From positions 682,001 to 746,000 of the forward strand of contig RHLJ01000001.1 of NCBI GenBank assembly GCA_003712055.1: a DNA stretch of 64,000 nt. The letters run 5' to 3'. Within the stretch, counting starts at the first letter, position 1. The number at the start of each line of letters is the position of its first letter. This document shows, piece by piece, positions 1 through 64,000 of this stretch. The translations under genes were made by a program, and so were the position numbers. Origin of the DNA: Balneola sp. GTDB taxonomy: Bacteria > Bacteroidota > Rhodothermia > Balneolales > Balneolaceae. The notes under the pieces are model-generated. The model saw only the letters and a program-made list of their open reading frames with translations. It had not been told where the DNA came from and ran no database searches.

Positions 1-283
1 GATCTTCTTGTTTGTCTTCCTGGTTATTCGTTTTATAAGAAACGATGTGTGACTGCGAACCGTAAGTTTTGAGTTCTTCCTCTTTTTGTGAAGTTGCCGG
101 AACTGGCACAACTTCTTTTTTACCTGCAATTGCTGTTATTTGATCGATGAGCTCCGCTTTTCTAACCCCCGTAACTTTGCCAACTCCAACCGACTTGGCT
201 ATATCTTTTAGCTCTGGTAATTTTTTTGACGCAAGAGCATCTAACTCTTCCTGTGAAAGTTTAGTCATCCGATTATCTGACAT
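1..283 (-). CDS. rho: Transcription termination factor Rho, N-terminal part (cut by window edge)
   Basis: The reverse strand reads ATG at 283 into an open frame that runs off the window start, so about 94 N-terminal residues are visible. It begins MSDNRMTKLSQEELDALASK and continues through a helix-extended-helix stretch (KLPELKDIAKSVGVGKVTG, then RKAELIDQITAIAG). This is the Rho_N SAP-like domain of the hexameric RNA helicase that ends transcription. After about residue 55 the chain becomes a charged linker rich in K, E, Q and N, like the long hydrophilic insert of Bacteroidota-type Rho. The ATPase core lies outside the window, so the call rests on Rho_N alone. A second ATG at 268 is possible. 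The gene lies downstream of folC on the same strand, with a 116-bp leader holding an inverted repeat. Confidence 0.82.
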   Translation of the reverse strand, partial: MSDNRMTKLSQEELDALASKKLPELKDIAKSVGVGKVTGVRKAELIDQITAIAGKKEVVPVPATSQKEEELKTYGSQSHIVSYKTNNQEDKQED

Positions 284-325
284 AAAATATGTGTACGATT
301 ACAAAATTTACTTACTTAATTGGGG

Positions 326-371
326 TGAGTGCTATTTATCTACTTTTTTGGATAATACAGTTAAGCACTCA
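326..371. other. Inverted repeat in the folC-rho gap
   Basis: TGAGTGCT (326-333) pairs with AGCACTCA (364-371). An inner pair, TTATC (336-340) with GATAA (351-355), closes a 10-base loop. On the minus strand it lies between the folC stop and the rho start and has no T-run after it, so it does not look like an intrinsic terminator. It may be a structure in the rho leader. Role unknown. Confidence 0.35.
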
Positions 372-399
372 ATCTGGTAAGGATACAATGAGAAGGTGG

Positions 400-1650
400 T
401 TAAAAGTTATTTTGAACTATCCACCGTTTAACTACCGGGTAAAAGTAAAAACTTCCTGCAAAAATTACTACTTCCGTATCGATTTCCTTCAATATAGTAT
501 GATATGATTGTTCCGTGATCGGTTTACAGCTTAAGATTTGATTTATGTCCTCATAACTAGCTGCCCTTTCGGAATCCATCTTGTAAAAAAATACCTGCTC
601 AAAATCTTCAAAAAGGGAGAGTAATTCTACGTTCACTTTATCATTCAATAGAGACAGAATAAGTGTTTTACTTCCTGCTATCTGCTTCAATCCATCGAGC
701 ATAGACCGAATAGCATCAATATTGTGTGAGCCCGAGAAATACCAATTGTTATCTATGGTTAATTTCTCAAACCTGGCTGGAACACCACTAAAAGAAGAAA
801 TGGAGTGTACAAAAGAACTATCCTCAACCGGATAATTTGGTTTAAGCGTATCGATAACCATATATACTATTGCAGTATTCCATGCATTTACCGGTTCCAG
901 GAAATTTGTACCTATGGGATTAGCAAGGGTATTCAGACCGATGGTTTTATCTTTGAATACAGGGTCTAAATCACTGCTAAGCAGCAATATAGTCCCCACT
1001 CCTTCCACAACTTCTTCAATAGCTTCTAGCGCTTCTCCCTTTATATTTCCAATTACTACCGGAACTCCTTCCTTAATAATGCCTGCCTTTTCAAGAGCAA
1101 TTTCTTTTAGAGAACTCCCCAGGATTTGTTCGTGATCTCTTGAAATACTCGTTATCACACTTATAAGAGGAGATATAATATTGGTAGCATCAAGCCTCCC
1201 TCCCAGCCCGGTTTCTATAATTGCTATATCTACCTTCTTTTCACTAAACAACCAAAAAGCGAGTGCGGTAGAAATTTCAAAATAAGAAAGTCGAGTTTCC
1301 TTAATAAGAGACCCATAACTATTAAAGAATCTCAGAATCGTTTCATCTTCAATATCCTTTCCATTTATTTTGAAACGCTCGTTATACCTCAGCAAATGTG
1401 GAGAGGTAAACAATCCGGTTTTGAACCCTGAATTTCTGTATACATGCTCTAATAAATAGCAGGTAGATCCTTTTCCGTTTGTCCCTGCCACATGAATGGA
1501 TCTGAAGTTATGCTGTGGATTACCAATCTTATCACAAAACAGACTAATGTTTTCCAGACCAAGATTAATAGCTGTTATACCTGACTTGCTGAACATTGGG
1601 ATTTCATTCAAAAACTGAAATACTTCTTCAATTGTATTGAATGATGCCAT
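400..1650 (-). CDS. folC: Bifunctional folylpolyglutamate/dihydrofolate synthase
   Basis: This ATP-dependent ligase adds glutamate to folates and may also make dihydrofolate from dihydropteroate. At 416 aa it has the usual Mur-ligase-like length. The P-loop GTNGKGST spans residues 56-63. The segments after it, TSPHL and ETGLGGRLDATN, are typical FolC signatures for folate and Mg binding, and the SRDHEQILG region follows. It is cytoplasmic. Its ATG overlaps the stop of the upstream aminotransferase-fold gene as TAATG, so the two are probably translationally coupled. That neighbour is most likely the aminodeoxychorismate lyase of the same pathway, which supports both calls. Nothing is missing from the catalytic motifs I can see. 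Confidence 0.93.
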   Translation of the reverse strand: MASFNTIEEVFQFLNEIPMFSKSGITAINLGLENISLFCDKIGNPQHNFRSIHVAGTNGKGSTCYLLEHVYRNSGFKTGLFTSPHLLRYNERFKINGKDIEDETILRFFNSYGSLIKETRLSYFEISTALAFWLFSEKKVDIAIIETGLGGRLDATNIISPLISVITSISRDHEQILGSSLKEIALEKAGIIKEGVPVVIGNIKGEALEAIEEVVEGVGTILLLSSDLDPVFKDKTIGLNTLANPIGTNFLEPVNAWNTAIVYMVIDTLKPNYPVEDSSFVHSISSFSGVPARFEKLTIDNNWYFSGSHNIDAIRSMLDGLKQIAGSKTLILSLLNDKVNVELLSLFEDFEQVFFYKMDSERAASYEDINQILSCKPITEQSYHTILKEIDTEVVIFAGSFYFYPVVKRWIVQNNF

Positions 1651-2498
1651 TACCCCAGGTTTTGATCTCTATAGTTGGAAAAGATCTCTTTTATAGCCTC
1701 AAAAGCAGGCGTTGTAGTTAGGAATTCCTGACTGTCTATTCTAGAAACAGGTAGTAATTCTCTTATAGAGTTAGTAACAAATACACAATCCGAATCTAGT
1801 AACGCATCCCATCTGAATTTGCCCTGAACTACTTCAAACTCCGTACTTTGCTCTAGCAATTCAATAATTATCCTTCTGGTAATTCCGGGATAAAGATCTG
1901 CTTCAATAGATGGAGTGTATATGGTTTCCCCTTTCACCCAAAACAGATTAGCTATGGTTGTTTCACTAATCAGTCCTTCACTTGTAGTCATTAGTGCATC
2001 ATCTGCTCCCCGGCTTTTAGCCTCTTTAGCTGCGAGAATATAATTAAGGCCGTTGGAGAGTTTAATATGCCTTGCTAAGGCTTCTGAGGATATCGATTTA
2101 ATGGATACCGTAGAAAGTGATACTGAATCCTTCAATTCTTTAAGAGCACTTGAAGAGCTTAACCATTCACCTCTTTTCGAATCGGTTGAATATCCTCTTT
2201 CACCTTCTCTCCAGCATTGAACACGAATGATAGAGTCGATATCTGTTTCATTATTAGCTTTTAAAAGCTCGCTTAGCTTGAGTCTGAAATCCTCGAATCC
2301 AAATGGAACGTCTATTCCAAGATAATTAGCTCCTTCTTTAAGCCTATTGAAATGAGCGTCCAGTTCAAGAAACTTCATCTTATATGACCTGAACGTGGCA
2401 AAAAAACCATCTCCATACATCATTCCCCGATTGATCGGCGAAATGAGCACTTCGGATTCTGGCAGTACTTCTCCGTTAAGAACTACAAAATTACTCAT
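1650..2498 (-). CDS. pabC: Class IV PLP aminotransferase fold, probable aminodeoxychorismate lyase
   Basis: This is a PLP enzyme of the BCAT/ADC-lyase fold, 282 aa from the ATG at 2498. An upstream TTG at 2504 also fits, but the ATG sits in ATGAGTAA, overlapping the upstream stop. Visible family marks are NRGMMYGDGFFATFR (about residues 23-37), the likely PLP lysine K146 in RHIKLSNGLNY, and SEGLISETTIANLF (about 173-186). The fold also covers branched-chain and D-amino-acid aminotransferases. The lyase role, releasing 4-aminobenzoate from aminodeoxychorismate, is inferred from the one-base overlap with folC. Moderately sure of the substrate, sure of the fold. Confidence 0.75.
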   Translation of the reverse strand: MSNFVVLNGEVLPESEVLISPINRGMMYGDGFFATFRSYKMKFLELDAHFNRLKEGANYLGIDVPFGFEDFRLKLSELLKANNETDIDSIIRVQCWREGERGYSTDSKRGEWLSSSSALKELKDSVSLSTVSIKSISSEALARHIKLSNGLNYILAAKEAKSRGADDALMTTSEGLISETTIANLFWVKGETIYTPSIEADLYPGITRRIIIELLEQSTEFEVVQGKFRWDALLDSDCVFVTNSIRELLPVSRIDSQEFLTTTPAFEAIKEIFSNYRDQNLG

Positions 2499-3018
2499 CA
2501 ACAAAAGGGGCTAATTGGTCTGATAATTGGTTCTCTTTATAGCCTACCTGAATGTTTACAGGCTTTCCATTCTCATCCAGAATCAGGTAGCTGGGTATAC
2601 CTGGCACTCTAAGTTCATTATTCAATACTGTCCCGTCGATATAATGAAAGTCATATTGGTTAGATGGAACTTCCAATTCCTCTGTAGCATCTCTTACAAG
2701 TGCAGCAACTACATTTATCTTTGTTGATCCATGGCTTATTACATCCAACTCGGCCATAATATCAGAAGACTTTTCAGACCAGGATGCCCAAAATAAAACA
2801 AGGGTCTTTTCTCCTGAGAATTCTCCCAGGCGCAAGCTATCACTTTTGTAGATATATGGGTGTGGCTTAGTTAATAATGAATCGTACGACTGCGCATAAC
2901 TCAGAAACTGATCAGTTCTTCTTTCCGAGAAATTGAAAGATGAAACAGCAATAAATATCATTGATATTGCTCCACATACCAACATAAATGGAACAAAGTA
3001 TTTCTGGTCTAATTTCAT
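2491..3018 (-). CDS. Membrane-anchored thioredoxin-fold protein lacking the active-site cysteines
   Basis: The 175-aa protein has an N-terminal membrane anchor (residues about 8-28) and then a TlpA/redoxin-like domain facing the periplasm. The strand before the active site reads TLVLFWASW (72-80), and the place of CxxC is S81-E82-K83-S84. The cis-proline loop VPGIPSYLILDENG is intact. The only cysteine, C15, lies in the membrane anchor. It therefore cannot do normal disulfide exchange, and a binding or structural role is more likely. Its stop lies inside the start region of pabC (ATGAGTAA), so it leads a three-gene unit with pabC and folC. No link to folate synthesis is evident from the sequence. 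Confidence 0.72.
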   Translation of the reverse strand: MKLDQKYFVPFMLVCGAISMIFIAVSSFNFSERRTDQFLSYAQSYDSLLTKPHPYIYKSDSLRLGEFSGEKTLVLFWASWSEKSSDIMAELDVISHGSTKINVVAALVRDATEELEVPSNQYDFHYIDGTVLNNELRVPGIPSYLILDENGKPVNIQVGYKENQLSDQLAPFVDE

Positions 3019-3072
3019 GCAACTAAAGATAAAGATTCGAGCCTGGACTCATATCTAGATTCTATTAATTTT

Positions 3073-3492
3073 CTATCCTAAGTATGGTGATATGAGTCTA
3101 AGTGGTTTTCCTTTTGAATCTCTGTAAACTAAGAAATCCGAATCAGTAGTGAGTATTTCCGAATTATTATTTTGATTATAAAGCTGTACTAAACTTATAT
3201 CCGCAAAAGATGTTCCTATATCCTGGTATTTCCTTATTTGCTTAAAAAAGTCAACCGGAGACAAAGACAAACCTGACTCAACAAAAAGTAACCCATCCTT
3301 AATCAAACCTGAAATTGCATAAATAACTTTATCTGAGTTTCTGGTTAAAAAGAAGAGTTCAGTTAATACTGGTTCACAAGTTACAAGCCTTAGCTGATCA
3401 AAATTTAATTCCGTTGAAGCCCAATGATGAAACTGATCTCTTCTACTAAATAAAGCAACAAGAGGACCTGTATCAAGAAATACTGTCTTCAC
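3073..3492 (-). CDS. PIN-domain protein, probable VapC-like ribonuclease toxin
   Basis: At 139 aa this has the usual size of a PIN toxin. It opens with the strand and first acidic residue VFLDTGPLVALF (D7). It carries a mid-domain acidic residue in CEPVLTELFFL (about residue 45) and two late acidic positions in SFADISLV and ILTTDSDFL. Together these form the Mg-binding acidic group of PIN nucleases. The start is a GTG at 3492 that lies 20 bp inside the upstream RHH-like gene, the classic overlap of toxin-antitoxin pairs. The target RNA cannot be told from sequence. The pair lies just downstream of the starch gene train but looks separately controlled by the palindrome at 3763-3794. Confidence 0.8.
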   Translation of the reverse strand: MKTVFLDTGPLVALFSRRDQFHHWASTELNFDQLRLVTCEPVLTELFFLTRNSDKVIYAISGLIKDGLLFVESGLSLSPVDFFKQIRKYQDIGTSFADISLVQLYNQNNNSEILTTDSDFLVYRDSKGKPLRLISPYLG

Positions 3493-3754
3493 CTAAGCCT
3501 TCCAAATATTTGGGGTTAGTAGAAAGATCAGATGGAGCATCATTAATTATGCCCACATACTTTTGCATTTTTTCCAACATGGAACCAGGCTTAGGGGTTA
3601 CCTCATATTCCACTATTTCTTCATTCACAAGGTTCATAATTACTTCTTTCTGAGAAACTCCTTTTTTCTCGGCAAGTAATTTTATTTTCTGTTTTTCTTC
3701 GGGAGTAACCTTCATCCCAAACCAGACTATTTCTTTTTTCGACTTTTTCAACAC
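3473..3754 (-). CDS. Ribbon-helix-helix-like antitoxin partner of the PIN protein
   Basis: This is a 93-aa basic-to-acidic protein. Residues about 7-40 fit a ribbon-helix-helix DNA-binding fold: a strand (EIVWFGMKVTPEE), then helix 1 (EEKQKIKLLAEKKG) and helix 2 (SQKEVIMNLVNEEI). The C-terminal half (about 45-93) has the extended, proline-containing look of a toxin-binding tail. The GTG start at 3754 is preferred over the ATG at 3715 because the strand needed for RHH dimers lies upstream of that ATG. It would neutralise the PIN protein and repress its own promoter through the palindrome at 3763-3794. Exact family not recognised. Confidence 0.7.
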   Translation of the reverse strand: MLKKSKKEIVWFGMKVTPEEKQKIKLLAEKKGVSQKEVIMNLVNEEIVEYEVTPKPGSMLEKMQKYVGIINDAPSDLSTNPKYLEGLGEDSIS

Positions 3755-3762
3755 TCAAAATT

Positions 3763-3794
3763 TGTTGCAACAATTTTATAAAATTGTTGCAACA
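3763..3794. promoter_or_regulatory. 32-bp perfect palindrome, probable antitoxin operator
   Basis: Every base of 3763-3794 pairs around a centre at 3778/3779. Each end is itself a small palindrome, TGTTGCAACA, at 3763-3772 and 3785-3794, joined by an AT-rich core. It begins 8 bp before the GTG start of the RHH-like antitoxin. Two equal palindromic boxes about two helical turns apart suit binding by two RHH dimers. Operator role is inferred from position and symmetry. Confidence 0.7.
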
Positions 3795-3965
3795 TTTTCA
3801 ATTTTAGATTACACCTTTTTCATTAACATGCTAAAAGGAAGACAGGATATCCAATTACCATTTTGTATGTTTTCGACGCACTATGAAAAACTACTCTTTA
3901 CAAATCTAAGACAGATTTAGTGAATAGCACCTAATAGGAATTTTTCAGTATCCAAAATTTATGGT

Positions 3966-5729
3966 TTATCCGCGGCAGTTGAGTTGGATAATCATTGCAG
4001 ATAGAGAAGAAACAGATATTTGTTCTTGTTGGATTTCGTCGCCACTTAATAAATCAGTTGCTGGACACGCAGGTAAGGATATAGACTTAACGGAATCACT
4101 CCAGTTAATAGAAACAATGACCGTTGGTTCTGAATCAAGCACTCGTTCAAATGAAATAAACTCCTTTTCAAGAACTGTGAACCTGGCACTTCCTCGTTTA
4201 AGTGCTTCCGAAATATTCCTGATTTCACCTAGTTTTTTATAATAGCCGAATAAGGCTTCATCAAAGTTATTCGAATCCACAGGACGTTCCCATCCATAAG
4301 GATGATATGTTTCATCCTCATACACAAGATCTGGCCATACCATTGGTTTTCTATCGTCCGGGTCGTCGGCACCCCACATACCTGATTCAGTTCCATAATA
4401 AATCATTGGAGCTCCTTTCCAGGTGTATTGAAATAAAGCCGCTAATTTCTGAATTGATCGTTCTCTGGAGTTAGGCTTCCTAACCTCATAGTCTTCATTT
4501 GGATAAGCGTCAGGATTATAGGCCTGTCCCTTATTAACTACAGAAGTAGCTAGGCGTGAAGTATCATGAGAATCCATCAGGTTTTGGAGTACATCTAAAC
4601 TAGCTTCCGGGTAATCACTTTCAATTTGTACTAATCGATCCCTGAATGCCTCTTCTGATATGGCCTGATCGATCATAAAAAGCTTTACAGCGTCTGTAAA
4701 TCGATAATTCATTACAGAGGTAAACATATCTGCGGTTATGAACTCTTTGGCTTCATCGGTCCAAATTTCAGCAACTGTAATGGCTTCAGAATTAATGCTT
4801 CGTACATACGCATGCCAATCTCTCCAAAAGTTTTTCCCCACTTCTGAAGCAACATCTAACCTCCACCCATCTACGCCATCACTGGGGTCTCCATCTCCAT
4901 TAGGATCCATCCATCTTTTGGTTACTTCAAAGATGTGTTGCTTGACAGGATCAGTTAGGTTCTCATTTTCTTCCCGGTATACCGGAAGCCCTTTAAAGCC
5001 CCACCATCCTTCATAATCAAATTCGTTTTCCGGGGTATTGGGATCATCATAAGAAGTAACGATGTACCAATCCTTATAAGGTGAGTTTTCCTGATTCTTT
5101 ATTAAATCTTGAAAAGCCCAGAATTCGGTACCGGTATGATTGAAGACCCCATCGATTACAATTTTCATTCCCCTTTTATGTGCTTCATTTATAAGCTGAA
5201 GGAAAAGCTTATCTCCTTCCGTCCACCCCCAGGTTTCGGGATTGCCGGGATCTTCACTCAGAATTTGTTGTACATCTCCCTCCGGATCGGGTCCAAAATT
5301 ACGATCAATATGATGGTAATAACTTGCATCATATTTGTGCATGCTTTGAGCATCAAACACAGGATTAAAATAAATAACACCAACACCTAATTCGTGCAAA
5401 TAATCCAGTTTATCAATCACTCCCTGAAGATCTCCCCCATATCTTCTCTCTCTAACTATCGAATAGAAGTCATCAGAGTGATTCACCTCCCAGGCATCTC
5501 TTTTATACCAGTCTTGAGTCCAGGAAGTGATCTCCCAACCTTCGGGACCCCTAGCCCTTTCACGGTTAGGCTGGTTAGTTGGATCACCATCTCTAAATCG
5601 CTCGGGAAATATTTGGTACCAGACTACCCCTTCCGCCCATTCAGGAGCATGAAATTCTTTGGTCTTTTCAGGTACACAGGAACCTATCACTAATACTAAA
5701 AGGAGTAATAAAGATAGATTCCTGATCAT
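3966..5729 (-). CDS. GH13 alpha-glucan hydrolase, lipoprotein (neopullulanase/cyclomaltodextrinase-like)
   Basis: This 587-aa protein has a lipoprotein signal ending LVIGSC (C18), so it should be membrane-anchored outside the cytoplasm. The TIM-barrel motifs of GH13 are all present. Region I is IDGVFNHTG (about residue 198). Region II is GWRLDVASEVG with the nucleophile Asp (about 296), region III is VAEIW with the acid Glu (about 325), and region IV is LMDSHDTSR (about 392). The YFNPVFDAQSMHKYDASYY segment resembles neopullulanases and cyclomaltodextrinases. Last gene of the starch train, 12 bp after the symporter gene. Likely role: cutting maltodextrins or pullulan in the periplasm or on the outer membrane. 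Exact bond specificity unknown. Confidence 0.88.
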   Translation of the reverse strand: MIRNLSLLLLLVLVIGSCVPEKTKEFHAPEWAEGVVWYQIFPERFRDGDPTNQPNRERARGPEGWEITSWTQDWYKRDAWEVNHSDDFYSIVRERRYGGDLQGVIDKLDYLHELGVGVIYFNPVFDAQSMHKYDASYYHHIDRNFGPDPEGDVQQILSEDPGNPETWGWTEGDKLFLQLINEAHKRGMKIVIDGVFNHTGTEFWAFQDLIKNQENSPYKDWYIVTSYDDPNTPENEFDYEGWWGFKGLPVYREENENLTDPVKQHIFEVTKRWMDPNGDGDPSDGVDGWRLDVASEVGKNFWRDWHAYVRSINSEAITVAEIWTDEAKEFITADMFTSVMNYRFTDAVKLFMIDQAISEEAFRDRLVQIESDYPEASLDVLQNLMDSHDTSRLATSVVNKGQAYNPDAYPNEDYEVRKPNSRERSIQKLAALFQYTWKGAPMIYYGTESGMWGADDPDDRKPMVWPDLVYEDETYHPYGWERPVDSNNFDEALFGYYKKLGEIRNISEALKRGSARFTVLEKEFISFERVLDSEPTVIVSINWSDSVKSISLPACPATDLLSGDEIQQEQISVSSLSAMIIQLNCRG

Positions 5730-5741
5730 AACAACTATTGG

Positions 5742-7253
5742 TTAGGTTGAAGCTACACTTACTTCGTCGTCTATTCTTAAACAAAGAAGTCCTGCTACGA
5801 TCATGGAGACACCGCCAGTCAGCAATATCATCACAGTTTGGCCACCAAAAAAAGTAGTGAGTATAAATCCTAACAGCGATGCAGCCAATATTTGAGGAAT
5901 TACAATAAAGAAATTGAATACCCCCATGTAGTATCCCATCTTATCTGGTGGGATAGAACCGGAAAGGATTGCATAAGGCATGGAAAGAATACTTGCCCAG
6001 GCAATACCAACACCGATCATACTTAACCAAAGCAAATTAGGCTCGGATATGAAGTAAATGGATATCAGTCCTGCCCCACCAAAGAATAAGGCTATCATAT
6101 GGGTGGCCTTCCTGCTTGTTTTTCTAGCTACCCAGGGTAGTAGGATCGCAGCAAGTGCAGCAATACCGTTATATCCTCCAAACAAATTACTCACCATATC
6201 AGCTCCCTGGTTGTAGAGCAATGACGTTGTATCATCCGTACCATAGATATGGGAAGTAACTGCTGAAGTTGTATAAATCCACATTGAGAATAACGCAAAC
6301 CAGGTAAAGAACTGAACGACAGCCAGCTGTACCATAGTTTTGGGCATGGAATTGAAATCCTTAACAATATGCACCAATGCTGATTTTGTTTGTCCGTTCT
6401 TTGTTAAGGCCGAACCAATCAGGTGTACCAAACCAAAGAATATTAACCCACCTCCCAATACATGAAGCTGTTGATCAATTCCTGAGAGGGCAACATACAA
6501 TGAAAAGACTGCACCGATTAGAATTGAAATGATTCCAATCTTGGTAAACTTTTTTGTGAAGAATTCCTCTTCACCTGAGGCCATAGCCGGCTCATCATGA
6601 TTCTCATCTTCCTCAGGCGGATATTCCTTAGTCGAAAAGACCGTCCACATAACGGTAATGAAGTACATAGCCGCACCGATGTAGAATGAGTATTTCACCG
6701 ATGGGGGTATCACTCCCTCAGGAGCAGTATTAGGAATGTTTAGCCAGTTTGCAAAAATCCACGGCAAGAATGAAGCTACAAGAGCACCAATCCCAATAAA
6801 GAAACTCTGCATCGCAAACCCAGAAGTTCTTTGTTCATCTGGCAATAAATCACCCACAAATGCTCTGAATGGTTCCATTGTGATGTTGATAGAAGCATCC
6901 ATAATCCAAAGTACACCTACAGCAATCCAAAGTGCTGCAGAGTTTGGCATAGCTACCAACGCAATTGCCCCGGTAATTGCGCCCAATGCAAAATAAGGGC
7001 GCCTCCTCCCCCATTTAGGTAACCAGGTTCTGTCTGAATAATATCCAATGATTGGTTGTACAATGAGTCCTGTAACCGGAGCAGCAAGCCAATATATGGC
7101 AAGGCTTGAAGTGTCAGCTCCAAGAGTTTCGAAGATTCTACTGGTGTTTGCGTTTTGAAGCGCAAATCCCATCTGAATTCCAAGGAATCCAAAACTCATA
7201 TTCCAGATTTGCCAAAAATTGAGCCTCGGTCTTTGTGTGACTTTATCAGACAT
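5742..7253 (-). CDS. SLC45/GPH-type sugar symporter (probable maltose or maltodextrin importer)
   Basis: From the ATG at 7253 the protein is about 503 aa with about 12 membrane segments. I prefer this start because an upstream in-frame start at 7301 would overlap the preceding gene and add a non-membrane tail. Family marks are NFWQIWNMSFGFLGIQ at the N-terminus, and the loop GYYSDRTWLPKWGRRRPYF, which matches the SDR...GRRRP loop of sucrose/maltose proton symporters. DASINITMEPFRAFVGD is also typical. A charged loop of about 25 residues (EYPPEEDENHDEPAMASGEEE) splits the two halves. Lying between two GH13 genes, it should carry maltose or short maltodextrins over the inner membrane. Confidence 0.85.
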   Translation of the reverse strand: MSDKVTQRPRLNFWQIWNMSFGFLGIQMGFALQNANTSRIFETLGADTSSLAIYWLAAPVTGLIVQPIIGYYSDRTWLPKWGRRRPYFALGAITGAIALVAMPNSAALWIAVGVLWIMDASINITMEPFRAFVGDLLPDEQRTSGFAMQSFFIGIGALVASFLPWIFANWLNIPNTAPEGVIPPSVKYSFYIGAAMYFITVMWTVFSTKEYPPEEDENHDEPAMASGEEEFFTKKFTKIGIISILIGAVFSLYVALSGIDQQLHVLGGGLIFFGLVHLIGSALTKNGQTKSALVHIVKDFNSMPKTMVQLAVVQFFTWFALFSMWIYTTSAVTSHIYGTDDTTSLLYNQGADMVSNLFGGYNGIAALAAILLPWVARKTSRKATHMIALFFGGAGLISIYFISEPNLLWLSMIGVGIAWASILSMPYAILSGSIPPDKMGYYMGVFNFFIVIPQILAASLLGFILTTFFGGQTVMILLTGGVSMIVAGLLCLRIDDEVSVAST

Positions 7254-7276
7254 CCTATTCGTTGTTTGTGTTAAGG

Positions 7277-8644
7277 TTATTTTGTGGCCAGTATAAACCA
7301 CTTATTTGGAGGGAGCTCAAGATCATAGGTATTAGCACCTTCCGAATTGAACTCTCCTTCGGTTACCCCATATTTAGCATACACACTTGAAGACCACACT
7401 GGCACTGAGATTTGCTGGGGTTCTTCTGAATTATTAATCGCTACGATCACCTGATGCTCATCTTTCTTTCTGGTAAAAGCAAAGGTATTGGCAGGTGATT
7501 CAATTCGGGTAAAATCTCCTCCGTAGCTACCATTCCATAATGCTTCATTTTCAGTATTCAACTGAAGCAGGAAGCGGTAGAAATCTTCATATGCATACTC
7601 TTTCCACTCGATTTCGTCCTTTTCAAAAAACTCTAACTGCTTATCAAGAATCGACTCCTGACCATTATAGATAAGGGGCATACCCGCTACTGTTGCTGAT
7701 AATACCGCAAAGTTCTCAAAGTTCGCTCCGTACATGCCCGGATCTGTTCCATTCCATGAATTTTCATCGTGATTGCTGGTGAAGTACATGCGATAGCCAT
7801 TCGAAGGGAAACGTTCTGCATCCTCAGCGAAGAGCGCATCCAAATCCTCAAAGGTTTGTTCTCCTTTTGCAATTTCGCGGATTATATGAGCATACTGCCA
7901 CGCATAGTTCATATCAAATACTTCGATAAGTAACTCTGGCTCTCCATCTTCAGCAAGCATGAACACATCTTTTACTTTATCCAATTCAGCAATAGCATCT
8001 ACCCAAAAATCCATAGGAACCATACCAGCTACATCACATCGGTATCCATCAATATCGAATTCTCGCACCCAGTACACCAAAGCGTCAATCATTGCAGCTC
8101 GCATATCTTCATTACCGTAATTAAGATCAATTACATCGCTCCAGTCGTCTACTGGTGGCTGGAAGTTCCCTTCTTCATCTAATGTATACCAATCTTTATT
8201 CTCAGTCCATGCATTATCCCAGGATGAGTGGTTGGCTACCCAGTCTATAATTACCTTGAATCCCATTTCATGAGCCTCATCAACCAGCGCTCTGAAGTCT
8301 TCCTCAGTACCAAACTCCGGGTTAATACCTTTGTAATCTTTAATGGAATAATAGCTACCTAAGGTTCCTTTTCTATTCAACTCACCGATTGGCTGAATGG
8401 GCATTAACCAGAGAATCTTTACTCCCATATCTTTGAGCCTTGGGAGATCTTCCCTGAATGCATTGAATGTTCCTTCAGGACTGTACTGTCGAATATTTAC
8501 TTCATAAATATTCGCATTCTTACTCCATTCGGGGTGTTCAACTTTACTTAGAATAGGCCCGGTTTCTGGCTGTGGCTGTTGACAGCCCACGAAAAGAATA
8601 CCCAGGAGTGCGAGTAGAGAAAGGGAACGAGTAAAAGACTTCAT
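7277..8644 (-). CDS. GH13 alpha-amylase-type lipoprotein, short form
   Basis: This is a 455-aa protein with a lipobox LFVGC (C21). The catalytic barrel starts almost at once (SKNANIYEVNIRQYSPEGTF). Region I is IIDWVANHSSWD, region II is GYRCDVAGMVP (nucleophile Asp), region III is FMLAEDGEPEL (acid Glu) and region IV is FTSNHDENSW. A short C-terminal beta domain (FTRKKDEHQVIVAINNSEE onward) closes the protein. There is no extra binding module or sorting domain. It sits 9 bp after the 782-aa GH13 gene and 23 bp before the symporter start. It likely trims oligosaccharides for that carrier. Whether it cuts alpha-1,4 or alpha-1,6 bonds cannot be told. Confidence 0.88.
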   Translation of the reverse strand: MKSFTRSLSLLALLGILFVGCQQPQPETGPILSKVEHPEWSKNANIYEVNIRQYSPEGTFNAFREDLPRLKDMGVKILWLMPIQPIGELNRKGTLGSYYSIKDYKGINPEFGTEEDFRALVDEAHEMGFKVIIDWVANHSSWDNAWTENKDWYTLDEEGNFQPPVDDWSDVIDLNYGNEDMRAAMIDALVYWVREFDIDGYRCDVAGMVPMDFWVDAIAELDKVKDVFMLAEDGEPELLIEVFDMNYAWQYAHIIREIAKGEQTFEDLDALFAEDAERFPSNGYRMYFTSNHDENSWNGTDPGMYGANFENFAVLSATVAGMPLIYNGQESILDKQLEFFEKDEIEWKEYAYEDFYRFLLQLNTENEALWNGSYGGDFTRIESPANTFAFTRKKDEHQVIVAINNSEEPQQISVPVWSSSVYAKYGVTEGEFNSEGANTYDLELPPNKWFILATK

Positions 8645-8653
8645 GATTTATTT

Positions 8654-11002
8654 CTAGAGAGTTAGAATTTCAAAACTGTTGGTTGGTAAAGTGATAGTAA
8701 GGGTCTGATCTGAAATTGAGAAATCGTTACCGAAATGAGATTTAAGTCCTGTATAGTCATAGTCATCCCGTAATGGAACTTCGAAGGTCTGAGTGCTTCC
8801 TGCTTTATTAAATACAACTACGACCTGTTGATTGAAGTAAGCTCGGGAATAAGCGAGTTGATGTTCATCTACTTTATGGAACTTGAAATCACCATATGTA
8901 AGAGATAATGTATTGTTTCTAAGCTTTGTGAGCTGACTAAATGTATTCCTGGTTTTCAATTCGAGTTCATTCAATTCCTCGTCTTCGAATTGCATCCATC
9001 TCCTGTTATCAGGATCATTAGCGCCGGGCTGGCCAAATTCATCTGCCTGATAGGTAACAGGAATACCAGGAATGGTAAGGTTCCATGCATGGAGCATAGC
9101 TAGTCTATCGTAGGCAAAGGCCTGGGGATCACCAATTTCACGTGTCCATCCTGCCAGCTTAGCATCTTCTGACCACAATACTTCACCGCTTGTATAAGTG
9201 ATAAACCTTGCCTTATCGTGATTTCCGGAAATGTAGCCCATCAGGTTGTGATTACCGTAGTAATTAAAACTTTGCTGTAATTGAGTACTTAAGCCTTCAA
9301 AAGAATTATCCTGACCAAAAGCGTTAACGGCTGCATCATACATACCAAAATCGAACTGAGAATCCAGCATACCGGAATTGATGTAACTTGCTATCAATTC
9401 CCTGCTTCCATAGGTCTCACCTACCTGGTATACCTGCTTCCCGGTTTCCATGGTCACTTCTTCTTTGATTTTCCTGGTAAGCGTTCTCCAAAACTCTAAC
9501 TGAATATGTTTGGTGGCATCATGTCTGAATCCATCCAGATCAAATTCCTTCACCCAATAAAGAGCTGAGTCTGTCATTGTTTCGATGATCTCAGGATTGG
9601 AAAAATCAAGCGATGGCATAAATACATCAAACCAGGTAGTAAGGCGTTGCTCATCCCATAGTTCTGTATTTAACCGACCGTCAGGTAAGTATAAATCCGT
9701 CGCCCAATCAGGATTGTTTTGATAGACCGGGTGCAGTTCGTGTACATGATTTGCAACATAATCGAGAATCACATTCATGCCATTTTCATGAGCTACATCA
9801 AGAAGTTCTCTAAACTCTTCTTCCGTACCATAGCGATGATCGGTTTTGGAAGATGAAACGGGCCAGTATCCGTGATAACCCGAAAACTTGGTTTCAACAC
9901 CTCCCTTATCCCACAAGCCATAAGCTGTTTCAGGGTTTTGTGTGATGGGGGAAAGCCATAATGTGTTTACCCCTATTTTATCGAAATACCCACTTTGAAT
10001 GGTTTGTGTGATGCCGGCAAAATCTCCACCGTAGTAATTTGCTTTTGGATGGATATCTGGATCATCTACTTTCTTTGTATTCGCTTCATTTCCGTCCTTA
10101 AATCGATCAATTAGCACGAAATACATATTCCAGGTGTGATAGTCATGACGGGTAAGTTGATCTGCGCTCTGAACTACCTCTCCATTTTGAATAGGGACTA
10201 ATACATCGTTGGATATTCCATTAGAATTATATGCCCACGCCCTTAAATAGCTTCTGTCTTTTCTTACAGCTTCTTCGGGTAAGTTAACGGTAAAGAGTTC
10301 TCCGCTTCGGGTAGCATCCAGCTCTTTATTTTGCCATAGTATTACAATATCGTCCCCTTCTTGAACTCTAAGGCTGACTTCGCTTCCATCAAAAGAACTG
10401 GTAGAGAGGATGGGTTTGGCAGCGTCCTGATTTCCAACAGTTAGCAATGAGTTCCTTCCTCCAAGTCCGTTTGAAACACTATTGGGGTTAGAACTATCGA
10501 TTACTTCATTGCCATCCACAACAAATAGATATTGATAGATGCCTTTATTGATAAGCATGCTGGTTTTCCAAACATCTCCATCTTTTTCGAGTACTGTTGA
10601 AGCGGGATTCCAGTTATTCATTTCCCCTTTTAATTGAACGAGCTCGTACTGCTGTCCTTTAGGGTCAAAGACCAATTCTACTTCTTCTTTTTCAGATTTT
10701 TTTAGAAGAATAGTATACAGCTCATTATTCGCATTGATCTTGAGTACATCAATGGGGTTCTCAAGAGAACCTGAAAGCGTAACTATTCCATCATTTATCG
10801 CTCCTGCTTTTAAACCTTCAGGAGCTATGATTTCTGTTACTAATGAAGCGTCTATAAAGAAATCCTCGAGAATTAACTCTGTTTCTTCATAGCCCAGATT
10901 GATCGGGCTCGCCAGTCCTACTATTTCAGAATCAAGATTATTCTTAGGATTACATGCAAAAAGAAGGAATGTTAATAGTACAAAACCCAGGCTTTTTTTC
11001 AT
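8654..11002 (-). CDS. GH13 amylase/pullulanase-type lipoprotein with N-terminal CBM48-like module
   Basis: This is a 782-aa protein with lipobox LLFAC (C17). Residues about 25-105 form a beta-rich lead domain. An E-set/CBM48-like module follows (about 110-190), seen in VQLKGEMNNWNP and GIYQYLFVVDG. Residues about 190-270 look like another beta domain. The GH13 barrel then starts at MYFVLIDRFKDGN. Region I is ILDYVANHVHE, region II is GFRHDATKHIQ, region III is YQVGETYGSRE and region IV is YISGNHDKARF, so all three catalytic acids are kept. It starts one base after the stop of the T9SS-sorted GH13, so co-translation is likely. It should act on starch fragments at the cell envelope. Confidence 0.88.
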   Translation of the reverse strand: MKKSLGFVLLTFLLFACNPKNNLDSEIVGLASPINLGYEETELILEDFFIDASLVTEIIAPEGLKAGAINDGIVTLSGSLENPIDVLKINANNELYTILLKKSEKEEVELVFDPKGQQYELVQLKGEMNNWNPASTVLEKDGDVWKTSMLINKGIYQYLFVVDGNEVIDSSNPNSVSNGLGGRNSLLTVGNQDAAKPILSTSSFDGSEVSLRVQEGDDIVILWQNKELDATRSGELFTVNLPEEAVRKDRSYLRAWAYNSNGISNDVLVPIQNGEVVQSADQLTRHDYHTWNMYFVLIDRFKDGNEANTKKVDDPDIHPKANYYGGDFAGITQTIQSGYFDKIGVNTLWLSPITQNPETAYGLWDKGGVETKFSGYHGYWPVSSSKTDHRYGTEEEFRELLDVAHENGMNVILDYVANHVHELHPVYQNNPDWATDLYLPDGRLNTELWDEQRLTTWFDVFMPSLDFSNPEIIETMTDSALYWVKEFDLDGFRHDATKHIQLEFWRTLTRKIKEEVTMETGKQVYQVGETYGSRELIASYINSGMLDSQFDFGMYDAAVNAFGQDNSFEGLSTQLQQSFNYYGNHNLMGYISGNHDKARFITYTSGEVLWSEDAKLAGWTREIGDPQAFAYDRLAMLHAWNLTIPGIPVTYQADEFGQPGANDPDNRRWMQFEDEELNELELKTRNTFSQLTKLRNNTLSLTYGDFKFHKVDEHQLAYSRAYFNQQVVVVFNKAGSTQTFEVPLRDDYDYTGLKSHFGNDFSISDQTLTITLPTNSFEILTL

Positions 11003-11003
11003 C

Positions 11004-13919
11004 TTATTTCAACAGAGTCATTTTTTGAGTTTGAACAACATTTCCTGCCTGAAGCCTGATGAAATACATACCGCTACTTAGTGATGAAGCATTAAAAGTA
11101 ACAGTATATAATCCAGATGTTTTCACTTCGTTTACAAGTTCGGCTACTTTTCGTCCTGTAATGTCAAAAACATCTAACTGAACAGAACCAGAGCTTGCTA
11201 CATCGTACCTGATATTGGTAGATGGGTTAAAAGGATTCGGATAGTTTTGATACAACCTGAAATCTGATGGGGTATCTCCTTCTGAAAACTCTTCCTCATT
11301 AGAAGTAGACATATTGAATTGCTTGGTCGTAAAGATCTTAAACTCACCAGGTCCCAGGCTTACTTGAGATTGTCCTCCACTTACACCAATAGAAGTAGCT
11401 CCAAAAAAGTCATACCAGGTTCCATCTTGAGTGAAATCAACATCCTGAACCGTAGAGCTCACTCCGAAATTTCCGATAATTACAACATCAGAATCAGAGT
11501 GGAACATTCTTAGGTACTTAATATCACCGGAAAGGGCATAAAATGTATCGTCTGGATTAGTAAATACCGGACTACTTCTTCTTAGGTTTATAATCTCAGA
11601 CCAAGCATCGTATAAGTCCTTCCTATCACTATCTTCGTAATAATCCCATCTTACTGGTTTATTATCTGTTCTTCCGGGAGCAAAATCGGGACAGTCAGCA
11701 GAATCATTTAGGCATTGTTCACCGTTGTCGCCATATCCATAACCTAATTCTCCAAACTGCCAGATCATTTTCGGGCCAGGCAGGGTAAAAAAGAAGGCAC
11801 CGGCCAATTCTAACCGATCAAATGCCGTAGGGAAATCTCTGACATTGTAATCACCTGGATCAGTAGCACATATATCTCCTCCACTTGGAGCATTTGCGCA
11901 TGCTCCAAAACTAATATTCTTGAACATTAACCATTGCTCATCGTGACTTTCCATAAACCCAACCAGGTGCCTGTCATTAAACCCCCTTGATTCAGAAAGT
12001 ACTCCAAATAGATTTGAGCTATACCCCATTGTAGCTTCGTTATACTCATGATTGGAATTCCCCCAAAGCATCATACCTGCATTGGCCAACACTGTTTCTT
12101 CACTGTTATCCGCAAAATGTTCAAGGATTATATAGGCATCGGGATCAATGCTCCAGATATAGGAAGAATAGTCTAACCAGATGTCTACTCTGGACTGATC
12201 ATATTGCCCCCAGGCTCCAACATCATCTGGGTTATTCGTTTGAGTGAAGCCTTTACTTAAGTCAAATCGAAATCCATCAACTTTGTATTCTTCTATCCAG
12301 TATTCCATCATTCTCTTGGAATAGTACCTGGTAGATGGACTCTCATGATTCATATCATAACCCACATTAAATGGATGTCTTGCAGCAGTATTGAAGTATG
12401 GGTTCTCAGAAGTTGGGTTCCCAAATTCTCCTTCATTCCATAGTCTAACGATCGGGTTTTGACCAAATGAATGATTAAGAACTACATCCAAAATGATAGC
12501 AATTCCACGTTTATGTGCTTCATCAACAAAGCGTTTAAAGTCTTCCGGAGTACCGTAATATTTGTCCAAAGCACCATGCAAAGCAGGGTTATATCCCCAA
12601 CTCTCATTACCATCAAATTCATTAACAGGCATAAATTCGATCGCGTTAACACCAAGATTTGATATATAATCCAGAGTGTCTAATAGGGTTTTATAATTCC
12701 TCGCGGCAATGAAATCCCGAACTAACAGCTCATAAATAACTAATTCGTCGTTTGCTGGTTTTTCGAAATCAGTTACTTCCCATTGGAACTCTTCTTTGCC
12801 TGGTGTCAAAACGCCAACTAACTGGGATGTTTTACCCGTTGGGTATTCTTTTAAATTCGGGAAGGTTTCCTCGGATATGAATTGATCGTTGAATTCATCC
12901 AAAATCAGTTCTGAATAAGGATCAGTGATCCTGATTTCACCGTCTATCAAATATTGGAAACCATATTCTTCACCCGGAGTAAGTCCCGTTATTTCTTTCC
13001 AGAAGTAAATGTTATCTGCATCAATAGAATCTCTATTCATTTGAAAATCGAGGTCTACTGTCCAGTCGTTAAAATCACCAATTACGAATGCATTGTCTTT
13101 ATAAGGAGCAAAAAGTGAAAGAGTCACAGAGGTACCATCTTCTCCATAGGTTATACCATCTCTAAGGCCGTCCGGTCTTGCCATATCTACAGACTGCGGC
13201 TCACCGATAAAGGTAAATTGTGTAGAATCTGTTATTGAATCTCCGTTATCGGAAACAGCCTCAATTCGTACTACGTTGGTTCCTTCCAATAGCTCAATTC
13301 CTAAATCCTCCAGATCTGTCACGGTCAGGATTTGCAATGAAGTATCAAAATATCCTTCAAAACTACTTGCTTCCTCTCCATTAACATAAATTTTTGAGTT
13401 GGCTTCGTTAATTGGATCATCTGTTTTCCCGGCAACTGTTGCTGAAAAACCTGGTGCAGTTAGTTGAAAAATCTCATTGTTTACTGGCTGCATCTGAAAG
13501 ATGAGCGGATGTGTTATTTCCAACCAGGAATCACCAAATCCTTCCACAGCTATATCAGGATTAAGTGGATCAGCTATCCAGTTAAACGATGATCCTGAGG
13601 CATTAAGGTGCTCGTGAAATTTATACCGGTAGCCTAGTACACCGTCGTTCGTGGAAGCGCCACCCCCTACTTCGAGACGGATAGTTTTGTACCAGTAATT
13701 TTCCGGGAAATTGAGATTCATCAAGGACACCGCAGTGGGTGAAATCACACCGTCTGTGTTAGGGCCAAAATCATTGAATTCGCCTGGTAATAACACCCTT
13801 TGCACACCATCTGGTGGGTAATATCGAAATGTTACATCTACCGAATCCTGAGCTAATGCAGGTAGTGATGCTATTACAATTACTGAAAATAAAATTGCTA
13901 ATTGTTTAAGAGATCTCAT
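11004..13919 (-). CDS. Secreted T9SS-sorted GH13 amylase with CBM48-like module
   Basis: From the ATG at 13919 the protein is 971 aa. A TTG five codons upstream is less likely. The signal peptide ends around ALAQ. N-terminal beta modules cover about residues 25-240. A CBM48-like module follows (NAFVIGDFNDWTVD), then the GH13 barrel. Region I is ILDVVLNHSFGQN, region II is GFRFDLSKGFT, region III is YIILEHFADN and region IV is GFMESHDEQW. The last 85 residues are a T9SS sorting domain starting LYQNYPNPFNPSTNI and ending QKMTLLK. It should be exported by T9SS and held on the surface or released to attack starch. It follows the LacI-type gene by 11 bp. Confidence 0.9.
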   Translation of the reverse strand: MRSLKQLAILFSVIVIASLPALAQDSVDVTFRYYPPDGVQRVLLPGEFNDFGPNTDGVISPTAVSLMNLNFPENYWYKTIRLEVGGGASTNDGVLGYRYKFHEHLNASGSSFNWIADPLNPDIAVEGFGDSWLEITHPLIFQMQPVNNEIFQLTAPGFSATVAGKTDDPINEANSKIYVNGEEASSFEGYFDTSLQILTVTDLEDLGIELLEGTNVVRIEAVSDNGDSITDSTQFTFIGEPQSVDMARPDGLRDGITYGEDGTSVTLSLFAPYKDNAFVIGDFNDWTVDLDFQMNRDSIDADNIYFWKEITGLTPGEEYGFQYLIDGEIRITDPYSELILDEFNDQFISEETFPNLKEYPTGKTSQLVGVLTPGKEEFQWEVTDFEKPANDELVIYELLVRDFIAARNYKTLLDTLDYISNLGVNAIEFMPVNEFDGNESWGYNPALHGALDKYYGTPEDFKRFVDEAHKRGIAIILDVVLNHSFGQNPIVRLWNEGEFGNPTSENPYFNTAARHPFNVGYDMNHESPSTRYYSKRMMEYWIEEYKVDGFRFDLSKGFTQTNNPDDVGAWGQYDQSRVDIWLDYSSYIWSIDPDAYIILEHFADNSEETVLANAGMMLWGNSNHEYNEATMGYSSNLFGVLSESRGFNDRHLVGFMESHDEQWLMFKNISFGACANAPSGGDICATDPGDYNVRDFPTAFDRLELAGAFFFTLPGPKMIWQFGELGYGYGDNGEQCLNDSADCPDFAPGRTDNKPVRWDYYEDSDRKDLYDAWSEIINLRRSSPVFTNPDDTFYALSGDIKYLRMFHSDSDVVIIGNFGVSSTVQDVDFTQDGTWYDFFGATSIGVSGGQSQVSLGPGEFKIFTTKQFNMSTSNEEEFSEGDTPSDFRLYQNYPNPFNPSTNIRYDVASSGSVQLDVFDITGRKVAELVNEVKTSGLYTVTFNASSLSSGMYFIRLQAGNVVQTQKMTLLK

Positions 13920-13930
13920 GATGAAATTAT

Positions 13931-14920
13931 TCAAATAGTTGAAGATCGATGGATAAGTTCTGGTGAATAGATGGTTTGAGAAATGGCTTTATCTTTGTTT
14001 TTCATTCTCTCGATGAGATTTTGAGTAGCATAGAAACCCATATCTCTCATTGGCTGACGTATGGTAGATAACCCTATGTATTCTGAAAGCTCAATATCAT
14101 CATACCCTATTATGGGGATACTTTTGCCTGTATCCTTCATGGCTTTAAGGGCGCCAACTGCCTGGATATCCGAAGCACAAAAACATGCATCTGGCATATT
14201 ATCCATTGCCAGCATTTTCGTCATAGCTTCATATCCACCACGTTCTGTAAAACCATCCCGGTATGTTGAATCTCCCGAGATGACAAGTTCTTCACAAAAT
14301 TCTAAACCACGTTCTGTTAATGCTTTACTATAACCTAGCAATCTGTCTCGAATTGGTTTTGAGGACTTTAAAGCTGAAAGCATTGCTACTCTACGAAAGC
14401 CTTTATCCAGTAAGCATTTTGTAGCTCTGTAAGCACCCTGAACATTATCGACACTAACAGAATCAAATCCTTCAAAATGTTCATCAACCAGGGTAATAGG
14501 CACATTATATTTCGTAAGCTGCTTCCATTGATCATCATTTAAATGAATGGATATAAACAAGTAACCTTCGGCCCAACGGCGTTTTAAGACATGCTCAACC
14601 TGATCAAATAGATGATCATCAGCAGTTACATTAAAAATGTTGAGTTCGTAGCCTAATTCGCCAAGCTTATCCTGAATCCCCCCCAACACTTCCATAAAAA
14701 AGTAGTTTGAGATAACAGGAACCACCACCATAATGGTGTTGCTTTTTTTACTGGCTAAACCCTGTGCATAAGCTTGTGGGTGATACCCAACTTTTTCGGC
14801 AACGGCCATCACTTTTTGCCGGGTAGATTCAGATACATTACTACTATGGTTAAATACCCTGGACACAGTAGCTATGCTAACTCCGGCTTGTTCTGCAATA
14901 TCATATATAGTTGATGCCAC
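13931..14920 (-). CDS. LacI-family transcriptional regulator of the starch locus
   Basis: This is a 329-aa protein. A LacI helix-turn-helix fills residues about 4-23 (IYDIAEQAGVSIATVSRVFN). The hinge helix AQGLASKKS carries the leucine that inserts at the central CG of LacI operators. Residues about 60-329 form a periplasmic-binding-protein-like effector domain, ending in the typical DDIELSEYIGLSTIRQP stretch. It lies inside the starch gene train, between the surface-protein genes and the enzyme genes. Two copies of a CG-centred palindrome at 27289-27302 and 59921-59934 are its likely operators. The ligand is probably a maltodextrin or maltose. Whether it represses or activates is not shown by sequence, though the operator placement favours repression. 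Confidence 0.9.
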   Translation of the reverse strand: MASTIYDIAEQAGVSIATVSRVFNHSSNVSESTRQKVMAVAEKVGYHPQAYAQGLASKKSNTIMVVVPVISNYFFMEVLGGIQDKLGELGYELNIFNVTADDHLFDQVEHVLKRRWAEGYLFISIHLNDDQWKQLTKYNVPITLVDEHFEGFDSVSVDNVQGAYRATKCLLDKGFRRVAMLSALKSSKPIRDRLLGYSKALTERGLEFCEELVISGDSTYRDGFTERGGYEAMTKMLAMDNMPDACFCASDIQAVGALKAMKDTGKSIPIIGYDDIELSEYIGLSTIRQPMRDMGFYATQNLIERMKNKDKAISQTIYSPELIHRSSTI

Positions 14921-14942
14921 TGAAAATATAAAAGAGTGAATA

Positions 14943-14968
14943 CGCAGGTGTCGGTCAAGACACCTGCG
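14943..14968 (-). terminator. Strong hairpin between the 892-aa protein gene and the LacI-type gene
   Basis: CGCAGGTGTC (14943-14952) pairs perfectly with GACACCTGCG (14959-14968) around a six-base loop. On the coding (minus) strand it lies 25 bp after the upstream stop and 23 bp before the LacI-type start. What follows is TATTCACTCTTTTATATTTT, only partly T-rich. It may be a leaky terminator or a 3'-end stabiliser that lets the surface-protein genes be made in excess over regulator and enzymes. Confidence 0.6.
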
Positions 14969-14992
14969 AGAAAAGACTTATTAAGTATTTAA

Positions 14993-17671
14993 TTATTTGA
15001 TAAGTGTCATTCTCTTGTTGCTTACAAAGCTTCCAGCTTCAAGGCGATAAATGTATACACCTGAAGAAAGAGCCTGAGCATCAAAAGCAACGGTATGAAC
15101 ACCGCTGGTCATTGATCTACCATCAATGAGCGTAGCCACTCTCTGGCCTAATAGGTTGTAAACAGTAAGGTTTACATCAGCTGCATTAGGCAGGTTGAAA
15201 CTAATATTAGTAGTTGGGTTGAATGGATTCGGATAGTTTTGCTCTAATCTGAATGTAGCAACCGACTCTTCAGTTTCGTTGTTTGTAGAGATCTCAGAGT
15301 AATCTGGTGGAAGATCCCAAGGCAGATCACTTTCAGTCCAGGTAAGTTGTGGCATTGCATATGTTGCAGGCCAGCTTACATCTGGAAGGTCATCGAAATC
15401 ATCTCCATCTTCAACCACGATTGGCTGTACGTACTGGTAATATCTTCTACCAGCATCGAAGCCACCACCGTTAGCAAATAAGCTTCCAGTCTCGGAAGTA
15501 GGCTCACCATAGGCGATTCTAAATCCAATGTGGTTTAACGTTGGAAGAACAAGAGTAAGGTCTAGTTCATAAACCATATCTCCATCTTCGTCAGTAAATC
15601 TTAGTCTTTCTCTTTCTTCATCACTAGCAGTGATAAAGTTCTCGCCGTTATCACCAGGAACAGTAATGTCGTTGGTTAGGGCAAAGAAAGGAGTATCAAC
15701 AAATAGGAATACTGAATCAGACTCAGGTAGGAATGGTTGTGCAACATTTTCAGTAGCAGCACTCATGTCCACACTGAAAGTCACAGTAATTGAACCACCG
15801 TCAACATTATTAGCAGTCATTAGTGCCTGAGCAGCAACACCGTTGTATGATTCAACTCTGTTTTCTTGCTCAGTAGCATTAACAATGTTAAATGCACGGT
15901 CAGCACCACCTGTTACACCAGGCTCTTCCCAACCAGACTGATCATGAGTTATACCTGGCAAATACAAGTCACTTTCTTCGTCATCTCTGGCTGCGTCCCA
16001 TTTGATATAGTACTTGTATTTTACTTCGGCCCCATCAGCACCTGTAAATGGAATGTTTTGTCCTTCATAGTTACCAGATACATCGCTAAATGACATCTGA
16101 TTGTCTTCACTCCATCCATTAAAAGTACCACGTACAAACACGGTATCGAATGAAGCATTGAAGAATCCAAGACCTTCAAGAATACCAACGTTAACTTCGA
16201 AGTTAAGTTCGGTATTAACAATTACAGCGTTAGTTGGAGGTATACCACTAAAGAACTTCCAGAAAGTAGTAGAATCGCTACTTGGAGGAGCAATAACAGT
16301 ATTGTTACCATCTTCCCAGGTAACTGTTCCATCTTCAGCTTCCAATACAAATTTGTATTCGATGTTTCCATCAAGATTAGCAAGGGAATCTTTTTGCATT
16401 CTGTGGTATCCACCATAGAATAAATTGTCTCCTGCACCACCTAGATTTTCAAGGTAAGTTCCTGAAGAACTCCAGTCATCTGGGTTATCGAAGAAGTTAG
16501 GAGTACCACGCATTCCAACCTGATCGGTTTCAGGATCGAAATCTCCGGTTTGAACCTGTGCACCAACATTTACACGGAAGTAGATAGTTACACTATCGTC
16601 ATCAGAAGTAAATGGAGCTTCACGAGTTTCATACCACTGCATAGGTACCACAGTATCGGCTGCAGCATTCCAGGGAAGTTCGAAGTTGTTATTATCTCCG
16701 CTTTCCCATCCTTGCTCGCTTCCGTTAATTAATGGAGTACTTCCATCAACTCCGGCCCAGAATTTGTAATTGATTCCGTCACCAGCTGCCATATCGAAAC
16801 TTACTGTCCAATAGTCGCCACCATCGTTATCAGCAACCAAGTCAGTGCTGTTGTTCCAGTCGATTGTTTGTCCAAGGTATGGGTTTCCAGCACCTGTAGG
16901 ACCATAAGTTCCACCGAACACTCCTATGTAACCATCTTCCATCAGGGTATCCTGAAGCGTAGAGGTATTCACATTAAATGTAACCTGTACAATATTTGCT
17001 ACATCGGTACTGTCGAAAGGCCAGATTTGAACATCATCGTTATTTCGAGCCATTACACCAATCAGGTTGAATCTTTCGGTTGGTGCAGGAGCTCCATCAA
17101 AGTATGATTCATCTCTGTCGATTCTTAGTACAAAAGCACTATCACCAACAACAACGTCTACATTTACTCCAGAGCTTGTTTGTGCATCTTCAGGCCATTC
17201 TTCGCCATCAGCTAAGGTTACATCTGAAATTTTAACAATCATACCTTGATACTCTGAACCAGTTAATAGGTCTTCAGGAGCAATCCATACTGGTGCGGGA
17301 CGAGTTGTACCTGCACCTAAAATGATTACGGTATCTGGTAAGATTTGGATTTGATCGCTGAAAGAGTCAATCGTACCTGTGATAGATACGGTATCCCCTT
17401 GCGACCATCCTGTGAATGAAGCGTGATCCATAGCTTGAGATCCACCTACATCATCATAGAATACGTTAATCCCTGCCGTAGAATCTTGTAGAAAGAATTG
17501 TCCGTTGCTGAATCCATAGTCGGGTGTGTTGATCACACCTTCGATGGTAACGGTATCTCCTTCCATAACTCTAGCGTCACGAATTTTCGTTACATCTTGT
17601 GCCGATGCTGCTGAAGCAAATAGAAAACTAAATACTGCTAGCGACATCAACAACTTTGTAGCTTTAGTCAT
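14993..17671 (-). CDS. Multi-module T9SS-sorted surface protein, candidate starch-binding protein
   Basis: This is an 892-aa secreted protein with a signal peptide ending SAASAQ (about residue 25). Residues about 28-215 look like an OB-fold domain (VMEGDTVTIEGVINTPDYGF, FFLQDSTAGINVF). Four beta-rich modules of about 110-140 residues follow. Each opens with a VTF/VTIYFxVN-type strand and contains motifs like YKFWAG, IEYKFVLE, VRGTFNGWS or YKYYIKWD, as in CBM20/CBM48-like or SusE/SusF-like starch modules. The last 86 residues are a T9SS sorting domain (LEQNYPNPFNPTTNISF to KRMTLIK). No catalytic motif is seen. By context it may take the place of SusD/E/F in gripping starch. I do not recognise a named family. 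Confidence 0.72.
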   Translation of the reverse strand: MTKATKLLMSLAVFSFLFASAASAQDVTKIRDARVMEGDTVTIEGVINTPDYGFSNGQFFLQDSTAGINVFYDDVGGSQAMDHASFTGWSQGDTVSITGTIDSFSDQIQILPDTVIILGAGTTRPAPVWIAPEDLLTGSEYQGMIVKISDVTLADGEEWPEDAQTSSGVNVDVVVGDSAFVLRIDRDESYFDGAPAPTERFNLIGVMARNNDDVQIWPFDSTDVANIVQVTFNVNTSTLQDTLMEDGYIGVFGGTYGPTGAGNPYLGQTIDWNNSTDLVADNDGGDYWTVSFDMAAGDGINYKFWAGVDGSTPLINGSEQGWESGDNNNFELPWNAAADTVVPMQWYETREAPFTSDDDSVTIYFRVNVGAQVQTGDFDPETDQVGMRGTPNFFDNPDDWSSSGTYLENLGGAGDNLFYGGYHRMQKDSLANLDGNIEYKFVLEAEDGTVTWEDGNNTVIAPPSSDSTTFWKFFSGIPPTNAVIVNTELNFEVNVGILEGLGFFNASFDTVFVRGTFNGWSEDNQMSFSDVSGNYEGQNIPFTGADGAEVKYKYYIKWDAARDDEESDLYLPGITHDQSGWEEPGVTGGADRAFNIVNATEQENRVESYNGVAAQALMTANNVDGGSITVTFSVDMSAATENVAQPFLPESDSVFLFVDTPFFALTNDITVPGDNGENFITASDEERERLRFTDEDGDMVYELDLTLVLPTLNHIGFRIAYGEPTSETGSLFANGGGFDAGRRYYQYVQPIVVEDGDDFDDLPDVSWPATYAMPQLTWTESDLPWDLPPDYSEISTNNETEESVATFRLEQNYPNPFNPTTNISFNLPNAADVNLTVYNLLGQRVATLIDGRSMTSGVHTVAFDAQALSSGVYIYRLEAGSFVSNKRMTLIK

Positions 17672-17708
17672 GTTTAATACACCTTTTGATTAAAGGTTAT
17701 GGTTTAGG

Positions 17709-18737
17709 TTAAAAGAAAATTTGAACACTTAGTTTGTTTACATCCCCAAGGTATCGGTAACCATGGTAGGTATAATTAAAGCCAAGTTTTAGTGATTCAC
17801 TTACTTCGTATTTGAATCCAAGACCTGCGTTAAATTTCTCCGTTGCATCATCTTGACCCAAATATGGAAGGCCTCCGCGTAGTTGGATTTGATCTTTCAT
17901 CAAACCAAGTTCTCCACCTACACTTAAACTTTGAACATTATTTGTTGGATTGTTTCCATCAACTGAAAGTGTGAGCCTTAAATCCTCTGAAGTTACTGCA
18001 TCCCACGCTAATCCTACTTTAAGCATCAACGGGAGGTCAAATGAATCGGTTGATAAATTTGCATCTGGCTCATAATTCCCATCCTGAGTCTCGTCAGGAT
18101 CAGAACTAATAATAAGGTCGTTGCCCTGCATCTGAAGCTTTGATCCAAAATTTGTAATACTAACACCAAGTCTTACTCCGTAAAAGGGTGTATCGTACAT
18201 AGTCCCAACATCAAATGCGACTGTTGAAGCGGTGCTATTCGCAATTTTTTCATACACAACTTTTGCTGTTCCACCTATTGTAAATTGAGGTAGCAAATAT
18301 TGAGCATAAGAAACACCGAAAGAAACGGAATAAGCGTCAAAGGTTCTTCCTGTAAGGCCTTGAGCTTCGGCAGTGGTTTCCTCGAATTCCCCATAATTCA
18401 TTGCAAGAACATGCACTCCGGCAACCCCCGCATTTTTGGTAGGAATCGCTACTCCCAAATAAGTATGGTTGATATCAAGGTACCAGTCAGTGAATTCAAC
18501 CAATACCTCATTTCCATCAACATCAGCGAGCCCAGCCGGATTTAAGACCATGGAAGATGGATCATTTACGGTTGAAGCATATGCACTCATTGCAGATGCT
18601 CTAGCCCCTACTGGAACTCTAAGAAATTCAGCTGCCGTGGTACCAACTTTACTTAGTTGTGCCTCTACATCTGCACTTATTAGCAGACTGACAATTGAAA
18701 AAAGAAGTATCGATGTTCTTTTCATATTCATAATCAT
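17709..18737 (-). CDS. PorV/PorQ-family outer-membrane beta-barrel protein
   Basis: This is a 342-aa protein with a signal peptide, then the family hallmark TTAAEFLRVPVGARASAMS and NDPSSMVLNPAGLADVDGNEV. The rest is alternating beta strands and ends in an aromatic-rich C-terminal strand (KLSVQIFF), as in outer-membrane barrels. PorV is the T9SS part that shuttles cargo to the surface attachment complex, and PorQ/FadL-like relatives share the fold. The gene overlaps the upstream 1272-aa protein gene as ATGA, so translation is coupled. Two more ATG codons lie at 18731 and 18725. A PorV-like gene between T9SS clients suggests a dedicated escort or assembly helper for this starch system. That role is inference. 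Confidence 0.82.
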   Translation of the reverse strand: MIMNMKRTSILLFSIVSLLISADVEAQLSKVGTTAAEFLRVPVGARASAMSAYASTVNDPSSMVLNPAGLADVDGNEVLVEFTDWYLDINHTYLGVAIPTKNAGVAGVHVLAMNYGEFEETTAEAQGLTGRTFDAYSVSFGVSYAQYLLPQFTIGGTAKVVYEKIANSTASTVAFDVGTMYDTPFYGVRLGVSITNFGSKLQMQGNDLIISSDPDETQDGNYEPDANLSTDSFDLPLMLKVGLAWDAVTSEDLRLTLSVDGNNPTNNVQSLSVGGELGLMKDQIQLRGGLPYLGQDDATEKFNAGLGFKYEVSESLKLGFNYTYHGYRYLGDVNKLSVQIFF

Positions 18738-21700
18738 TTTATAACCGCAAATTTTCCAACCTTTTCACCTATTCCCGGAGCTTCGATATGATATAAATAG
18801 ATACCATAAGAGATTTCCAGGTTGTCTTTGGTAAGCATGTTCCAGATATATGATCCACCATACTGGCTGGTTAAATCACTTTCTTGTATATCAATTTCTC
18901 TGACAAGAACTCCCGATGCTGTAAAAATTCGAAGCTTAGAAGGCGCCGGTATTCCTGTAAAATGCAGCTCCCTGTTTTGCTGTAGATTTGTTGGAGTAGT
19001 AGAAGCTTCAAATACATTAGTGACTTTGTACGGATTAGGAATCACTAAAATATCATCCAACTCAGATCGAGCAGTATCAGCATTTACCTGAGGAATATTA
19101 TTTTCATCAAACCTAAACACAAAACGGTCGAATTGAGTAAATGGCTTGGTAGTAAATAGAGCTAGGGTATCTCCTGGTTGAGGATGAACAGAAACAAGTG
19201 CTCCATCTACATTCTGAGCAGACATACTGATTCTAAACGTTGTGGTATCTTCAATTCCACGGTAGTCCTCGATGAAATAAATTATATCTGAACACCTTCC
19301 GCTAAACCCTGAAACTGCGGATAATTGCCCCGGATCGGGGAAGGTATAGTTATCAGGTGGGAAAAATGTTGGATTACAACGTTGCTGTGCAGAAGCAGGA
19401 TTATTTAGGTCAAAAAACGCGTAGTTAATCTCTTCTTCAGTAAAGGTATTGAACACCTTGAAGTTTGTTTGTATTGACGGCAGGAGCTCAAAAGTACCAG
19501 GTGATACCTCAATATTCGCTTCAATAGACTGACCAAAACCAACATTATCTCCTATAATGATCTCATAATCCGAAACTTTTGGAGCTCCCTGTATTCCAAA
19601 TACAAATGGGTGAGGAGGTAAGGCATGATCAAATGACCAGCCAGATAGGTCCTCATTCAACTGGAATTCATCGATGTTTTCAACCGTAATCGTGAAGCCT
19701 TCTGTATTTGGATTGTTTTGACCGTTGAAATCTGTTGATCTGGAAATCAATGTATCGGGAGTACCAGAGGTAATATTTCTTAGAGAGAAGTTCTTTGTCT
19801 TGATCGTGTCAGGATCGCTACCACCACTTACCAATGTATCCTCGAAAACAACGTCATAGAGGTTATCTGCTAGTAATGCTCCTGGATCAATAATCTCTAC
19901 TTGCACAGTACCACCTGGTGCCCCAGAAGCGAGACCTGCCAGCGGATTTTCAGGGCTGATGTAACCTGCAACTTCTCTGGAAGGACGTACTTCAACAACG
20001 TTTTGTCCAAAAGTAACAGAACCGTCAGGATTCAATGAAATTTGTACCGGAGATTCAGAAGGACTGATACCTGCACTTTCAAAACCTCTATCATAAGCTG
20101 TAACCGCGTAATAATACTTACGACCGTTAATTACCTCAGTGTCTTCGAAAAAGCGGGTTAAGCCGGTATCACTTCCAAGATTAAACTGAGTTCCATTTTC
20201 AGAAACCGGATGGAAACCTGAGATACCATTATTTTTATCAATAATAGCTATTGGTTGAAGATAAAGAGGAGCTCCAAGTCCATCGGTAATAGTGAAAATA
20301 TCCTGGAAGGAAACATCCGTAGTTCTGTAAATCTTATAGCCTTCGAAGTCAAAACCATCTCCTGTTTGCAGATTGATATATCTGTCGAAAGACTGTTCAG
20401 AACTTGCATCCCAGTATAGTGTCACTTTACCATCAGAAGGTACTGCAGATAAAATTGGTGGAGTTGGTGCTACTGCAAACTGGTAATCCGCTTCATAAGC
20501 AGTAGTTGCATTTTCGAGATTAAGATTTACTCGATCTCTGTCAGCCTGAGCACTTTGATTAAGCTGAGCTGCTGTAATTGCTACCGCAAATCGCTCTGTT
20601 GCACCTTGCGCCAATGGGAATAAACCTGAAGAAACAAAAATATCCGAATCAGTTCCTACATCTTCCTGGAAAGTGCCCGGAATCAGATAGGAAAGCCAGA
20701 TATTAGCGTCTTGATCAACCTGTAAAGCCCCAGCATCAAAAATAGTAACCCTGGATACTCCAAGGAGATCTGTTTCACTTACATCTGTTTTATCTATGCT
20801 GGATTCACCTGGGAATGAAGTACCGGCACCAGATGTAGGGAAGCCATCACCCTGTCCTACGCTAAATGTCTCAGGATCACCCTGAATACCAACGTCATCA
20901 ATTAGCTCATTCCAGTCGTTATCATTATCGAAGAAATCGTCTCTTGCTTCATCAATCATAGGAGCACTAGTAGCAAAGTTTTGCAGACGTCCTCCATATT
21001 GATCATTAACGATGCTAGCAAAAGGAGCGTCATTGAGTACTCGATCTCTTATGGTTTGACTAGGTACAATCAATCCGCTCTGTAAGGTATCCCCTACTTC
21101 GAAATACATATAATTGATAAAGCGAACTGCTTTAGTTACCGACACATTATTGATGAAGGTTGTCTTCGTAAGGTGATTCGGAACGTTCTCATCAATTAGT
21201 CCATCGAAGTCATTATCAAGTCCATCAATATGGATACCAAAATTTTCATCCGTTTGGGGTAAGATATCCTCAAGAACATCAAAACTGGCTGCCCCTTCGA
21301 AATCGTATGTTATACCCTGAGTTACAAATGGACTTCCATCATAGGTTGCAACAACGCGGCTGTTATCATCCTGAATCAGTACAATCTTATCACCAATATT
21401 AATCGTTCTTGGATCAAAATCGGTTGCCTGGAATGGAGGTATAACTGAATCTCTTAAAGCCTCATAAGCATAAAAGCCTCCTGAAGAGGTCAGAAGAGGA
21501 GTAAATAAATCCTGATTATCAGAATCGTAAAAACTTTGTTGCGGAGCTGGTACAGGTAGCGGATTATAGAAATCACTGTCCCCATCATTATCAATACCAT
21601 CGATGGCGTTTCCTGGAGTTTCAAGGAATTTTAGACCCATCTCTCCAATTAATCCACCATCAAAAGCATTACCTCCACTTTCTCTGTCTGTATCTGTGAG

Positions 21701-22552
21701 GTAGGCGATGGAACGTATATTATCAAAGATCGGCTCATCCGTCGGCCCACCTCCTGCAACGAAATCGGCAATCCAAAGGCCAAAGGCCATTCTTGGGTAA
21801 TCGAAGCTACCATCGTTTTTAATTTCAAAAAGATTAAAGTGAGTAGCATTTACCAGTGTTTGAGACCAAGCCAAAATTCTTGTATCAAGAATAATTCCCA
21901 AACCTCCACGAGTTGGATCTGTCTCATCTGGTTGAAATCTGCTTAGGTAACGAACATAGGTATCATCGCCTGCTTTGTAATAAAACTCCACGTCGGCGTT
22001 AAACTGATCTCGCCCGAAAAATCCATTCCAGGAACCAGCCCATCCATCACCACCATCTTCAAACTTATCCGGCCAGCTATCAGGCCATGTATTTCCTAAT
22101 GGAGAGGTAGGACCACGGTCACTTCGTGCAATTTCATCCGAATCGTCTCTAACATATCCTACAATTGGGTTTAAAGACCAGTTGGTTCTACCATCACGGC
22201 TGGTTTTATACGCAGCTACATCCACTATCGGAAAAACATCGTCTTCATCAGCAGTAGATTGATCTGGTACTTCTGTACCAAACATTACACTCATGAAATA
22301 CATGTACTCACGATTCGTATTTCTTGGGTACTCGAACAGAAGCTCATCAAGACTTGTGTTGTTTCTTCTTCCTGCGTGCCCTGTGTTGTGATAGGTAGCT
22401 CTTAATAAGTTCCCATCCATAATGGATGTTTTACGTCTCTCGAATGACGAACGCTCTTCACTAGGCACATAGTCCTGAGCGGTTAGTTGATGGGCTCCTA
22501 AAAGAAGAACAAATACGGTTAAAAAACTTTTTCTCATAAATTTATTATTCAT
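18734..22552 (-). CDS. Large secreted surface protein with Fn3-like and Asp-rich motifs, partner of the TonB receptor
   Basis: This is a 1272-aa protein with a signal peptide (FLTVFVLLLGAHQLTAQ). The first 300 residues are unlike any family I know. Asp-rich, MopE-like putative metal loops occur at about 319-328 (GIDNDGDSDF), 444-455 (GLDNDFDGLIDE) and 538-553 (FFDNDNDWNELIDD). An Fn3-like domain starts near SAVPSDGKVTLYWDASSE. The C-terminus has IPNPYKV and then SKLRIFTASGVLVREIDI to GKFAVIK, a FlgD/T9SS-like tail that differs from the YPNPFNPST version. It begins 3 bp after the TonB receptor stop. Proteins of this type often follow CarboxypepD_reg receptors in this phylum, so it may be the surface partner of the receptor in place of SusD. 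Confidence 0.65.
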   Translation of the reverse strand: MNNKFMRKSFLTVFVLLLGAHQLTAQDYVPSEERSSFERRKTSIMDGNLLRATYHNTGHAGRRNNTSLDELLFEYPRNTNREYMYFMSVMFGTEVPDQSTADEDDVFPIVDVAAYKTSRDGRTNWSLNPIVGYVRDDSDEIARSDRGPTSPLGNTWPDSWPDKFEDGGDGWAGSWNGFFGRDQFNADVEFYYKAGDDTYVRYLSRFQPDETDPTRGGLGIILDTRILAWSQTLVNATHFNLFEIKNDGSFDYPRMAFGLWIADFVAGGGPTDEPIFDNIRSIAYLTDTDRESGGNAFDGGLIGEMGLKFLETPGNAIDGIDNDGDSDFYNPLPVPAPQQSFYDSDNQDLFTPLLTSSGGFYAYEALRDSVIPPFQATDFDPRTINIGDKIVLIQDDNSRVVATYDGSPFVTQGITYDFEGAASFDVLEDILPQTDENFGIHIDGLDNDFDGLIDENVPNHLTKTTFINNVSVTKAVRFINYMYFEVGDTLQSGLIVPSQTIRDRVLNDAPFASIVNDQYGGRLQNFATSAPMIDEARDDFFDNDNDWNELIDDVGIQGDPETFSVGQGDGFPTSGAGTSFPGESSIDKTDVSETDLLGVSRVTIFDAGALQVDQDANIWLSYLIPGTFQEDVGTDSDIFVSSGLFPLAQGATERFAVAITAAQLNQSAQADRDRVNLNLENATTAYEADYQFAVAPTPPILSAVPSDGKVTLYWDASSEQSFDRYINLQTGDGFDFEGYKIYRTTDVSFQDIFTITDGLGAPLYLQPIAIIDKNNGISGFHPVSENGTQFNLGSDTGLTRFFEDTEVINGRKYYYAVTAYDRGFESAGISPSESPVQISLNPDGSVTFGQNVVEVRPSREVAGYISPENPLAGLASGAPGGTVQVEIIDPGALLADNLYDVVFEDTLVSGGSDPDTIKTKNFSLRNITSGTPDTLISRSTDFNGQNNPNTEGFTITVENIDEFQLNEDLSGWSFDHALPPHPFVFGIQGAPKVSDYEIIIGDNVGFGQSIEANIEVSPGTFELLPSIQTNFKVFNTFTEEEINYAFFDLNNPASAQQRCNPTFFPPDNYTFPDPGQLSAVSGFSGRCSDIIYFIEDYRGIEDTTTFRISMSAQNVDGALVSVHPQPGDTLALFTTKPFTQFDRFVFRFDENNIPQVNADTARSELDDILVIPNPYKVTNVFEASTTPTNLQQNRELHFTGIPAPSKLRIFTASGVLVREIDIQESDLTSQYGGSYIWNMLTKDNLEISYGIYLYHIEAPGIGEKVGKFAVIK

Positions 22553-22555
22553 GGC

Positions 22556-25555
22556 TTAAAAAGATAGCTGTAGTCCAAATTGAACTCTTCTCGGTTCAGC
22601 ATAGAAAGTTGGGTCGTTATAAAAATCAGGGTGCGCATCTTCAATGATACTTGCCGGAAGTGGCCTTGTAGGCAGACCGGAATCGGCATATACACCATTC
22701 ACAATTTTTGTATCAAGCAGGTTATATACATTTAGGAAAACCTGCATTGTGTTATTCCCGATCTGGAAATTCTTGTACGCATTCAAGTCAATAGTAAACC
22801 TGGATGGTAGACGAGCAGTATTTCTAAGATTTCTGTTCGAAGCAACCTCACCAACAGTAACACCCGGGATGTTTGTTGCGGGTGTATAAGGCGTTCCTGA
22901 ATTAAATCTGGCTAACAGGTTTGCTCCCCAATTATTCCCGGTATAAAACATAGAACCATTTAAGATATGCGTTCTATCCCAATCAAGCGGTTGTACAATC
23001 TTTGTGAGTGACACTTCTTGGCTTGTTGAATCAATAACTCCACCCTGTCCTCTAATGTTAAAGTATTCAGCGTTAGGGTCAGAGTTACTACCCTCCACTA
23101 CCCCAAAAGTATAATCTAAACCAAAGTTAAATCGTGAACTTACGAATTGATTGAAAGCGAAAGTCATACCGAGAGACTTGGAATAATCACGGTTGAAGTA
23201 AATACCATAATTAATGGATTCACTTCCTGTAACCTGAGGGCGACTGGAAACATAGTCCCGAGTATCTTTATAGTATCCTGTCCATTCAATAGCTGTTCCC
23301 TCAAAGATTTCTTGTTTAAGACCTAATTCGTACTGAATCGAACGTTCTGGTTTAAGATCCGGATTACCAAAAAGTCCTTGATCTCCCCCACCCTGAGTAA
23401 GGAAAATCTGGCTATTCGTATATAATCTTTCATAGGAAGGCATCTGAAAGAAATAACCATAGGAGAAGTAGATTACCCCTCCATCATTAATAGGATAAGC
23501 CACACCAATACGCGGACTAAGCTGATATTTAACAGAAGCGTCTTTCCACCAATATTGAGCTCTGTCTTCAACTGTTAGAGAAGGCTCATTATCATCTTGC
23601 TGTCCGTTTCCGTTTAAATCTGTGTACTGATTTTCTGTTTTAGTAGGGAAAAAGATATCTGGATCTTCCGGGTCAGCAGGAATCTCTGTATTTGGATCGA
23701 AGTAATCGAATCGCAAACCAACATTAATGATGAGGTTATCATATTCGATCTTATCCTGGATGTATGCACTGAGGTTAATCGGGTTTTCAGAATACTTCTG
23801 ATAGCCAGGTGTATTGACCTCTGGGAAGCCAAGTTCAAGGCAAGGATATTGATTATCTACATCGGCACAAACCACTCTTAATTCATCCGGGGTGCCTTCA
23901 GGAAAGTTTACTCCTTCATCAATTAATGGAATCAAGCTTACGCTTTCAAATTTGATCTCATCAAACTGAGCACTTACACCCGCCTTGATAAAGTGGTGGT
24001 TATTTAGCTGGCTTGATAGTTCTGCCTTTGCAATATAGCTATTGGTAGATCTGAAGAACCGACTATTATTAGTTCCATATGTAGCAAATTGCCCAGCATT
24101 AGGAATTTGGTTCCCGTATAAAATATTTGGTGTACCAAAAAGAGGATCTGAAAGGTTATCATAGTTGAAATACCTTGGATCCCAGGGATCTTCATACAAA
24201 TAACTATTGAACTCATTATAGCGGTTTGCAATGTTAACAGTAAGGAAGGTATAAGCAGATGGAGTTATAGTCGTCTTAAAGTTTATCGAATAGTTATCTC
24301 TGAAATTATTGTTCTGACCAGTAGGAACAAACCTGCTGTTATACCCATACCCACCACTTTCTTCAGTAGCAATAGACCCGATCAGGTTGAACTTTAGCGT
24401 GTTCGAAAATTTGTATTCGAGATTACCCTGAAAACTCAATGTTTCAAATTTAGTCATATCAACTAATGAGCTATCTCGTGTTCCATCATCACGGATTTCA
24501 AGGAGATCAACCCCCTCAACAGTAACTGTATCAATTGAATACCAGGGCAGGTTAAGATCTACTCTTTCATTATATAATGTTCGGTAAGTATCCAGATCCG
24601 TATCTAAAGGTACACGATCAACATATTTACCATGTGATGAATACAGGTTTCGTCCTGTTAGGTACCCTTCATTCAGGAAACTTCGCGTAGTTGCAAAGAA
24701 GGTAAGCTTGTCTTTTATAATAGGTCCTGATACAGAAGCACTGAAATTATACATTCGTAAAGGATTGAAACTGTCTAGGCTAGTACCAATACCATCGTAT
24801 AGTTCAGGTTTGTTAGTAGCTAAATATCCACCACTCCAGGCACGAACAGAAGCATCGTACTTATTACCTCCGGATTTGGTAACAACATTCACAACACCAG
24901 AGAGAGCCTGTCCATGTTCTGCATTAAATGAACCTGAAATTACCTGAAGCTCCTGTATGGATTCGTTTTCAAGTCTGATACCATTGCTACCATCATAATC
25001 ATCGGTAACCCTAATCCCATCAACGACATAAGAAACTTCTGATGTTCTTCCACCCCTTATATGAATCCCACCATCGTTGCCTACATTTACCCCAGCCTGA
25101 AGCTGAATTACATCGGTGACTTCCTGTACAGGTAATTTTTCAATTTCATCACTGCTTACCCGGGCTTCAGAACTGGTAATATCCTTAATTACAGTTTGAC
25201 GTTCGGCTACAACAACCAGCTCTTCCCCTTCGAATGATTCAGGAGCTAGCTCAAAATCCTGTGTAGTTGTTAAATCAGTTCTTACAATTACTTCCTGTAC
25301 AACCACTGTTGCGTAACCGATATATCTCGCTTCGATGATATATGTACCCGGAGCAACATTTAACATCAAATAATTACCATCAATATCAGTAATTGCCCCT
25401 TTTGTTGTACCCTGAATACCAACTGTTGCGCCAATAAGGGGTTCTTTTGTGTCTGCATCTATTAGTTTGCCCTGGATTTTTCCTGATTGGGCGTATGCAT
25501 CAAAGCAAATTAACCCGAATATTAAAATGAACGCTGATTTAAGAATCTTCTTCAT
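22556..25555 (-). CDS. TonB-dependent receptor with CarboxypepD_reg domain (SusC-like/Oar-like)
   Basis: This is a 999-aa outer-membrane receptor. After a signal peptide (to about residue 22) comes a carboxypeptidase-regulatory-like domain (about 25-110, GKIQGKLIDADTKEPLIGAT). Next is a plug (about 130-230) with HIRGGRTSEVSYVVDGIRV and ALSGVVNVVTKSGG. A 22-strand-type barrel follows, ending in an aromatic final strand (RRVQFGLQLSF). It should import oligosaccharides using TonB energy. It lies 9 bp after the PPIase lipoprotein gene and 3 bp before the 1272-aa protein gene. No SusD gene is nearby, so it is not a standard SusCD pair. The plug and first domain resemble Oar-like receptors as much as SusC. 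Confidence 0.9.
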   Translation of the reverse strand: MKKILKSAFILIFGLICFDAYAQSGKIQGKLIDADTKEPLIGATVGIQGTTKGAITDIDGNYLMLNVAPGTYIIEARYIGYATVVVQEVIVRTDLTTTQDFELAPESFEGEELVVVAERQTVIKDITSSEARVSSDEIEKLPVQEVTDVIQLQAGVNVGNDGGIHIRGGRTSEVSYVVDGIRVTDDYDGSNGIRLENESIQELQVISGSFNAEHGQALSGVVNVVTKSGGNKYDASVRAWSGGYLATNKPELYDGIGTSLDSFNPLRMYNFSASVSGPIIKDKLTFFATTRSFLNEGYLTGRNLYSSHGKYVDRVPLDTDLDTYRTLYNERVDLNLPWYSIDTVTVEGVDLLEIRDDGTRDSSLVDMTKFETLSFQGNLEYKFSNTLKFNLIGSIATEESGGYGYNSRFVPTGQNNNFRDNYSINFKTTITPSAYTFLTVNIANRYNEFNSYLYEDPWDPRYFNYDNLSDPLFGTPNILYGNQIPNAGQFATYGTNNSRFFRSTNSYIAKAELSSQLNNHHFIKAGVSAQFDEIKFESVSLIPLIDEGVNFPEGTPDELRVVCADVDNQYPCLELGFPEVNTPGYQKYSENPINLSAYIQDKIEYDNLIINVGLRFDYFDPNTEIPADPEDPDIFFPTKTENQYTDLNGNGQQDDNEPSLTVEDRAQYWWKDASVKYQLSPRIGVAYPINDGGVIYFSYGYFFQMPSYERLYTNSQIFLTQGGGDQGLFGNPDLKPERSIQYELGLKQEIFEGTAIEWTGYYKDTRDYVSSRPQVTGSESINYGIYFNRDYSKSLGMTFAFNQFVSSRFNFGLDYTFGVVEGSNSDPNAEYFNIRGQGGVIDSTSQEVSLTKIVQPLDWDRTHILNGSMFYTGNNWGANLLARFNSGTPYTPATNIPGVTVGEVASNRNLRNTARLPSRFTIDLNAYKNFQIGNNTMQVFLNVYNLLDTKIVNGVYADSGLPTRPLPASIIEDAHPDFYNDPTFYAEPRRVQFGLQLSF

Positions 25556-25564
25556 AAACGTTGA

Positions 25565-27262
25565 TCAAATTTGGATAATAAGTTCTTCAAGTTTTTTTAA
25601 ATCGATAAAAGCGTTGTGCTTTTTCTTTACGTCAGAAATGGTTTCAGACCTAAGCTCTTTTAGTTTCTTCTTTGTGAGGAAATCGTCAACATAAGATGAC
25701 GCTTCAGAAAAAATCAGTGCTTTAGATTCTACCCTATAGAGGCATTTATAAATATGGAATTCATTTTCCTGGTACTGAATCACTTCCGAAATATCTCCTA
25801 CTTCCAATTTAGAAAGTTGAAGCTCCAGGTAGCCAAACTCTTTGATACTAGCCAACCCAAGTTCACCATTAGTAAATCGATCTTCATTATTAACGGTGTA
25901 TTTATCTACCACTTCTGAGAAATCTGTCCCTGAGAGAATCAAATTTCTGACTCGCTCAGCTTCTTCTTTGCTCCTTACAACTACCCTGGCAAAATTGGCT
26001 TCTAAAGGCTTTATGAAATTGCTTCGATTGGCTAAGAATTCATTATACAGCTCAGCAGGAGTATTTGAAATTTGATCACGAAGAGCGTTTTCAGCTTCCC
26101 TTGATAAATAATGATAATATGTCTCATTAATTGACTCTGAAACTAATTCTTGTTCTGCTAAACCGTTCGAAATTGATTCCTTATATAAATAGTTTCGGTA
26201 AGCAAGCCCCGTAAAAAACTCTTTGAAACTCGATTCATCTACTACGAATCCAACTACCTGGTCTGAACTTATAGTTAGCTCTTCAATAAAATCAGAGCTG
26301 GTAAATTCAATATCCCCATAAGTAGCCAATACCCTTGAACCCCTTGGTAAATTGCTAACAAACTCGATATCCCTATTTCTAAAGCCAATAAGATTTTGAT
26401 TTACATTTTCCCATAATTCATCCACCTGTAAATCAAACTGTAAGCCATTAATAAATTGATCTAAATGCTCGCGGGTTTTGAGTTCTCTTTTCTTCTTGAG
26501 CACATAAGTACCCAGCTGGGCTCTCTTCTGGTTGAACTCATACTCAGTGATGATGGGTTTACTTACTCGATCGGTCACTTTAATTAAACTATAGCCCTGA
26601 ACAGTTTTTACTGGTTCAGAAACCTCTCCGATTTGTAACCCGAATGCTGAGTTTTCAAAAGCTATATCTAACTCATCGGTTGTAAACCATCCAATATCTC
26701 CCCCGTTTTCAGAGAGATACTCATTCCTGAATGCTTCTTTGGCCAGATCATCAAAAGTTTCCCCATTATCCAATCTATCCTTGAATTCCAGAATCCCTGC
26801 TTCAGTCTGAGCATAAATATGAGACGCACGGATTTGCGTATTAAATCTCAAAAAATATTCTTGTAATTCCTGATCAGATACCTCGATTCCACTCAGAATT
26901 ATCTGGTTAAGGTATTCTTCATTCAGAACACGTCGCTCAATTCTCTGCTTTTCGACAATAGCTTCATCAGACTTGTGGATTTCTAAATCCTCTGCATATG
27001 TTGCCAATACGTAGGTATCGAATTCCGCATCAAGAATTGCCTTTTTTGTTGAGATATCTGGATTAAGCACTTGACCTGTTCTGTAATAGTATTCTTTGTA
27101 AGCATTTTCAAAATGGTCAATATTGATATCTAACTCATTGATAGATGCTAACAGATCTTCTGTTTCCTGAACTTGAGATTGGCAATTAGCTAAATACAAC
27201 AAGGCGACAATTAGGCATGTCGCTCGCAAGACTTTGTTAGTTTTGAAAAGCTGTATTTGCAT
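25565..27262 (-). CDS. Twin-parvulin peptidyl-prolyl isomerase lipoprotein (SurA/PpiC-like)
   Basis: From the ATG at 27262 the protein is 565 aa. A GTG at 27280 is in frame but overlaps the -7 promoter element. A lipobox LLYLANC lies near residue 28. After an alpha-helical SurA-like N-domain come a canonical parvulin domain (ASHIYAQTEAGILEFKDRL through LSENGGDIGWF) and a second, more divergent one near the C-terminus (NFARVVVRSKEEAERVRN through FTNGELGLASIKEFG). It should be a periplasmic chaperone for outer-membrane proteins. It is the first gene of the starch train, directly behind the LacI-type operator. A dedicated folding factor for the receptor and PorV-like barrels encoded after it is a fair inference. 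Confidence 0.85.
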   Translation of the reverse strand: MQIQLFKTNKVLRATCLIVALLYLANCQSQVQETEDLLASINELDINIDHFENAYKEYYYRTGQVLNPDISTKKAILDAEFDTYVLATYAEDLEIHKSDEAIVEKQRIERRVLNEEYLNQIILSGIEVSDQELQEYFLRFNTQIRASHIYAQTEAGILEFKDRLDNGETFDDLAKEAFRNEYLSENGGDIGWFTTDELDIAFENSAFGLQIGEVSEPVKTVQGYSLIKVTDRVSKPIITEYEFNQKRAQLGTYVLKKKRELKTREHLDQFINGLQFDLQVDELWENVNQNLIGFRNRDIEFVSNLPRGSRVLATYGDIEFTSSDFIEELTISSDQVVGFVVDESSFKEFFTGLAYRNYLYKESISNGLAEQELVSESINETYYHYLSREAENALRDQISNTPAELYNEFLANRSNFIKPLEANFARVVVRSKEEAERVRNLILSGTDFSEVVDKYTVNNEDRFTNGELGLASIKEFGYLELQLSKLEVGDISEVIQYQENEFHIYKCLYRVESKALIFSEASSYVDDFLTKKKLKELRSETISDVKKKHNAFIDLKKLEELIIQI

Positions 27263-27279
27263 AGTTTTTATTCCGCACA

Positions 27280-27311
27280 CAAAAATAATGAAAGCGCTTA
27301 CATTTTTTCAA
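27280..27311 (-). promoter_or_regulatory. Promoter of the starch gene train with embedded LacI-type operator
   Basis: On the minus strand TTG (27309-27311) and TATTTTTG (27280-27287) match the Bacteroidota -33 TTG and -7 TAnnTTTG elements, 21 bp apart. The operator TGTAAGCGCTTTCA (27289-27302) fills the space between them. The ATG at 27262 would then have a short leader of about 12 bases. A regulator bound here would block sigma-factor contact. The start point is predicted, not measured. Confidence 0.65.
27289..27302. promoter_or_regulatory. LacI-type operator, copy 1
   Basis: The minus strand reads TGTAAGCGCTTTCA, a CG-centred palindrome with one mismatched pair, of the form bound by LacI/CcpA-type proteins. 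A 19-bp block including it (27288-27306) is identical to 59917-59935 in front of the GH57 gene, in the same orientation to the gene it precedes. Confidence 0.75.
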
Positions 27312-27471
27312 TGCTTTTCCGCTTTTTTTTTATAAAATCTTAATACTTTCAAAGCATATATAAAACAATTCTTTATAATTTATATTATTGTTATAAAATT
27401 ATTTAATGTGCGAAAGGGCTTTTAAAGTGTACAAACGACCTCAAAAACTAGTTCATAAAATAAATGGAATA

Positions 27472-27499
27472 AATGTAAGGGGTTACATTTCTAATGTAA
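27472..27499. repeat. Three alternating heptamers AATGTAA/TTACATT
   Basis: AATGTAA (27472-27478), TTACATT (27483-27489) and AATGTAA (27493-27499) can form either of two exclusive hairpins. The direct copies read AATGTAAG, matching the left half of the LacI-type operator (AATGTAAGC). They lie about 170 bp upstream of the main operator, in the otherwise AT-rich 277-bp gap between ispG and the PPIase gene. They may be auxiliary half-sites. Role unproven. Confidence 0.35.
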
Positions 27500-27539
27500 G
27501 AAGGGTCAAATTTTGCGCACGATTAAACCTAGTCGTTTT

Positions 27540-28757
27540 TTATTTTTTTGAATAGGTAGTCGAGATGTAGTCATTTAGTATTTTTCGGAATTCTCCTCCG
27601 ATGTTATCCCCTTTCAAAGTAGTGGAATGTTCTCCATCTATATACACCGGAGCTTTCGGTTCTTCAAATGTTCCGGGCAGTGAAATTCCAATATTGGCAG
27701 CTCTTGATTCACCTGGGCCATTCACTACACATCCCATCACTGCAACGTCCATTTCTTCTACACCGGAATAAATGTCCTTCCACACAGGCATAGATTCTTT
27801 GATATAGTCTTGAATCTCTTCCGCCAATTCTTGGAAATAAGTACTCTTTGTTCTTCCACACCCTGGGCATGAAGTAACTTGAGGAAGGAAGCTTCTAATT
27901 TTTAGTGACTGAAGAATTTGTTGTGCTACCTGAACCTCCAAAGCTCGATCGGCACCTGGTTGAGGAGTAAGAGAAACCCGAATCGTATCACCAATGCCTT
28001 GCTGAAGAATTACGGATAAAGCGGCTGAACTTGCTACCATCCCCTTCATTCCCATTCCTGCTTCTGTAAGTCCAACATGAAGAGGATAAGGAACTACTTC
28101 AGACATTCGAGTATATACTTCAATTACATCCTGAACCCCGGACATTTTACAGCTAATGATAATCTTATTGGAAGCAAGGCCAACATCCTCTGCTATTTCT
28201 GAAGACCTTCTTGCACTTTCTATCATGGTATCGAACATCACCTCTTTTGCAGACTTTGGTAAAGAAAGCTGGTTATTCGCATCCATTTTTTCGGCAAGAA
28301 GCTGCTGGTCTAGTGACCCCCAGTTCACCCCAATCCGAACTGGCTTGTCATATTTAATTGCTTGCTCAACAATTGTCGCAAAGTTTTTATCCCTTGTCTT
28401 GGTACCAGTATTCCCTGGGTTAATCCGGTATTTAGCTAGAGATTCAGCCATCTCCGGATATTTTGTTAATAACACATGTCCGTTGTAGTGAAAATCTCCA
28501 ATTAGGGGAACTGTAACCCCTCTGTTAATAAGCTTTTCTTTAATGTAAGGTACAGCTTTAGCTGCAGCGTCATTATTAACTGTAATACGAACCAGCTCAG
28601 AACCAGCAAGGTGTAGGTGATCAATTTGATCAACTGTTTCATCAACATCAGCGGTATCCGTATTAGTCATAGACTGAACAACAATTGGAGTTCCTCCTCC
28701 AATTGCGACATCCCCTACCATAACTTTAATGGTCTCTTTTCTTTCTATTCCAAACAT
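27540..28757 (-). CDS. ispG: 4-hydroxy-3-methylbut-2-enyl diphosphate synthase (MEP pathway)
   Basis: This is a 405-aa single-TIM-barrel form of IspG/GcpE. The iron-sulfur ligands are C297 and C300 in [11 protein letters not shown] and C343 in [10 protein letters not shown], with the catalytic E350 next to it. The N-terminus [16 protein letters not shown] is the family hallmark. The enzyme reductively opens MEcPP to HMBPP for isoprenoid synthesis in the cytoplasm. It is 9 bp downstream of a rhomboid gene and in the same run as a CrtI-type desaturase, so an isoprenoid/carotenoid theme is possible. It lacks the large middle insert found in the form from chloroplasts and some Bacteroidota. Confidence 0.96.
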
Positions 28758-28766
28758 TCTATCGCC

Positions 28767-29630
28767 CTAATCCTTTTTACTTAGTTCAAATAGTTTTCTT
28801 TTTTCTTCTTTTGTAAGTGAGTCATATCCCTTTTTTGAAATTTTTTCCAGTATCTCATCCAGCTCACTTTGGTCTATTTCCTCAACAATATTTGCATCGC
28901 TGACAATGCTCATTTTTTTGTTTCTTGTCTTTGGCTTTGACGCAGACGGTGTAGGTTTAATTTTTCGGAATAGATATTCGAAATATCGGGGAATAAGGCT
29001 TAAATCAAACCCATTTGCATGCGCTCTCATAAGTAAATAACCGCCTAATGCTCCCCCTAAATGCACAATTCTGGCAACTTGTCCTCCACTGTTCAAGAAA
29101 ATAATATCCAGTGCTATTAATCCTCCTACTACAAAACGAGCTTCAATTGGTGGAAGAAGAAACAACATTATCGGGGTTCTTGGGAAAAGCATAGCGAAGG
29201 CAACCATAACTCCAAATACTGCTCCGGATGCTCCTATTACTAATGTTGATTCTGCGGCAAAACTGACTACTACATCAACTAAAGCGCCAGCTAGACCGGC
29301 TCCCAAATAAATAGTGAGAAAACTTCTGGAACCTAGCCTCTCTTCAACCGGGCGACCCATCCACCACAACCAGAGCATATTGAAGACAAAGTGGAACAGA
29401 TTCTCCATTGAATGAAGAAACATATAAGTCAGTATTCTCCAAGGCTGCGTAATGGTAACTAAAGCATCTGTATTAAGCCCCAAATACTCTGCTAGGTCGA
29501 CTCCAAATAAAGAGAATGTTGCTAACTGTGCAACAAGTACTCCAGCATTCAAAAGTATAATAACCCTCAATGCATCTGGCATTGCTGCAAAGCCCCTCTT
29601 AACACTATATCCAAACGAGTTATTAGCCAT
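28767..29630 (-). CDS. Rhomboid-family intramembrane serine protease B
   Basis: This is a 287-aa membrane protein with six or so helices. The catalytic serine is S135 in VIGASGAVFG and the histidine is H190 in VHLGGALGG. HSMENLFHFVFNMLWLWWMGRPVEE (residues about 73-97) is the L1 loop region that starts with the conserved H..N. The C-terminal 80 residues are a charged cytoplasmic tail with KLDEILEKISKKG-like helices. It follows a second rhomboid by 23 bp and precedes ispG by 9 bp. The substrates of bacterial rhomboids are mostly unknown, and nothing in the sequence points to one here. Confidence 0.9.
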   Translation of the reverse strand: MANNSFGYSVKRGFAAMPDALRVIILLNAGVLVAQLATFSLFGVDLAEYLGLNTDALVTITQPWRILTYMFLHSMENLFHFVFNMLWLWWMGRPVEERLGSRSFLTIYLGAGLAGALVDVVVSFAAESTLVIGASGAVFGVMVAFAMLFPRTPIMLFLLPPIEARFVVGGLIALDIIFLNSGGQVARIVHLGGALGGYLLMRAHANGFDLSLIPRYFEYLFRKIKPTPSASKPKTRNKKMSIVSDANIVEEIDQSELDEILEKISKKGYDSLTKEEKRKLFELSKKD

Positions 29631-29653
29631 CTTTCTTCTTATCTATTTCACTC

Positions 29654-30274
29654 CTAGTAATGCATCGGTTTTTTAATTTTCCAAATTTTGATAAGGATAA
29701 ATCCAATCACCAAACCACCCAGGTGAGCAAAATGAGCTACTCCACTTTCTACCCGAGACAATCCTGAGAACAACTCAATCACTCCATAAATTCCAACAAA
29801 ATATTTTGCCTTAATCGGAATTGGAGGAAATAAAAGTATGATGTAGCGATCCGGAAACATCATACCAAAACCCAATAATATTCCAAATACTGCCCCAGAA
29901 GCTCCAATTGTAGCCGCTCCGGAAAAAATTAAATGTATAATTCCAGCTCCAATACCTGTTAGAAAATAGTACATCAAAAATCTTCTAGTACCCCATAAAT
30001 TTTCAAGAGATTGGCCAAATATCCAGAGAGCAAAAAGATTAAAGAATATATGGCTCATATCGGCATGGAGAAACATATACGTAACAAGCTGCCAAGGCAT
30101 GAAGCCATCACCAACAGGTTGGAGTACTAACAAATTAGAAAACATTGCTCCTATAGGAGTCCATCCACCATATATACTTGTAGTCGCAAAAAAGAAAATA
30201 CCATTCCATATAAGAAGGTATTTTACTGCTGGTGGGAATACCGAAAACCGGGTATTAGGTTGAAACTGATCCAA
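29654..30274 (-). CDS. Rhomboid-family intramembrane serine protease A
   Basis: No ATG lies before the first membrane helix, so the likely start is TTG at 30274, giving 206 aa that begin DQFQPNTRFSVFPPAVKYLL. An in-frame GTG/ATG farther up (to 30484) would extend it some 70 residues into the oxidoreductase gene, with a non-rhomboid sequence. S126 (TIGASGAVFG) and H184 (HFAHLGGL) form the dyad, and HADMSHIFFNLFALWIFGQ is the conserved loop. It is shorter than its neighbour and has no C-terminal tail. The two are probably old tandem duplicates. It starts 11 bp after the desaturase-like stop. Confidence 0.87.
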   Translation of the reverse strand: MDQFQPNTRFSVFPPAVKYLLIWNGIFFFATTSIYGGWTPIGAMFSNLLVLQPVGDGFMPWQLVTYMFLHADMSHIFFNLFALWIFGQSLENLWGTRRFLMYYFLTGIGAGIIHLIFSGAATIGASGAVFGILLGFGMMFPDRYIILLFPPIPIKAKYFVGIYGVIELFSGLSRVESGVAHFAHLGGLVIGFILIKIWKIKKPMHY

Positions 30275-30285
30275 GAAATTACTGT

Positions 30286-31773
30286 TTAGGAATAATTTTT
30301 TACAATGCGGGAATATACGTTTATACCACTTAAAGTTACGCCAGGAATTCCCTGCCCTGGATAGGTAGTGTCGCCAACCAAATACAATCCTTGAAAAGGA
30401 GTTTGGCTCGGTGACCACTTTAGCAAGCTCCGTGCCATGCTTTGAGGGATTCCCCCTACCCTGCCTTTTTTTCGGTATACCCAATTCTCCCAGGTTACCG
30501 GAGTAGCTGTATGAATTAATTTTAGTTCCGATTCCTTAAAACCCGGAAGTCTTTCTGAAAGTAACTGAAGAATAAACTTTTGTACTTCTTCTTTATTCAA
30601 ATCATATGTTCCATTCATTGAAAACCAATACTCAGGATTAGCATGACAAGAGACATTAAGTGTTCGATTTCCATTTGGTGCTCTCTTTTCATCACCTTTT
30701 TGAGACATTGATACAAAGACAGATTCTGAGTTGGTAAATGGAACTGTCTCTTCATTTGAGAGGTGAATTTGATGATGCAGCTCCATGTTTTGAGGATAGG
30801 TATCAGTAGTTACGATACCTAGGGTAATTGCTCCCCATGCTTTATCATATTCTTGGGATTCTTTTTCGAAATAAGATTTCACCTCACCTAAACTAAGTTC
30901 AGACATATTCCAAATTGGAAGATTAGACACCACAATTGGGACTTTATAACTATTTCCTTTCTTGGTTTTAACGATATACTCTTCTCCTTCCTGTTCGATT
31001 CCAGTGACTGCTTCTTTAGTATGTAGCTTTCCACCTTTCTGTTCCACAAAATCACGAATTGAATAAATCATCTCTATTAATCCTCCTGGAACGTAGTAAT
31101 TGGAATAATTCGTGTAAGTGAGTCCCGGAGCCCCGAACAAAAATGGGGTATCCATAGAATTAGCCTGGGCAGTAATCATCAGTTGCTCATCTAAAAAACG
31201 AAGAAATTTAGGAGTTGCTACCTCTAAGTGTTCTGCTAATTGATTTACAGATTTGAATGCATATTTGAGTACCCAAACATCTAATGGATTATTTGAAGTA
31301 AAAAGACTAATCCAATCACTTATACTTTTAGGGGGGAAGAAGGTGTTCTTTAACGAAACTCTCCAAACTATGTCAGATAAAGAAAATGCCAGCTCCCAAA
31401 ATCTTCTTTGTCCATCTGGATTTCCAAATACTCGAATAGCTTCCTCAATCCATTTTTCCCGGTTTTTGAAACGAGTGATCCGCTCTCCATCTAAATTAAT
31501 ACTCATTGAGGGGCTTAACTCTTTTCGTGGGATCTTTAACCCCGTTTCTTTTTCCAAATACCAAAGCGGCTGATTTTCATCAAAGCCAATTAGTGTTGTC
31601 GCTCCTGATTCAAAGATATACCCCTTTCTCGGATAGGACGAACTACACCCTCCGGGATGGAGTGCTGCTTCCAGGATTAATATCTTATACCCTGCATTGG
31701 ATAATAGCGCTGCTGCGCTCATCCCTCCCATTCCAGATCCAATAACTACAATATCATATTCTGTAGAAATCAT
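30286..31773 (-). CDS. CrtI/phytoene-desaturase-family FAD oxidoreductase
   Basis: This is a 495-aa protein with an N-terminal FAD fold (IVVIGSGMGGMSAAALLSNAG, then LEAALHPGGCSSSY). The C-terminal FAD-closing motif is LYLVGDTTYPGQGIPGVTLSG. These are hallmarks of carotenoid desaturases and isomerases (CrtI, CrtD, CrtISO-like). The middle substrate domain is hydrophobic and suits a membrane-bound lipid substrate. It leads a run with two rhomboids and ispG. No phytoene synthase or cyclase gene is in the window, so the exact step is unknown. A saturase-type reaction such as retinol saturase is another option within this family. Confidence 0.82.
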   Translation of the reverse strand: MISTEYDIVVIGSGMGGMSAAALLSNAGYKILILEAALHPGGCSSSYPRKGYIFESGATTLIGFDENQPLWYLEKETGLKIPRKELSPSMSINLDGERITRFKNREKWIEEAIRVFGNPDGQRRFWELAFSLSDIVWRVSLKNTFFPPKSISDWISLFTSNNPLDVWVLKYAFKSVNQLAEHLEVATPKFLRFLDEQLMITAQANSMDTPFLFGAPGLTYTNYSNYYVPGGLIEMIYSIRDFVEQKGGKLHTKEAVTGIEQEGEEYIVKTKKGNSYKVPIVVSNLPIWNMSELSLGEVKSYFEKESQEYDKAWGAITLGIVTTDTYPQNMELHHQIHLSNEETVPFTNSESVFVSMSQKGDEKRAPNGNRTLNVSCHANPEYWFSMNGTYDLNKEEVQKFILQLLSERLPGFKESELKLIHTATPVTWENWVYRKKGRVGGIPQSMARSLLKWSPSQTPFQGLYLVGDTTYPGQGIPGVTLSGINVYSRIVKNYS

Positions 31774-31827
31774 GCTTACTGAACAACAGGAACTTTCCAG
31801 TCATTCCTCTGTTTAGTATACTCGATT

Positions 31828-32409
31828 ATGATTGAGAACTACCTTGAAAGCGTCCGAAAACAATTCGAGTACTACAAGTTGCTTGGTGAACGAACTTTTG
31901 ACCAATTAGAAGATGAAGACCTGTTCTGGGAGTATAACCCGGAAAGTAATTCCATTGCCATTATCGTGAAGCATTTATGGGGAAATATGCTTTCCCGTTG
32001 GACGGACTTCCTCACTACTGATGGTGAAAAAGAATGGAGAAACCGCGACACCGAGTTTGAGGCAGACATCACCACAAGAGGAGAAATGATGGAAAAATGG
32101 GATGAAGGCTGGACGTGTTTATTTGCTGCCATTAATTCTGTCCATGAAGAGCACTTTGATCAGCTCGTTTACATCCGGAATATGGGGCACACAATACCTG
32201 AGGCAATCAACCGGCAACTTGCTCACTATTCCTATCACATTGGTCAGATTGTATACATCGGGAGAATGAAAAAGGGAGATGCATGGAGAAGCCTATCCGT
32301 CCCAAAAGGCGGAACCGCTGCCTATAATGCTGAGAAGTTTAGTAAGGGAAAACGGAGAGCTCACTTTACGGATGAATTGATGGATAATGACAATAAAAAC
32401 CAAGGATAA
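31828..32409 (+). CDS. DUF1572/DinB-superfamily protein
   Basis: This is a 193-aa four-helix-bundle protein. The three metal-binding histidines of the DinB fold are visible: H49 (VKHLWGNM) and H133 and H137 (LAHYSYHIGQIVY). NSIAIIVKHLWGN and GDAWRSLSVPKGGTAAYN are typical of the DUF1572 branch. The role is unknown; relatives include thiol transferases and hydrolases using bacillithiol or mycothiol. It is divergent from the desaturase-like gene across 54 bp and converges on polA, with a REP-like pair between. Confidence 0.85.
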   Translation: MIENYLESVRKQFEYYKLLGERTFDQLEDEDLFWEYNPESNSIAIIVKHLWGNMLSRWTDFLTTDGEKEWRNRDTEFEADITTRGEMMEKWDEGWTCLFAAINSVHEEHFDQLVYIRNMGHTIPEAINRQLAHYSYHIGQIVYIGRMKKGDAWRSLSVPKGGTAAYNAEKFSKGKRRAHFTDELMDNDNKNQG

Positions 32410-32515
32410 GTCATCCTGAACTTGATTCAGGATCTTTATAGAGCCCATTAAAGAGTGTTACCTATTAAGCAAATCAAAGCTAATTCATAAGATTCCGAAA
32501 CAAGTTCGGAATGAC
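32409..32515. repeat. Inverted pair of REP-like hairpins with compensatory stem changes
   Basis: On the plus strand, GTCATCCTGAACTTGATTCAG (its last bases at 32410-32430, then GATCTT) forms ATCCTGAA/TTCAGGAT (32413-32420 with 32426-32433). On the minus strand from 32515, GTCATTCCGAACTTGTTTCG (then GAATCTT) forms ATTCCGAA/TTCGGAAT (32505-32512 with 32492-32499). Four of their five differences fall as two compensating base pairs in the stem. The pair lies between the convergent DinB-like and polA genes and may also help end transcription. Confidence 0.7.
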
Positions 32516-32522
32516 TAAAGTC

Positions 32523-35276
32523 CTAATGCGCCTCTAACCAATTATCTCCAATCCCGGCTTCTACTTTTAGTGGCACATCCATTGCGAAAGCCCCTTCCAT
32601 TAACGCTTCAATTTTAGCTGGCACCTCGTCCAGTTCGCTTTCATGGATTTCAAAAATCAATTCATCATGAACCTGTAAAAGCATCCGGCTTTTTTTGTTG
32701 TTGGATTGTAGCCAGTTATGAATATGAATCATCGCCAGCTTAATAATATCTGCCGCAGTTCCTTGAATAGGCATATTGATGGCAACTCGTTCTGCAAAAC
32801 CTCTTTTCGTCCAGTTACTCGAATTGATATCCGGGATATATCTTCTTCTGCCAAGCAGAGTTTTTACATACCCATGCTCTTTTGCAAATACTTGGGTCTC
32901 TGTAATATAGTTCTGGATATTAGGAAAGCGATTAAAGTACTCATCAATCATCTCCTTACCCTCACTATTTTCGATTCCAAGATTTTGGGCAAGTCCATAG
33001 GCACTTAATCCATAAGGAATACCAAAATTTACTTCCTTAGCTTTGCGCCGGTGGTCTTGCGTCACTTCATCCAGTGAATCTAGATGAAAAATCTCCTTGG
33101 CTGTGCGAGCATGAATATCCTCTCCTTGCCGGAAGGCTTCGATCATCGCTTCATCTTTGGCGATATGGGCAATTACCCGAAGTTCTACTTGCGAATAATC
33201 AGCTGACATAATCTTAAATCCTTCCTCGGCAATAAATGCTTTTCGGATTTCCCTTCCTCTTGCTGTTCGGATTGGAATGTTCTGGAGATTGGGATTGGAT
33301 GAAGCCAATCTACCAGTCGCTGCTACGCTTTGATTGAAGTCGGTATGTACACGGTTAGTGTCTACATTTATCATCGAAGGCAGAGCATCTACATAGGTAG
33401 ATTTAAGCTTAGCCAGAGAGCGGTATTCCAGGATCAAGCTTGGAATCTCATATTTAACTGCAAGTTTTGTGAGCACAGCTTCATTGGTAGAGTATTTCCC
33501 GGTTTTAGTTTTCTTTCCTGCCGGCAATCCGAGTTTATCAAATAATATATCTCCTAACTGAGCAGGAGAATTGATATTGAACTCCTGCCCTGCTTTTTCG
33601 TAAATCTCAGCCTCTAGCTTTCGAATGTCTTGCTCCAATTCTCCAGAAAAGCTTACAAGCATATCCTCATCTAATCGAATCCCCTGGAATTCCATATCCC
33701 CCAACACTTCCATAAGTGGGAAATCAACCTGATCCGATACCTCGTTAAGTTCATCTTCTTTCATCTTCTTACTTAACACTTGATAAAGTTGGAGAGTAAT
33801 ATCTGCATCTTCACAAGCATAGAGATAAACTTCCTCAGGAGTTAAATCCGCCATCGACTTCTGAGCTTTTCCTGTCCCTATCAAATCAACAATTGGTACT
33901 GGTTCATAACCCAGGTACTTTTTTGAAAGCTCATCCATTTTGATTTTCTGGCTCGCATCTACCAGATAAGCAGCAACCATGGTATCAAAAGGTCTACCGT
34001 GTATACTTATACCATGCCTGGACAGAATGGTATAATCGAATTTATAATTATGGGCAACCTTCAGCGAGTCTTCATTTTCAAATAATGGCCTTACTAACTC
34101 TAATACTTCTTTCTCATTTAGACCTCCTGCAACATTAACCGGGATATAGTATCCAGTTCCGGGATTTAAGGAGAATGAAAGCCCCACCATACCAGCAGAA
34201 ATTGGATCCGGAGAATCAGTCTCACTATCAAAACAAAGAACCTTTGCCTTCTCTAATTCTTTGACGAGTTCCTTAACCCGATCTATGGAATTTACAAGCT
34301 CATAGTTATTATTCTCAGTATCCAGCTTTTTCAGCTCTTCCTGCTCTCCAATTGAACCAAACAGATCTACTTGGTCACCTGACTTTTCAGCTACTGGCCC
34401 CTGCTCTCCTAAATACTTTCTGGTTAAGGTTCTAAACTCCATCTTTTTGAAGAATAGTCCGAGATCCTTTTTTTCAAAAGAACTCCATACCAGCTGCTCC
34501 CAATCAGCGGTATCTGGCACATCGGTTTTAATAGTAACCATAAACTTGGCATGCATTGCCTGATCAGCGAATTCTTGCAGCCCCTCACGTTGACGTTTGG
34601 CCGTTATGGCATCAGCCTGAACAATACATTCTTCCAATGATCCAAATCGTTCAATTAAGGCCGGAGCTCCCTTTTTCCCAATTCCCGGAACGCCAGGTAT
34701 ATTATCAACGGTATCTCCAAGAATGGCTAACACATCGATAACTTTCTCTGGATATACCCCGAAATACTCTTTCACCCCTTCTCTATCGACAATATCGAAT
34801 CCCCCATCTTTATTATTTGGCTTCATCATTTTAATATGGTCATGAACCAACTGCATAAAGTCTTTATCAGGGGTAACTAGCATCACATCTACATCATCTG
34901 CATTCGCGTTCGAAGCAATAGTACCTATGATATCGTCGGCTTCAAATCCATCTTGTTCAATATTCTTTATTCCCCAGGCCTCCAACATCTCCTTAATAAG
35001 GGGAATACCAATCGTTAGTTCCTCAGGTTGAGGAGGTCGCTGAGCCTTATAAGATTCGTCCTTAATATGCCTAAAAGTTGGAGCATGGGTATCCCAAGCC
35101 ACTGCAATATGAGTAGGTTTTTGCTCATCCAACATCTTCTCTAATGTATTAGCAAAACCAAGTACAGGACCTGTAGGAATCCCTTTACTGTTTTTAAGAT
35201 TTGCATTTATGAATGCAAAATGAGCACGGTAAGCCAGTGCCATACCATCCAGTAGAAAGAGAAGTTTTTTGGACAT
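32523..35276 (-). CDS. polA: DNA polymerase I
   Basis: This is a 917-aa protein with all three domains. The 5'-3' exonuclease fills about residues 1-290 (LLDGMALAYRAHFAF, VTPDKDFMQLV, DNIPGVPGIGKKGA). The 3'-5' proofreading domain keeps FDSETDS, AHNYKFD and YACEDAD, so its metal ligands look intact. The polymerase domain has motif A SADYSQVELRV, motif B RRKAKEVNFGIPYG and motif C LLQVHDELIFE. It fills gaps in repair and removes RNA primers. The start ATG at 35276 is well supported by the exonuclease N-terminus. It is divergent from the phosphatase gene across 154 bp. Confidence 0.97.
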   Translation of the reverse strand: MSKKLLFLLDGMALAYRAHFAFINANLKNSKGIPTGPVLGFANTLEKMLDEQKPTHIAVAWDTHAPTFRHIKDESYKAQRPPQPEELTIGIPLIKEMLEAWGIKNIEQDGFEADDIIGTIASNANADDVDVMLVTPDKDFMQLVHDHIKMMKPNNKDGGFDIVDREGVKEYFGVYPEKVIDVLAILGDTVDNIPGVPGIGKKGAPALIERFGSLEECIVQADAITAKRQREGLQEFADQAMHAKFMVTIKTDVPDTADWEQLVWSSFEKKDLGLFFKKMEFRTLTRKYLGEQGPVAEKSGDQVDLFGSIGEQEELKKLDTENNNYELVNSIDRVKELVKELEKAKVLCFDSETDSPDPISAGMVGLSFSLNPGTGYYIPVNVAGGLNEKEVLELVRPLFENEDSLKVAHNYKFDYTILSRHGISIHGRPFDTMVAAYLVDASQKIKMDELSKKYLGYEPVPIVDLIGTGKAQKSMADLTPEEVYLYACEDADITLQLYQVLSKKMKEDELNEVSDQVDFPLMEVLGDMEFQGIRLDEDMLVSFSGELEQDIRKLEAEIYEKAGQEFNINSPAQLGDILFDKLGLPAGKKTKTGKYSTNEAVLTKLAVKYEIPSLILEYRSLAKLKSTYVDALPSMINVDTNRVHTDFNQSVAATGRLASSNPNLQNIPIRTARGREIRKAFIAEEGFKIMSADYSQVELRVIAHIAKDEAMIEAFRQGEDIHARTAKEIFHLDSLDEVTQDHRRKAKEVNFGIPYGLSAYGLAQNLGIENSEGKEMIDEYFNRFPNIQNYITETQVFAKEHGYVKTLLGRRRYIPDINSSNWTKRGFAERVAINMPIQGTAADIIKLAMIHIHNWLQSNNKKSRMLLQVHDELIFEIHESELDEVPAKIEALMEGAFAMDVPLKVEAGIGDNWLEAH

Positions 35277-35430
35277 AGACTGAGTGAATTTTCAAGTGAA
35301 GCTAATAGATTTGATGGACATTAACAGATCAAAATGAAGCAACTTTGGGCTTAAAAGCTTTCCCAATTGCAAAACTTTTTGCCTATTATTACGAACACTG
35401 CCCCCATTCAATTAACTGAGTCAGTACACA

Positions 35431-36615
35431 TTGAGTTTAAAGAACGAAGCACAGTCGGGTTACGGAACCAAAAAATTCTATCAGGAATACGTATCAGGTA
35501 TGAGCCGGGAGCGTATCTCCAAAGAACTCACCGCTGATTCGGAACGTCTCAAACTTCTCTACAAAGAAGCCGTTGAGGATATGGAACGTCAGCAGGGACA
35601 ACAGCTCCCTGGTCATATAAAATTTATGAGGCTGTTTTCGGATTTGACTCAACGCCTTAATCCAACACGACGACTTGCTTTCGGGGTTGGTTCAGTAAGT
35701 TTTGTTGGACATTACATACTCAGCTTTTTCGGGCTTTCTGAGTTTGTATTCTTTACCCCTTTGATGTTACCTCTTGCTTTCTCTTCCATGTTCCTACTCT
35801 TACTTGTAGAATTACTGGAGAAATCGGATGTACAAAAAGAAATTGATTTAGCCAGAGACATCCAGCTAAGCTTACTTCCCGGCACTTCTTTAAATAAGGA
35901 TAACCTGGAAGTTTATTCTTTTGCTCATACAGCAAAAGAAGTTGGTGGTGATTATCTGGATGTTATTGATACCGAATCGGGTACTTACGTTGTAATTGCT
36001 GATGTTTCGGGAAAAGGATTGAGTGCAGCTTTATATATGGTAAGGATGCAGGCCTTAGTAAACCTTCTGGTACAAAAAGAGCGTCCATCTCCAAAGGACC
36101 TTTTCTTGCAGCTGAACGATTTCGTCAAGAGCAATAGTAAGGATAAAACCTTTGTTACCGGTTGTGTGGCTTTCTTTCCAAATGACAAAGAAGAATTTGA
36201 GTACGTCCGTGCCGGACATAATATTCCCGTTTATTATAGTCGCGAACGTGATGCTACGTTTAACCTAAAGGCCAATGGATTTGCGCTTGGTATGACTTCT
36301 ACAAATATGCTCAGTCAGCATTTAGAGGTAAAACGATTCCATTTTAAACCGGGAGATTCTGTGCTTCTTTATACTGATGGATTAAATGAAGCCCGCAATG
36401 AACGTAGCGAGGAATACGGAGAAGAGCGTATCGAATCATTAATGGAAATCTACGGTTCGCTTCACGCTAAAACAGTTGTACAAAAAATTCAGTCTTCACT
36501 CGAAGCTTTTATAGGCACCACTCAGCCTGCTGATGATATCACCTTTACGTGCATTCACCGTCCTGAAAATGTAAATACCCCAAAGCTAATTGAAGAAGCA
36601 AAAGAGATGAGCTAG
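35431..36615 (+). CDS. SpoIIE/RsbU-type serine phosphatase with membrane segments
   Basis: This is a 394-aa protein. Residues about 1-80 are a charged helical lead, two membrane segments lie near 85-130 ([37 protein letters not shown]), and the PP2C-like SpoIIE domain fills about 140-375. Metal-site motifs are [32 protein letters not shown] and PADDITF. Such enzymes dephosphorylate anti-anti-sigma factors in partner-switching control. No kinase or antagonist gene lies beside it. The start is TTG at 35431; an in-frame stop at 35413 rules out a longer ATG form. Its stop shares CTAG with the convergent tkt stop. Confidence 0.87.
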
Positions 36616-38603
36616 CTTAGTACAGCTTTAACCATCTCTTCTGAAGTAATCCCAAAGTGCTGGTACAATTCTCCTGCGGGTCCCGATTCACCAAAAGTAT
36701 CAATACCAACTGATTTACCTGCTGGACCAACATATTTTGACCATCCAAACGTAGTCCCCGCTTCTATTGATACTCGATTAGTCACTGAAGAAGGTAATAC
36801 TTGCTCCTGATATTCAGCACTTTGTTGATCGAATAATTCCCAGGAAGGCATACTCACTACTCGAGCATCGATACCTTTTTCTTTTAAGGTTTCTTTTGCA
36901 TTAACTGCTAGGTGTAATTCTGAGCCAGTTCCAATAAGGATAACATCAGGAGTCTCTTTTTCTGAATCAGCAAAAATATATCCTCCTTTTTCTACCATCG
37001 AAGCAGGATTCTTTTCATTACGATCGTAAGTTGGAATTCCTTGCCTTGTAAGCACAAGTACTGAAGGACCGGTTTTATGTTCGATGGCCTTTTTCCAGGA
37101 GTAAGCAACCTCATTAGCGTCACCAGGACGAAGTACTAACACATTTGGCATAGCTCTTAAACTTGCCAGGTGTTCAACGGGTTGATGAGTAGGTCCATCT
37201 TCTCCTAACCCGATACTGTCATGCGTCATCACAAAAATGGATGGAACCTTCATAAGTGCAGCTAATCGAATAGAAGGACGACAATAATCAGTAAACACAA
37301 AGAAAGTACCTCCAAAAGGGATTACACCTCCGTGTAAAGCCATTCCGTTTAATGCCGCTGCCATTCCATGTTCCCGGACACCATAATGAGTATTTCGGCC
37401 ACCGTGATTTTCTGAGCTAAATATACCTTCACCATCAAGTTTAGTTTTTACACTTCCCTCTAAATCAGCAGACCCTCCTAACATGTTAGGAACTGTATCT
37501 TTAATTGCATTAAGGACTTTGCCTGAAGAAGCTCTAGTAGCCATTCCTTTTGAATCAGCTTCAAAAACAGGAAGGGCATTCTCCAATTCATCAGAAATCT
37601 CCCCATTTATCCATTGTGTAAATTGAGAAGCTTTTTCCGAATTATCAGTTGAGTATTCCTCAAATAGTTTATTCCATGAAGCTTCCGCTTCTCCGCCTTT
37701 CTCAATCTCATTTCTAAAAACCTCTAGTGCCTTTTCAGGAACGAAGAATGATTTTTCTGGATCCCATCCGTAACCTTCTTTAGTGAGTTTAATTTCATCT
37801 TCTCCTAACGGAGAACCATGCGAACCTGCCGTATCCTGTTTATTTGGACTCCCATAACCGATGTGGGTTGTACAAACAATCAAACTCGGTTGCTCGGTAG
37901 ACTGAGCTTCCTTAATTGCAGTTTCAATCTCATTGTGATTATGGCCATCAATTTTTAGCACATGCCAGTTATATGCTTCAAATCGTTTGGCAACATCTTC
38001 TGTGAAAGCAAGATCGGTTGAACCATCAATAGAAATAGAATTTGAGTCATATAAATAGATCAATTTTCCCAACTGTTGGTGACCAGCAAAAGAAGCCGCT
38101 TCGTGCGAAATACCCTCCATCAGATCTCCATCGCTCACAATTGCGTATGTATAATGATCTACTAAAGTATGAGATACAGTATTAAACCTGGACGCTAAAA
38201 ACCGTTCAGCCATCGCCATGCCTACACCAGTTGCAAAGCCCTGGCCTAGCGGACCTGTAGTTGTTTCTACTCCGGGAGTCATGCCGTATTCCGGGTGCCC
38301 AGGCGTCTTACTCCTTGTTTGTCTAAAATCTTTTAAATCATCCATACTTACATCATACCCAGTAAGATGAAGTAAACTATAAATCAACATTGAGCCATGG
38401 CCAGCAGAAAGTATAAATCGATCACGGTCAGCCCAATTTGGATTTTTTGGGTTATGTTTCAGGAATTTGGTCCAAAGTACGTAGGCCACATCGGCCATTC
38501 CCATTGGCATACCTGGATGACCTGAATTTGCTTTTTGTACCCCATCCATCGAAAGTGTTCTTATTGTGTCTGCACAGAGTTGACCAAGACTGGAATTGGA
38601 CAT
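36612..38603 (-). CDS. tkt: Transketolase
   Basis: This is a 663-aa cytoplasmic TPP enzyme that moves two-carbon units between sugar phosphates. The N-terminus has the family opening [23 protein letters not shown]. The TPP motif is [13 protein letters not shown] through [14 protein letters not shown]. The pyrimidine-domain glutamate lies in [10 protein letters not shown], and the substrate histidines in [19 protein letters not shown]. The length is normal. It is transcribed toward the phosphatase gene, with a 4-bp overlap of stops, so any terminator would have to lie in the other gene. The next gene upstream ends in a clear terminator, so tkt likely has its own promoter in the gap 38604-38700. 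Confidence 0.97.
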
Positions 38604-38702
38604 AAGAAGAGAAGATTTTTAGTTAGTTTTTTGGTGTTGGAAGATAGGCATTTTTTATTGAGCAAAATACCGCAAATTTTAGGAGAATTTTGCGCATAAA
38701 AA

Positions 38703-38727
38703 AAGCCCTCAAGAAAATTGAGGGCTT
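38703..38727 (-). terminator. Intrinsic terminator of the TPR-protein gene
   Basis: AAGCCCTCAA (38703-38712) pairs with TTGAGGGCTT (38718-38727) around a 5-base loop. On the minus strand the stem is followed by a run of seven T. It lies 21 bp after the TPR-protein stop. Confidence 0.9.
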
Positions 38728-38748
38728 AAATTCTTATTAGAATTTCAA

Positions 38749-39756
38749 TTATCTAGCGCTTTCACACTTCAATTCAAATTCCATTTTATGCTCAGCTGGA
38801 GCTTTAAAAGATCCATAAGAAGCGCTCTTCAAAGCATCACAAGCCTGACCTTTATCATTCTTTGCTTGATAAGCCACTCCTAATTCAAAATAAATTTTAG
38901 CTTTATCAGTGTTACCACCTTGCTCAAAATTTAGAGCCTGGCTCGCATAAGAAATCGCGTTGTCCCGGTTACCTAGCTTGTTTGAAGCTTCCGATAATCG
39001 GTAATAAGAATCTGCAGAGGAGCTATTATAATCTAGTGATCTCGTAAGCATGTCAATAGCGCTGGTATTTTGACCCTGCTCAATTGCTTTAGAACCTCTG
39101 AAAAGTAATTCTGCATGTGCAGATTCAGTAGCTTGTCTAACTACTCCACCATCGTTTACTTGCTCACCTACAGCAATAGCGCGATCGAACCAGGAAATAA
39201 TTCCTTCAAGATCATTTGCGTTAGTTTTCTTGTGAACAAGACCTTTCTGGTAGTATGCTTTGGCATAGTTAGCATTGGTCTCGATTGCTTTGTTTAGGGC
39301 TTCATCAGCACCAGCAAAATCTTCTCTTTTGAAAAGCATTGTTGCTTTTTGATAATGTAATTGAGCCAGAACTCCACGAGCTCTATCTCTGATTTCAGTA
39401 TCTCCTGAATCATCACCTACAGTTCGGGCTTCATCAAATTCCGCTACAGCAGCGTCAAGACTTGGAATACTTGGTGAACCTTTAAATACATTATAAGCAG
39501 CTACTGCTTTAGAGAAATACAGTCTTGGGATAGCTTTTTCTGAACGTTGCTTAATATCATTTCCATCTGCACCCAAACCATCAGCAATAGTAATTGCTTC
39601 TTTGTATTTGTCAATTGCAGCTTGAAAATCTTTAGCTTGAGCTAATTCTAAAGCTTCATTATAAGCAGTGATCGCTTCAGAATTGTCTTGGGCTTGTACA
39701 GCAATTGAACCCAAAGTAAAAACAGTGATTAATAGTAGTCTCTTTAAATCCTTCAT
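38749..39756 (-). CDS. Secreted or periplasmic TPR-repeat protein
   Basis: This is a 335-aa protein with a clean signal peptide (LLLITVFTLGSIAVQAQ). It is built almost wholly of tetratricopeptide helices, for example ITAYNEALELAQAKDFQAAIDKYKEA, QLHYQKATMLFKREDFAGAD and AYYQKGLVHKKTN. The two C-terminal cysteines (GQACDALKSAS and FELKCESAR) may form a disulfide. Such proteins act as scaffolds or assembly factors, and the target cannot be told from sequence. It stands alone, with its own terminator downstream and an AT-rich upstream gap of 132 bp. Confidence 0.85.
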   Translation of the reverse strand: MKDLKRLLLITVFTLGSIAVQAQDNSEAITAYNEALELAQAKDFQAAIDKYKEAITIADGLGADGNDIKQRSEKAIPRLYFSKAVAAYNVFKGSPSIPSLDAAVAEFDEARTVGDDSGDTEIRDRARGVLAQLHYQKATMLFKREDFAGADEALNKAIETNANYAKAYYQKGLVHKKTNANDLEGIISWFDRAIAVGEQVNDGGVVRQATESAHAELLFRGSKAIEQGQNTSAIDMLTRSLDYNSSSADSYYRLSEASNKLGNRDNAISYASQALNFEQGGNTDKAKIYFELGVAYQAKNDKGQACDALKSASYGSFKAPAEHKMEFELKCESAR

Positions 39757-39888
39757 AATTGTTTTATTTTATTCAGTTCGGATAAGTAAGCAATTTAATA
39801 AAAAATGCTTTTTTAATTAAAACCTTTAACTCATTAAAATTTAAAATTATTGTTATCTAGTCCATTCATGCGATGCTAATCTCCCTGA

Positions 39889-40590
39889 CTAGTAATGGAA
39901 ATTAGGCATAGGCTCATGTTTTTGGTAATAATCACAAATGTGATCTACCCCTTCTTCACAACTATCTGTAACGAAAAAAAGATCCGTATCGTTTTCAGAA
40001 ATTGTTCCCCATGATTTCATTGTGTCAGAAATCCAGTCAATTAGCCCTGACCAATACTCCTTGCCAAATAAAACCACGGGTATCTTTGAGATTTTTTTTG
40101 TTTGAATTAATGTGAGGCTTTCAAATAATTCATCTAATGTTCCAAAGCCTCCCGGAAATACAACCAGGGCTTGTGAATACTTCACGAACATGACCTTTCT
40201 CACAAAAAAATAATTGAAATAGATTGCATATTCGGAATCAACGTAGTCATTAATACCTTGCTCATGAGGTACAATGATACCCACTCCAACAGATTTCCCT
40301 TCACTTTCATGAGCTCCTTTATTAGCACCTTCCATAATACCAGGGCCACCACCTGTTATAACTCCAAAGCCTTTCTCTACCAGCTTAGATGCAAATTCTG
40401 ATGAAAGCTTATAGTATTTGTCTTCGGGCTTAGTCCTCGCAGAACCAAATATAGTTACACATGGACCAATCTTAAAAAGCTTGTCATATCCTTCAACAAA
40501 CTCTCCCATGATTTTGAATATACTCCATAAATCATTTGCAGATTCACCTCTGTAGTTCTCAGGAATTTTCTTAAAGCTACTTTTTTCCAT
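39889..40590 (-). CDS. LOG-family (TIGR00730-like) Rossmann-fold nucleotide hydrolase
   Basis: This is a 233-aa protein with GVITGGGPGIMEGANKGAHE and FPGGFGTLDELFE, the two signature motifs of the lysine-decarboxylase-like/LOG family. Members tested in bacteria and plants cleave nucleoside 5'-monophosphates, including cytokinin ribotides, into base and ribose 5-phosphate. The sequence FGSARTKPEDKYY is typical of the 'PGGxGTxxE' proteins often misnamed lysine decarboxylase. It follows the DUF5683 gene by 7 bp, so it may be the last gene of the parA-parB run. Its physiological role here is unclear. Confidence 0.88.
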   Translation of the reverse strand: MEKSSFKKIPENYRGESANDLWSIFKIMGEFVEGYDKLFKIGPCVTIFGSARTKPEDKYYKLSSEFASKLVEKGFGVITGGGPGIMEGANKGAHESEGKSVGVGIIVPHEQGINDYVDSEYAIYFNYFFVRKVMFVKYSQALVVFPGGFGTLDELFESLTLIQTKKISKIPVVLFGKEYWSGLIDWISDTMKSWGTISENDTDLFFVTDSCEEGVDHICDYYQKHEPMPNFHY

Positions 40591-40597
40591 AGTTGTA

Positions 40598-41194
40598 TTA
40601 GAATGAGATCGATAAGGATAATGCAGGAATAGGTTGATCTGTAGAAGTCAAAATTATATCGGGCTTCATTTCAGGTCTAAGTGATAAGTCATCTGAAACA
40701 TCAAATGATCTTAAATGGGCAAATACATAAGCATCTATGGCATTCAGCGCATAAGCCAATGCAATAGTCACATATATAAAATCCCTTCTGTTCCTTAAAA
40801 AATTCCGTTGAGATTTTAAACTTTGAGAAGTGATGCCATCTAAATAAGCAGGAGTTTGACCAAATCTAAAATCATCATTCGACAGATTATAAAAAGCAGC
40901 TCTATAATCATGGTAATCTTTGGTAAGACTAATACTGTAATAAGTCAGCCCACCTAAAAGACCGTAAACAATAGGAACCTTCCAAGCTTGTTTGTTTGTA
41001 ATCTGTCCCCACCCTGGTACAATGAGTGATTTCCGCAATACACTTTTTGGATCTGGATATACATCAACAACCTCATCCTGAACGATGGTTATTGAATTTG
41101 GAAGAAAAGAAAGGTTGGAAGAAATCTCTTGTGCCATCGTAGCCGATGGGAATAAGAAAAATAACACTATTAGGAAGCTCTTAAATGGAGTCAA
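40598..41194 (-). CDS. DUF5683-type membrane protein
   Basis: From a TTG at 41194 the protein is 198 aa, with a plausible signal peptide (TPFKSFLIVLFFLFPSATMAQ). GTG starts at 41254/41251 would add residues that overlap parB by up to 74 bp and spoil the signal. The core VPGWGQITNKQAWKVPIVYGLLGG and the late FIYVTIALAYALNAIDAYV are the DUF5683 marks and give two membrane segments. The family commonly sits right after parAB in this phylum, as here (14-bp overlap with parB). Function unknown; envelope-located by its signal. Confidence 0.8.
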   Translation of the reverse strand: MTPFKSFLIVLFFLFPSATMAQEISSNLSFLPNSITIVQDEVVDVYPDPKSVLRKSLIVPGWGQITNKQAWKVPIVYGLLGGLTYYSISLTKDYHDYRAAFYNLSNDDFRFGQTPAYLDGITSQSLKSQRNFLRNRRDFIYVTIALAYALNAIDAYVFAHLRSFDVSDDLSLRPEMKPDIILTSTDQPIPALSLSISF

Positions 41195-42104
41195 AAATAG
41201 CCAGGATTCGTTCGAGGTCGTCTTCTGAATAATACTCGATGTTGATTTCACCACCCTTTGCCTTAGGTTTGATTTTCACTTTTGTGCTAAAAGTACGTCT
41301 CAACCTGGCAGAAATTTCATCATAGAGAGGATCATTAGCAGGTTTGGTAGGTTTCTTCTTTTTCGTGGGTGCGCTTAAATTCCTGACTGCATCCTCTACC
41401 TGACGAACCGACCACCCTTGCTTTATTATTCTGGAAAGTAGCTTTTGTTGAACTTGAACATCATCTATAGTGATTAGTGCTCTGGCATGACCAGTAGTTA
41501 TTTGGTTTAACACTAACGAAGCCTGAATAAAATCAGGGAGATTCAATAACCGCAACATATTGGTAACAGTGGTTCTGTTTTTCCCAACTTTCTCAGCTAC
41601 TTCGGCCTGGGTATAGCTGAATTCTTCCAATAACCGTTTATATGCAAATGCTACTTCCAACGGATTCAACTCCTCTCGTTGAATATTTTCAACCAAAGCA
41701 AAGGCCATACTTTGCTCATCATCTGCTTCCCTTACGTAGGCGGGAATATCTTCCAAACCAGCCAACTTAGCTGCCCTAAGCCTTCGCTCACCGCTAATTA
41801 GCTCAAATCGTTTTTCCCCAATATATCTAACAGTTATCGGCTGAATTAGCCCATGTTTTTTTATGGAATCGGAAAGTTCATCCAGACGCTCTTCATCAAA
41901 CTCTTTTCTTGGCTGATGAGGATTTGCTCTGATATGATCTACAGGCACATCAAGAACAATATTAATTCGTTCTTCAAGTGTGGTAAGGTTTTTTTCAACT
42001 CCTTGCTTCACTTTTTTAGGAGTTGATCCCTCTTTTTTCCCTTCCGCTTCATATTCAGGGAAAAAAGCGCCTAAACCTCTACCGAGTACTTTTTTACTCG
42101 CCAT
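41181..42104 (-). CDS. parB: Chromosome-partitioning protein ParB
   Basis: This is a 307-aa protein. Residues about 50-140 hold the ParB/Srx CTPase-like domain (VDHIRANPHQPRKEFDEE, LIQPITVRYIGEKRFELISGERRLRAAKLAG, with the GERRxRA box). A helix-turn-helix for parS binding follows (YTQAEVAEKVGKNRTTVTNMLRLLNLP). The C-terminus is a basic linker (APTKKKKPTKPA) and a dimer domain (GGEINIEYYSEDDLERILAIF). It loads onto parS DNA and works with ParA in segregation. It starts 6 bp after parA. No convincing parS site was found in the window. Confidence 0.95.
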   Translation of the reverse strand: MASKKVLGRGLGAFFPEYEAEGKKEGSTPKKVKQGVEKNLTTLEERINIVLDVPVDHIRANPHQPRKEFDEERLDELSDSIKKHGLIQPITVRYIGEKRFELISGERRLRAAKLAGLEDIPAYVREADDEQSMAFALVENIQREELNPLEVAFAYKRLLEEFSYTQAEVAEKVGKNRTTVTNMLRLLNLPDFIQASLVLNQITTGHARALITIDDVQVQQKLLSRIIKQGWSVRQVEDAVRNLSAPTKKKKPTKPANDPLYDEISARLRRTFSTKVKIKPKAKGGEINIEYYSEDDLERILAIFDSI

Positions 42105-42110
42105 GCAAAT

Positions 42111-42905
42111 TTAATTTAGAACAGGGCTGTTCTTGAACAGCTTTTTATTTTTCTTGATAATTTCTCGAGCAAGAGATAGATAATTCTTGGCGCCAACGCT
42201 AGTCGAATCATATAACAGTGCTGGTTTTCCAAAACTAGGAGCCTCAGCCAATCGAACATTTCGCGAAATCACAGACCTAAATACTCTATCATCAAAATAT
42301 CGTTTCACTTCCTCAGCTACCTGGTTTGAAAGTCTGGTACGTGTGTCGTACATAGTCAGAAGTACACCTTCTATATCCAATTCCGGATTTAGATGCTGTC
42401 TTACAATCTTGATCGTATTTAGTAACTGACCCAAGCCTTCAAGAGCGAAATATTCACACTGAACAGGTATTACAATCGAATCTGATGCTGTTAATGCGTT
42501 TATTGTTAATAAGCCAAGAGAGGGTGGGCAATCAATGATAACAAAATCATAGCGCTCCCTTACATCAGCTATTGCCCGCTTAAGAATACGTTCCCTTTCT
42601 TCTCGATCAATCATTTCAATTTCCGCACCTACCAGGTTGATATGCGCTGGAATCAGATCAAGAAAATCGAGTTCTGTCTGTCTGATAGAATCACTTACTT
42701 CGGTACTACCGATCATAATCTCATAAATCGAGTTTGTAACCGTTTTCGCATCAATTCCTAATCCACTGGTAGTATTACTTTGTGGATCGATATCGATCAC
42801 CAGAGTTGCATGTTCAATCGCAGCCAAGCTAGCTGCCAGGTTAATTGCCGTGGTGGTTTTTCCAACCCCACCTTTTTGATTAGCAATGGCAATAACTTTA
42901 CCCAT
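42111..42905 (-). CDS. parA: Chromosome-partitioning ATPase ParA/Soj
   Basis: This is a 264-aa protein with the deviant Walker [18 protein letters not shown] (lysine pair at about residues 11 and 16), switch [14 protein letters not shown] and Walker [16 protein letters not shown]. No N-terminal DNA-binding domain is present, so it is the short Soj type of chromosomes. It binds DNA non-specifically as an ATP dimer and is driven off by ParB. An inverted repeat at 42916-42965 sits right upstream, and a single TTATCCACA DnaA-box-like site lies at 43010-43018. Start ATG at 42905. Confidence 0.96.
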
Positions 42906-42915
42906 TAATGATTAT

Positions 42916-42965
42916 CTCGCTTTATGAAATGACTATTTTTTTACAAAAATCCAATATAAAGCGAG
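42916..42965. promoter_or_regulatory. Inverted repeat in the parA leader
   Basis: CTCGCTTTAT (42916-42925) is the exact reverse complement of ATAAAGCGAG (42956-42965), with a 30-bp AT-rich spacer. It begins 10 bp upstream of the parA start, so it covers the probable promoter or leader. It may be an operator for ParA/ParB or another regulator; no parS-like core is present. Confidence 0.45.
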
Positions 42966-43020
42966 CCTCTCTTGGTTACAAAAAAACTTATTAACACCTA
43001 GGCCAAAAGTTATCCACAAA

Positions 43021-43054
43021 AAAAGCCCCTCACATTTTAATATGAGGGGCTTTT
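43021..43054 (-). terminator. Intrinsic terminator of the sigma/anti-sigma unit
   Basis: AAAAGCCCCTCA (43021-43032) pairs with TGAGGGGCTTTT (43043-43054). On the minus strand a T-run follows the stem. It lies 5 bp after the anti-sigma stop and insulates parA from the sigma unit. Confidence 0.92.
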
Positions 43055-43059
43055 AATAC

Positions 43060-43623
43060 CTAATTCGATGAACTCGTGAGGATTATCGTCCTATTTGAGG
43101 ACTCGAATCCGGTTTGTTCATTTACCAGCTTGAGCTTGGAATAGCTATCCTCCACCTCTTGCTGAATTGGTTCAGGATTATCCTGCTGGATTGAAGTTCC
43201 TGCAAAGTGAATCATATTACTACGATCGACCCAAGGCTCAACTTCTTCAACTCCGTTTACTATAGTAGGTGAGACTCCAGGTATATCTGAATCAGTCCCA
43301 CCGAAAAAGTAAACTCCTGAAGAAACCATAAGGATCAATACAGCCGCTGCTGCTACCGAACGAGACAAATAAAACGTCCATTTCTTAGAACGATTTAGCA
43401 TCTCTTGCTGAACCTGCGCAGCTTCGCTTACTATTTTATCTACTAAATGGGCTGGTGGTTCTTTAAGCGGCAACTTGCCAAGTTTTTGATAAGTTTTGCG
43501 AAGACTTTCTACCTCAATCAAAAGGTTTTCATCTTCCATCATCTCCCGCTCGAATTCGATCTCCTCTGAGGGATCCATTTCCCTCATCAGATATCGAATA
43601 CAAACACTTTCAGTTTTTTGCAT
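43060..43623 (-). CDS. Membrane-anchored anti-sigma factor
   Basis: This is a 187-aa protein with a cytoplasmic N-domain (CIRYLMREMDPSEEIEFEREM, about residues 8-70) resembling the anti-sigma fold but without the HxxxCxxC zinc motif. A membrane segment follows (SVAAAAVLILMVSSGVYFF, about 88-107) and then a short periplasmic tail. The 14-bp overlap with the ECF sigma gene shows translational coupling and marks it as that factor's antagonist. Release would probably need proteolysis, and neither that protease nor the signal is evident. The C-terminal part is low complexity and not recognised. Confidence 0.8.
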   Translation of the reverse strand: MQKTESVCIRYLMREMDPSEEIEFEREMMEDENLLIEVESLRKTYQKLGKLPLKEPPAHLVDKIVSEAAQVQQEMLNRSKKWTFYLSRSVAAAAVLILMVSSGVYFFGGTDSDIPGVSPTIVNGVEEVEPWVDRSNMIHFAGTSIQQDNPEPIQQEVEDSYSKLKLVNEQTGFESSNRTIILTSSSN

Positions 43624-44254
43624 GTTTAAGCTCTAGTTGTCTTTCCTCTTCAAAGTACTTTCGAAGATTTATTAACGCATATCTCATTCGGCCTAGTGCC
43701 GTATTTATTGATACATTAGTTAATTCTGCGATTTCTTTAAAGGGCATTTCATAATAATGCCTCAAAAGTACAACGGATCTTTGTTCCTCAGGTAGTTTGG
43801 AAATATGTTTCATCAGGCTGGCTTTCATTTCTTTGTCCACCATCTGGTTATCCGCATCCACAACACTTTCATCTTCTAGTCGATCAAAGTAATCTGCCTT
43901 AGAATCTTCTTCGTCGTACCAAGAGTTAACGTCGATAAAACGTTTTTGTTTTCTAATATGATCAATTGTTGCATTATGAGCAATTCGCATTACCCATGCG
44001 ATCCATTTACCTTGTTCGTTGTAAGTATCATCCATTTTGGTAACTACTTTGGTAAAGGTTTCCTGAAAAATATCGTTAGCTGTTTCAGTATTTGTTACCA
44101 TGCTATATATATAGGAGTATACTTTAGCCTGGTGGCGATTCATTAATTCATTAAAAGCAGCTTCATCTGCTTTTCTTCGGAAAAGCTTAACCAATTCCTG
44201 GTCTTTTAAGCTTGAATAGTTTTGTTTGCCTGTATGTCTTTTAATTAGTTCCAT
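43610..44254 (-). CDS. ECF-type RNA polymerase sigma factor
   Basis: From the ATG at 44254 the protein is 214 aa. A GTG three codons upstream is possible, but AAGGG is well spaced for the ATG. Region 2 reads FNELMNRHQAKVYSYIYSMVTNTETANDIFQETF, with GKWIAWVMRIAHNATIDHIRKQKR for region 2.3-2.4. Region 4 reads LPEEQRSVVLLRHYYEMPFKEIAELTNVSINTALGRMRYALINLR. A 50-residue acidic linker joins the two. It should direct RNA polymerase to a small regulon, held in check by the downstream membrane anti-sigma. It probably controls its own promoter in the 233-bp gap upstream. Confidence 0.93.
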   Translation of the reverse strand: MELIKRHTGKQNYSSLKDQELVKLFRRKADEAAFNELMNRHQAKVYSYIYSMVTNTETANDIFQETFTKVVTKMDDTYNEQGKWIAWVMRIAHNATIDHIRKQKRFIDVNSWYDEEDSKADYFDRLEDESVVDADNQMVDKEMKASLMKHISKLPEEQRSVVLLRHYYEMPFKEIAELTNVSINTALGRMRYALINLRKYFEEERQLELKHAKN

Positions 44255-44487
44255 AATGTTCACCCTTTAATTTGGGTTAGGCTCTTTGTTCAAGATAACC
44301 GAATCAAAACCTGTAACAGTTCGACTAAACAATCTTTAACAAAGAACGATTATACCTCAAATCAATGCTTTCTTTAGTTAGTATGAAGAGCAAAGCTTTT
44401 TGGCTTCGCTCATTTTACAATGTGAGACCCATGCTACATATCACATGATGATGTTAGTCCTCACATCATACTACACAAGCAGACGAT

Positions 44488-46335
44488 TCAACCCCTAAAG
44501 TAGTTGTAGATTTTATCTCCGAGCTTTTTCCCGACAAGCTCTGTTAGTTTTTCTTTATCCGCCTTCTTGATTTCCTGAACAGAACCTAGCTCTTTAAGTA
44601 ATAATTGAGAGGTTTTTTCTCCCACCCCTTCTATCTCGGTAAGCTCAGTAACGAATGTTCTCTTGGCTCTCTTTTTTCTGTGAAAAGTAATAGCAAAACG
44701 ATGAGCCTCATCTCTTGCTTGTTGTAACAATTTTAATGCGGTTGATGTTTTAGGAATCATATATGCTTCCGACCGATTTGGAACAAATACTTCTTCTAGT
44801 CGCTTTGCCAAACCAATGATTTCACATTCTCCGTAGAAGCCGATCTCTTTCAAAGCCTCAACAGCCGAGCTCAACTGCCCTTTGCCACCATCAACAACAA
44901 TCAGATCAGGGATTTGTAATCCGTCTTTCATTACTGCAGAGTAGCGCCGGGTTAGAATCTCTTTCATTGAAGCAAAGTCATCAGGTCCTTGCACTGTTTT
45001 GATATTGAATCTTTTATACTCACTCTTTCGAGGTTTTGCGTCTACAAAACTAACCATGGATGCCACGGCATCAGTCCCTTGAAAATTTGAGTTATCAAAA
45101 CATTCGATTCTTCTTGGCAAACGTTTAAGCTTAAGATGCTCCTTAAGCTCTTTAACAGCATGCGGTATCCGATCCCTTTCTGCTTTTTCCTTCTCCAATT
45201 TTCTTTCATTAAGATGAAGGCGCGAGTTCGAAGTAGCCATCTTAATTAGTTGAGCCTTTTCCCCAATTTGAGGTACATGAACCGGTACTTTCTTCCCTCT
45301 TTCCTGATACAAGTAATCAATTAGAGGTTCATCGTCAGTTAATGTGTGGCTTAGATAAACCTCATCGGGAATGGCTGCTGTGTATTGCCCGGTATAATAA
45401 TCCTCAACAAAAGACTGAAGCATATCACCTATAGTAAGTCCATCAATATTTTTAAGGAAACGGTGGAACTTCCCTATCATCTTGCCCTCTCTTACTTTGA
45501 AGAGTACTCCACAAGCTTCGCCTAGTTCAGGGTCTACTGCCAACGCAAATACATCCCTGTCTACCTTTTTATCGGCTACCATTTTCATTTTCTGGCTATA
45601 CCGAGTCACAGCCTGTAGGCTATCTCTTAATTTTGCAGCTTCTTCAAATGCCATAGCATCAGATGCTATCTGCATCTCCTCTTTAATGTCTCTGATCAAT
45701 GCTTCAGTCTGACCATTCAATAAGCGCTCTACTTTTTTTATGGAATCCTTGTATCGCTCTTCTTCCCAATCTCCTGAACAATTTTGCAGGTAATCATCAA
45801 AACAGGAATGCCATTTAGGAACACCTCTGGTCTTATCAATATTTTTTACAGATACCGCACAAGTGCACAAGTCGAATGCCTTTCGGATTGTATCCAGCAT
45901 TCGCTTCATGGTGGTTACACTATCATAAGGACCGTAATATTTGCTTCCGTCTTTTATGATTGTCCGCGTTGGATATACCCTTGGCTTTGCATCATTTGTA
46001 ATACAGATATATGGATAGGACTTATCATCCCGATACATGATGTTATACCGGGGCTGATACTGCTTAATAAAATTGTTCTCAAGAATAAGTGCTTCTGCCT
46101 CAGAATCAGTGACAACCACTTCCAGATCAACGATCTTGGAAACCATGGTTTTAATCCGCCCATCAGTAGGACGGGAATCCTGAAAATAAGAACGAACCCG
46201 ATTTCTAAGCTTTTTTGCTTTGCCCACATACAGTACACTCCCACCCTTATCTCTATAAATATAGACTCCGGGAGACAGTGGCAGATTGGCTACTTTTTCT
46301 GAAAGAGGAATTGTGGAAGACTTGGTGCTGCTCAT
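44488..46335 (-). CDS. uvrC: UvrABC excinuclease subunit C
   Basis: This is a 615-aa nucleotide-excision-repair nuclease. The N-terminal GIY-YIG domain (SPGVYIYRDKGGSVLYVGKAKKLRNRVRSYF, residues about 20-50) makes the 3' cut. A UVR/UvrB-contact stretch follows (AMQIASDAMAFEEAAKLRD-like, about 225-245). The RNase H-like 5' endonuclease domain contains RIECFDNSNFQGTDAVASMV and DLIVVDGGKGQLSSA, with the acidic triad. Two helix-hairpin-helix motifs end the protein (LTEIEGVGEKTSQLLLKELGS). The length is normal. The unusual cysteine-rich turn CTCAVSVKN...CFDDYLQNC is also present in some UvrC homologs. Confidence 0.96.
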   Translation of the reverse strand: MSSTKSSTIPLSEKVANLPLSPGVYIYRDKGGSVLYVGKAKKLRNRVRSYFQDSRPTDGRIKTMVSKIVDLEVVVTDSEAEALILENNFIKQYQPRYNIMYRDDKSYPYICITNDAKPRVYPTRTIIKDGSKYYGPYDSVTTMKRMLDTIRKAFDLCTCAVSVKNIDKTRGVPKWHSCFDDYLQNCSGDWEEERYKDSIKKVERLLNGQTEALIRDIKEEMQIASDAMAFEEAAKLRDSLQAVTRYSQKMKMVADKKVDRDVFALAVDPELGEACGVLFKVREGKMIGKFHRFLKNIDGLTIGDMLQSFVEDYYTGQYTAAIPDEVYLSHTLTDDEPLIDYLYQERGKKVPVHVPQIGEKAQLIKMATSNSRLHLNERKLEKEKAERDRIPHAVKELKEHLKLKRLPRRIECFDNSNFQGTDAVASMVSFVDAKPRKSEYKRFNIKTVQGPDDFASMKEILTRRYSAVMKDGLQIPDLIVVDGGKGQLSSAVEALKEIGFYGECEIIGLAKRLEEVFVPNRSEAYMIPKTSTALKLLQQARDEAHRFAITFHRKKRAKRTFVTELTEIEGVGEKTSQLLLKELGSVQEIKKADKEKLTELVGKKLGDKIYNYFRG

Positions 46336-46533
46336 TAATGCAAAGATACAAAGAAAAGATATTCTGCTAAGGTCGTTTTCTTATGGCGATAAGGATATGA
46401 TGAACTATTAGTTCATTAAATAGCCTTACTTATTTACTTTATTCTTAAGATTCTATGGCGTAGAATAAATTGAAGTTCGACTAAGTTTATTTTGACATCT
46501 TGTTATGTACAATAAAGACTAATAAAGCTTAAA

Positions 46534-47001
46534 ATGAATATGGCTAGTTTTAATGAGAAAATTGATTCAACTTTTTTGGAATTACTAAAAGATTATAATT
46601 TCAAATATGCTCAGTCTAAAACTAAACCTGAAAATGGAGCTCTTGATATTCTCTATGATGATAAGCTTTCTATAAAAGTATATGACAAGTGCGGACATGG
46701 CTCAGGAATAACTATCAACTTGGCGGAGAATTATGATGAATCTATGTATAAAAATGACCTCTGTAATATCAATTGGGCTTTTCGATATTTCCAAATTGAA
46801 CAAGCACCTATTTTTTTCGGAAGGGGTGAAACAGTTTATCAAAAAAACCTTCCAATAGTGACTGATAACATCAAACTCATTTTACCTCATTTAAGCAGAC
46901 TAACCTTATCGGAATGGGGTGACTTGAAAGATTGGATAGAAAATGCATCAGAAGAAATACGAAAAAAGTACAGATCGAACCCTAGTAAATACTTTACCTA
47001 A
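46534..47001 (+). CDS. Unrecognised small protein, first of an accessory trio
   Basis: This is a 155-aa soluble protein with no signal peptide or membrane segment. It shows an alpha/beta pattern with a likely surface loop YDKCGHGSGITINLAE and a hydrophobic strand INWAFRYFQIEQAPIFFG, and ends in a charged helix (LKDWIENASEEIRKKYRS). I do not recognise a family. The size and style recall immunity or adaptor proteins of polymorphic toxin loci, but no toxin lies beside it, so I do not claim that. It is AT-rich relative to uvrC, followed 23 bp later by another small gene on the same strand. ATG at 46534; a second ATG two codons later would also serve. Confidence 0.6.
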   Translation: MNMASFNEKIDSTFLELLKDYNFKYAQSKTKPENGALDILYDDKLSIKVYDKCGHGSGITINLAENYDESMYKNDLCNINWAFRYFQIEQAPIFFGRGETVYQKNLPIVTDNIKLILPHLSRLTLSEWGDLKDWIENASEEIRKKYRSNPSKYFT

Positions 47002-47024
47002 CAGGTGTCATAATATATTAGATA

Positions 47025-47435
47025 ATGACTGAAGAGCACAGAATAATATTGATAGCAATTGAAAAAGAACTAAATCGAAATCCTGAGCTTCGATTTGGGC
47101 AAGCATTATTCAATCTGAGCATTAACGAATCTATAAATCCTGAAAACCTATCCAAGGCTGATTATAGAATGAGAGACATCCATGGAGATAAGGACTCGGA
47201 AATCATTACTCGAATTAGAAGACGGCAAGAATGGAGAGAACTTCAACAAAAAATCATGCGAGCACTTGAAAGACCAGAATTGAATGGAATTGTTGGTATG
47301 ACAGTAAATGAACGGCTTTATGTTTCAGGGCTAATGGATGATTTCGACAAATACAAAAAGTCGAATCAGCAATTTGCCCGATTTATTCTAGAAAGACTGA
47401 AAGTTGATCCAAGCTCTATTGAGAAAATTTTGTAA
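47025..47435 (+). CDS. Small two-part helical protein of unknown function
   Basis: This is a 136-aa protein. The first half (EHRIILIAIEKELNRNPELRFGQALFNLSI to DKDSEIITRIRRRQ) is helical. The second half (ERPELNGIVGMTVNERLYVSGLMDDFDKYKKSNQQ to VDPSSIEKIL) resembles short stand-alone bacterial proteins carrying 'MTVNERLxxSGLxDxFDxA'. It reads as two small domains fused, each seen alone elsewhere by my recollection; that would need a profile search. Its stop TAA overlaps the next start as TAATG, so the next protein is translated with it. No catalytic motif is evident. Confidence 0.6.
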   Translation: MTEEHRIILIAIEKELNRNPELRFGQALFNLSINESINPENLSKADYRMRDIHGDKDSEIITRIRRRQEWRELQQKIMRALERPELNGIVGMTVNERLYVSGLMDDFDKYKKSNQQFARFILERLKVDPSSIEKIL

Positions 47436-48127
47436 TGAAAACAAAGATTGGAATAGGAATTATAATTGCATCCTTCTTGATCTCCATAAACCCGTATCTA
47501 CTCATTTTCGGAATTCCTTTATATATAATTGGCATTGTTATACTTCTTTTTTCCAACAGTAAGTTAAAGACAAAATTGATATGGATCTTTGCACCAATGA
47601 TACTTTGGTATCCATTCACCCATTTGTTTTTCTATTTACTGGGAATAATTGGAACAGCAACTGCCCAGAAACTTGATTTAATATTTCCAGAGAACTTTGA
47701 AGGAAAAGTGATCGTAGTTTCAAATATGCCTTGTGGACAGGAAATCGATATCATTGATAATCGAGAACAATTACTAATTCCAGAAAACGGAGTTTTACTT
47801 TACAAAGGAAATCTCAAAAGCGGATATATTAACAATCGTTATTTCAAAATTGCCAATGACAGAAATAAAAGTGAAATCCCATTTCTAGCCAATCATATGT
47901 TTTGGGAAGATTCAAATAATAAGCCTAACGAGAGTATTGTCGGAATTTGGTTGGGGGGAGGAGGAACAAAATACAATCCGAATCCAAATGCCGGAATTAA
48001 TTATTCATTCAGGGAATATTTGATTAGTTCAAAAGATAGTTTAAAAAAATGGGGTGAATTTAAATACTCGAGAGAACTAGAAAGATTAACTGATACCCTT
48101 GTAGCAAAATGTAAAAATGAAAACTAG
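47435..48127 (+). CDS. Membrane protein of unknown function (possible DUF6843-like)
   Basis: This is a 230-aa protein. Two or three membrane helices fill residues about 5-80 (IGIIIASFLISINPYLLIFG, PLYIIGIVILLF, MILWYPFTHLFFYLLGIIG). The rest, about 85-230, is a beta-rich soluble domain: LIFPENFEGKVIVVSNMPCGQEI, LLIPENGVLLYKGNLKSGYI, ESIVGIWLGGGGTKYNPNP. The 'FPENFEGKVIVV...PCGQ' start recalls DUF6843, but I recall this only loosely. It is coupled by TAATG to the preceding gene, so the two probably work together. The soluble part should be outside the cytoplasm. Confidence 0.6.
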   Translation: MKTKIGIGIIIASFLISINPYLLIFGIPLYIIGIVILLFSNSKLKTKLIWIFAPMILWYPFTHLFFYLLGIIGTATAQKLDLIFPENFEGKVIVVSNMPCGQEIDIIDNREQLLIPENGVLLYKGNLKSGYINNRYFKIANDRNKSEIPFLANHMFWEDSNNKPNESIVGIWLGGGGTKYNPNPNAGINYSFREYLISSKDSLKKWGEFKYSRELERLTDTLVAKCKNEN

Positions 48128-48163
48128 CCGAATCGCTGAATATGATTTACTAAATCGAATCAC

Positions 48164-49090
48164 GTGAAAAAACTATCACCAGAGTCTTTTCAAAGAGCTA
48201 AATCTTTCATCTTTAGCAAAGGCCGAATTCTTGACCAGCGGTTATTTGAATTCCATTTCGAGCATGGAAACAAGGACTCTGTTATTGAGGCTTTAGAAAA
48301 ATTCCAAAATGAAGATGGAGGATTTGGAAATGCACTTGAACCCGATTTACGATCACCGCTATCTACTGTCTATACTACTTCTCAAGGCCTATTCCTTTTA
48401 CGAAAAATTGGAGCCTCTTCAAAAGAAGCAATTGTTGCTAAAGCAATAGAATACCTGCTCAACTCCTACATTAAAGAGAGATCGATTTGGCCAATCATTC
48501 CTAGTGAAGCACTTAATTCCCCTCATGCCGGGCATTGGGATGAAATCATTGAAAAGGAGTTTGATAGCTTTTTCATCAACATGCGCGCCGGACTAGCTGG
48601 ACATTTTTGGCACTATTCTGAACTTATACCAGATGGATTCGCTGAAAAGATTACTAAGAATGTCATGACTACTCTGCTTACTACACCGGATGAAAAACTC
48701 GGTTGGATATTTGATCTATGGAGTTATTTAGGGTTGATGGGTACAAAGAACCTCCCCGAAAACCACCGAAATGAAATCCTGAATAAACTGAGAAAAGTAA
48801 TACCAGGTAAAGTTGAAAAGAATCCTGAGAAATGGACAATGATGAGTGTTTCCCCTTTAAATATGGCACCAACACCAGATTCACCTATAGTCTCGGTTAT
48901 TGATCCTGAATTAATTCAACAAAATCTGGATTATGATATTGACCAACAGCTGGAGGATGGAATCTGGGCTCTTGATTGGTCATGGGAGCAGGATGATCCA
49001 GAAGCCTGGAAAGTTGCAGAGAAAGAATGGAAAGCTCATCTTGCCATCGGAAAACTGCAAACACTACAAGCCTATGAGCGGATTGTATGA
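48164..49090 (+). CDS. Terpenoid-cyclase-fold (prenyltransferase/squalene-oxidase repeat) protein
   Basis: This is a 308-aa protein starting at GTG 48164. The repeat ALEKFQNEDGGFGNALEPDLRSPLSTVYTTSQGLFLL is the QNEDGGFG-type motif of the alpha/alpha-toroid fold, and more helix pairs follow (KAIEYLLNSYIKERSIWPIIP, LGLMGTKNLPENHRNEIL, LEDGIWALDWSWEQDDPEAW). It has no signal peptide and no DXDD cyclase motif, so a true terpene cyclase is unlikely. Many such soluble proteins are unassigned. It follows the membrane protein gene by 36 bp and is followed by a long hairpin. Confidence 0.7.
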   Translation: MKKLSPESFQRAKSFIFSKGRILDQRLFEFHFEHGNKDSVIEALEKFQNEDGGFGNALEPDLRSPLSTVYTTSQGLFLLRKIGASSKEAIVAKAIEYLLNSYIKERSIWPIIPSEALNSPHAGHWDEIIEKEFDSFFINMRAGLAGHFWHYSELIPDGFAEKITKNVMTTLLTTPDEKLGWIFDLWSYLGLMGTKNLPENHRNEILNKLRKVIPGKVEKNPEKWTMMSVSPLNMAPTPDSPIVSVIDPELIQQNLDYDIDQQLEDGIWALDWSWEQDDPEAWKVAEKEWKAHLAIGKLQTLQAYERIV

Positions 49091-49109
49091 ATGCAATAAA
49101 TTATTACAC

Positions 49110-49154
49110 AATGGTTATTTGTTAATGGTTGTTTACCAATAACAAATAACCATT
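49110..49154. repeat. 20-bp stem hairpin after the terpenoid-cyclase-fold gene
   Basis: 49110-49129 pairs with 49135-49154 at 19 of 20 positions around a 5-base loop TGTTT. The arms are built of TTATTTGTTAATGGT-like units that recur in reverse just after it (AACCATTAACGAATAAC). It starts 20 bp after the stop at 49090 and has no T-run, so it is not a normal terminator. It may be a small AT-rich repeat element. Confidence 0.6.
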
Positions 49155-49239
49155 AACGAATAACAAAAACGCTGAGGTACTCTAAGTGAACAGAAAATGT
49201 GAACTATGTTTGATAATTTAATGTCATTTATACAATACC

Positions 49240-49701
49240 ATGAATGCTGAATCCTTCGAACACATATTAAGAACCCAGATCCCAATCGCCTGGATTGCCG
49301 GGGTACGTTTTGAAAGTTATGATGGTGAAACTTTTAAAGTTTTTTTGGAGCATGACTTCCTAAATCAAAATCCATTTGGGAGTATATTTTGGGCCGTAGA
49401 AGGCATGGCCGCAGAGTTTGCAGGTGGAGTTATGCTATTGGATAAGATTGAAGCTACAGGGAAGAATATCTCTATGCTGGTAATTAATAACGAAGCCGTA
49501 TTTAATAAAAAAGCGAAAGGGAAAATCATATTTACTTGTAACGAAGGGAAAAAGATTGAAGATGAGGTTCAAAAAACTATCGAATCTGGTACTCCTTCTG
49601 TATTTGAACTAACCAGCACGGGCACCGATGAATCTGGAGATGTGGTAGCTGAGTTTATATTCAACTGGAGTATTAAGGTGAGAGAACAATCTATAACTTA
49701 G
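49240..49701 (+). CDS. DUF4442 hot-dog-fold protein
   Basis: This is a 153-aa cytoplasmic protein with the thioesterase-like hot-dog fold of DUF4442. It shows FKVFLEHDFLNQNPFGSIFWAVEGMAAEFAGGVMLL (the central helix carrying GSIFWA and AEFAGG) and then strands KNISMLVINNEAVFNKKAKGKIIFTCNEG. The family is related to acyl-CoA thioesterases, but the usual catalytic acid is not clear here and the substrate is unknown. It stands alone between a hairpin and the REP-like pair. The ATG at 49240 fits the normal family start. Confidence 0.78.
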   Translation: MNAESFEHILRTQIPIAWIAGVRFESYDGETFKVFLEHDFLNQNPFGSIFWAVEGMAAEFAGGVMLLDKIEATGKNISMLVINNEAVFNKKAKGKIIFTCNEGKKIEDEVQKTIESGTPSVFELTSTGTDESGDVVAEFIFNWSIKVREQSIT

Positions 49702-50038
49702 TACTGGATACTCCTTTAGAAAGAAGAATCGCCTGAGATTAGTGATTCCTGGATAACGGAAAATAGAACCCCCCTTCATTTGCAAGCGTAGCGAAGCAAT
49801 CTCAAAATGATTGCTCATAGGCTTACGATTGCTTCATTGCGAGCTCCTCACAAATGAAGAGCTTTAACATAATAGCTACCTGATAAACATTCAGTAGATA
49901 TAACTCTTATTACAGTTTCAATATGAACTCATTTTGATTAATCTTAAGCCAGGTTTTTAAGAGCTGTTACTTAACATTATGAAGCAAAAGGATTAGTGAT
50001 CGATAAGTATAGAAATATTAATTTATAGTTGATGTTGG
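49702..50038. other. Intergenic region of 337 bp
   Basis: It holds the inverted pair of REP-like elements at 49774-49859 and is otherwise AT-rich. No ORF with plausible start and codon use was seen on either strand. The last 100 bp should hold the promoter of the DUF2339 gene, but no clear -33/-7 pair was found. Confidence 0.6.
49774..49859. repeat. Inverted pair of REP-like elements (CTTCATTTG...GCAATC type)
   Basis: The plus strand reads CTTCATTTGCAAGCGTAGCG and then AAGCAATCTC (49774-49803). The minus strand from 49859 reads CTTCATTTGTGAGGAGCTCG and then CAATGAAGCAATCG (to 49826). Both share CTTCATTTG at the head and GAAGCAATC near the tail. They resemble the widespread 'GTCATTGCGAGCGTAGCGAAGCAATC' element of Bacteroidota and relatives. 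They lie in the 337-bp gap between the DUF4442 and DUF2339 genes. Confidence 0.65.
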
Positions 50039-52435
50039 ATGAGCGAGAAAAATGACAGACTGGATCAACTTCAAAAAAAGCTTGAAGGTTTTCTTAACAG
50101 ACAAGATGAAATGCGGAAAGAAGTACTTCTGCTCAGATCTGAAATAAGAGCTCTCAAACTAAAAGAGAAATTCAATACAGGAAAAACTGAGCTCCCTTCA
50201 CCCGAAGCCGAAACTGTATCTATAGATCAAGAGAACATAAGTGAACAGGAATTAACGGAAATACCAAGCTATTCGACGGAATCAGCAGGACTAGAATCTA
50301 TGGAAAGAGAAGCTGAATCTATGATTCCCTCTAAGAATCAATTCATAGATTCATTGGAAAAACCATCGGTAAACAGGTTATCTATTGAAAGACTGATTGG
50401 TGAAAATATCATCAATAAGATTGGGATTATTATAACAGTAATTGGCGTAGGTATCGGAACGAATTACGTGATTGAAAATGATCTCATTAGCCCCATTGCA
50501 CGTATCATTCTGGGATATATATTTAGCTTTGGTTTATTAGGGGTTGCTTACCGGCTAAAGAATAAATATCTAAATTATAGCGCGGTACTAACGGGGGGTG
50601 CAATGGCATCCATTTACCTTATCACCTTTACTGCGTACAGTTTTTATGCCCTAATACCTGAACTTTTGACCTTTATTTTGCTGGTTATTATTACGGCAAT
50701 AACTGTAGGAATAGCTCTTGGTTACAACAGAGAATGGATTTCAGTACTTGGATTAGTGGGAGGCTATGCTGTTCCATTCTTATTAGGAGATGAAACCGGA
50801 AGTACCCTTGTGTTATTCAGCTATGTCTTACTTATTAATCTTGGGGTTCTTTTGGTGGCTTTACAAAGGTATTGGCGGTTATTGTACTACTCAGCCTTCC
50901 TATTTACCTGGTCGATCTTTTTGTTTTGGTTCAACAATGGTTTTTCAGCAGAGACGGATATTACCTTAAGCCTAATATTTTCAGGGTTATACTTTCTGAT
51001 TTTCTACCTATCAAATGTAGCCTATAAGATTCGTAGTAAGGAAGATTTTTCTTCTGTTGATATATCCAGCCTCCTTCTTAATAGTTTCCTTTTCTTCGGT
51101 GTTGGCTATGTAACATTGGATTCAAATCTCGAACATTTTCAGGGTTTATTTGCGGTAAGTCTAGCCTTAATACATTTCGTTGCCGGGCAAATTGTCAAGA
51201 GATTTGATCTTCCATCTGCTTCTTTGTTGAGTTTTATTAACGGACTTGTACTTGTATTTCTCACACTTGCCGTTCCAATCCAGCTTTCGGATGAATGGGT
51301 AACCATGGCGTGGAGCCTGGAGGCTTTGTTGTTAATTTGGTTAGGAAGAGTTAAGGGAATGAAGGTGTATGAAGCATTAGCATACCCTGTGATTTTTCTA
51401 AGTACAGGTTCCCTTATGTGGTACTGGATTGAGTTTCAGTTAATCGATTCCCCTCCTACAAGTACGCTTCCTTTTTTTAACTCTCTTTTTATCACCTTCC
51501 TAATTTTCTGGGCTGCTTTTATTGGTATACAAATTATCATTAATCAGAACCGTGAAAATACAGTGCTGGAATCCGGCAGATTATGGACTTCATTAATAGG
51601 TATCTGTATTCCGGTTATACTAATTGGTACTCTTTATCTGGACTTACGATTTGAAATATCCAGGATATTTACTTTTTGGGAGTCAAAAGTAGCACTTCAA
51701 AATGTAGGTTCAGAGTTTACAAGCAGTACGTACAACCCTTCCCATTCCTACTTCAGATCCTTATGGCTATTAAATTTCAACTTCGCCTTTCTAGCAATCG
51801 GTAATTGGGTAAATAATCGTTGGTTTAATAATAAAAGGGCTGAAAGAGTAACTCTCTTTTTCCTAGGATTATGCTTGATATTATTCTTCTTTGCCTTCTT
51901 TGACGAAGTGAAGTCACTTCGTCGATTATATATTTACAGCGGAGCACAAGATGCAGGAGGATTTGAACAGGGGATTGTAAATATCCTAAACCGATATGTG
52001 TTAATAGCTTTTGGAGCCTGGGGAGTTTTAAACCTTAAGGAACTGGTGCAAAAGCAGTTTAAGAAAACCACCTCCACCCTCTTTCTGGATCTCTTTATAA
52101 GTTTCACCATAATTTTTCTATTGAGTTCAGAGTTAATCCAGTGGTTAGACCTTTCCGGCTTTGAAAATTCTTACAAACTAGGGCTTAGCATCTTATGGGG
52201 TATTTCTTCAATGGGTCTAATTTTCTACGGCATCATCCATAAAAAAGAACACTTGAGAATATTTGCAATGGCGGTTTTTTCAATAACGTTAATCAAATTG
52301 TTCTTTTACGATATCAGCCATCTATCTACCATTTCAAAGACCATCGTATTTATAGCACTGGGAGTTTTATTATTGGTTATTTCTTACATGTATAATAGAT
52401 TTAAAGATCATATCTCAAATGGTTTCCAAGAATAG
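50039..52435 (+). CDS. DUF2339 polytopic membrane protein
   Basis: This is a 798-aa protein. Residues about 1-45 form a coiled coil (DRLDQLQKKLEGFLNRQDEM to RSEIRALKLKEK), and about 45-115 is an acidic, Ser/Glu-rich linker. Over 20 membrane helices follow, starting with the family opening IGENIINKIGIIITVIGVG and the next-helix motif YSAVLTGGAMASIYLITFTA. The role of DUF2339 is unknown. The helix count and layout suggest a transport or envelope-building role, which is only a guess. It is not clearly in an operon: the flanking genes are spaced by more than 100 bp. ATG at 50039. Confidence 0.85.
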   Translation: MSEKNDRLDQLQKKLEGFLNRQDEMRKEVLLLRSEIRALKLKEKFNTGKTELPSPEAETVSIDQENISEQELTEIPSYSTESAGLESMEREAESMIPSKNQFIDSLEKPSVNRLSIERLIGENIINKIGIIITVIGVGIGTNYVIENDLISPIARIILGYIFSFGLLGVAYRLKNKYLNYSAVLTGGAMASIYLITFTAYSFYALIPELLTFILLVIITAITVGIALGYNREWISVLGLVGGYAVPFLLGDETGSTLVLFSYVLLINLGVLLVALQRYWRLLYYSAFLFTWSIFLFWFNNGFSAETDITLSLIFSGLYFLIFYLSNVAYKIRSKEDFSSVDISSLLLNSFLFFGVGYVTLDSNLEHFQGLFAVSLALIHFVAGQIVKRFDLPSASLLSFINGLVLVFLTLAVPIQLSDEWVTMAWSLEALLLIWLGRVKGMKVYEALAYPVIFLSTGSLMWYWIEFQLIDSPPTSTLPFFNSLFITFLIFWAAFIGIQIIINQNRENTVLESGRLWTSLIGICIPVILIGTLYLDLRFEISRIFTFWESKVALQNVGSEFTSSTYNPSHSYFRSLWLLNFNFAFLAIGNWVNNRWFNNKRAERVTLFFLGLCLILFFFAFFDEVKSLRRLYIYSGAQDAGGFEQGIVNILNRYVLIAFGAWGVLNLKELVQKQFKKTTSTLFLDLFISFTIIFLLSSELIQWLDLSGFENSYKLGLSILWGISSMGLIFYGIIHKKEHLRIFAMAVFSITLIKLFFYDISHLSTISKTIVFIALGVLLLVISYMYNRFKDHISNGFQE

Positions 52436-52585
52436 ATTCCAAAGATCTATTAGATCAGAAAATCAAACACCAATTGAGTCCCCCCTTCCATTGGGTCTTT
52501 TAAAGACAACAAAAAAATTCTGCTGTAACTGGAACCTTTTCGAAAATTGAAGTTTAGATGGTCTTATGAATTAGAAATTAAATTT

Positions 52586-53287
52586 ATGAAGCAAGGTTTT
52601 TTAAAAAACTCATTCTTGATAGTGTCTATTATACTTTCTCTTTTTGTTCTATTCTCGAGTAATTTTTTTTATTTACAGTATTCAATAATAGTTGGGCCAT
52701 TCATTGATATTCTTCTCTTATCATTTGTTGGTACTCTTTCTTTTGTTCTTGCAATAATAATCTTGCTAGTAACAAGATTTAGAGATTTGAAATCCTATAT
52801 CCCAATAACCATTCTAACTTGTTCGCTCATAATTCCTACAGTACCAGTTGGACATCACATCCATTTCTTTCTTAATAAAAATGATCTAGGGGAGATTATT
52901 AGTCTTGGTAGAGAAAGTAATATCTATCATTTAAGTGATTTAAGAAGATACATCAAGAACGTTAATGAATATCAAGTTTCTAATTCTATTAAACTCAGCA
53001 ATATTAATGAAATAGAATTCTATTTTGGCTCTTATATTCGTGAATCTGGACTAAACATTGCTTCAATTAATGAATTGAGACAATTACTTATTTCCACAGA
53101 TATTATTTCCTTTCAAACGAAAGACGATATCAACATTTTTATAGTTGATGGATTTATTGACAACGAGTATGGTTATATAAAAACTCAACAGCCTTTAAAT
53201 GAAGGAAATCCAGTTCCAATTTTGGGGTTCGTAATTATAAACCTAATTGAACTGGATGATGGCTGGTATTTCTTTTATTCTACATAA
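52586..53287 (+). CDS. Unrecognised membrane-anchored protein
   Basis: From the ATG at 52586 the protein is 233 aa. An in-frame TTG at 52547 would add 13 charged residues and is less likely. Three membrane helices fill residues about 5-95 (FLIVSIILSLFVLFSSNFFYL, IDILLLSFVGTLSFVLAIIIL, IPITILTCSLIIPTVPVG). The remaining 130 residues are soluble and beta/alpha (EIEFYFGSYIRESGLNIAS, IISFQTKDDINIFIVDGFI). I recognise no family. It is very AT-rich and codon use looks unlike the neighbouring symporter gene, which suggests acquisition, but no mobile element borders it. Confidence 0.6.
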   Translation: MKQGFLKNSFLIVSIILSLFVLFSSNFFYLQYSIIVGPFIDILLLSFVGTLSFVLAIIILLVTRFRDLKSYIPITILTCSLIIPTVPVGHHIHFFLNKNDLGEIISLGRESNIYHLSDLRRYIKNVNEYQVSNSIKLSNINEIEFYFGSYIRESGLNIASINELRQLLISTDIISFQTKDDINIFIVDGFIDNEYGYIKTQQPLNEGNPVPILGFVIINLIELDDGWYFFYST

Positions 53288-53317
53288 CGAAAATAGAAAT
53301 CTTTTTAGGCCAAATAG

Positions 53318-53563
53318 ATGTCTTTTAAATCTCCTATATCTCTCTCTTTCTCTAAAAAGAGAAAGAAACGAGCCCTTACTTTAGTTACGGTTCTTTTCTT
53401 CCTTCAACTCTGTTTGATCTGGCCAATCTATCCTCTGTTCTCATCCCCTACCCCTCAAATATTGGGCTTCCCATTATCGATCATCTGGGTAATCCTAATT
53501 CTTGTTTGTTCTTTCTCGGCTGTTTTAATCTTTTTTTTAAAAGACACTAACGAGGAGTACTGA
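53318..53563 (+). CDS. Small two-helix membrane protein, partner of the sodium-solute symporter
   Basis: This is an 81-aa protein: a basic N-terminus (FSKKRKKRALTL), membrane helix 1 (LVTVLFFLQLCLIWPIYPLF), a short loop, and membrane helix 2 (SIIWVILILVCSFSAVLIFFL). This is the layout of the small DUF3311/DUF485-like subunits often encoded just ahead of SSS-family permeases such as the pantothenate and acetate carriers. The stop lies only 2 bp before the symporter start, so co-translation is near certain. The exact family is not fixed by the sequence. Confidence 0.72.
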   Translation: MSFKSPISLSFSKKRKKRALTLVTVLFFLQLCLIWPIYPLFSSPTPQILGFPLSIIWVILILVCSFSAVLIFFLKDTNEEY

Positions 53564-53565
53564 TC

Positions 53566-55059
53566 TTGGAAAGCTGGATGATCATTCTCGGAATTTGTGG
53601 GATTTACCTCATCATTACCTTGGTAATGGGCATTATCCCGGGACTTAAAGTCACAAGCAGTACAGATGGCTATGTAGCAGGCGACCGCTCTATGAATGTG
53701 TTCATTCTATACTTCGTGCTTGGAGCTTCAATCTTTTCCTCCTTCGCTTTTTTAGGAGGTCCGGGCTGGGCCTATTCACGGGGAGCTGCTGCATTGTATA
53801 TCATTGCTTATGGAGCAATGGGTATGGTCCCCTTCTATTTCTTCGGGCCTAAAGCCAGAGCTATTGGTGCAAAGCACGGATTTGTTACTCAAGCCGAGCT
53901 ATTAGAAGATCGCTATAACAGTAAGCTTCTTTCGATGATTTTGGCTGTTCTCACCATAGTGGTTTTAATTCCATACCTCACTCTGCAAATGAAAGGAGCA
54001 GGAATCGTGCTCAATACCATTAGTGAAGGAGTTATTCCTATTTGGCTTGGTGCAGGGATCGCTTATTTCGTAGTGCTCATTTATGTGTTCTTCAGTGGTG
54101 TGATGGGAGTTGGATGGACAAATACCTTCCAGGGTATTTTTATGCTGGTGATTGCCTGGTTCCTGGGTATCTATCTCCCCAAGAAAATGTATGGAGGTAT
54201 TGGCCCCATGTTCGAACAGCTTATCAATTCGGAGTTTAAACAAGCATTAACTGCACCAGGTCTTACTTCCGGAGGCGAAGCCTGGGATTGGTGGGGATTT
54301 AGTTCAGCTGTAATTGTATCAGCGATTGGCTTTTCGATGTGGCCTCATTTCTTCATGAAGGCCTTTGCTGCAAAAAGTGACCGAACCATAAAACTCACTG
54401 TAGTTTTGTATCCAACATTTCAGCTTTTCCTGGTCCCTATTTTAATCATTGGTTTCTCTGCCGTCCTGGCTTTCCCTGGTGTAACCCCTGCTGATTCTAT
54501 TCTGCCCCATGTACTACTTCAGATGGATTTACCTGTCGTACTAATTGGGCTGGTTTGTGCGGGAACACTAGCTGCATCCATGAGTTCAGGGGATGCCATT
54601 GTTCATGCTGCCGCCTCGGTTGGAGTTAGAGATGGCCTTTCAAAAATCCCTTCACTGAAAGACTGGGTTTTTAGGGGCACGAATGAGCGAACATTGATTC
54701 GCATATTAGTAGTCATTATCAGCTTGATTGCCTACTACTTTGCCGTGTTCTCTGAAACTGATATTGTCTCTCTCCTTCTGGGAGCCTATGGCGGCATTGC
54801 TCAAATGTTTCCACTTATGTTTGCCATGTTCTATTGGCCAAGAGCTACAGGAAAAGGAGCACTTGCAGGATTGATTAGTGGGATTTTAGTCACGTTATTC
54901 TTCTTGTATAATCCCGAGTTCAAACCTCTCCCCATGCATGAAGGTATTTATGGATTGATTGTAAATCTCATTCTTTTGATTGGGGTAAGTCTTAGAACAA
55001 AGCCTGAAGAAATAGAAAGAATTGCGAGGTACACAAACCTCAAAGAATCAGAATACTAA
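53566..55059 (+). CDS. Sodium:solute symporter (SSS family)
   Basis: This is a 497-aa protein with about 13 membrane helices. The N-terminal SSS stretch is VTSSTDGYVAGDRSMNVFILYFVLGASIFSSFAFLGGPGWAYSRG. The family signature lies near GYVSAxxxx-like FSSAVIVSAIGFSMWPHFFMKAFAAKSDRTIK and later AGTLAASMSSGDAIVHAAASVGVRD. It is a Na-driven carrier for a small organic solute, and the substrate is unknown. The start is TTG at 53566; an ATG at 53578 is the alternative. The stop overlaps the PPK2 stop by 4 bp (CTAA). Confidence 0.88.
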   Translation: MESWMIILGICGIYLIITLVMGIIPGLKVTSSTDGYVAGDRSMNVFILYFVLGASIFSSFAFLGGPGWAYSRGAAALYIIAYGAMGMVPFYFFGPKARAIGAKHGFVTQAELLEDRYNSKLLSMILAVLTIVVLIPYLTLQMKGAGIVLNTISEGVIPIWLGAGIAYFVVLIYVFFSGVMGVGWTNTFQGIFMLVIAWFLGIYLPKKMYGGIGPMFEQLINSEFKQALTAPGLTSGGEAWDWWGFSSAVIVSAIGFSMWPHFFMKAFAAKSDRTIKLTVVLYPTFQLFLVPILIIGFSAVLAFPGVTPADSILPHVLLQMDLPVVLIGLVCAGTLAASMSSGDAIVHAAASVGVRDGLSKIPSLKDWVFRGTNERTLIRILVVIISLIAYYFAVFSETDIVSLLLGAYGGIAQMFPLMFAMFYWPRATGKGALAGLISGILVTLFFLYNPEFKPLPMHEGIYGLIVNLILLIGVSLRTKPEEIERIARYTNLKESEY

Positions 55060-55829
55060 CTCCTCTCATCATCCACTGGGTTTTCCCCATAGATAGCCTC
55101 AATCCATCGTTGATTTGAAATAGGTGGACGTTTGTAGTTTGGATCCTTTTTTACAGGAGGCAATTCGATAGGATCCGGAGTTAGATCGTTATAGTCTATT
55201 TTCGATAATAGATGATGAATACAATTTAATCGAGCGTGTCTTTTGATATCTGCGTTTACCACATACCAGGGTGATTCGTCTCTGTCAGTATGCTCGAACA
55301 TAACATCCTTGGCTCTGGAATAATCTACCCATCGAGTCCGTGCTTCCAAATCCATCGGGCTTAACTTCCAGCGTTTCATTGGATCTTCGTTTCGTGCTTC
55401 AAATCGCCTTTTCTGCTCTTTGTCCGAAATAGAAAACCAATATTTGATAAGAATAATACCAGAGCGAATAAGCATATTTTCAAAGTCAGGGCAGGTTCTT
55501 AGAAACTCCCGATATTCTTCTTCTGTACAGAAACCCATTACCTTTTCTACCCCAGCCCGGTTGTACCAGCTTCGATCAAATAAAACCATTTCCCCTGATG
55601 AGGGAAGTTGATTCACATATCGTTGGAAGTACCACTGATTTCGTTCTTTTTCGGTGGGCTTAGTTAGAGCTACTATGCGAGTTACCCTTGGGCTCATCAC
55701 TTGTGCTATTGTCTTTATAGCCCCACCTTTTCCCGCGGCGTCCCTCCCCTCAAAAACCACACACACTTTTAAACCCTGCTCTTTAATCCAGTATTGAAGC
55801 TTTACCAATTCTGCCTGGAGCTTATCCAA
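55056..55829 (-). CDS. ppk2: Polyphosphate kinase 2 (start uncertain)
   Basis: At least 257 aa of a PPK2-family enzyme that moves phosphate between polyphosphate and nucleotides. Walker A is FEGRDAAGKGGAIK; FDRSWYNRAGVEKVMGF and the lid RRFEARNEDPMKRWKLSPMDLEAR are PPK2 hallmarks. The first in-frame usual start is TTG at 55829. Yet family-like residues (ANGKLDREVYNQE) continue upstream in the same frame as far as an in-frame TAG, with no ATG, GTG or TTG. A strong SD, GGAAGGAGG (55882-55890), lies 4 bases from an in-frame ATC at 55877. A rare start codon or a small upstream frameshift is possible. Converges with the symporter gene. Confidence 0.88.
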   Translation of the reverse strand: MDKLQAELVKLQYWIKEQGLKVCVVFEGRDAAGKGGAIKTIAQVMSPRVTRIVALTKPTEKERNQWYFQRYVNQLPSSGEMVLFDRSWYNRAGVEKVMGFCTEEEYREFLRTCPDFENMLIRSGIILIKYWFSISDKEQKRRFEARNEDPMKRWKLSPMDLEARTRWVDYSRAKDVMFEHTDRDESPWYVVNADIKRHARLNCIHHLLSKIDYNDLTPDPIELPPVKKDPNYKRPPISNQRWIEAIYGENPVDDERS

Positions 55830-55999
55830 CTCCTGATTGTATACTTCCCGATCCAGTTTTCCATTTGCTGAATAGATACAGCCTCCTTCCTATACGTTGA
55901 TATACTGAGAAAAAAGCTCTAAAGGAAATGAGATGCAAGTACTTAAAAAGTGACTTTCAAAACTATTTCCCTAACCATTAAGTCGGTATCTTTATCGAA

Positions 56000-56695
56000 A
56001 TGAGTTCATCTACTAAAACCACCCCAAATATCCCCATTATCTATGAAGACAATCATCTATTAGTCATAGATAAACCCGCTGGTGTATTATCACAGGAAGA
56101 CCGAACCGGAGCACCGGATGTATTAACTCTCTGCAAGAAGTACATCAAAAAGGAATACAAGAAACCAGGCAATGTGTGGCTGGGACTTGTTCACCGTTTA
56201 GATCGGCCTGTCAGCGGGCTGATGGTGCTTGCTAAAACCTCCAAGGCGGCATCCCGACTTTCGGAAGAAGTACGGAAGAACAACATGAGTAAGACCTATT
56301 GGGCGCTAGTATATGGTATGGCTCCTATGGAGCAACAGCTTACACACTTTTTAGAAAAAGATAGAAGAACTAATCTTGTAAAAGCTTATAACTCTAAAAA
56401 GAAAGGTGGAAAAGAAGCACGTTTGAGTTTCTCGACGATCAAACAGAGCAAGGATTATAGTGTTGTAGAAGTGAATTTAGAAACAGGTCGACCTCACCAG
56501 ATTCGAGTTCAGCTCGCAAAAATTGGACATCCTATTTTTGGAGACTATAAATATGGAGAACAAGGAACTGGTCCAGGAAAACAATTGGCTCTTCGCTCCA
56601 TGAAGCTTTCGTTTAAACATCCGACTAAGGATGAAATGCTCTCATTTGAAGCACCGGCACCCAAAAAGCAACCCTGGGATATCTTTCAGTATTGA
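56000..56695 (+). CDS. RluA-family RNA pseudouridine synthase
   Basis: This is a 231-aa protein without an S4 domain. The catalytic aspartate is D68 in VHRLDRPVSGLMVLAKT, the RluA signature. IIYEDNHLLVIDKPAGVLS (14-31) and ETGRPHQIRVQLAKIGHPIFGDYKYG (about 165-190) are also family marks. It turns a uridine in rRNA or tRNA into pseudouridine. The target (RluA, RluC, TruC type) cannot be fixed. It stands alone, divergent from ppk2 and followed by the REP-like pair at 56720. Confidence 0.9.
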   Translation: MSSSTKTTPNIPIIYEDNHLLVIDKPAGVLSQEDRTGAPDVLTLCKKYIKKEYKKPGNVWLGLVHRLDRPVSGLMVLAKTSKAASRLSEEVRKNNMSKTYWALVYGMAPMEQQLTHFLEKDRRTNLVKAYNSKKKGGKEARLSFSTIKQSKDYSVVEVNLETGRPHQIRVQLAKIGHPIFGDYKYGEQGTGPGKQLALRSMKLSFKHPTKDEMLSFEAPAPKKQPWDIFQY

Positions 56696-56719
56696 GGTTG
56701 AAATTAAGTGAAAAGAACT

Positions 56720-56824
56720 TTGTCATTTCGATTGATTCTGATGAAATCAGAAGATTGAGAAATCTAAAAATTGGGTTAACAAAAATGTATTCTTTAGATG
56801 TCTCACATCTGTTCGACATGACAA
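56720..56824. repeat. Inverted pair of REP-like elements with compensatory stem changes
   Basis: The plus strand at 56720 begins TTGTCATTTCGA and ends GAGAAATCTAA (56767), with an inner stem TTCTGAT/ATCAGAA (56736-56742 with 56746-56752). The minus strand from 56824 begins TTGTCATGTCGA and ends GAGACATCTAA (56794). The outer pair ATTTC/GAAAT in one is ATGTC/GACAT in the other, a compensating change. They fill most of the 150-bp gap before the methyltransferase gene. Confidence 0.7.
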
Positions 56825-56845
56825 TATGATATTTAAAAGAGATCA

Positions 56846-57718
56846 ATGGCTAAAATCTCCCACACTGCTGCTTTTATCGGAATTAAGTTTTATGGGTTAA
56901 CCAAAGATGCCAGGATTTCCCAACACTTTGATCCCTTCCTCCCTTCCTTCTATCAAAACCTGGTAAGTCACCTTCCTAGTCATCTTAGCTGGTACCAAAG
57001 CTTTCTGAACTCACAATGGATGAGAAGATTTTTTATGTGGACTGAGGAGCTTCTCCTTCCCGGGGATATCATGCACATCATTTGCAGGAAATATTACCTA
57101 GATAAAATGATAAAGGAATCGCTTGAATCCGGAGTCGAACAACTGGTCATCCTGGGTAGTGGTTTTGATCATATCGGAGCTTACTTTTCTTCCAAAGGAA
57201 CCCCTTGTTTTGAATTGGATCGTGAGTTAATGACTAAAGAGAAACAGTTTTTTCTTGAAAAATTTGAATATCAAAAAACAAACCTTGTGCTTATTCCTGG
57301 GGATTTTGAAAAAGGAAGATTGTGTGAATTTCTATCTTCTGCTGCTACTTTCGATACCTCTAAAACCACGCTTTTTATTGCTGAAGGGTTTTTCGATTAC
57401 CTGTCTGTGCAAAGCTCCAGAGAAATTCTTGAAGACATCAGGGAGCTAAATCCTCAAAACAAATTACTCACCACTTTTTTCTCTCTGGATGAACTAAATA
57501 GCTTCCATCGATTCTCCTTTACTTCCGGAGTAAGCATGGTTGGAGAATCATTGAAGCTCCCTTTGAACCTTAGTTCTTTTACAACACTTCTTCAGAAATA
57601 TGGATTCATACCTGGAAAAAAAATAAGCTTCGTGGATATGGAAGAAGGTTTGGTAAAAGAAACCGGGTTAAATCTTCCGGTTTTGAATGGGTTTTATATA
57701 CTTAAGACTGGTAATTAA
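56846..57718 (+). CDS. LCM-family (leucine carboxyl methyltransferase-like) SAM methyltransferase
   Basis: This is a 290-aa protein with the PF04072-type features. The SAM-site strand is VEQLVILGSGFDHIGAYF (about residues 95-112), then PCFELDR with the acidic end of strand 2 (about 120). The family-specific late motif is TTLFIAEGFFDYLSVQ (about 172-188). The substrate is unknown; relatives methylate polyketides, amino-acid carboxyls or secondary metabolites. Its last 3 bases overlap the rmuC stop (TTAA). The start ATG at 56846 follows AAAAGAG. Confidence 0.83.
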   Translation: MAKISHTAAFIGIKFYGLTKDARISQHFDPFLPSFYQNLVSHLPSHLSWYQSFLNSQWMRRFFMWTEELLLPGDIMHIICRKYYLDKMIKESLESGVEQLVILGSGFDHIGAYFSSKGTPCFELDRELMTKEKQFFLEKFEYQKTNLVLIPGDFEKGRLCEFLSSAATFDTSKTTLFIAEGFFDYLSVQSSREILEDIRELNPQNKLLTTFFSLDELNSFHRFSFTSGVSMVGESLKLPLNLSSFTTLLQKYGFIPGKKISFVDMEEGLVKETGLNLPVLNGFYILKTGN

Positions 57719-59025
57719 TCTTCCTCTTCCAAAAAAGAATCTGGTAACGCCTTCGTAGCCTTGGCTCCTAATTTTTTGAGCTTTTCTGCTTGACCGAGGA
57801 GATTTCCAGAACCGGTAGATAACCTCTTCATTGCAGTATCATAACTGTCCTGAGTTTGTCGGATTCGTTGACCAATGTCATTCATGCTTTCCACAAAACC
57901 TACGAACTTATCATAAAGTGCTCCTCCACGGTCCGCTATTTCTAGGGCGTGTTTATTTTGTCGGTCTCGCTTCCAAATAGTGTTAATAGTGAATAATGTA
58001 GCCAATAGTGTGGAAGGACTCACAATCACGATGTTCTTCTCAAAGCTCTCGTTATATAAATTCGGCTCACTTTGAAGTGCAGCCGCAAAAGCCGGTTCTA
58101 CCGGAATAAAGAGCAAGACAAAATCCGGAGTTTTATTGTCATAAATCTGAGGGTAGTTCTTCTCGCTTAAGCCTTTTACATGAGTTCGAATTGAAAGCAC
58201 ATGCTCTTTAATGGCTTTGAGCTGATCGTCTTCATTCTCTGCCGTTGTAAATCGCTCGAATGCAGTTAACGAAACCTTTGAGTCAACAATCAGGAACTTC
58301 TCATCAGGGAGTTTAACTACCACATCTGGTTGGAGTCGTCGGCCATCTTCGAGCGTCTCGCTTTGCTGAGTAAAATACTCCTCGTCTTTCCTGAGTCCGG
58401 ATTTCTCGAGAATACTCGCCAGTACCACTTCCCCCCAATTCCCTTGGGCTTTGCTATCTCCTTTTAACGCTTTGGTAAGGTTTTTGGCATCCTCACTCAT
58501 TTGATTATTCAGCTCCATAAGCTGCTTGAGCTCTTGCTTCAAGGAGCCACGAGCTTCTACCTGATCTTTATGAGTCTCCTCAACCTTCTTCTTAAACTCT
58601 TCCAGTTTCAATCCCAATGGGTTGAGAAGCTGATCAAGGCTTTCTTTGTTCTGTTTTGTGAACTTCTCGGCTTTTTCGTCCAGGATTTTATTGGCAAGAT
58701 TTTCAAACTGGGTCTTCAACTGCTCCTGCATAGCAGCCAGTTCTTCCTTTTGCTCAGATAGTTTTACCTGTAGGTTTCGATAATCGGCATTCAGCTCAGC
58801 TAATTGCTTATCCAGCTGGTTTGCACGATCCCTTTCTTGCTTTATCTCTACCTCTTTTTCCCTTAAGAACTGTTCATGCTTTTCCTCAACTTCTTTTTGC
58901 TGAGTCTCAAGATTTGCATTTCGCTCTTCCAGTCGGGAAGTCTCGGATTTTGATTTGAAGTAAATAATCAAAAAGCCAACAAGACCCCCAACTAGTAATC
59001 CTCCAATGAGGTAAACAATCTCCAT
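57715..59025 (-). CDS. rmuC: RmuC-type DNA recombination/repair protein
   Basis: This is a 436-aa protein. An N-terminal membrane helix (YLIGGLLVGGLVGFLIIYF) is followed by a coiled coil of about 120 residues (LEERNANLETQQKEVEEK to KEELAAMQEQLK). The RmuC nuclease-like domain comes next, with SKAQGNWGEVVLASILEKSG, LPDEKFLIVDSKVSLTAFERF and ENIVIVSPSTLLATLFTIN-like strands. It limits inversions at short inverted repeats in E. coli. Its start follows directly on the upstream hydrolase stop (TAAATG). Length and domain order are normal. Confidence 0.92.
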   Translation of the reverse strand: MEIVYLIGGLLVGGLVGFLIIYFKSKSETSRLEERNANLETQQKEVEEKHEQFLREKEVEIKQERDRANQLDKQLAELNADYRNLQVKLSEQKEELAAMQEQLKTQFENLANKILDEKAEKFTKQNKESLDQLLNPLGLKLEEFKKKVEETHKDQVEARGSLKQELKQLMELNNQMSEDAKNLTKALKGDSKAQGNWGEVVLASILEKSGLRKDEEYFTQQSETLEDGRRLQPDVVVKLPDEKFLIVDSKVSLTAFERFTTAENEDDQLKAIKEHVLSIRTHVKGLSEKNYPQIYDNKTPDFVLLFIPVEPAFAAALQSEPNLYNESFEKNIVIVSPSTLLATLFTINTIWKRDRQNKHALEIADRGGALYDKFVGFVESMNDIGQRIRQTQDSYDTAMKRLSTGSGNLLGQAEKLKKLGAKATKALPDSFLEEED

Positions 59026-59832
59026 TTACCCTCTCGCTAAAATTTCTTTCATCTTTTCTTGTAGTACTGGATTATGAAAAACCCCATTATGACCCTGGCC
59101 TTCAAGCATGATATATTCATCATTATCATCCAAATACTTGTTGAGTTTTACACCTCTTTCAACAGGAAGACGAGTATCTTCTCCTGCATAAAAGATAGTG
59201 ATTGGTTCATCAATCCTGGGTAAAGCCAAATCTGTTCTAAGCGGGTACCTCACAAGAAACGAGGGTAAAAATGGGTAAGACATATTCTTCATATCCACCA
59301 TGCTATAATAAGGCGTCCAAATAATTAGTTCTTTTGGATCGTTTTCCGCTGCTACCAATGCTGCCACTCCTGAACCAAGAGAATATCCAAGTACAATAAT
59401 CTGATTTTCTGAATACTCTTTCTTCATTTCATCATAAACAATCTTCATATCACCGACAAGGTCGTCCTCGTCCTTGAGCTTCCCTGTACTTAATCCATAT
59501 TCCCGGTAGTCGGGATATAGAATGTCATAGTTATTATCCAGAAATAGAGTGAATTTTTCCGGGTTTGTATCTGTACTTCCCCCATTACCATGGTAATAAA
59601 TCACCAGACCTTTAGAAGAATCCGATTTAGCGAGAATACCATGTATCCTTGCTCCATCTGTTACATCGAAATATCGCTCTTCAAACTCAAAGGGGTAGTT
59701 GAATATATGCCCTTCTTCTAACTTAGTTGGATTGAATAAAATCGCATTCTGGATACTGTAGAAATAAATACATACCCCAATATATAGAAGGCAAATGGTA
59801 ACAAATGTGCCAAGCGCTGATTTCCTAAGCAT
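59026..59832 (-). CDS. Membrane-anchored alpha/beta hydrolase
   Basis: This is a 268-aa protein with an N-terminal anchor (FVTICLLYIGVCIYFYSIQNAILF, about residues 9-32). The fold's HGNGGS oxyanion strand comes next (VIYYHGNGGSTDTN). The catalytic serine lies in LGYSLGSGVAALV (about 150), the aspartate in YAGEDTRLPVE and the histidine in EGQGHNGVFHN. It is a YfhR/ABHD-type serine hydrolase of unknown substrate. It is divergent from the GH57 gene across 115 bp and is the first gene of a two-gene run with rmuC. Confidence 0.86.
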   Translation of the reverse strand: MLRKSALGTFVTICLLYIGVCIYFYSIQNAILFNPTKLEEGHIFNYPFEFEERYFDVTDGARIHGILAKSDSSKGLVIYYHGNGGSTDTNPEKFTLFLDNNYDILYPDYREYGLSTGKLKDEDDLVGDMKIVYDEMKKEYSENQIIVLGYSLGSGVAALVAAENDPKELIIWTPYYSMVDMKNMSYPFLPSFLVRYPLRTDLALPRIDEPITIFYAGEDTRLPVERGVKLNKYLDDNDEYIMLEGQGHNGVFHNPVLQEKMKEILARG

Positions 59833-59920
59833 GCAATAGTTTTTTGGAGGAAGATAGCCTATTGAGGGCTTTAAATCTCATCAATTCGAAACTGGAAAAA
59901 GATCAATTTTTTATCTAAAA

Positions 59921-59934
59921 TGTAAGCGCTTTCA
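59921..59934. promoter_or_regulatory. LacI-type operator, copy 2 (GH57 gene)
   Basis: TGTAAGCGCTTTCA on the plus strand, ending 13 bases before the GH57 start codon. The surrounding 59917-59935 (19 bp) equals 27288-27306 read on the opposite strand. It lies between the divergent hydrolase and GH57 genes. It is likely bound by the LacI-type protein encoded at 13931-14920. Confidence 0.75.
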
Positions 59935-59947
59935 TAATTATATTTTT

Positions 59948-62900
59948 ATGCAAAAATACTTCCTCCTCATCGTTTGTATTTTCCTTCTTTCATCTGGCTT
60001 AAAAGCCCAGGAACAAGAAAAAGAAGCTAGTAATCCTCCTATCTACATCGCCTTCCTCTGGCATATGCATCAGCCTTTATACTGGCCGGGAGAAACCATT
60101 CTGGAAACCCAGGCAGCCAACTATTATCCCTATTCTGTTTTTGACATCCATAATTTGCGAATTGGTCCTTATACTACCTGGCCAAAAATTGCTGTTCAAA
60201 AAGGAATTGATGCCGAGCTCCCTCACCTCGGAGCATCAGTAAGCTTTTCAGGTACACTCATCGAAAATCTGAATCACCTTGAGGATAATGGAAACGGAAA
60301 TTTTTCAAACTGGACTTCGCATTGGAACTCAGTAATTAACCAGACTACAACTCTTGGTAACCCAAGAATGGATATGATAGGCTTTGGGTATTACCATCCG
60401 TTAATGGGACTGATAGAGTATGATGACATTCGAGCCCAGATACAAAAGCATAAACAAATTATGGGAGATACATTTGACGGTTCCTATTCAAAAGGAATAT
60501 TTCCTCCTGAAAATGCTTTTTCCACTGATATGATCCCAGCACTTGTTGACGAAGGCCTGGAATGGGTATTGGTGGATAATATCCACTTTGAAAGAGCTTC
60601 TGAAGGATACCCTTACAATACAGGAGGGAACTTATATGAGCCCAATCAGGCCGATGTGAGAAACCCAAATCCTGGAGATTGGGTTCAATTAAACAACCTG
60701 TGGGCCCCAACTATGATCTCCGCACAATGGGGGCACCAGCCTCATTACGTGGAGTACACGAATCCAGAAACTGGAGAGACTTCAAAGATCATTGCTGTAC
60801 CAACTGAGCGATATATGGGAAATGAAGATGGACGTGGTGGATTCGGTGCATTACAGTATGAATCAGTAATGAGCCAGATAGAAAGCTATAACACCGATCC
60901 TGACCACCCTATTCTAATTGTTCTTCATCATGACGGTGATAATTTCGGAGGAGGTTCGGAAGGCTATTATAATGGTAATTTCCAAGCTTTTGTGGATTGG
61001 GCTAAAGGTCAACCGGATCGTTTTGTACCTACCACCATTCAGGACTATCTGGACATGTTCCCACCGGATGAGAATGATGTAATACATATCGAAAGTGGGA
61101 GTTGGGCAGGAGCCGATAATGGAGACCCCGAATTTAAGAAATGGTTGGGCGATCCCGGAGCAGATGGATATAGTCCGGACAGAAATAGTTGGGGAGTAAT
61201 CACAGCAGCCAAAAACTTTGTTGATCATGCAGGTACCGTTGATGAACTAAGCGCTAATTACCTGGAGGCTCAGACTTTCCTCCTAAATGCTGAAGGAAGT
61301 GATTACTGGTATTGGGATAACTCAATCGATGGGATTTGGGATACACACCCAACTACGGCTTCTAACCTTGCAATTGCAAAAGCTGAACTTGTAATCAATG
61401 ATGGAGCCGATACAACCCCTCCTACTATATTTAAACCACAGAGAGAACCCTACAATCCCGGAGGATTTGAATGGGAAGTAGCTCAGGATAACGATTTTGA
61501 GATCTGGACTTATGTTTTCGACGTTTCAGGATTGAGCACCGTCAATCTCAGATACAGAGCAGTTTCAGAAATTGATTTTTCCACAAACCGGACTCAGAGC
61601 TTCTCACAGATATCAGAAAGTGATACTTCATGGAAAAATATTGAAATGGGTGGTATTGATATCACACCGAAAACAAATGTTAATCCCAACTATAAGGCGA
61701 AAGAATATTCAGCTTCATTGGAGGGATACAATAATATGTATATCGAGTATTTTGTAGAATCAACAGATGCAGAAGGCAATACATCCAGATCTATGATCCA
61801 ATATGTATGGGTTGGAGCGAATACCTCATCAGGCGGAGGCGGAGGTGGTGTTACTCCGGTGAATGCATCTATTTCCATTCTGCCTGAAAACCCAACCCAG
61901 GAAGATACAATTAACGTGGTAATTTCAGGTGCCACTCAAGAAGCCATGCTGCATTGGGGTACCAATAATTCCGGTAATGTTTGGGAAACGCCAAATGAAG
62001 TCTATTGGCCAGAAAATACCACTCTTTTTAACGGATCAGGTCCAGCCGTGGAATCTCCGTTTAGTTTTAATGCGGATAGTGCTACCCTAACCATCAAGCT
62101 TGGGCCTTTTAATGATGATGCCCAACAAGTAGATCGGGTGAATTTTGTAATTCACTATGCTGATGACAGCTGGGATAACAACTCTGGTAATGACTACCTG
62201 ATCAACTTTGGCACTGATTCCGGGGAAGGAAATGGTGGCAACGGAGGCGGAGAAGGTGAGTCTCACAATTTCGTTATGGATGGAAATCTTGATGATGGTG
62301 CCGTAAACCTTGTCTCCAATGATGACCTGAATCTTTACCTCAATTGGGAAGAACCATTCCTTTATGTTGCGACAGAGTCAGCGAACGGAGGAGCTTACGA
62401 CAAGTTTATTTTTGTTGCGGATGGAAGCGAAACACTAACGGGCAGCCCATGGGCAAAATCAGGTCAGATTGCAGAATGGAAAGCCTTTCTGGCCAATGAA
62501 CAGGGAAATAATTATCAGTCCTGGTATGATCAAACCGGAACGGTATCCAGTAACGCAGGATCTTACCTTGAAGGAGTTATTGATATAGAAGAAGAATTCG
62601 GCTCAATTCCAGAAAGTATTTCTTTAGCAATTGGAGCCTATGGAACCAATGATGCCGGAAGCCTGATGCTGCAAGCTCCATCAGGAGATGGAAACGAAAA
62701 CATTGAAGCGGATGAGTTTTTTGAGTTCAATTATGTACTCACTTCAAATGGAGAATCTGAGTATGTACCATCAGAAATCGAGCTCCTTCAAAATTACCCA
62801 AACCCGTTCAATCCTTCGACTGAGATAGCTTTTAGATTATCAGAATCAGCAAGGGTAAAACTCACTGTATATGATGCATTGGGAAGGGAGATATCGATTC

Positions 62901-63037
62901 TTGTTGATGGAATGAGAAATGCAGGCTTTCATATAAGTAGCTTTGATGCTTCTCAGCTTTCAAGTGGAATTTATTTTTATAGACTGGAAGTTGGTTCACA
63001 GATCATTGCTACTAAAAAGATGCTACTACTGAAATAG
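59948..63037 (+). CDS. Secreted GH57 amylase with starch-binding-like modules and T9SS domain
   Basis: This is a 1029-aa protein with a signal peptide to about residue 20. The GH57 barrel spans about 30-480: HMHQP at 39-43, GIFPPENAF with probable nucleophile E188, and LHHDGDNFGGGSE with the acid among D329/D331. An Ig-like domain follows. After a Gly-rich linker comes a module (ISILPENPTQEDTINVVISG, LHWGTN) like CBM25/26. After another Gly linker comes a DOMON/glucodextranase-C-like domain. The final 85 residues are a T9SS sorting domain (LLQNYPNPFNPSTEIAF to KKMLLLK). It acts on starch outside the cell. The operator ends 13 bases before its start. Confidence 0.88.
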   Translation: MQKYFLLIVCIFLLSSGLKAQEQEKEASNPPIYIAFLWHMHQPLYWPGETILETQAANYYPYSVFDIHNLRIGPYTTWPKIAVQKGIDAELPHLGASVSFSGTLIENLNHLEDNGNGNFSNWTSHWNSVINQTTTLGNPRMDMIGFGYYHPLMGLIEYDDIRAQIQKHKQIMGDTFDGSYSKGIFPPENAFSTDMIPALVDEGLEWVLVDNIHFERASEGYPYNTGGNLYEPNQADVRNPNPGDWVQLNNLWAPTMISAQWGHQPHYVEYTNPETGETSKIIAVPTERYMGNEDGRGGFGALQYESVMSQIESYNTDPDHPILIVLHHDGDNFGGGSEGYYNGNFQAFVDWAKGQPDRFVPTTIQDYLDMFPPDENDVIHIESGSWAGADNGDPEFKKWLGDPGADGYSPDRNSWGVITAAKNFVDHAGTVDELSANYLEAQTFLLNAEGSDYWYWDNSIDGIWDTHPTTASNLAIAKAELVINDGADTTPPTIFKPQREPYNPGGFEWEVAQDNDFEIWTYVFDVSGLSTVNLRYRAVSEIDFSTNRTQSFSQISESDTSWKNIEMGGIDITPKTNVNPNYKAKEYSASLEGYNNMYIEYFVESTDAEGNTSRSMIQYVWVGANTSSGGGGGGVTPVNASISILPENPTQEDTINVVISGATQEAMLHWGTNNSGNVWETPNEVYWPENTTLFNGSGPAVESPFSFNADSATLTIKLGPFNDDAQQVDRVNFVIHYADDSWDNNSGNDYLINFGTDSGEGNGGNGGGEGESHNFVMDGNLDDGAVNLVSNDDLNLYLNWEEPFLYVATESANGGAYDKFIFVADGSETLTGSPWAKSGQIAEWKAFLANEQGNNYQSWYDQTGTVSSNAGSYLEGVIDIEEEFGSIPESISLAIGAYGTNDAGSLMLQAPSGDGNENIEADEFFEFNYVLTSNGESEYVPSEIELLQNYPNPFNPSTEIAFRLSESARVKLTVYDALGREISILVDGMRNAGFHISSFDASQLSSGIYFYRLEVGSQIIATKKMLLLK

Positions 63038-63040
63038 AGT

Positions 63041-64000
63041 TTAATACTCTACGCTTAATTTCTTTTCGATTAGGTCAAAAACCCATTGTACTAATAAAGC
63101 TAGTAGTGCTGCAGGGATTGCTCCCTGTAGTATTAGGGCTGTGTCATCAAGCCGGATACCCGTAAGGATTGGCTGCCCGTACCCACCCGCTCCGATTAAA
63201 GCTCCTAATGTGGCAGTTCCCACATTAATTACTGCAGAAGTTTTAATTCCCGCAAGGATGGTTGGAATCGCCAGTGGTAATTCGATTTTTTGAAGAATGA
63301 CCTTAGCCGGTAGGCCTAATGCATTTGCAGATTCGATAATGGGCTGAGGAATGTTGGTAATTCCTGCATGTGTATTTCTCACTATTGGCAGTAAACTATA
63401 AAGAAATAAAGCTGCCATAGCAGGTAAAGCCCCAATTCCTAATAGAGGGATCATGAATACTAATAATGCCAGCGATGGAATGGTTTGTAGGATTCCAACC
63501 AGCCCAAGTAGAGTACTTTCGAGCCTGGAAAACTTTGAAGCCATTACTCCAAGTGGTATTGCAAATAAAATAGCCAGTCCTAAGGATATGCCTACAAGGT
63601 ATAAATGATCCAAAGTATGCTTCCAAAGATCTTTCCACATAGATTCCCTGAAAACTTCTGACTGGATATTAAAAGTAGTTTGCAGATAAGCAGCAGCCAC
63701 TTCTGAATCACTTTGCCCATCAATCTTAACAGCGGCATTCATCGAACTCATCTTTGACTCTTCAATAGTCCCTGAGGCTAATTTTAGTTTATCTACTAAC
63801 TCTGGATAGTCATTTTCTAGTTCTTTTCGATACAGGAATACTGCCTCATAAACCGGAAAGAACTTCTGATCATCTTCTAAAGAGATTAGTTCATAGTACT
63901 CTATTTCAGCATCTGTTGAATACAAGTCTATTACATCAATATTTCCAGCTTCTAACCCTCGATAAGCCAGATCATGATCCAATCCTGTAAGGTTTATTTC
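63041..64000 (-). CDS. Osmoprotectant ABC transporter, binding domain fused to permease (partial)
   Basis: The frame is open to the window end, so the start is outside. The visible 320 residues begin in the second half of an OpuAC/EgtU-type binding domain (EINLTGLDHDLAYRGLEAGN, IDVIDLYSTDAEIEYY). A permease with about five membrane helices follows, beginning LWKHTLDHLYLVGISLGLAILFA and holding the EAA-type loop ESANALGLPAKVILQKIELPLAIPTILAG. It should import glycine betaine, choline or a related solute. The order, binding domain first and permease second, differs from the more common permease-first fusions. Stop 3 bp from the GH57 stop. Confidence 0.85.
   Translation of the reverse strand, partial: EINLTGLDHDLAYRGLEAGNIDVIDLYSTDAEIEYYELISLEDDQKFFPVYEAVFLYRKELENDYPELVDKLKLASGTIEESKMSSMNAAVKIDGQSDSEVAAAYLQTTFNIQSEVFRESMWKDLWKHTLDHLYLVGISLGLAILFAIPLGVMASKFSRLESTLLGLVGILQTIPSLALLVFMIPLLGIGALPAMAALFLYSLLPIVRNTHAGITNIPQPIIESANALGLPAKVILQKIELPLAIPTILAGIKTSAVINVGTATLGALIGAGGYGQPILTGIRLDDTALILQGAIPAALLALLVQWVFDLIEKKLSVEY

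Follow-up and report, generated by a model that had tools for sequence, protein, structure and literature searches.

A predicted LacI repressor and operator connecting scattered alpha-glucan loci in Balneola

The starch gene train and the GH57 locus

The window, that is the whole 64-kb stretch of Balneola sp. DNA analysed here, carries a run of minus-strand genes, referred to below as the train, which extends from an ATG at 27262 to position 3966 with intergenic gaps of at most 73 bp, and an unlinked gene for a secreted GH57 enzyme. The genes and the end of the train are as follows.

25565..27262, minus strand: PPIC-type peptidyl-prolyl isomerase, heading the train (Pfam Rotamase, 2e-21)
22556..25555, minus strand: TonB-dependent receptor with carboxypeptidase-regulatory domain (Pfam, NCBIfam)
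18734..22552, minus strand: 1272-aa protein that matched nothing in Pfam or NCBIfam profile searches
17709..18737, minus strand: PorV/PorQ-family outer-membrane protein (NF033709, 171.9 bits, cut-off 90)
14993..17671, minus strand: secreted protein, SusE-like (CBM20-like stretch, DUF5689 stretch, type IX tail)
13931..14920, minus strand: 329-aa regulator of the LacI family, the proposed repressor
11004..13934, minus strand: GH13 enzyme with type IX tail
8654..11002, minus strand: GH13 enzyme
7277..8644, minus strand: GH13 enzyme
5742..7301, minus strand: MFS sugar transporter
3966..5729, minus strand: GH13 enzyme, last gene of the train (nearest models cyclomaltodextrinase/maltodextrin glucosidase, below cut-off)
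3763..3794, no strand assigned: perfect 32-bp palindrome downstream of the train, terminator-like
59948..63037, plus strand: secreted GH57 glycoside hydrolase with type IX tail (Pfam Glyco_hydro_57, 5.1e-20; Por_Secre_tail)

The start of the isomerase gene was read as the ATG at 27262 rather than the GTG at 27280. The train contains a TonB receptor and, in the Pfam and NCBIfam searches, no match to the SusD family, so that the SusC/SusD pair of a Sus-type PUL is not found in it. The TonB receptor, the 1272-aa protein and the PorV-family protein (17709-25555, minus strand) travel together in most relatives, and a different SusC-type head occupies the same place after ispG at two loci (L057 and L062).

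A repeated 19-mer and its palindromic core

Two exact copies of the 19-mer AAAATGTAAGCGCTTTCAT stand before these two groups of genes.

27288..27306, minus strand: predicted operator at the head of the train, core at 27289-27302, exact repeat
59917..59935, plus strand: second copy of the predicted operator, core at 59921-59934, exact repeat

The core lies 26 bp upstream of the isomerase ATG in the first case and 13 bp upstream of the GH57 ATG in the second. With up to three mismatches, AAAATGTAAGCGCTTTCAT was matched three times in the window (one of the three being the palindromic reverse reading of the first) against 0.01 times in shuffled windows. In a k-mer census of the 64 kb it was the only dispersed 19-mer repeat, the remaining repeated 19-mers all coming from the hairpin at 3763-3794. 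When 42 sites are aligned by gene direction they share an even palindrome with a central CG, TG.AAGCG.TT.CA, with A/T-rich flanks; an even, CG-centred palindrome is a general property of LacI-family operators (PMC4052901). As judged from these sequences, it is the 14-bp core TGTAAGCGCTTTCA, and not the full 19-mer, that is conserved and putatively functional. The preliminary description of this DNA was right about the positions and strands of both copies, about the LacI-type, CG-centred palindrome and about the LacI-family gene inside the train. Its statement that there is no third copy holds within the window and fails for the genome, where a third exact 14-bp core stands at C2:71324 (G000); the flank there differs, which makes it a third copy of the core and not of the 19-mer.

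Sites elsewhere in the genome and in relatives

The third core lies 34 bp upstream of a gene for a secreted GH13 alpha-amylase, and a copy with one mismatch, the slightly different TGCAAGCGCTTTCA, is found at C5:145699 between a TonB receptor gene, at a distance of 130 bp, and a divergent GDSL lipase gene. Matching with two mismatches returned 42 matches (both strands counted), most of them within coding regions; the strict palindrome TGHAAGCGCTTDCA was used in its place, with the reversed pattern as control. All four matches to this palindrome in the genome are intergenic and precede the train, the GH57 gene, the alpha-amylase gene and the TonB receptor gene; the many matches before unrelated genes that would have spoken against a shared regulon are not seen with the strict motif. 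The general LacI palindrome TGNAANCGNTTNCA adds a site, TGTAAGCGGTTACA, at C1:750010, 4 kb beyond the window and 70 bp upstream of the gene for a 732-aa type IX-secreted protein (C1:747741-749939), a homolog of which (47% identical, in a Balneola genome) is preceded by TGAAAGCGCTTTCA (L168).

Among 21 relatives, sampled for owning an ortholog of the train LacI gene, TGHAAGCGCTTDCA yielded 40 sites in 19 genomes against 3 control matches. Of these sites 38 lie upstream of glucan or TonB-receptor genes: 21 at PUL heads, where the core is kept in 21 of the 21 compared, four before alpha-amylase orthologs, one before a GH57 ortholog, three before homologs of the secreted protein, three before GH13 homologs, five before a TonB receptor of the C5 type and one before a SusE-like gene. 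The two exceptions concern a biotin carboxylase (L153) and a WD40 protein on a short contig (L176). The GH57 gene has an ortholog in only one of the 21 relatives (G005; 71% identical), in a search dominated by type IX tails, and TGTAAGCGCTTACA is retained upstream of it (L149). In other Balneolaceae genera, sites occur upstream of a HAD hydrolase gene adjoining a GH65 gene (L229), of GH97 genes (L238, L239) and of SusC-type receptor genes (L230, L234, L237). One relative (G021) has the LacI ortholog and no strict TGHAAGCGCTTDCA site; two tandem copies of TGAAAACGCTTACA, 25 bp apart (L072:5741-5779), stand there between a TonB receptor gene and the LacI gene, and the LacI recognition region of this genome also differs (DVSIATVSRVIN).

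The candidate regulator

The regulator encoded in the train matches the LacI family in Pfam (LacI, PF00356, 8.6e-21 at residues 4-49; Peripla_BP_3, PF13377, 1.3e-25) and shares 84-87% identity with proteins from two Balneolaceae MAGs. Orthologs were called at an E-value of at most 1e-100 in 129 genomes of the order. The 97 genomes with an ortholog hold 203 strict sites (6 control matches), the 32 without one hold 18 (5 control matches), and a strict site is present in 11 of these 32; the co-occurrence of site and ortholog over the 129 genomes has a Fisher p of 2.8e-11, a value that ignores kinship. In five genomes the site lies 38-39 bp upstream of the LacI ortholog itself (L231, L232, L233, L235 and L236); autoregulation is common in the LacI family (PMC4052901). 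With 38 of 40 sites before glucan or TonB-receptor genes, the co-occurrence and the site before LacI in five genomes, the pattern is that of a local LacI sugar regulon. We infer that the train-encoded LacI protein has the 19-mer as its operator and would bind it, respond to an inducer and repress both the train and unlinked glucan loci, a reading to which we assign a probability of about 0.87.

Could the sites instead belong to another LacI paralog, or to a global CcpA-like regulator, with the train LacI as a bystander? The genome holds six LacI-family genes, a CG-centred palindrome is a generic feature of the family and the core fits the CcpA cre consensus. The closest solved structures to the train protein are likewise those of CcpA (1zvv and 1rzr, aligned over residues 4-323). 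In an NCBIfam scan it gave only matches below cut-off, the best being the RbsR and CcpA models, and it scores 195.7 bits against the CcpA equivalog model, whose cut-off is 442.35. Yet it is the ortholog of the train LacI that the site tracks over the 129 genomes and precedes in five of them. Among the orthologs the recognition helix GVSIATVSRVFN is near-invariant, as is the hinge, and both differ in the paralogs of this genome. These paralogs sit in purine, SusC/D, nucleoside and other contexts, and their neighbourhoods are free of the motif. CcpA acts globally, through many degenerate sites; a count of one to eight strict sites in each genome argues for a local and not a global regulon. Binding by a paralog or a CcpA-like protein is on these grounds improbable, and the train LacI remains the preferred regulator. 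Beside one of the other LacI genes a different palindrome, TTGTTAACGATAACAA (L038:7180), lies between that gene and a SusC/SusD-like pair, and it is likely the operator of that paralog.

Operator and promoter geometry

Promoters of the Bacteroidota follow a consensus with TTG near -33 and TAnnTTTG at -7 (PMC6847099), and two candidate elements of this kind bracket the operator at the head of the train.

27309..27311, minus strand: TTG, predicted -33 element for the train
27280..27287, minus strand: predicted -7 element TATTTTTG, fitting TAnnTTTG and abutting the operator

The predicted train promoter, TTG (27311-27309), N21 and TATTTTTG (27287-27280), is a full match to the consensus. More generally, TTG lies 4-6 bp upstream of the core and TA 0-2 bp downstream, which gives a frame of TTG-N19..21-TA. 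This frame surrounds the operator at 21 of 21 PUL heads and at all five LacI promoters, against shuffled means of 0.28 and 0.11, and is found at none of the 16 satellite sites, the GH57 site included. An operator inside the -33/-7 spacer is consistent with repression by exclusion of the polymerase. Since the satellites have no such frame, the occlusion model is proposed for PUL heads and LacI promoters.

The satellites, where another mode may operate, are also what can be said for the train LacI activating these promoters or regulating them in both directions. However, the operator fills the spacer at PUL heads and LacI promoters and would exclude the polymerase, and known LacI-family relatives with operators so placed are repressors; activation or dual regulation is improbable, and repression is the reading retained. 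That the repeat is due to chance or to a shared non-regulatory element, as a few further dispersed 17- and 18-mers repeated in the window might suggest, can be regarded as already refuted by the comparative data, given the near-absence of matches in shuffles and the conservation before glucan genes across genomes with a control near zero.

A predicted alpha-glucan regulon

That a single alpha-glucan regulon, with LacI as its predicted repressor, takes in both the train and the GH57 gene is supported by the strict sites before glucan genes, their conservation in relatives, the co-occurrence with LacI and the promoter frame. The preliminary description had joined the train and the lone amylase, and this link stands, as part of a regulon that appears larger than two loci: the operator would connect at least four scattered starch loci and probably a fifth, with the C5 TonB receptor belonging to the regulon less surely.

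In the proposed mechanism, a LacI dimer would occupy TGTAAGCGCTTTCA when alpha-glucan is lacking, and at the head of the train the bound repressor would fill the spacer between TTG and TATTTTTG and so keep RNA polymerase out. The inducer, judging from the target genes (GH13, GH57, GH65, GH97), is probably maltose or a short maltodextrin; imported through the uptake genes of the train itself, it would release the repressor. Release would switch on the train, including the LacI gene within it, and the unlinked loci, namely the GH57 gene and the secreted GH13 alpha-amylase on C2, probably also the type IX-secreted protein behind the C1:750010 site and, with less certainty, the C5 TonB receptor. 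The Balneolales would then have a testable alpha-glucan regulon with a regulator, an operator and a list of targets, and a polysaccharide locus that can run on a simple cytoplasmic repressor instead of a SusR-type activator. The motif may also serve in finding unlinked starch genes, such as that of the 732-aa secreted protein.

Comparison with known regulators

LacI-type maltodextrin repressors are described in the paper on the RegPrecise collection (PMC4052901), and MalR of S. pneumoniae is cited in PMC2329647. The system resembles MalR and related LacI-family maltose/maltodextrin repressors in having its regulator inside the controlled cluster, an even CG-centred palindrome and maltodextrin target genes. 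It differs from pneumococcal MalR in the operator core, TGTAAGCGCTTWCA here as opposed to CGCAAACGTTTTCC/CGCAAACGTTTGCG for MalR, in the TonB/type IX character of the polysaccharide locus and in the position of the operator inside a Bacteroidota-type promoter. CcpA has nearly the same recognition helix and hinge and a cre consensus that the core fits; here, by contrast, the sites number one to eight per genome, counted with the strict palindrome, and nearly all precede glucan genes. The likeness to Bacteroides SusR, a membrane-bound activator of starch genes with directly repeated sites (PMC3878776), lies in the control of starch uptake and degradation genes, whereas the regulator proposed here is a LacI protein of the cytoplasm whose palindromic site falls within the promoter spacer. 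The groups named in the RegPrecise LacI study (PMC4052901) do not include the Balneolales, and no starch regulator for this order was found in the literature searched, to which most subscription journals do not belong. This kind of sugar control is already known; the LacI/operator regulon predicted here is a well-supported further case of it, in an order outside the literature found.

A second palindrome and further motifs

A further palindrome lies between ispG and the train operator.

27474..27487, minus strand: second palindrome TGTAACCCCTTACA (TGTAAN4TTACA, no central CG), upstream of the operator by 185 bp

In related genera, TGTAAN4TTACA is found 94-218 bp upstream of the operator at most of the ispG-PUL junctions examined, with intervening sequence that is not conserved. 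Outside the window it is present at L141, L143, L144, L147, L148, L151, L154, L155, L162, L163 and L173. The genome has three copies, the same frequency as that of the control pattern, and one of them is the C1:750010 site. The palindrome is absent from the satellite sites and LacI promoters examined and, in 27 of 28 other genomes examined, from the region after ispG, six of these having a canonical operator there. Reading it only as a terminator hairpin of ispG was given up, since in other genera ispG is without the palindrome and since at L154 the palindrome keeps its distance to the operator and not to ispG. Looping between palindrome and operator finds no support: the spacings (94, 146, 185-187, 198-199 and 214-218 bp) are out of helical phase, and the 329-aa protein leaves no room for a tetramerisation tail of the kind that E. 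coli LacI carries in addition. An auxiliary operator, the site of another regulator and an RNA hairpin are each possible. We would suggest, tentatively and with considerable doubt, that in the Balneolales a LacI repressor has the role of the Bacteroides SusR by way of a fixed cassette (TTG, 4-6 bp, operator, 0-2 bp, TA), behind which the uptake genes are exchanged, the set of TonB receptor, 1272-aa protein and PorV-type protein in most genomes and a different SusC-type head after ispG in others; TGTAAN4TTACA, some 185 bp upstream, might then be an auxiliary element of the cassette.

Two other motifs of this genome, AAAAAGCGCTTACA upstream of acyl-CoA dehydrogenase and thiolase genes and TGGAASCGSTTCCA upstream of acyl-CoA genes, were excluded from the site list, each resembling the site of another regulator. 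AAAAAGCGCTTACA (L012, L013 and L020), found before genes for a thiolase, an acyl-CoA dehydrogenase and a 181-aa protein, is half of the starch operator with a run of A in place of the TG arm. TGGAASCGSTTCCA forms four palindromes (L086, L087, L088 and L089), the copies at L086 and L087 lying directly upstream of acyl-CoA mutase-like and acyl-CoA dehydrogenase genes, and these sites possibly mark a separate fatty-acid regulon.

Follow-up and report, generated by a model that had tools for sequence, protein, structure and literature searches.

GTC-tagged REP hairpins and the small GIY-YIG nuclease gene that they bracket in Balneola and other bacteria

The closest described relatives of the repeat reported here are the CGTC-tagged REPs, which include dRS3 of Neisseria and RPE-4/RPE-6 of Rickettsia (PMC3733652; Di Nocera et al., 2013). 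As defined in the accessible text of that paper, they have a stem of 8-9 bp that starts with a complementary AT, a loop of 4-5 bases and a short tail that is mostly CCA. The same text describes CGTC palindromes in five phyla, without a dedicated transposase and with RAYT genes that are not flanked by them (PMC3733652). A subclass of RAYTs in Bacteroidetes is described, in the accessible part of another paper, as flanked by atypical structures (PMC6006769). GIY-YIG and RAYT both occur in two further papers (PMC9465073 and PMC10928387). Our literature search, with preprints and most subscription papers outside its coverage, found, among the titles listed, no paper joining GIY-YIG genes with REP repeats; within the same limits, there was no match for GIY-YIG together with ‘repetitive extragenic palindromic’ and none for GIY-YIG together with UPF0213.

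We analysed a stretch of 64,000 nucleotides from the genome of a Balneola sp. (the window). It contains an inverted pair of hairpins, 106 bp in total, between two genes:

31828..32409, + strand: DUF1572 (DinB-like) gene; context, outside the element
32410..32435, + strand: left hairpin; GTC foot, 8-bp stem ATCCTGAA/TTCAGGAT, loop CTTGA, tail CT; pattern match with zero mismatches
32436..32489, no strand: spacer of 54 bases between both hairpins; nuclease ORF absent
32490..32515, - strand: right hairpin; GTC foot on the outer side, 8-bp stem ATTCCGAA/TTCGGAAT, loop CTTGT, tail CT; pattern match with zero mismatches
32523..35276, - strand: polA (DNA polymerase I); context, outside the element

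The two hairpins are 26 bases each, GTCATCCTGAACTTGATTCAGGATCT at 32410-32435 on the + strand and GTCATTCCGAACTTGTTTCGGAATCT as the reverse complement of 32490-32515. In both, the stem is paired at 8 of 8 positions and the loop has 5 bases. Their five differences comprise a C-G versus a T-A stem pair, a T-A versus a C-G stem pair and one loop base (A/T). The initial annotation had described two 27-base copies in opposite orientation with five differences, four of which form two swapped stem pairs. Direct reading of the sequence agrees on both counts, the 27-mer being the 26-mer plus the next outer base, A. The placement between convergent genes is also correct: DUF1572 is on the + strand and polA on the - strand, so the two genes converge on the hairpin pair. 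The TAA of the DUF1572 gene abuts the left hairpin, and the polA stop codon lies 7 bases beyond the end of the right hairpin. The hairpin pattern has two matches in the window, with 0.06 expected by chance. A generic repeat finder run on the window missed the pair, and Rfam gave zero matches at this site at E up to 1.

The hairpins belong to a large family in the genome. Across its 3.63 Mb, the pattern with up to 3 mismatches has 48 matches on the + strand and 48 on the - strand, compared with 1 and 2 for a reversed-pattern control. We sampled 61 stretches around these matches and scanned them for hairpins, which yielded 33 inward-facing dyads (66-389 bp) and 25 unpaired hairpins; five stretches had none. 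Many of the 33 dyads have unlike stems. Stem pairing was examined in 82 hairpins (38 distinct) from matches chosen with three stem positions per side left free. The pair at 0-based positions 5-21 is Watson-Crick in 80 of the 82 (56 C-G, 16 G-C and 8 T-A), that at 7-19 in 81 of the 82 (41 T-A and 40 C-G), and that at 6-20 is nearly invariant. In the distinct hairpins, 73 of 76 pairs match, a level reached by none of 10,000 permutations. The 96 genomic matches, the dimeric dyads and the co-varying stems bear out the earlier description of the pair as a REP-like inverted repeat; the opposite outcome, no more copies or unconserved stems, did not occur. The annotation had further read the swapped pairs as a sign of selection for structure. 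Stems do co-vary genome-wide, which fits selection on the hairpin, but it is equally compatible with templated correction that keeps quasi-palindromes matched.

Several variants accompany the main kind of dyad. A second kind, with a spacer starting GTAG, GTGG or GTGA and a stem that is often CCCGGA, is intermixed with it in this genome (L051, L054, L068, L069, L083). Five dyads (L080, L081, L088, L096, L045) have about 75-90 bp of DNA beyond the hairpins in common, and another inverted repeat, around GTCAGGTAATTCG, marks where it stops. These dyads (164-248 bp) share DNA beyond the hairpins and may therefore have moved as a larger unit; the dyad in them seems to be nested in another repeat element that was copied whole. 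In other hairpins (L042, L057, L062, L074, L076, L079, L115), the loop holds another palindrome, often near CCTGTGCTGAACTTGATTCAGTAT, as if the loops were insertion points.

The longest copies carry a gene. A 96-codon ORF is present in each of the two longest dyads and at a third site, whose 3' arm is truncated, and the three 96-aa products score 58, 51 and 61 bits against the Pfam GIY-YIG family (PF01541), for which the cut-off is 22.6. There are ten GIY-YIG places in this genome, three of them bounded by the hairpin family of the window. By eye, four other small GIY-YIG genes lie near other inverted GTC-type repeats, and no such repeats were seen beside UvrC, a 291-aa GIY-YIG protein or a GIY-YIG pseudogene. 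Residues Y7, Y18, R28, E65 and N84 are invariant across ten diverse members of the nuclease family; we take these Tyr, Tyr, Arg, Glu and Asn positions to be the catalytic residues of a GIY-YIG nuclease. The full element of ~389 bp consists of a hairpin, subterminal sequence with a promoter-like leader, the ~96-aa single-domain GIY-YIG gene, further subterminal sequence and a second hairpin. Dyads of 217-248 bp resemble decayed or deleted versions of it, and dyads of ~107 bp retain the ends alone. At 14 nuclease loci, Rfam gave only four matches, all under the gathering score.

The short copies share more than hairpins with the full element. We compared 16 dyads of 100-112 bp (32 arms), excluding row L043 (79 bp) and L045, L080, L081, L088 and L096. 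Conservation in these short dyads is 0.12 bits per base in the outer flanks, 1.56 in the hairpins and 0.41 in the first 12 inner bases. Seven of the 32 arms match the subterminal motifs of the nuclease element at 7 or more of 8 positions, where 0.4% per arm would be expected, and many short copies look polar by eye, with one end of each kind. Hairpins and subterminal motifs are common to the short copies and the GIY-YIG copies, as in a MITE-type relationship; the resemblance is weak for the window copy, with 5 and 6 of 8 positions in the left arm of the spacer and 3 and 2 of 8 in the right arm (row L052).

The association between hairpin and nuclease holds in related genomes. A search with the nuclease gave 60 places, spread over 17 of 38 genomes (the Balneola genome included); in 92 family genomes, 43 places have an E of up to 1e-24. 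We analysed the flanks of 34 of these close homologues: a hairpin lies within 200 bp on both sides in 27, on one side in 7 and on neither side in 0. In the 27 doubly flanked loci, GTC points outward in 15, inward in 11 and is mixed in 1. One genome (G007) has a nuclease copy with GTC inward, yet five short dyads in it have GTC outward. On a tree of 35 nuclease proteins, hairpin orientation changes 4 times, compared with 12.1 times after shuffling, indicating that orientation follows the nuclease tree. With hairpins counted by the pattern with up to 1 mismatch in the 92 family genomes, the close nuclease (E up to 1e-24) is present in 18 of 30 genomes with at least 5 hairpins, versus 3 of 62 others. 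A Fisher test gives p = 1.2e-8, which is indicative only, because the threshold of 5 was set once the counts were known and the genomes are relatives of one another. In 12 of the 30 hairpin-rich genomes, one with 101 hairpins (G092) among them, no nuclease was found at E up to 1e-24.

Among the more distant homologues in the family, at 35-49% identity, most have no hairpin by the strict finder (L107, L109, L123, L127-L129, L135, L136, L138-L140, L143-L157, L159-L162), and many of them are flanked, by eye, by other, less regular inverted repeats. When the two flanks were compared for similarity with no GTC foot presupposed, related repeats, scoring higher than the 98th percentile of distant control flanks (32 for the family and 67 for the others), lie on the two sides of the gene at 37 of 50 loci in the family and at 53 of the 77 others. 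The flank hairpin counts used a next-base filter; unfiltered, the finder gave 3 matches in the window, compared with 7 in its reversed sequence.

Beyond the family, an alignment of ten nucleases was scanned against the genome_contigs collection. It found at least 562 relatives, of which the best 80 loci, picked by protein similarity alone, were analysed, so that the sample leans towards the query. In these 80 loci, all from other genomes, hairpin density is highest at the nuclease gene. The nearest 100 bp hold 53 hairpins on the upstream side (79 loci) and 52 on the downstream side (80 loci); more than 500 bp away, each 100-bp bin has 0-2 hairpins upstream and 0-3 downstream. Among the 77 of these best 80 loci with 200 bp on either side, hairpins flank the gene on both sides in 37 and are missing from both sides in 14. 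The 37 doubly flanked loci come from 12 phylum-level groups (one assigned from a record title only) and one unclassified record. GTC hairpins therefore bracket a GIY-YIG nuclease in 12 phylum-level groups.

The structure that emerges differs in parts from each of the known systems. It is like REPINs and GTAG REPs in that short inverted hairpin dimers, presumed to be non-autonomous, are scattered between genes, but the GTAG/GTGG foot is missing and the RAYT loci analysed are not bracketed by these hairpins. It is like MITEs in that short derivatives retain the ends of a longer coding element; unlike in MITEs, these ends are self-folding hairpins, no consistent target duplication was seen, and the coding copy has a nuclease instead of a DDE transposase. 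The use of a GIY-YIG nuclease by a mobile element recalls I-TevI and I-BmoI, which are GIY-YIG homing endonucleases, although here the intron or intein and the separate DNA-binding domain are absent and REP-type hairpins form the bounds. The sole solved sequences matched at E up to 0.01 are single-domain GIY-YIG proteins of the UPF0213 type (PDB 1zg2 and 1ywl), whose entries, in their accessible content, state no link to repeats. The CGTC-tagged REPs as described in PMC3733652 are closest, sharing the GTC foot, the 8-bp stem starting AT, the 5-base loop and the many intergenic copies, as well as dimers whose partners are often unlike in stem (33 dyads at 61 sampled sites here). The foot is GTC in 30 of 32 arms and ATC in 2. 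The preceding base is variable (A 15, G 9, C 4 and T 4 of 32 arms), hence our term GTC-tagged instead of strict CGTC. The tail is CT in 31 of 32 arms and CC in one, unlike the mostly CCA tail of the definition in PMC3733652. A GIY-YIG gene is bracketed here, while GIY-YIG is absent from the main text of PMC3733652, which describes no transposase gene. We therefore regard the feature in the window as a new variant, a GTC-tagged, CGTC-like REP dimer.

The leader of the nuclease gene may bear on when it is expressed. Nuclease ORFs of this lineage are often preceded by TGTAAGG-N17-TCTTAC, which in the clade of the window lies a few bases before the start codon. A looser form of the motif precedes 32 of 52 distinct family ORFs and is found in 0 of 85 control stretches and at 0 of 80 loci in other genomes. 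In the Balneola genome, the motif with a spacing of 14-26 has 11 matches versus 1 in the control; with one mismatch and fixed spacing, there are 26 versus 7. Genes behind the motif (for example at L305, L311, L318 and L323) include ssb, a ChlI-domain gene, radC, a DNA/RNA non-specific endonuclease, DUF559, PDDEXK_3 and the RAYT, in addition to two 23S IVP genes and six small GIY-YIG genes; the remaining ones are unnamed or possibly chance matches. The ChlI-domain gene is presumably ComM-like, judging by its domain match. We rejected the leader as a general feature of the element and, given its absence at the 80 loci elsewhere and its presence before other genes, read it as a lineage-specific promoter. 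It is perhaps the promoter of an alternative sigma factor linked to DNA uptake. That ssb, the ComM-like gene and radC share it suggests that the nuclease may be expressed upon uptake or repair of single-stranded DNA, and that the motif-bearing genes may belong to a common regulon that serves DNA uptake or the handling of single-stranded DNA. The motif is absent, within 3 mismatches, from the dprA locus, where dprA sits behind another gene; a ‘competence regulon’ is therefore a suggestion only.

Comparisons of alleles were used to look for traces of movement. At the orthologous locus of one genome (G002) the hairpin is absent, but the intergenic DNA is unrelated; in another (G001) there is no hairpin beside polA, but again the intergenic DNA is unrelated. 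On plasmids, the unfilled allele in two Sphingobium plasmids and one Sinorhizobium record is a single near-symmetric palindrome made of the outer hairpin halves, so that hairpin-nuclease-hairpin in one replicon faces a lone palindrome in its relative (L252 versus L254 and L256; L250 versus L253). In a third Sphingobium plasmid, the unfilled allele is unrelated DNA. One plasmid record annotates the nuclease as excinuclease ABC subunit C, a mislabelling. The lone palindrome at the plasmid sites could have arisen by slippage or could itself be a target. The two plasmid cases and six syntenic 50-kb blocks, where alleles were collapsed or replaced, gave no clean empty site, and no consistent target duplication was seen by eye in the flanks of the 61 sampled sites. 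Our case for mobility follows from the copy number, the unrelated flanks and the shared ends.

On balance, we consider it probable that the pair is a non-autonomous, MITE- or REPIN-like 106-bp derivative of a small mobile element that encodes the GIY-YIG nuclease. Internal deletion of the ~389-bp element would have produced the copies of ~217-248 bp and then those of ~107 bp, with the hairpins kept and the ends kept in part. Mobilisation of the hairpins by the nuclease would be the most likely mechanism. GIY-YIG enzymes cut DNA; to our knowledge, they have no DNA-joining activity. In a possible mechanism, the nuclease would recognise the hairpin as folded single-stranded DNA and cut at or near it, host repair or recombination would copy the bracketed DNA to new sites, and the nuclease may act in trans on the short copies. 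Several points count against the derivative reading: the lack of a clean empty site and of a consistent target duplication, the 12 of 30 hairpin-rich genomes in which no nuclease was found at E up to 1e-24, the differing GTC orientation, the many distant family homologues and the 14 of 77 loci elsewhere that have no such hairpin, the weak spacer ends in the window, the lack of a known joining activity and the dyad beside the RAYT of this genome.

That dyad belongs to the argument for the proposal of the initial annotation, a REPIN mobilised by a RAYT (TnpA_REP), which now looks improbable. The genome does have one RAYT above the NCBIfam cut-off (NF047646), as the annotation had led us to look for, 157 bp downstream of the stop codon of this gene there is a divergent GTC dyad that holds nested palindromes, and the inverted dimers look like REPINs. 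However, among 12 RAYT loci tested (10 above the cut-off and 2 below), a GTC hairpin lies within 1.5 kb at only 2, this RAYT and one adjoined by a GIY-YIG gene; the gene that the hairpins bracket is the small GIY-YIG nuclease. The cut-off is passed in 10 of 38 genomes (this one included), and G007 has 30 hairpins with zero RAYT matches. The GTAG/GTGG foot is absent, and by eye the RAYT of this genome carries inverted flanks of its own that differ from the GTC hairpins. Following the search in 38 genomes, the Balneola genome included, and the test at 12 loci, the RAYT was rejected as the main partner. A partial second copy of its reading frame lies upstream of the intact one (L033 64-396), and in length and motifs it is similar to the Bacteroidetes RAYT subclass, as far as the accessible text of PMC6006769 describes it.

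A different relation between hairpin and nuclease is conceivable, in which the hairpins spread otherwise and small GIY-YIG genes, as homing-type parasites, exploit the repeats by cutting REP hairpins and inserting within or next to them. GIY-YIG homing endonucleases are an established class, the gene-less form at the two plasmid sites is the near-symmetric palindrome of outer hairpin halves, and several copies hold other palindromes within a hairpin loop. We nevertheless regard this as unlikely: the two stems of an element are often unlike, though each pairs perfectly within itself, which is not what insertion into a symmetric palindrome gives, the subterminal sequences of the nuclease element recur in several short copies, and slippage between the two arms would equally give the collapsed form. 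We attach still less weight to the view that the pair is mainly an RNA element, a bidirectional 3'-end or mRNA-stabilising structure whose copying is ancient and now inactive. A rough open-frame test of 58 hairpin sites found 16 convergent, 27 tandem, 3 divergent and 12 unclear, so gene ends are favoured, and, with DNA parameters, the fold of the 116-base strand is better than that of every one of 200 shuffled sequences (z -3.5); in its best fold, the two hairpins pair with each other. Yet neither hairpin is followed by a T-run and the terminator scan found no intrinsic terminator at either, and the nuclease genes within full copies and the shared ends would be left unexplained.

The link between hairpin and nuclease is the main result of our study. 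It may have a wider meaning, which we put forward tentatively, as somewhat short of an even chance: GTC REPs across bacteria could be the ends and deletion relics of an unrecognised minimal element whose sole gene encodes a ~96-aa GIY-YIG nuclease acting on folded single-stranded DNA hairpins, and which in the lineage of the window would be switched on with a regulon for DNA uptake or single-stranded DNA handling. Such an element could be a unit of mobility that has a single gene and for which no joining activity is known. If this is true, the enzyme that the CGTC REPs lack would come from the nuclease element, and the small, widespread nuclease bracketed by such hairpins is a concrete, testable candidate for their absent transposase.
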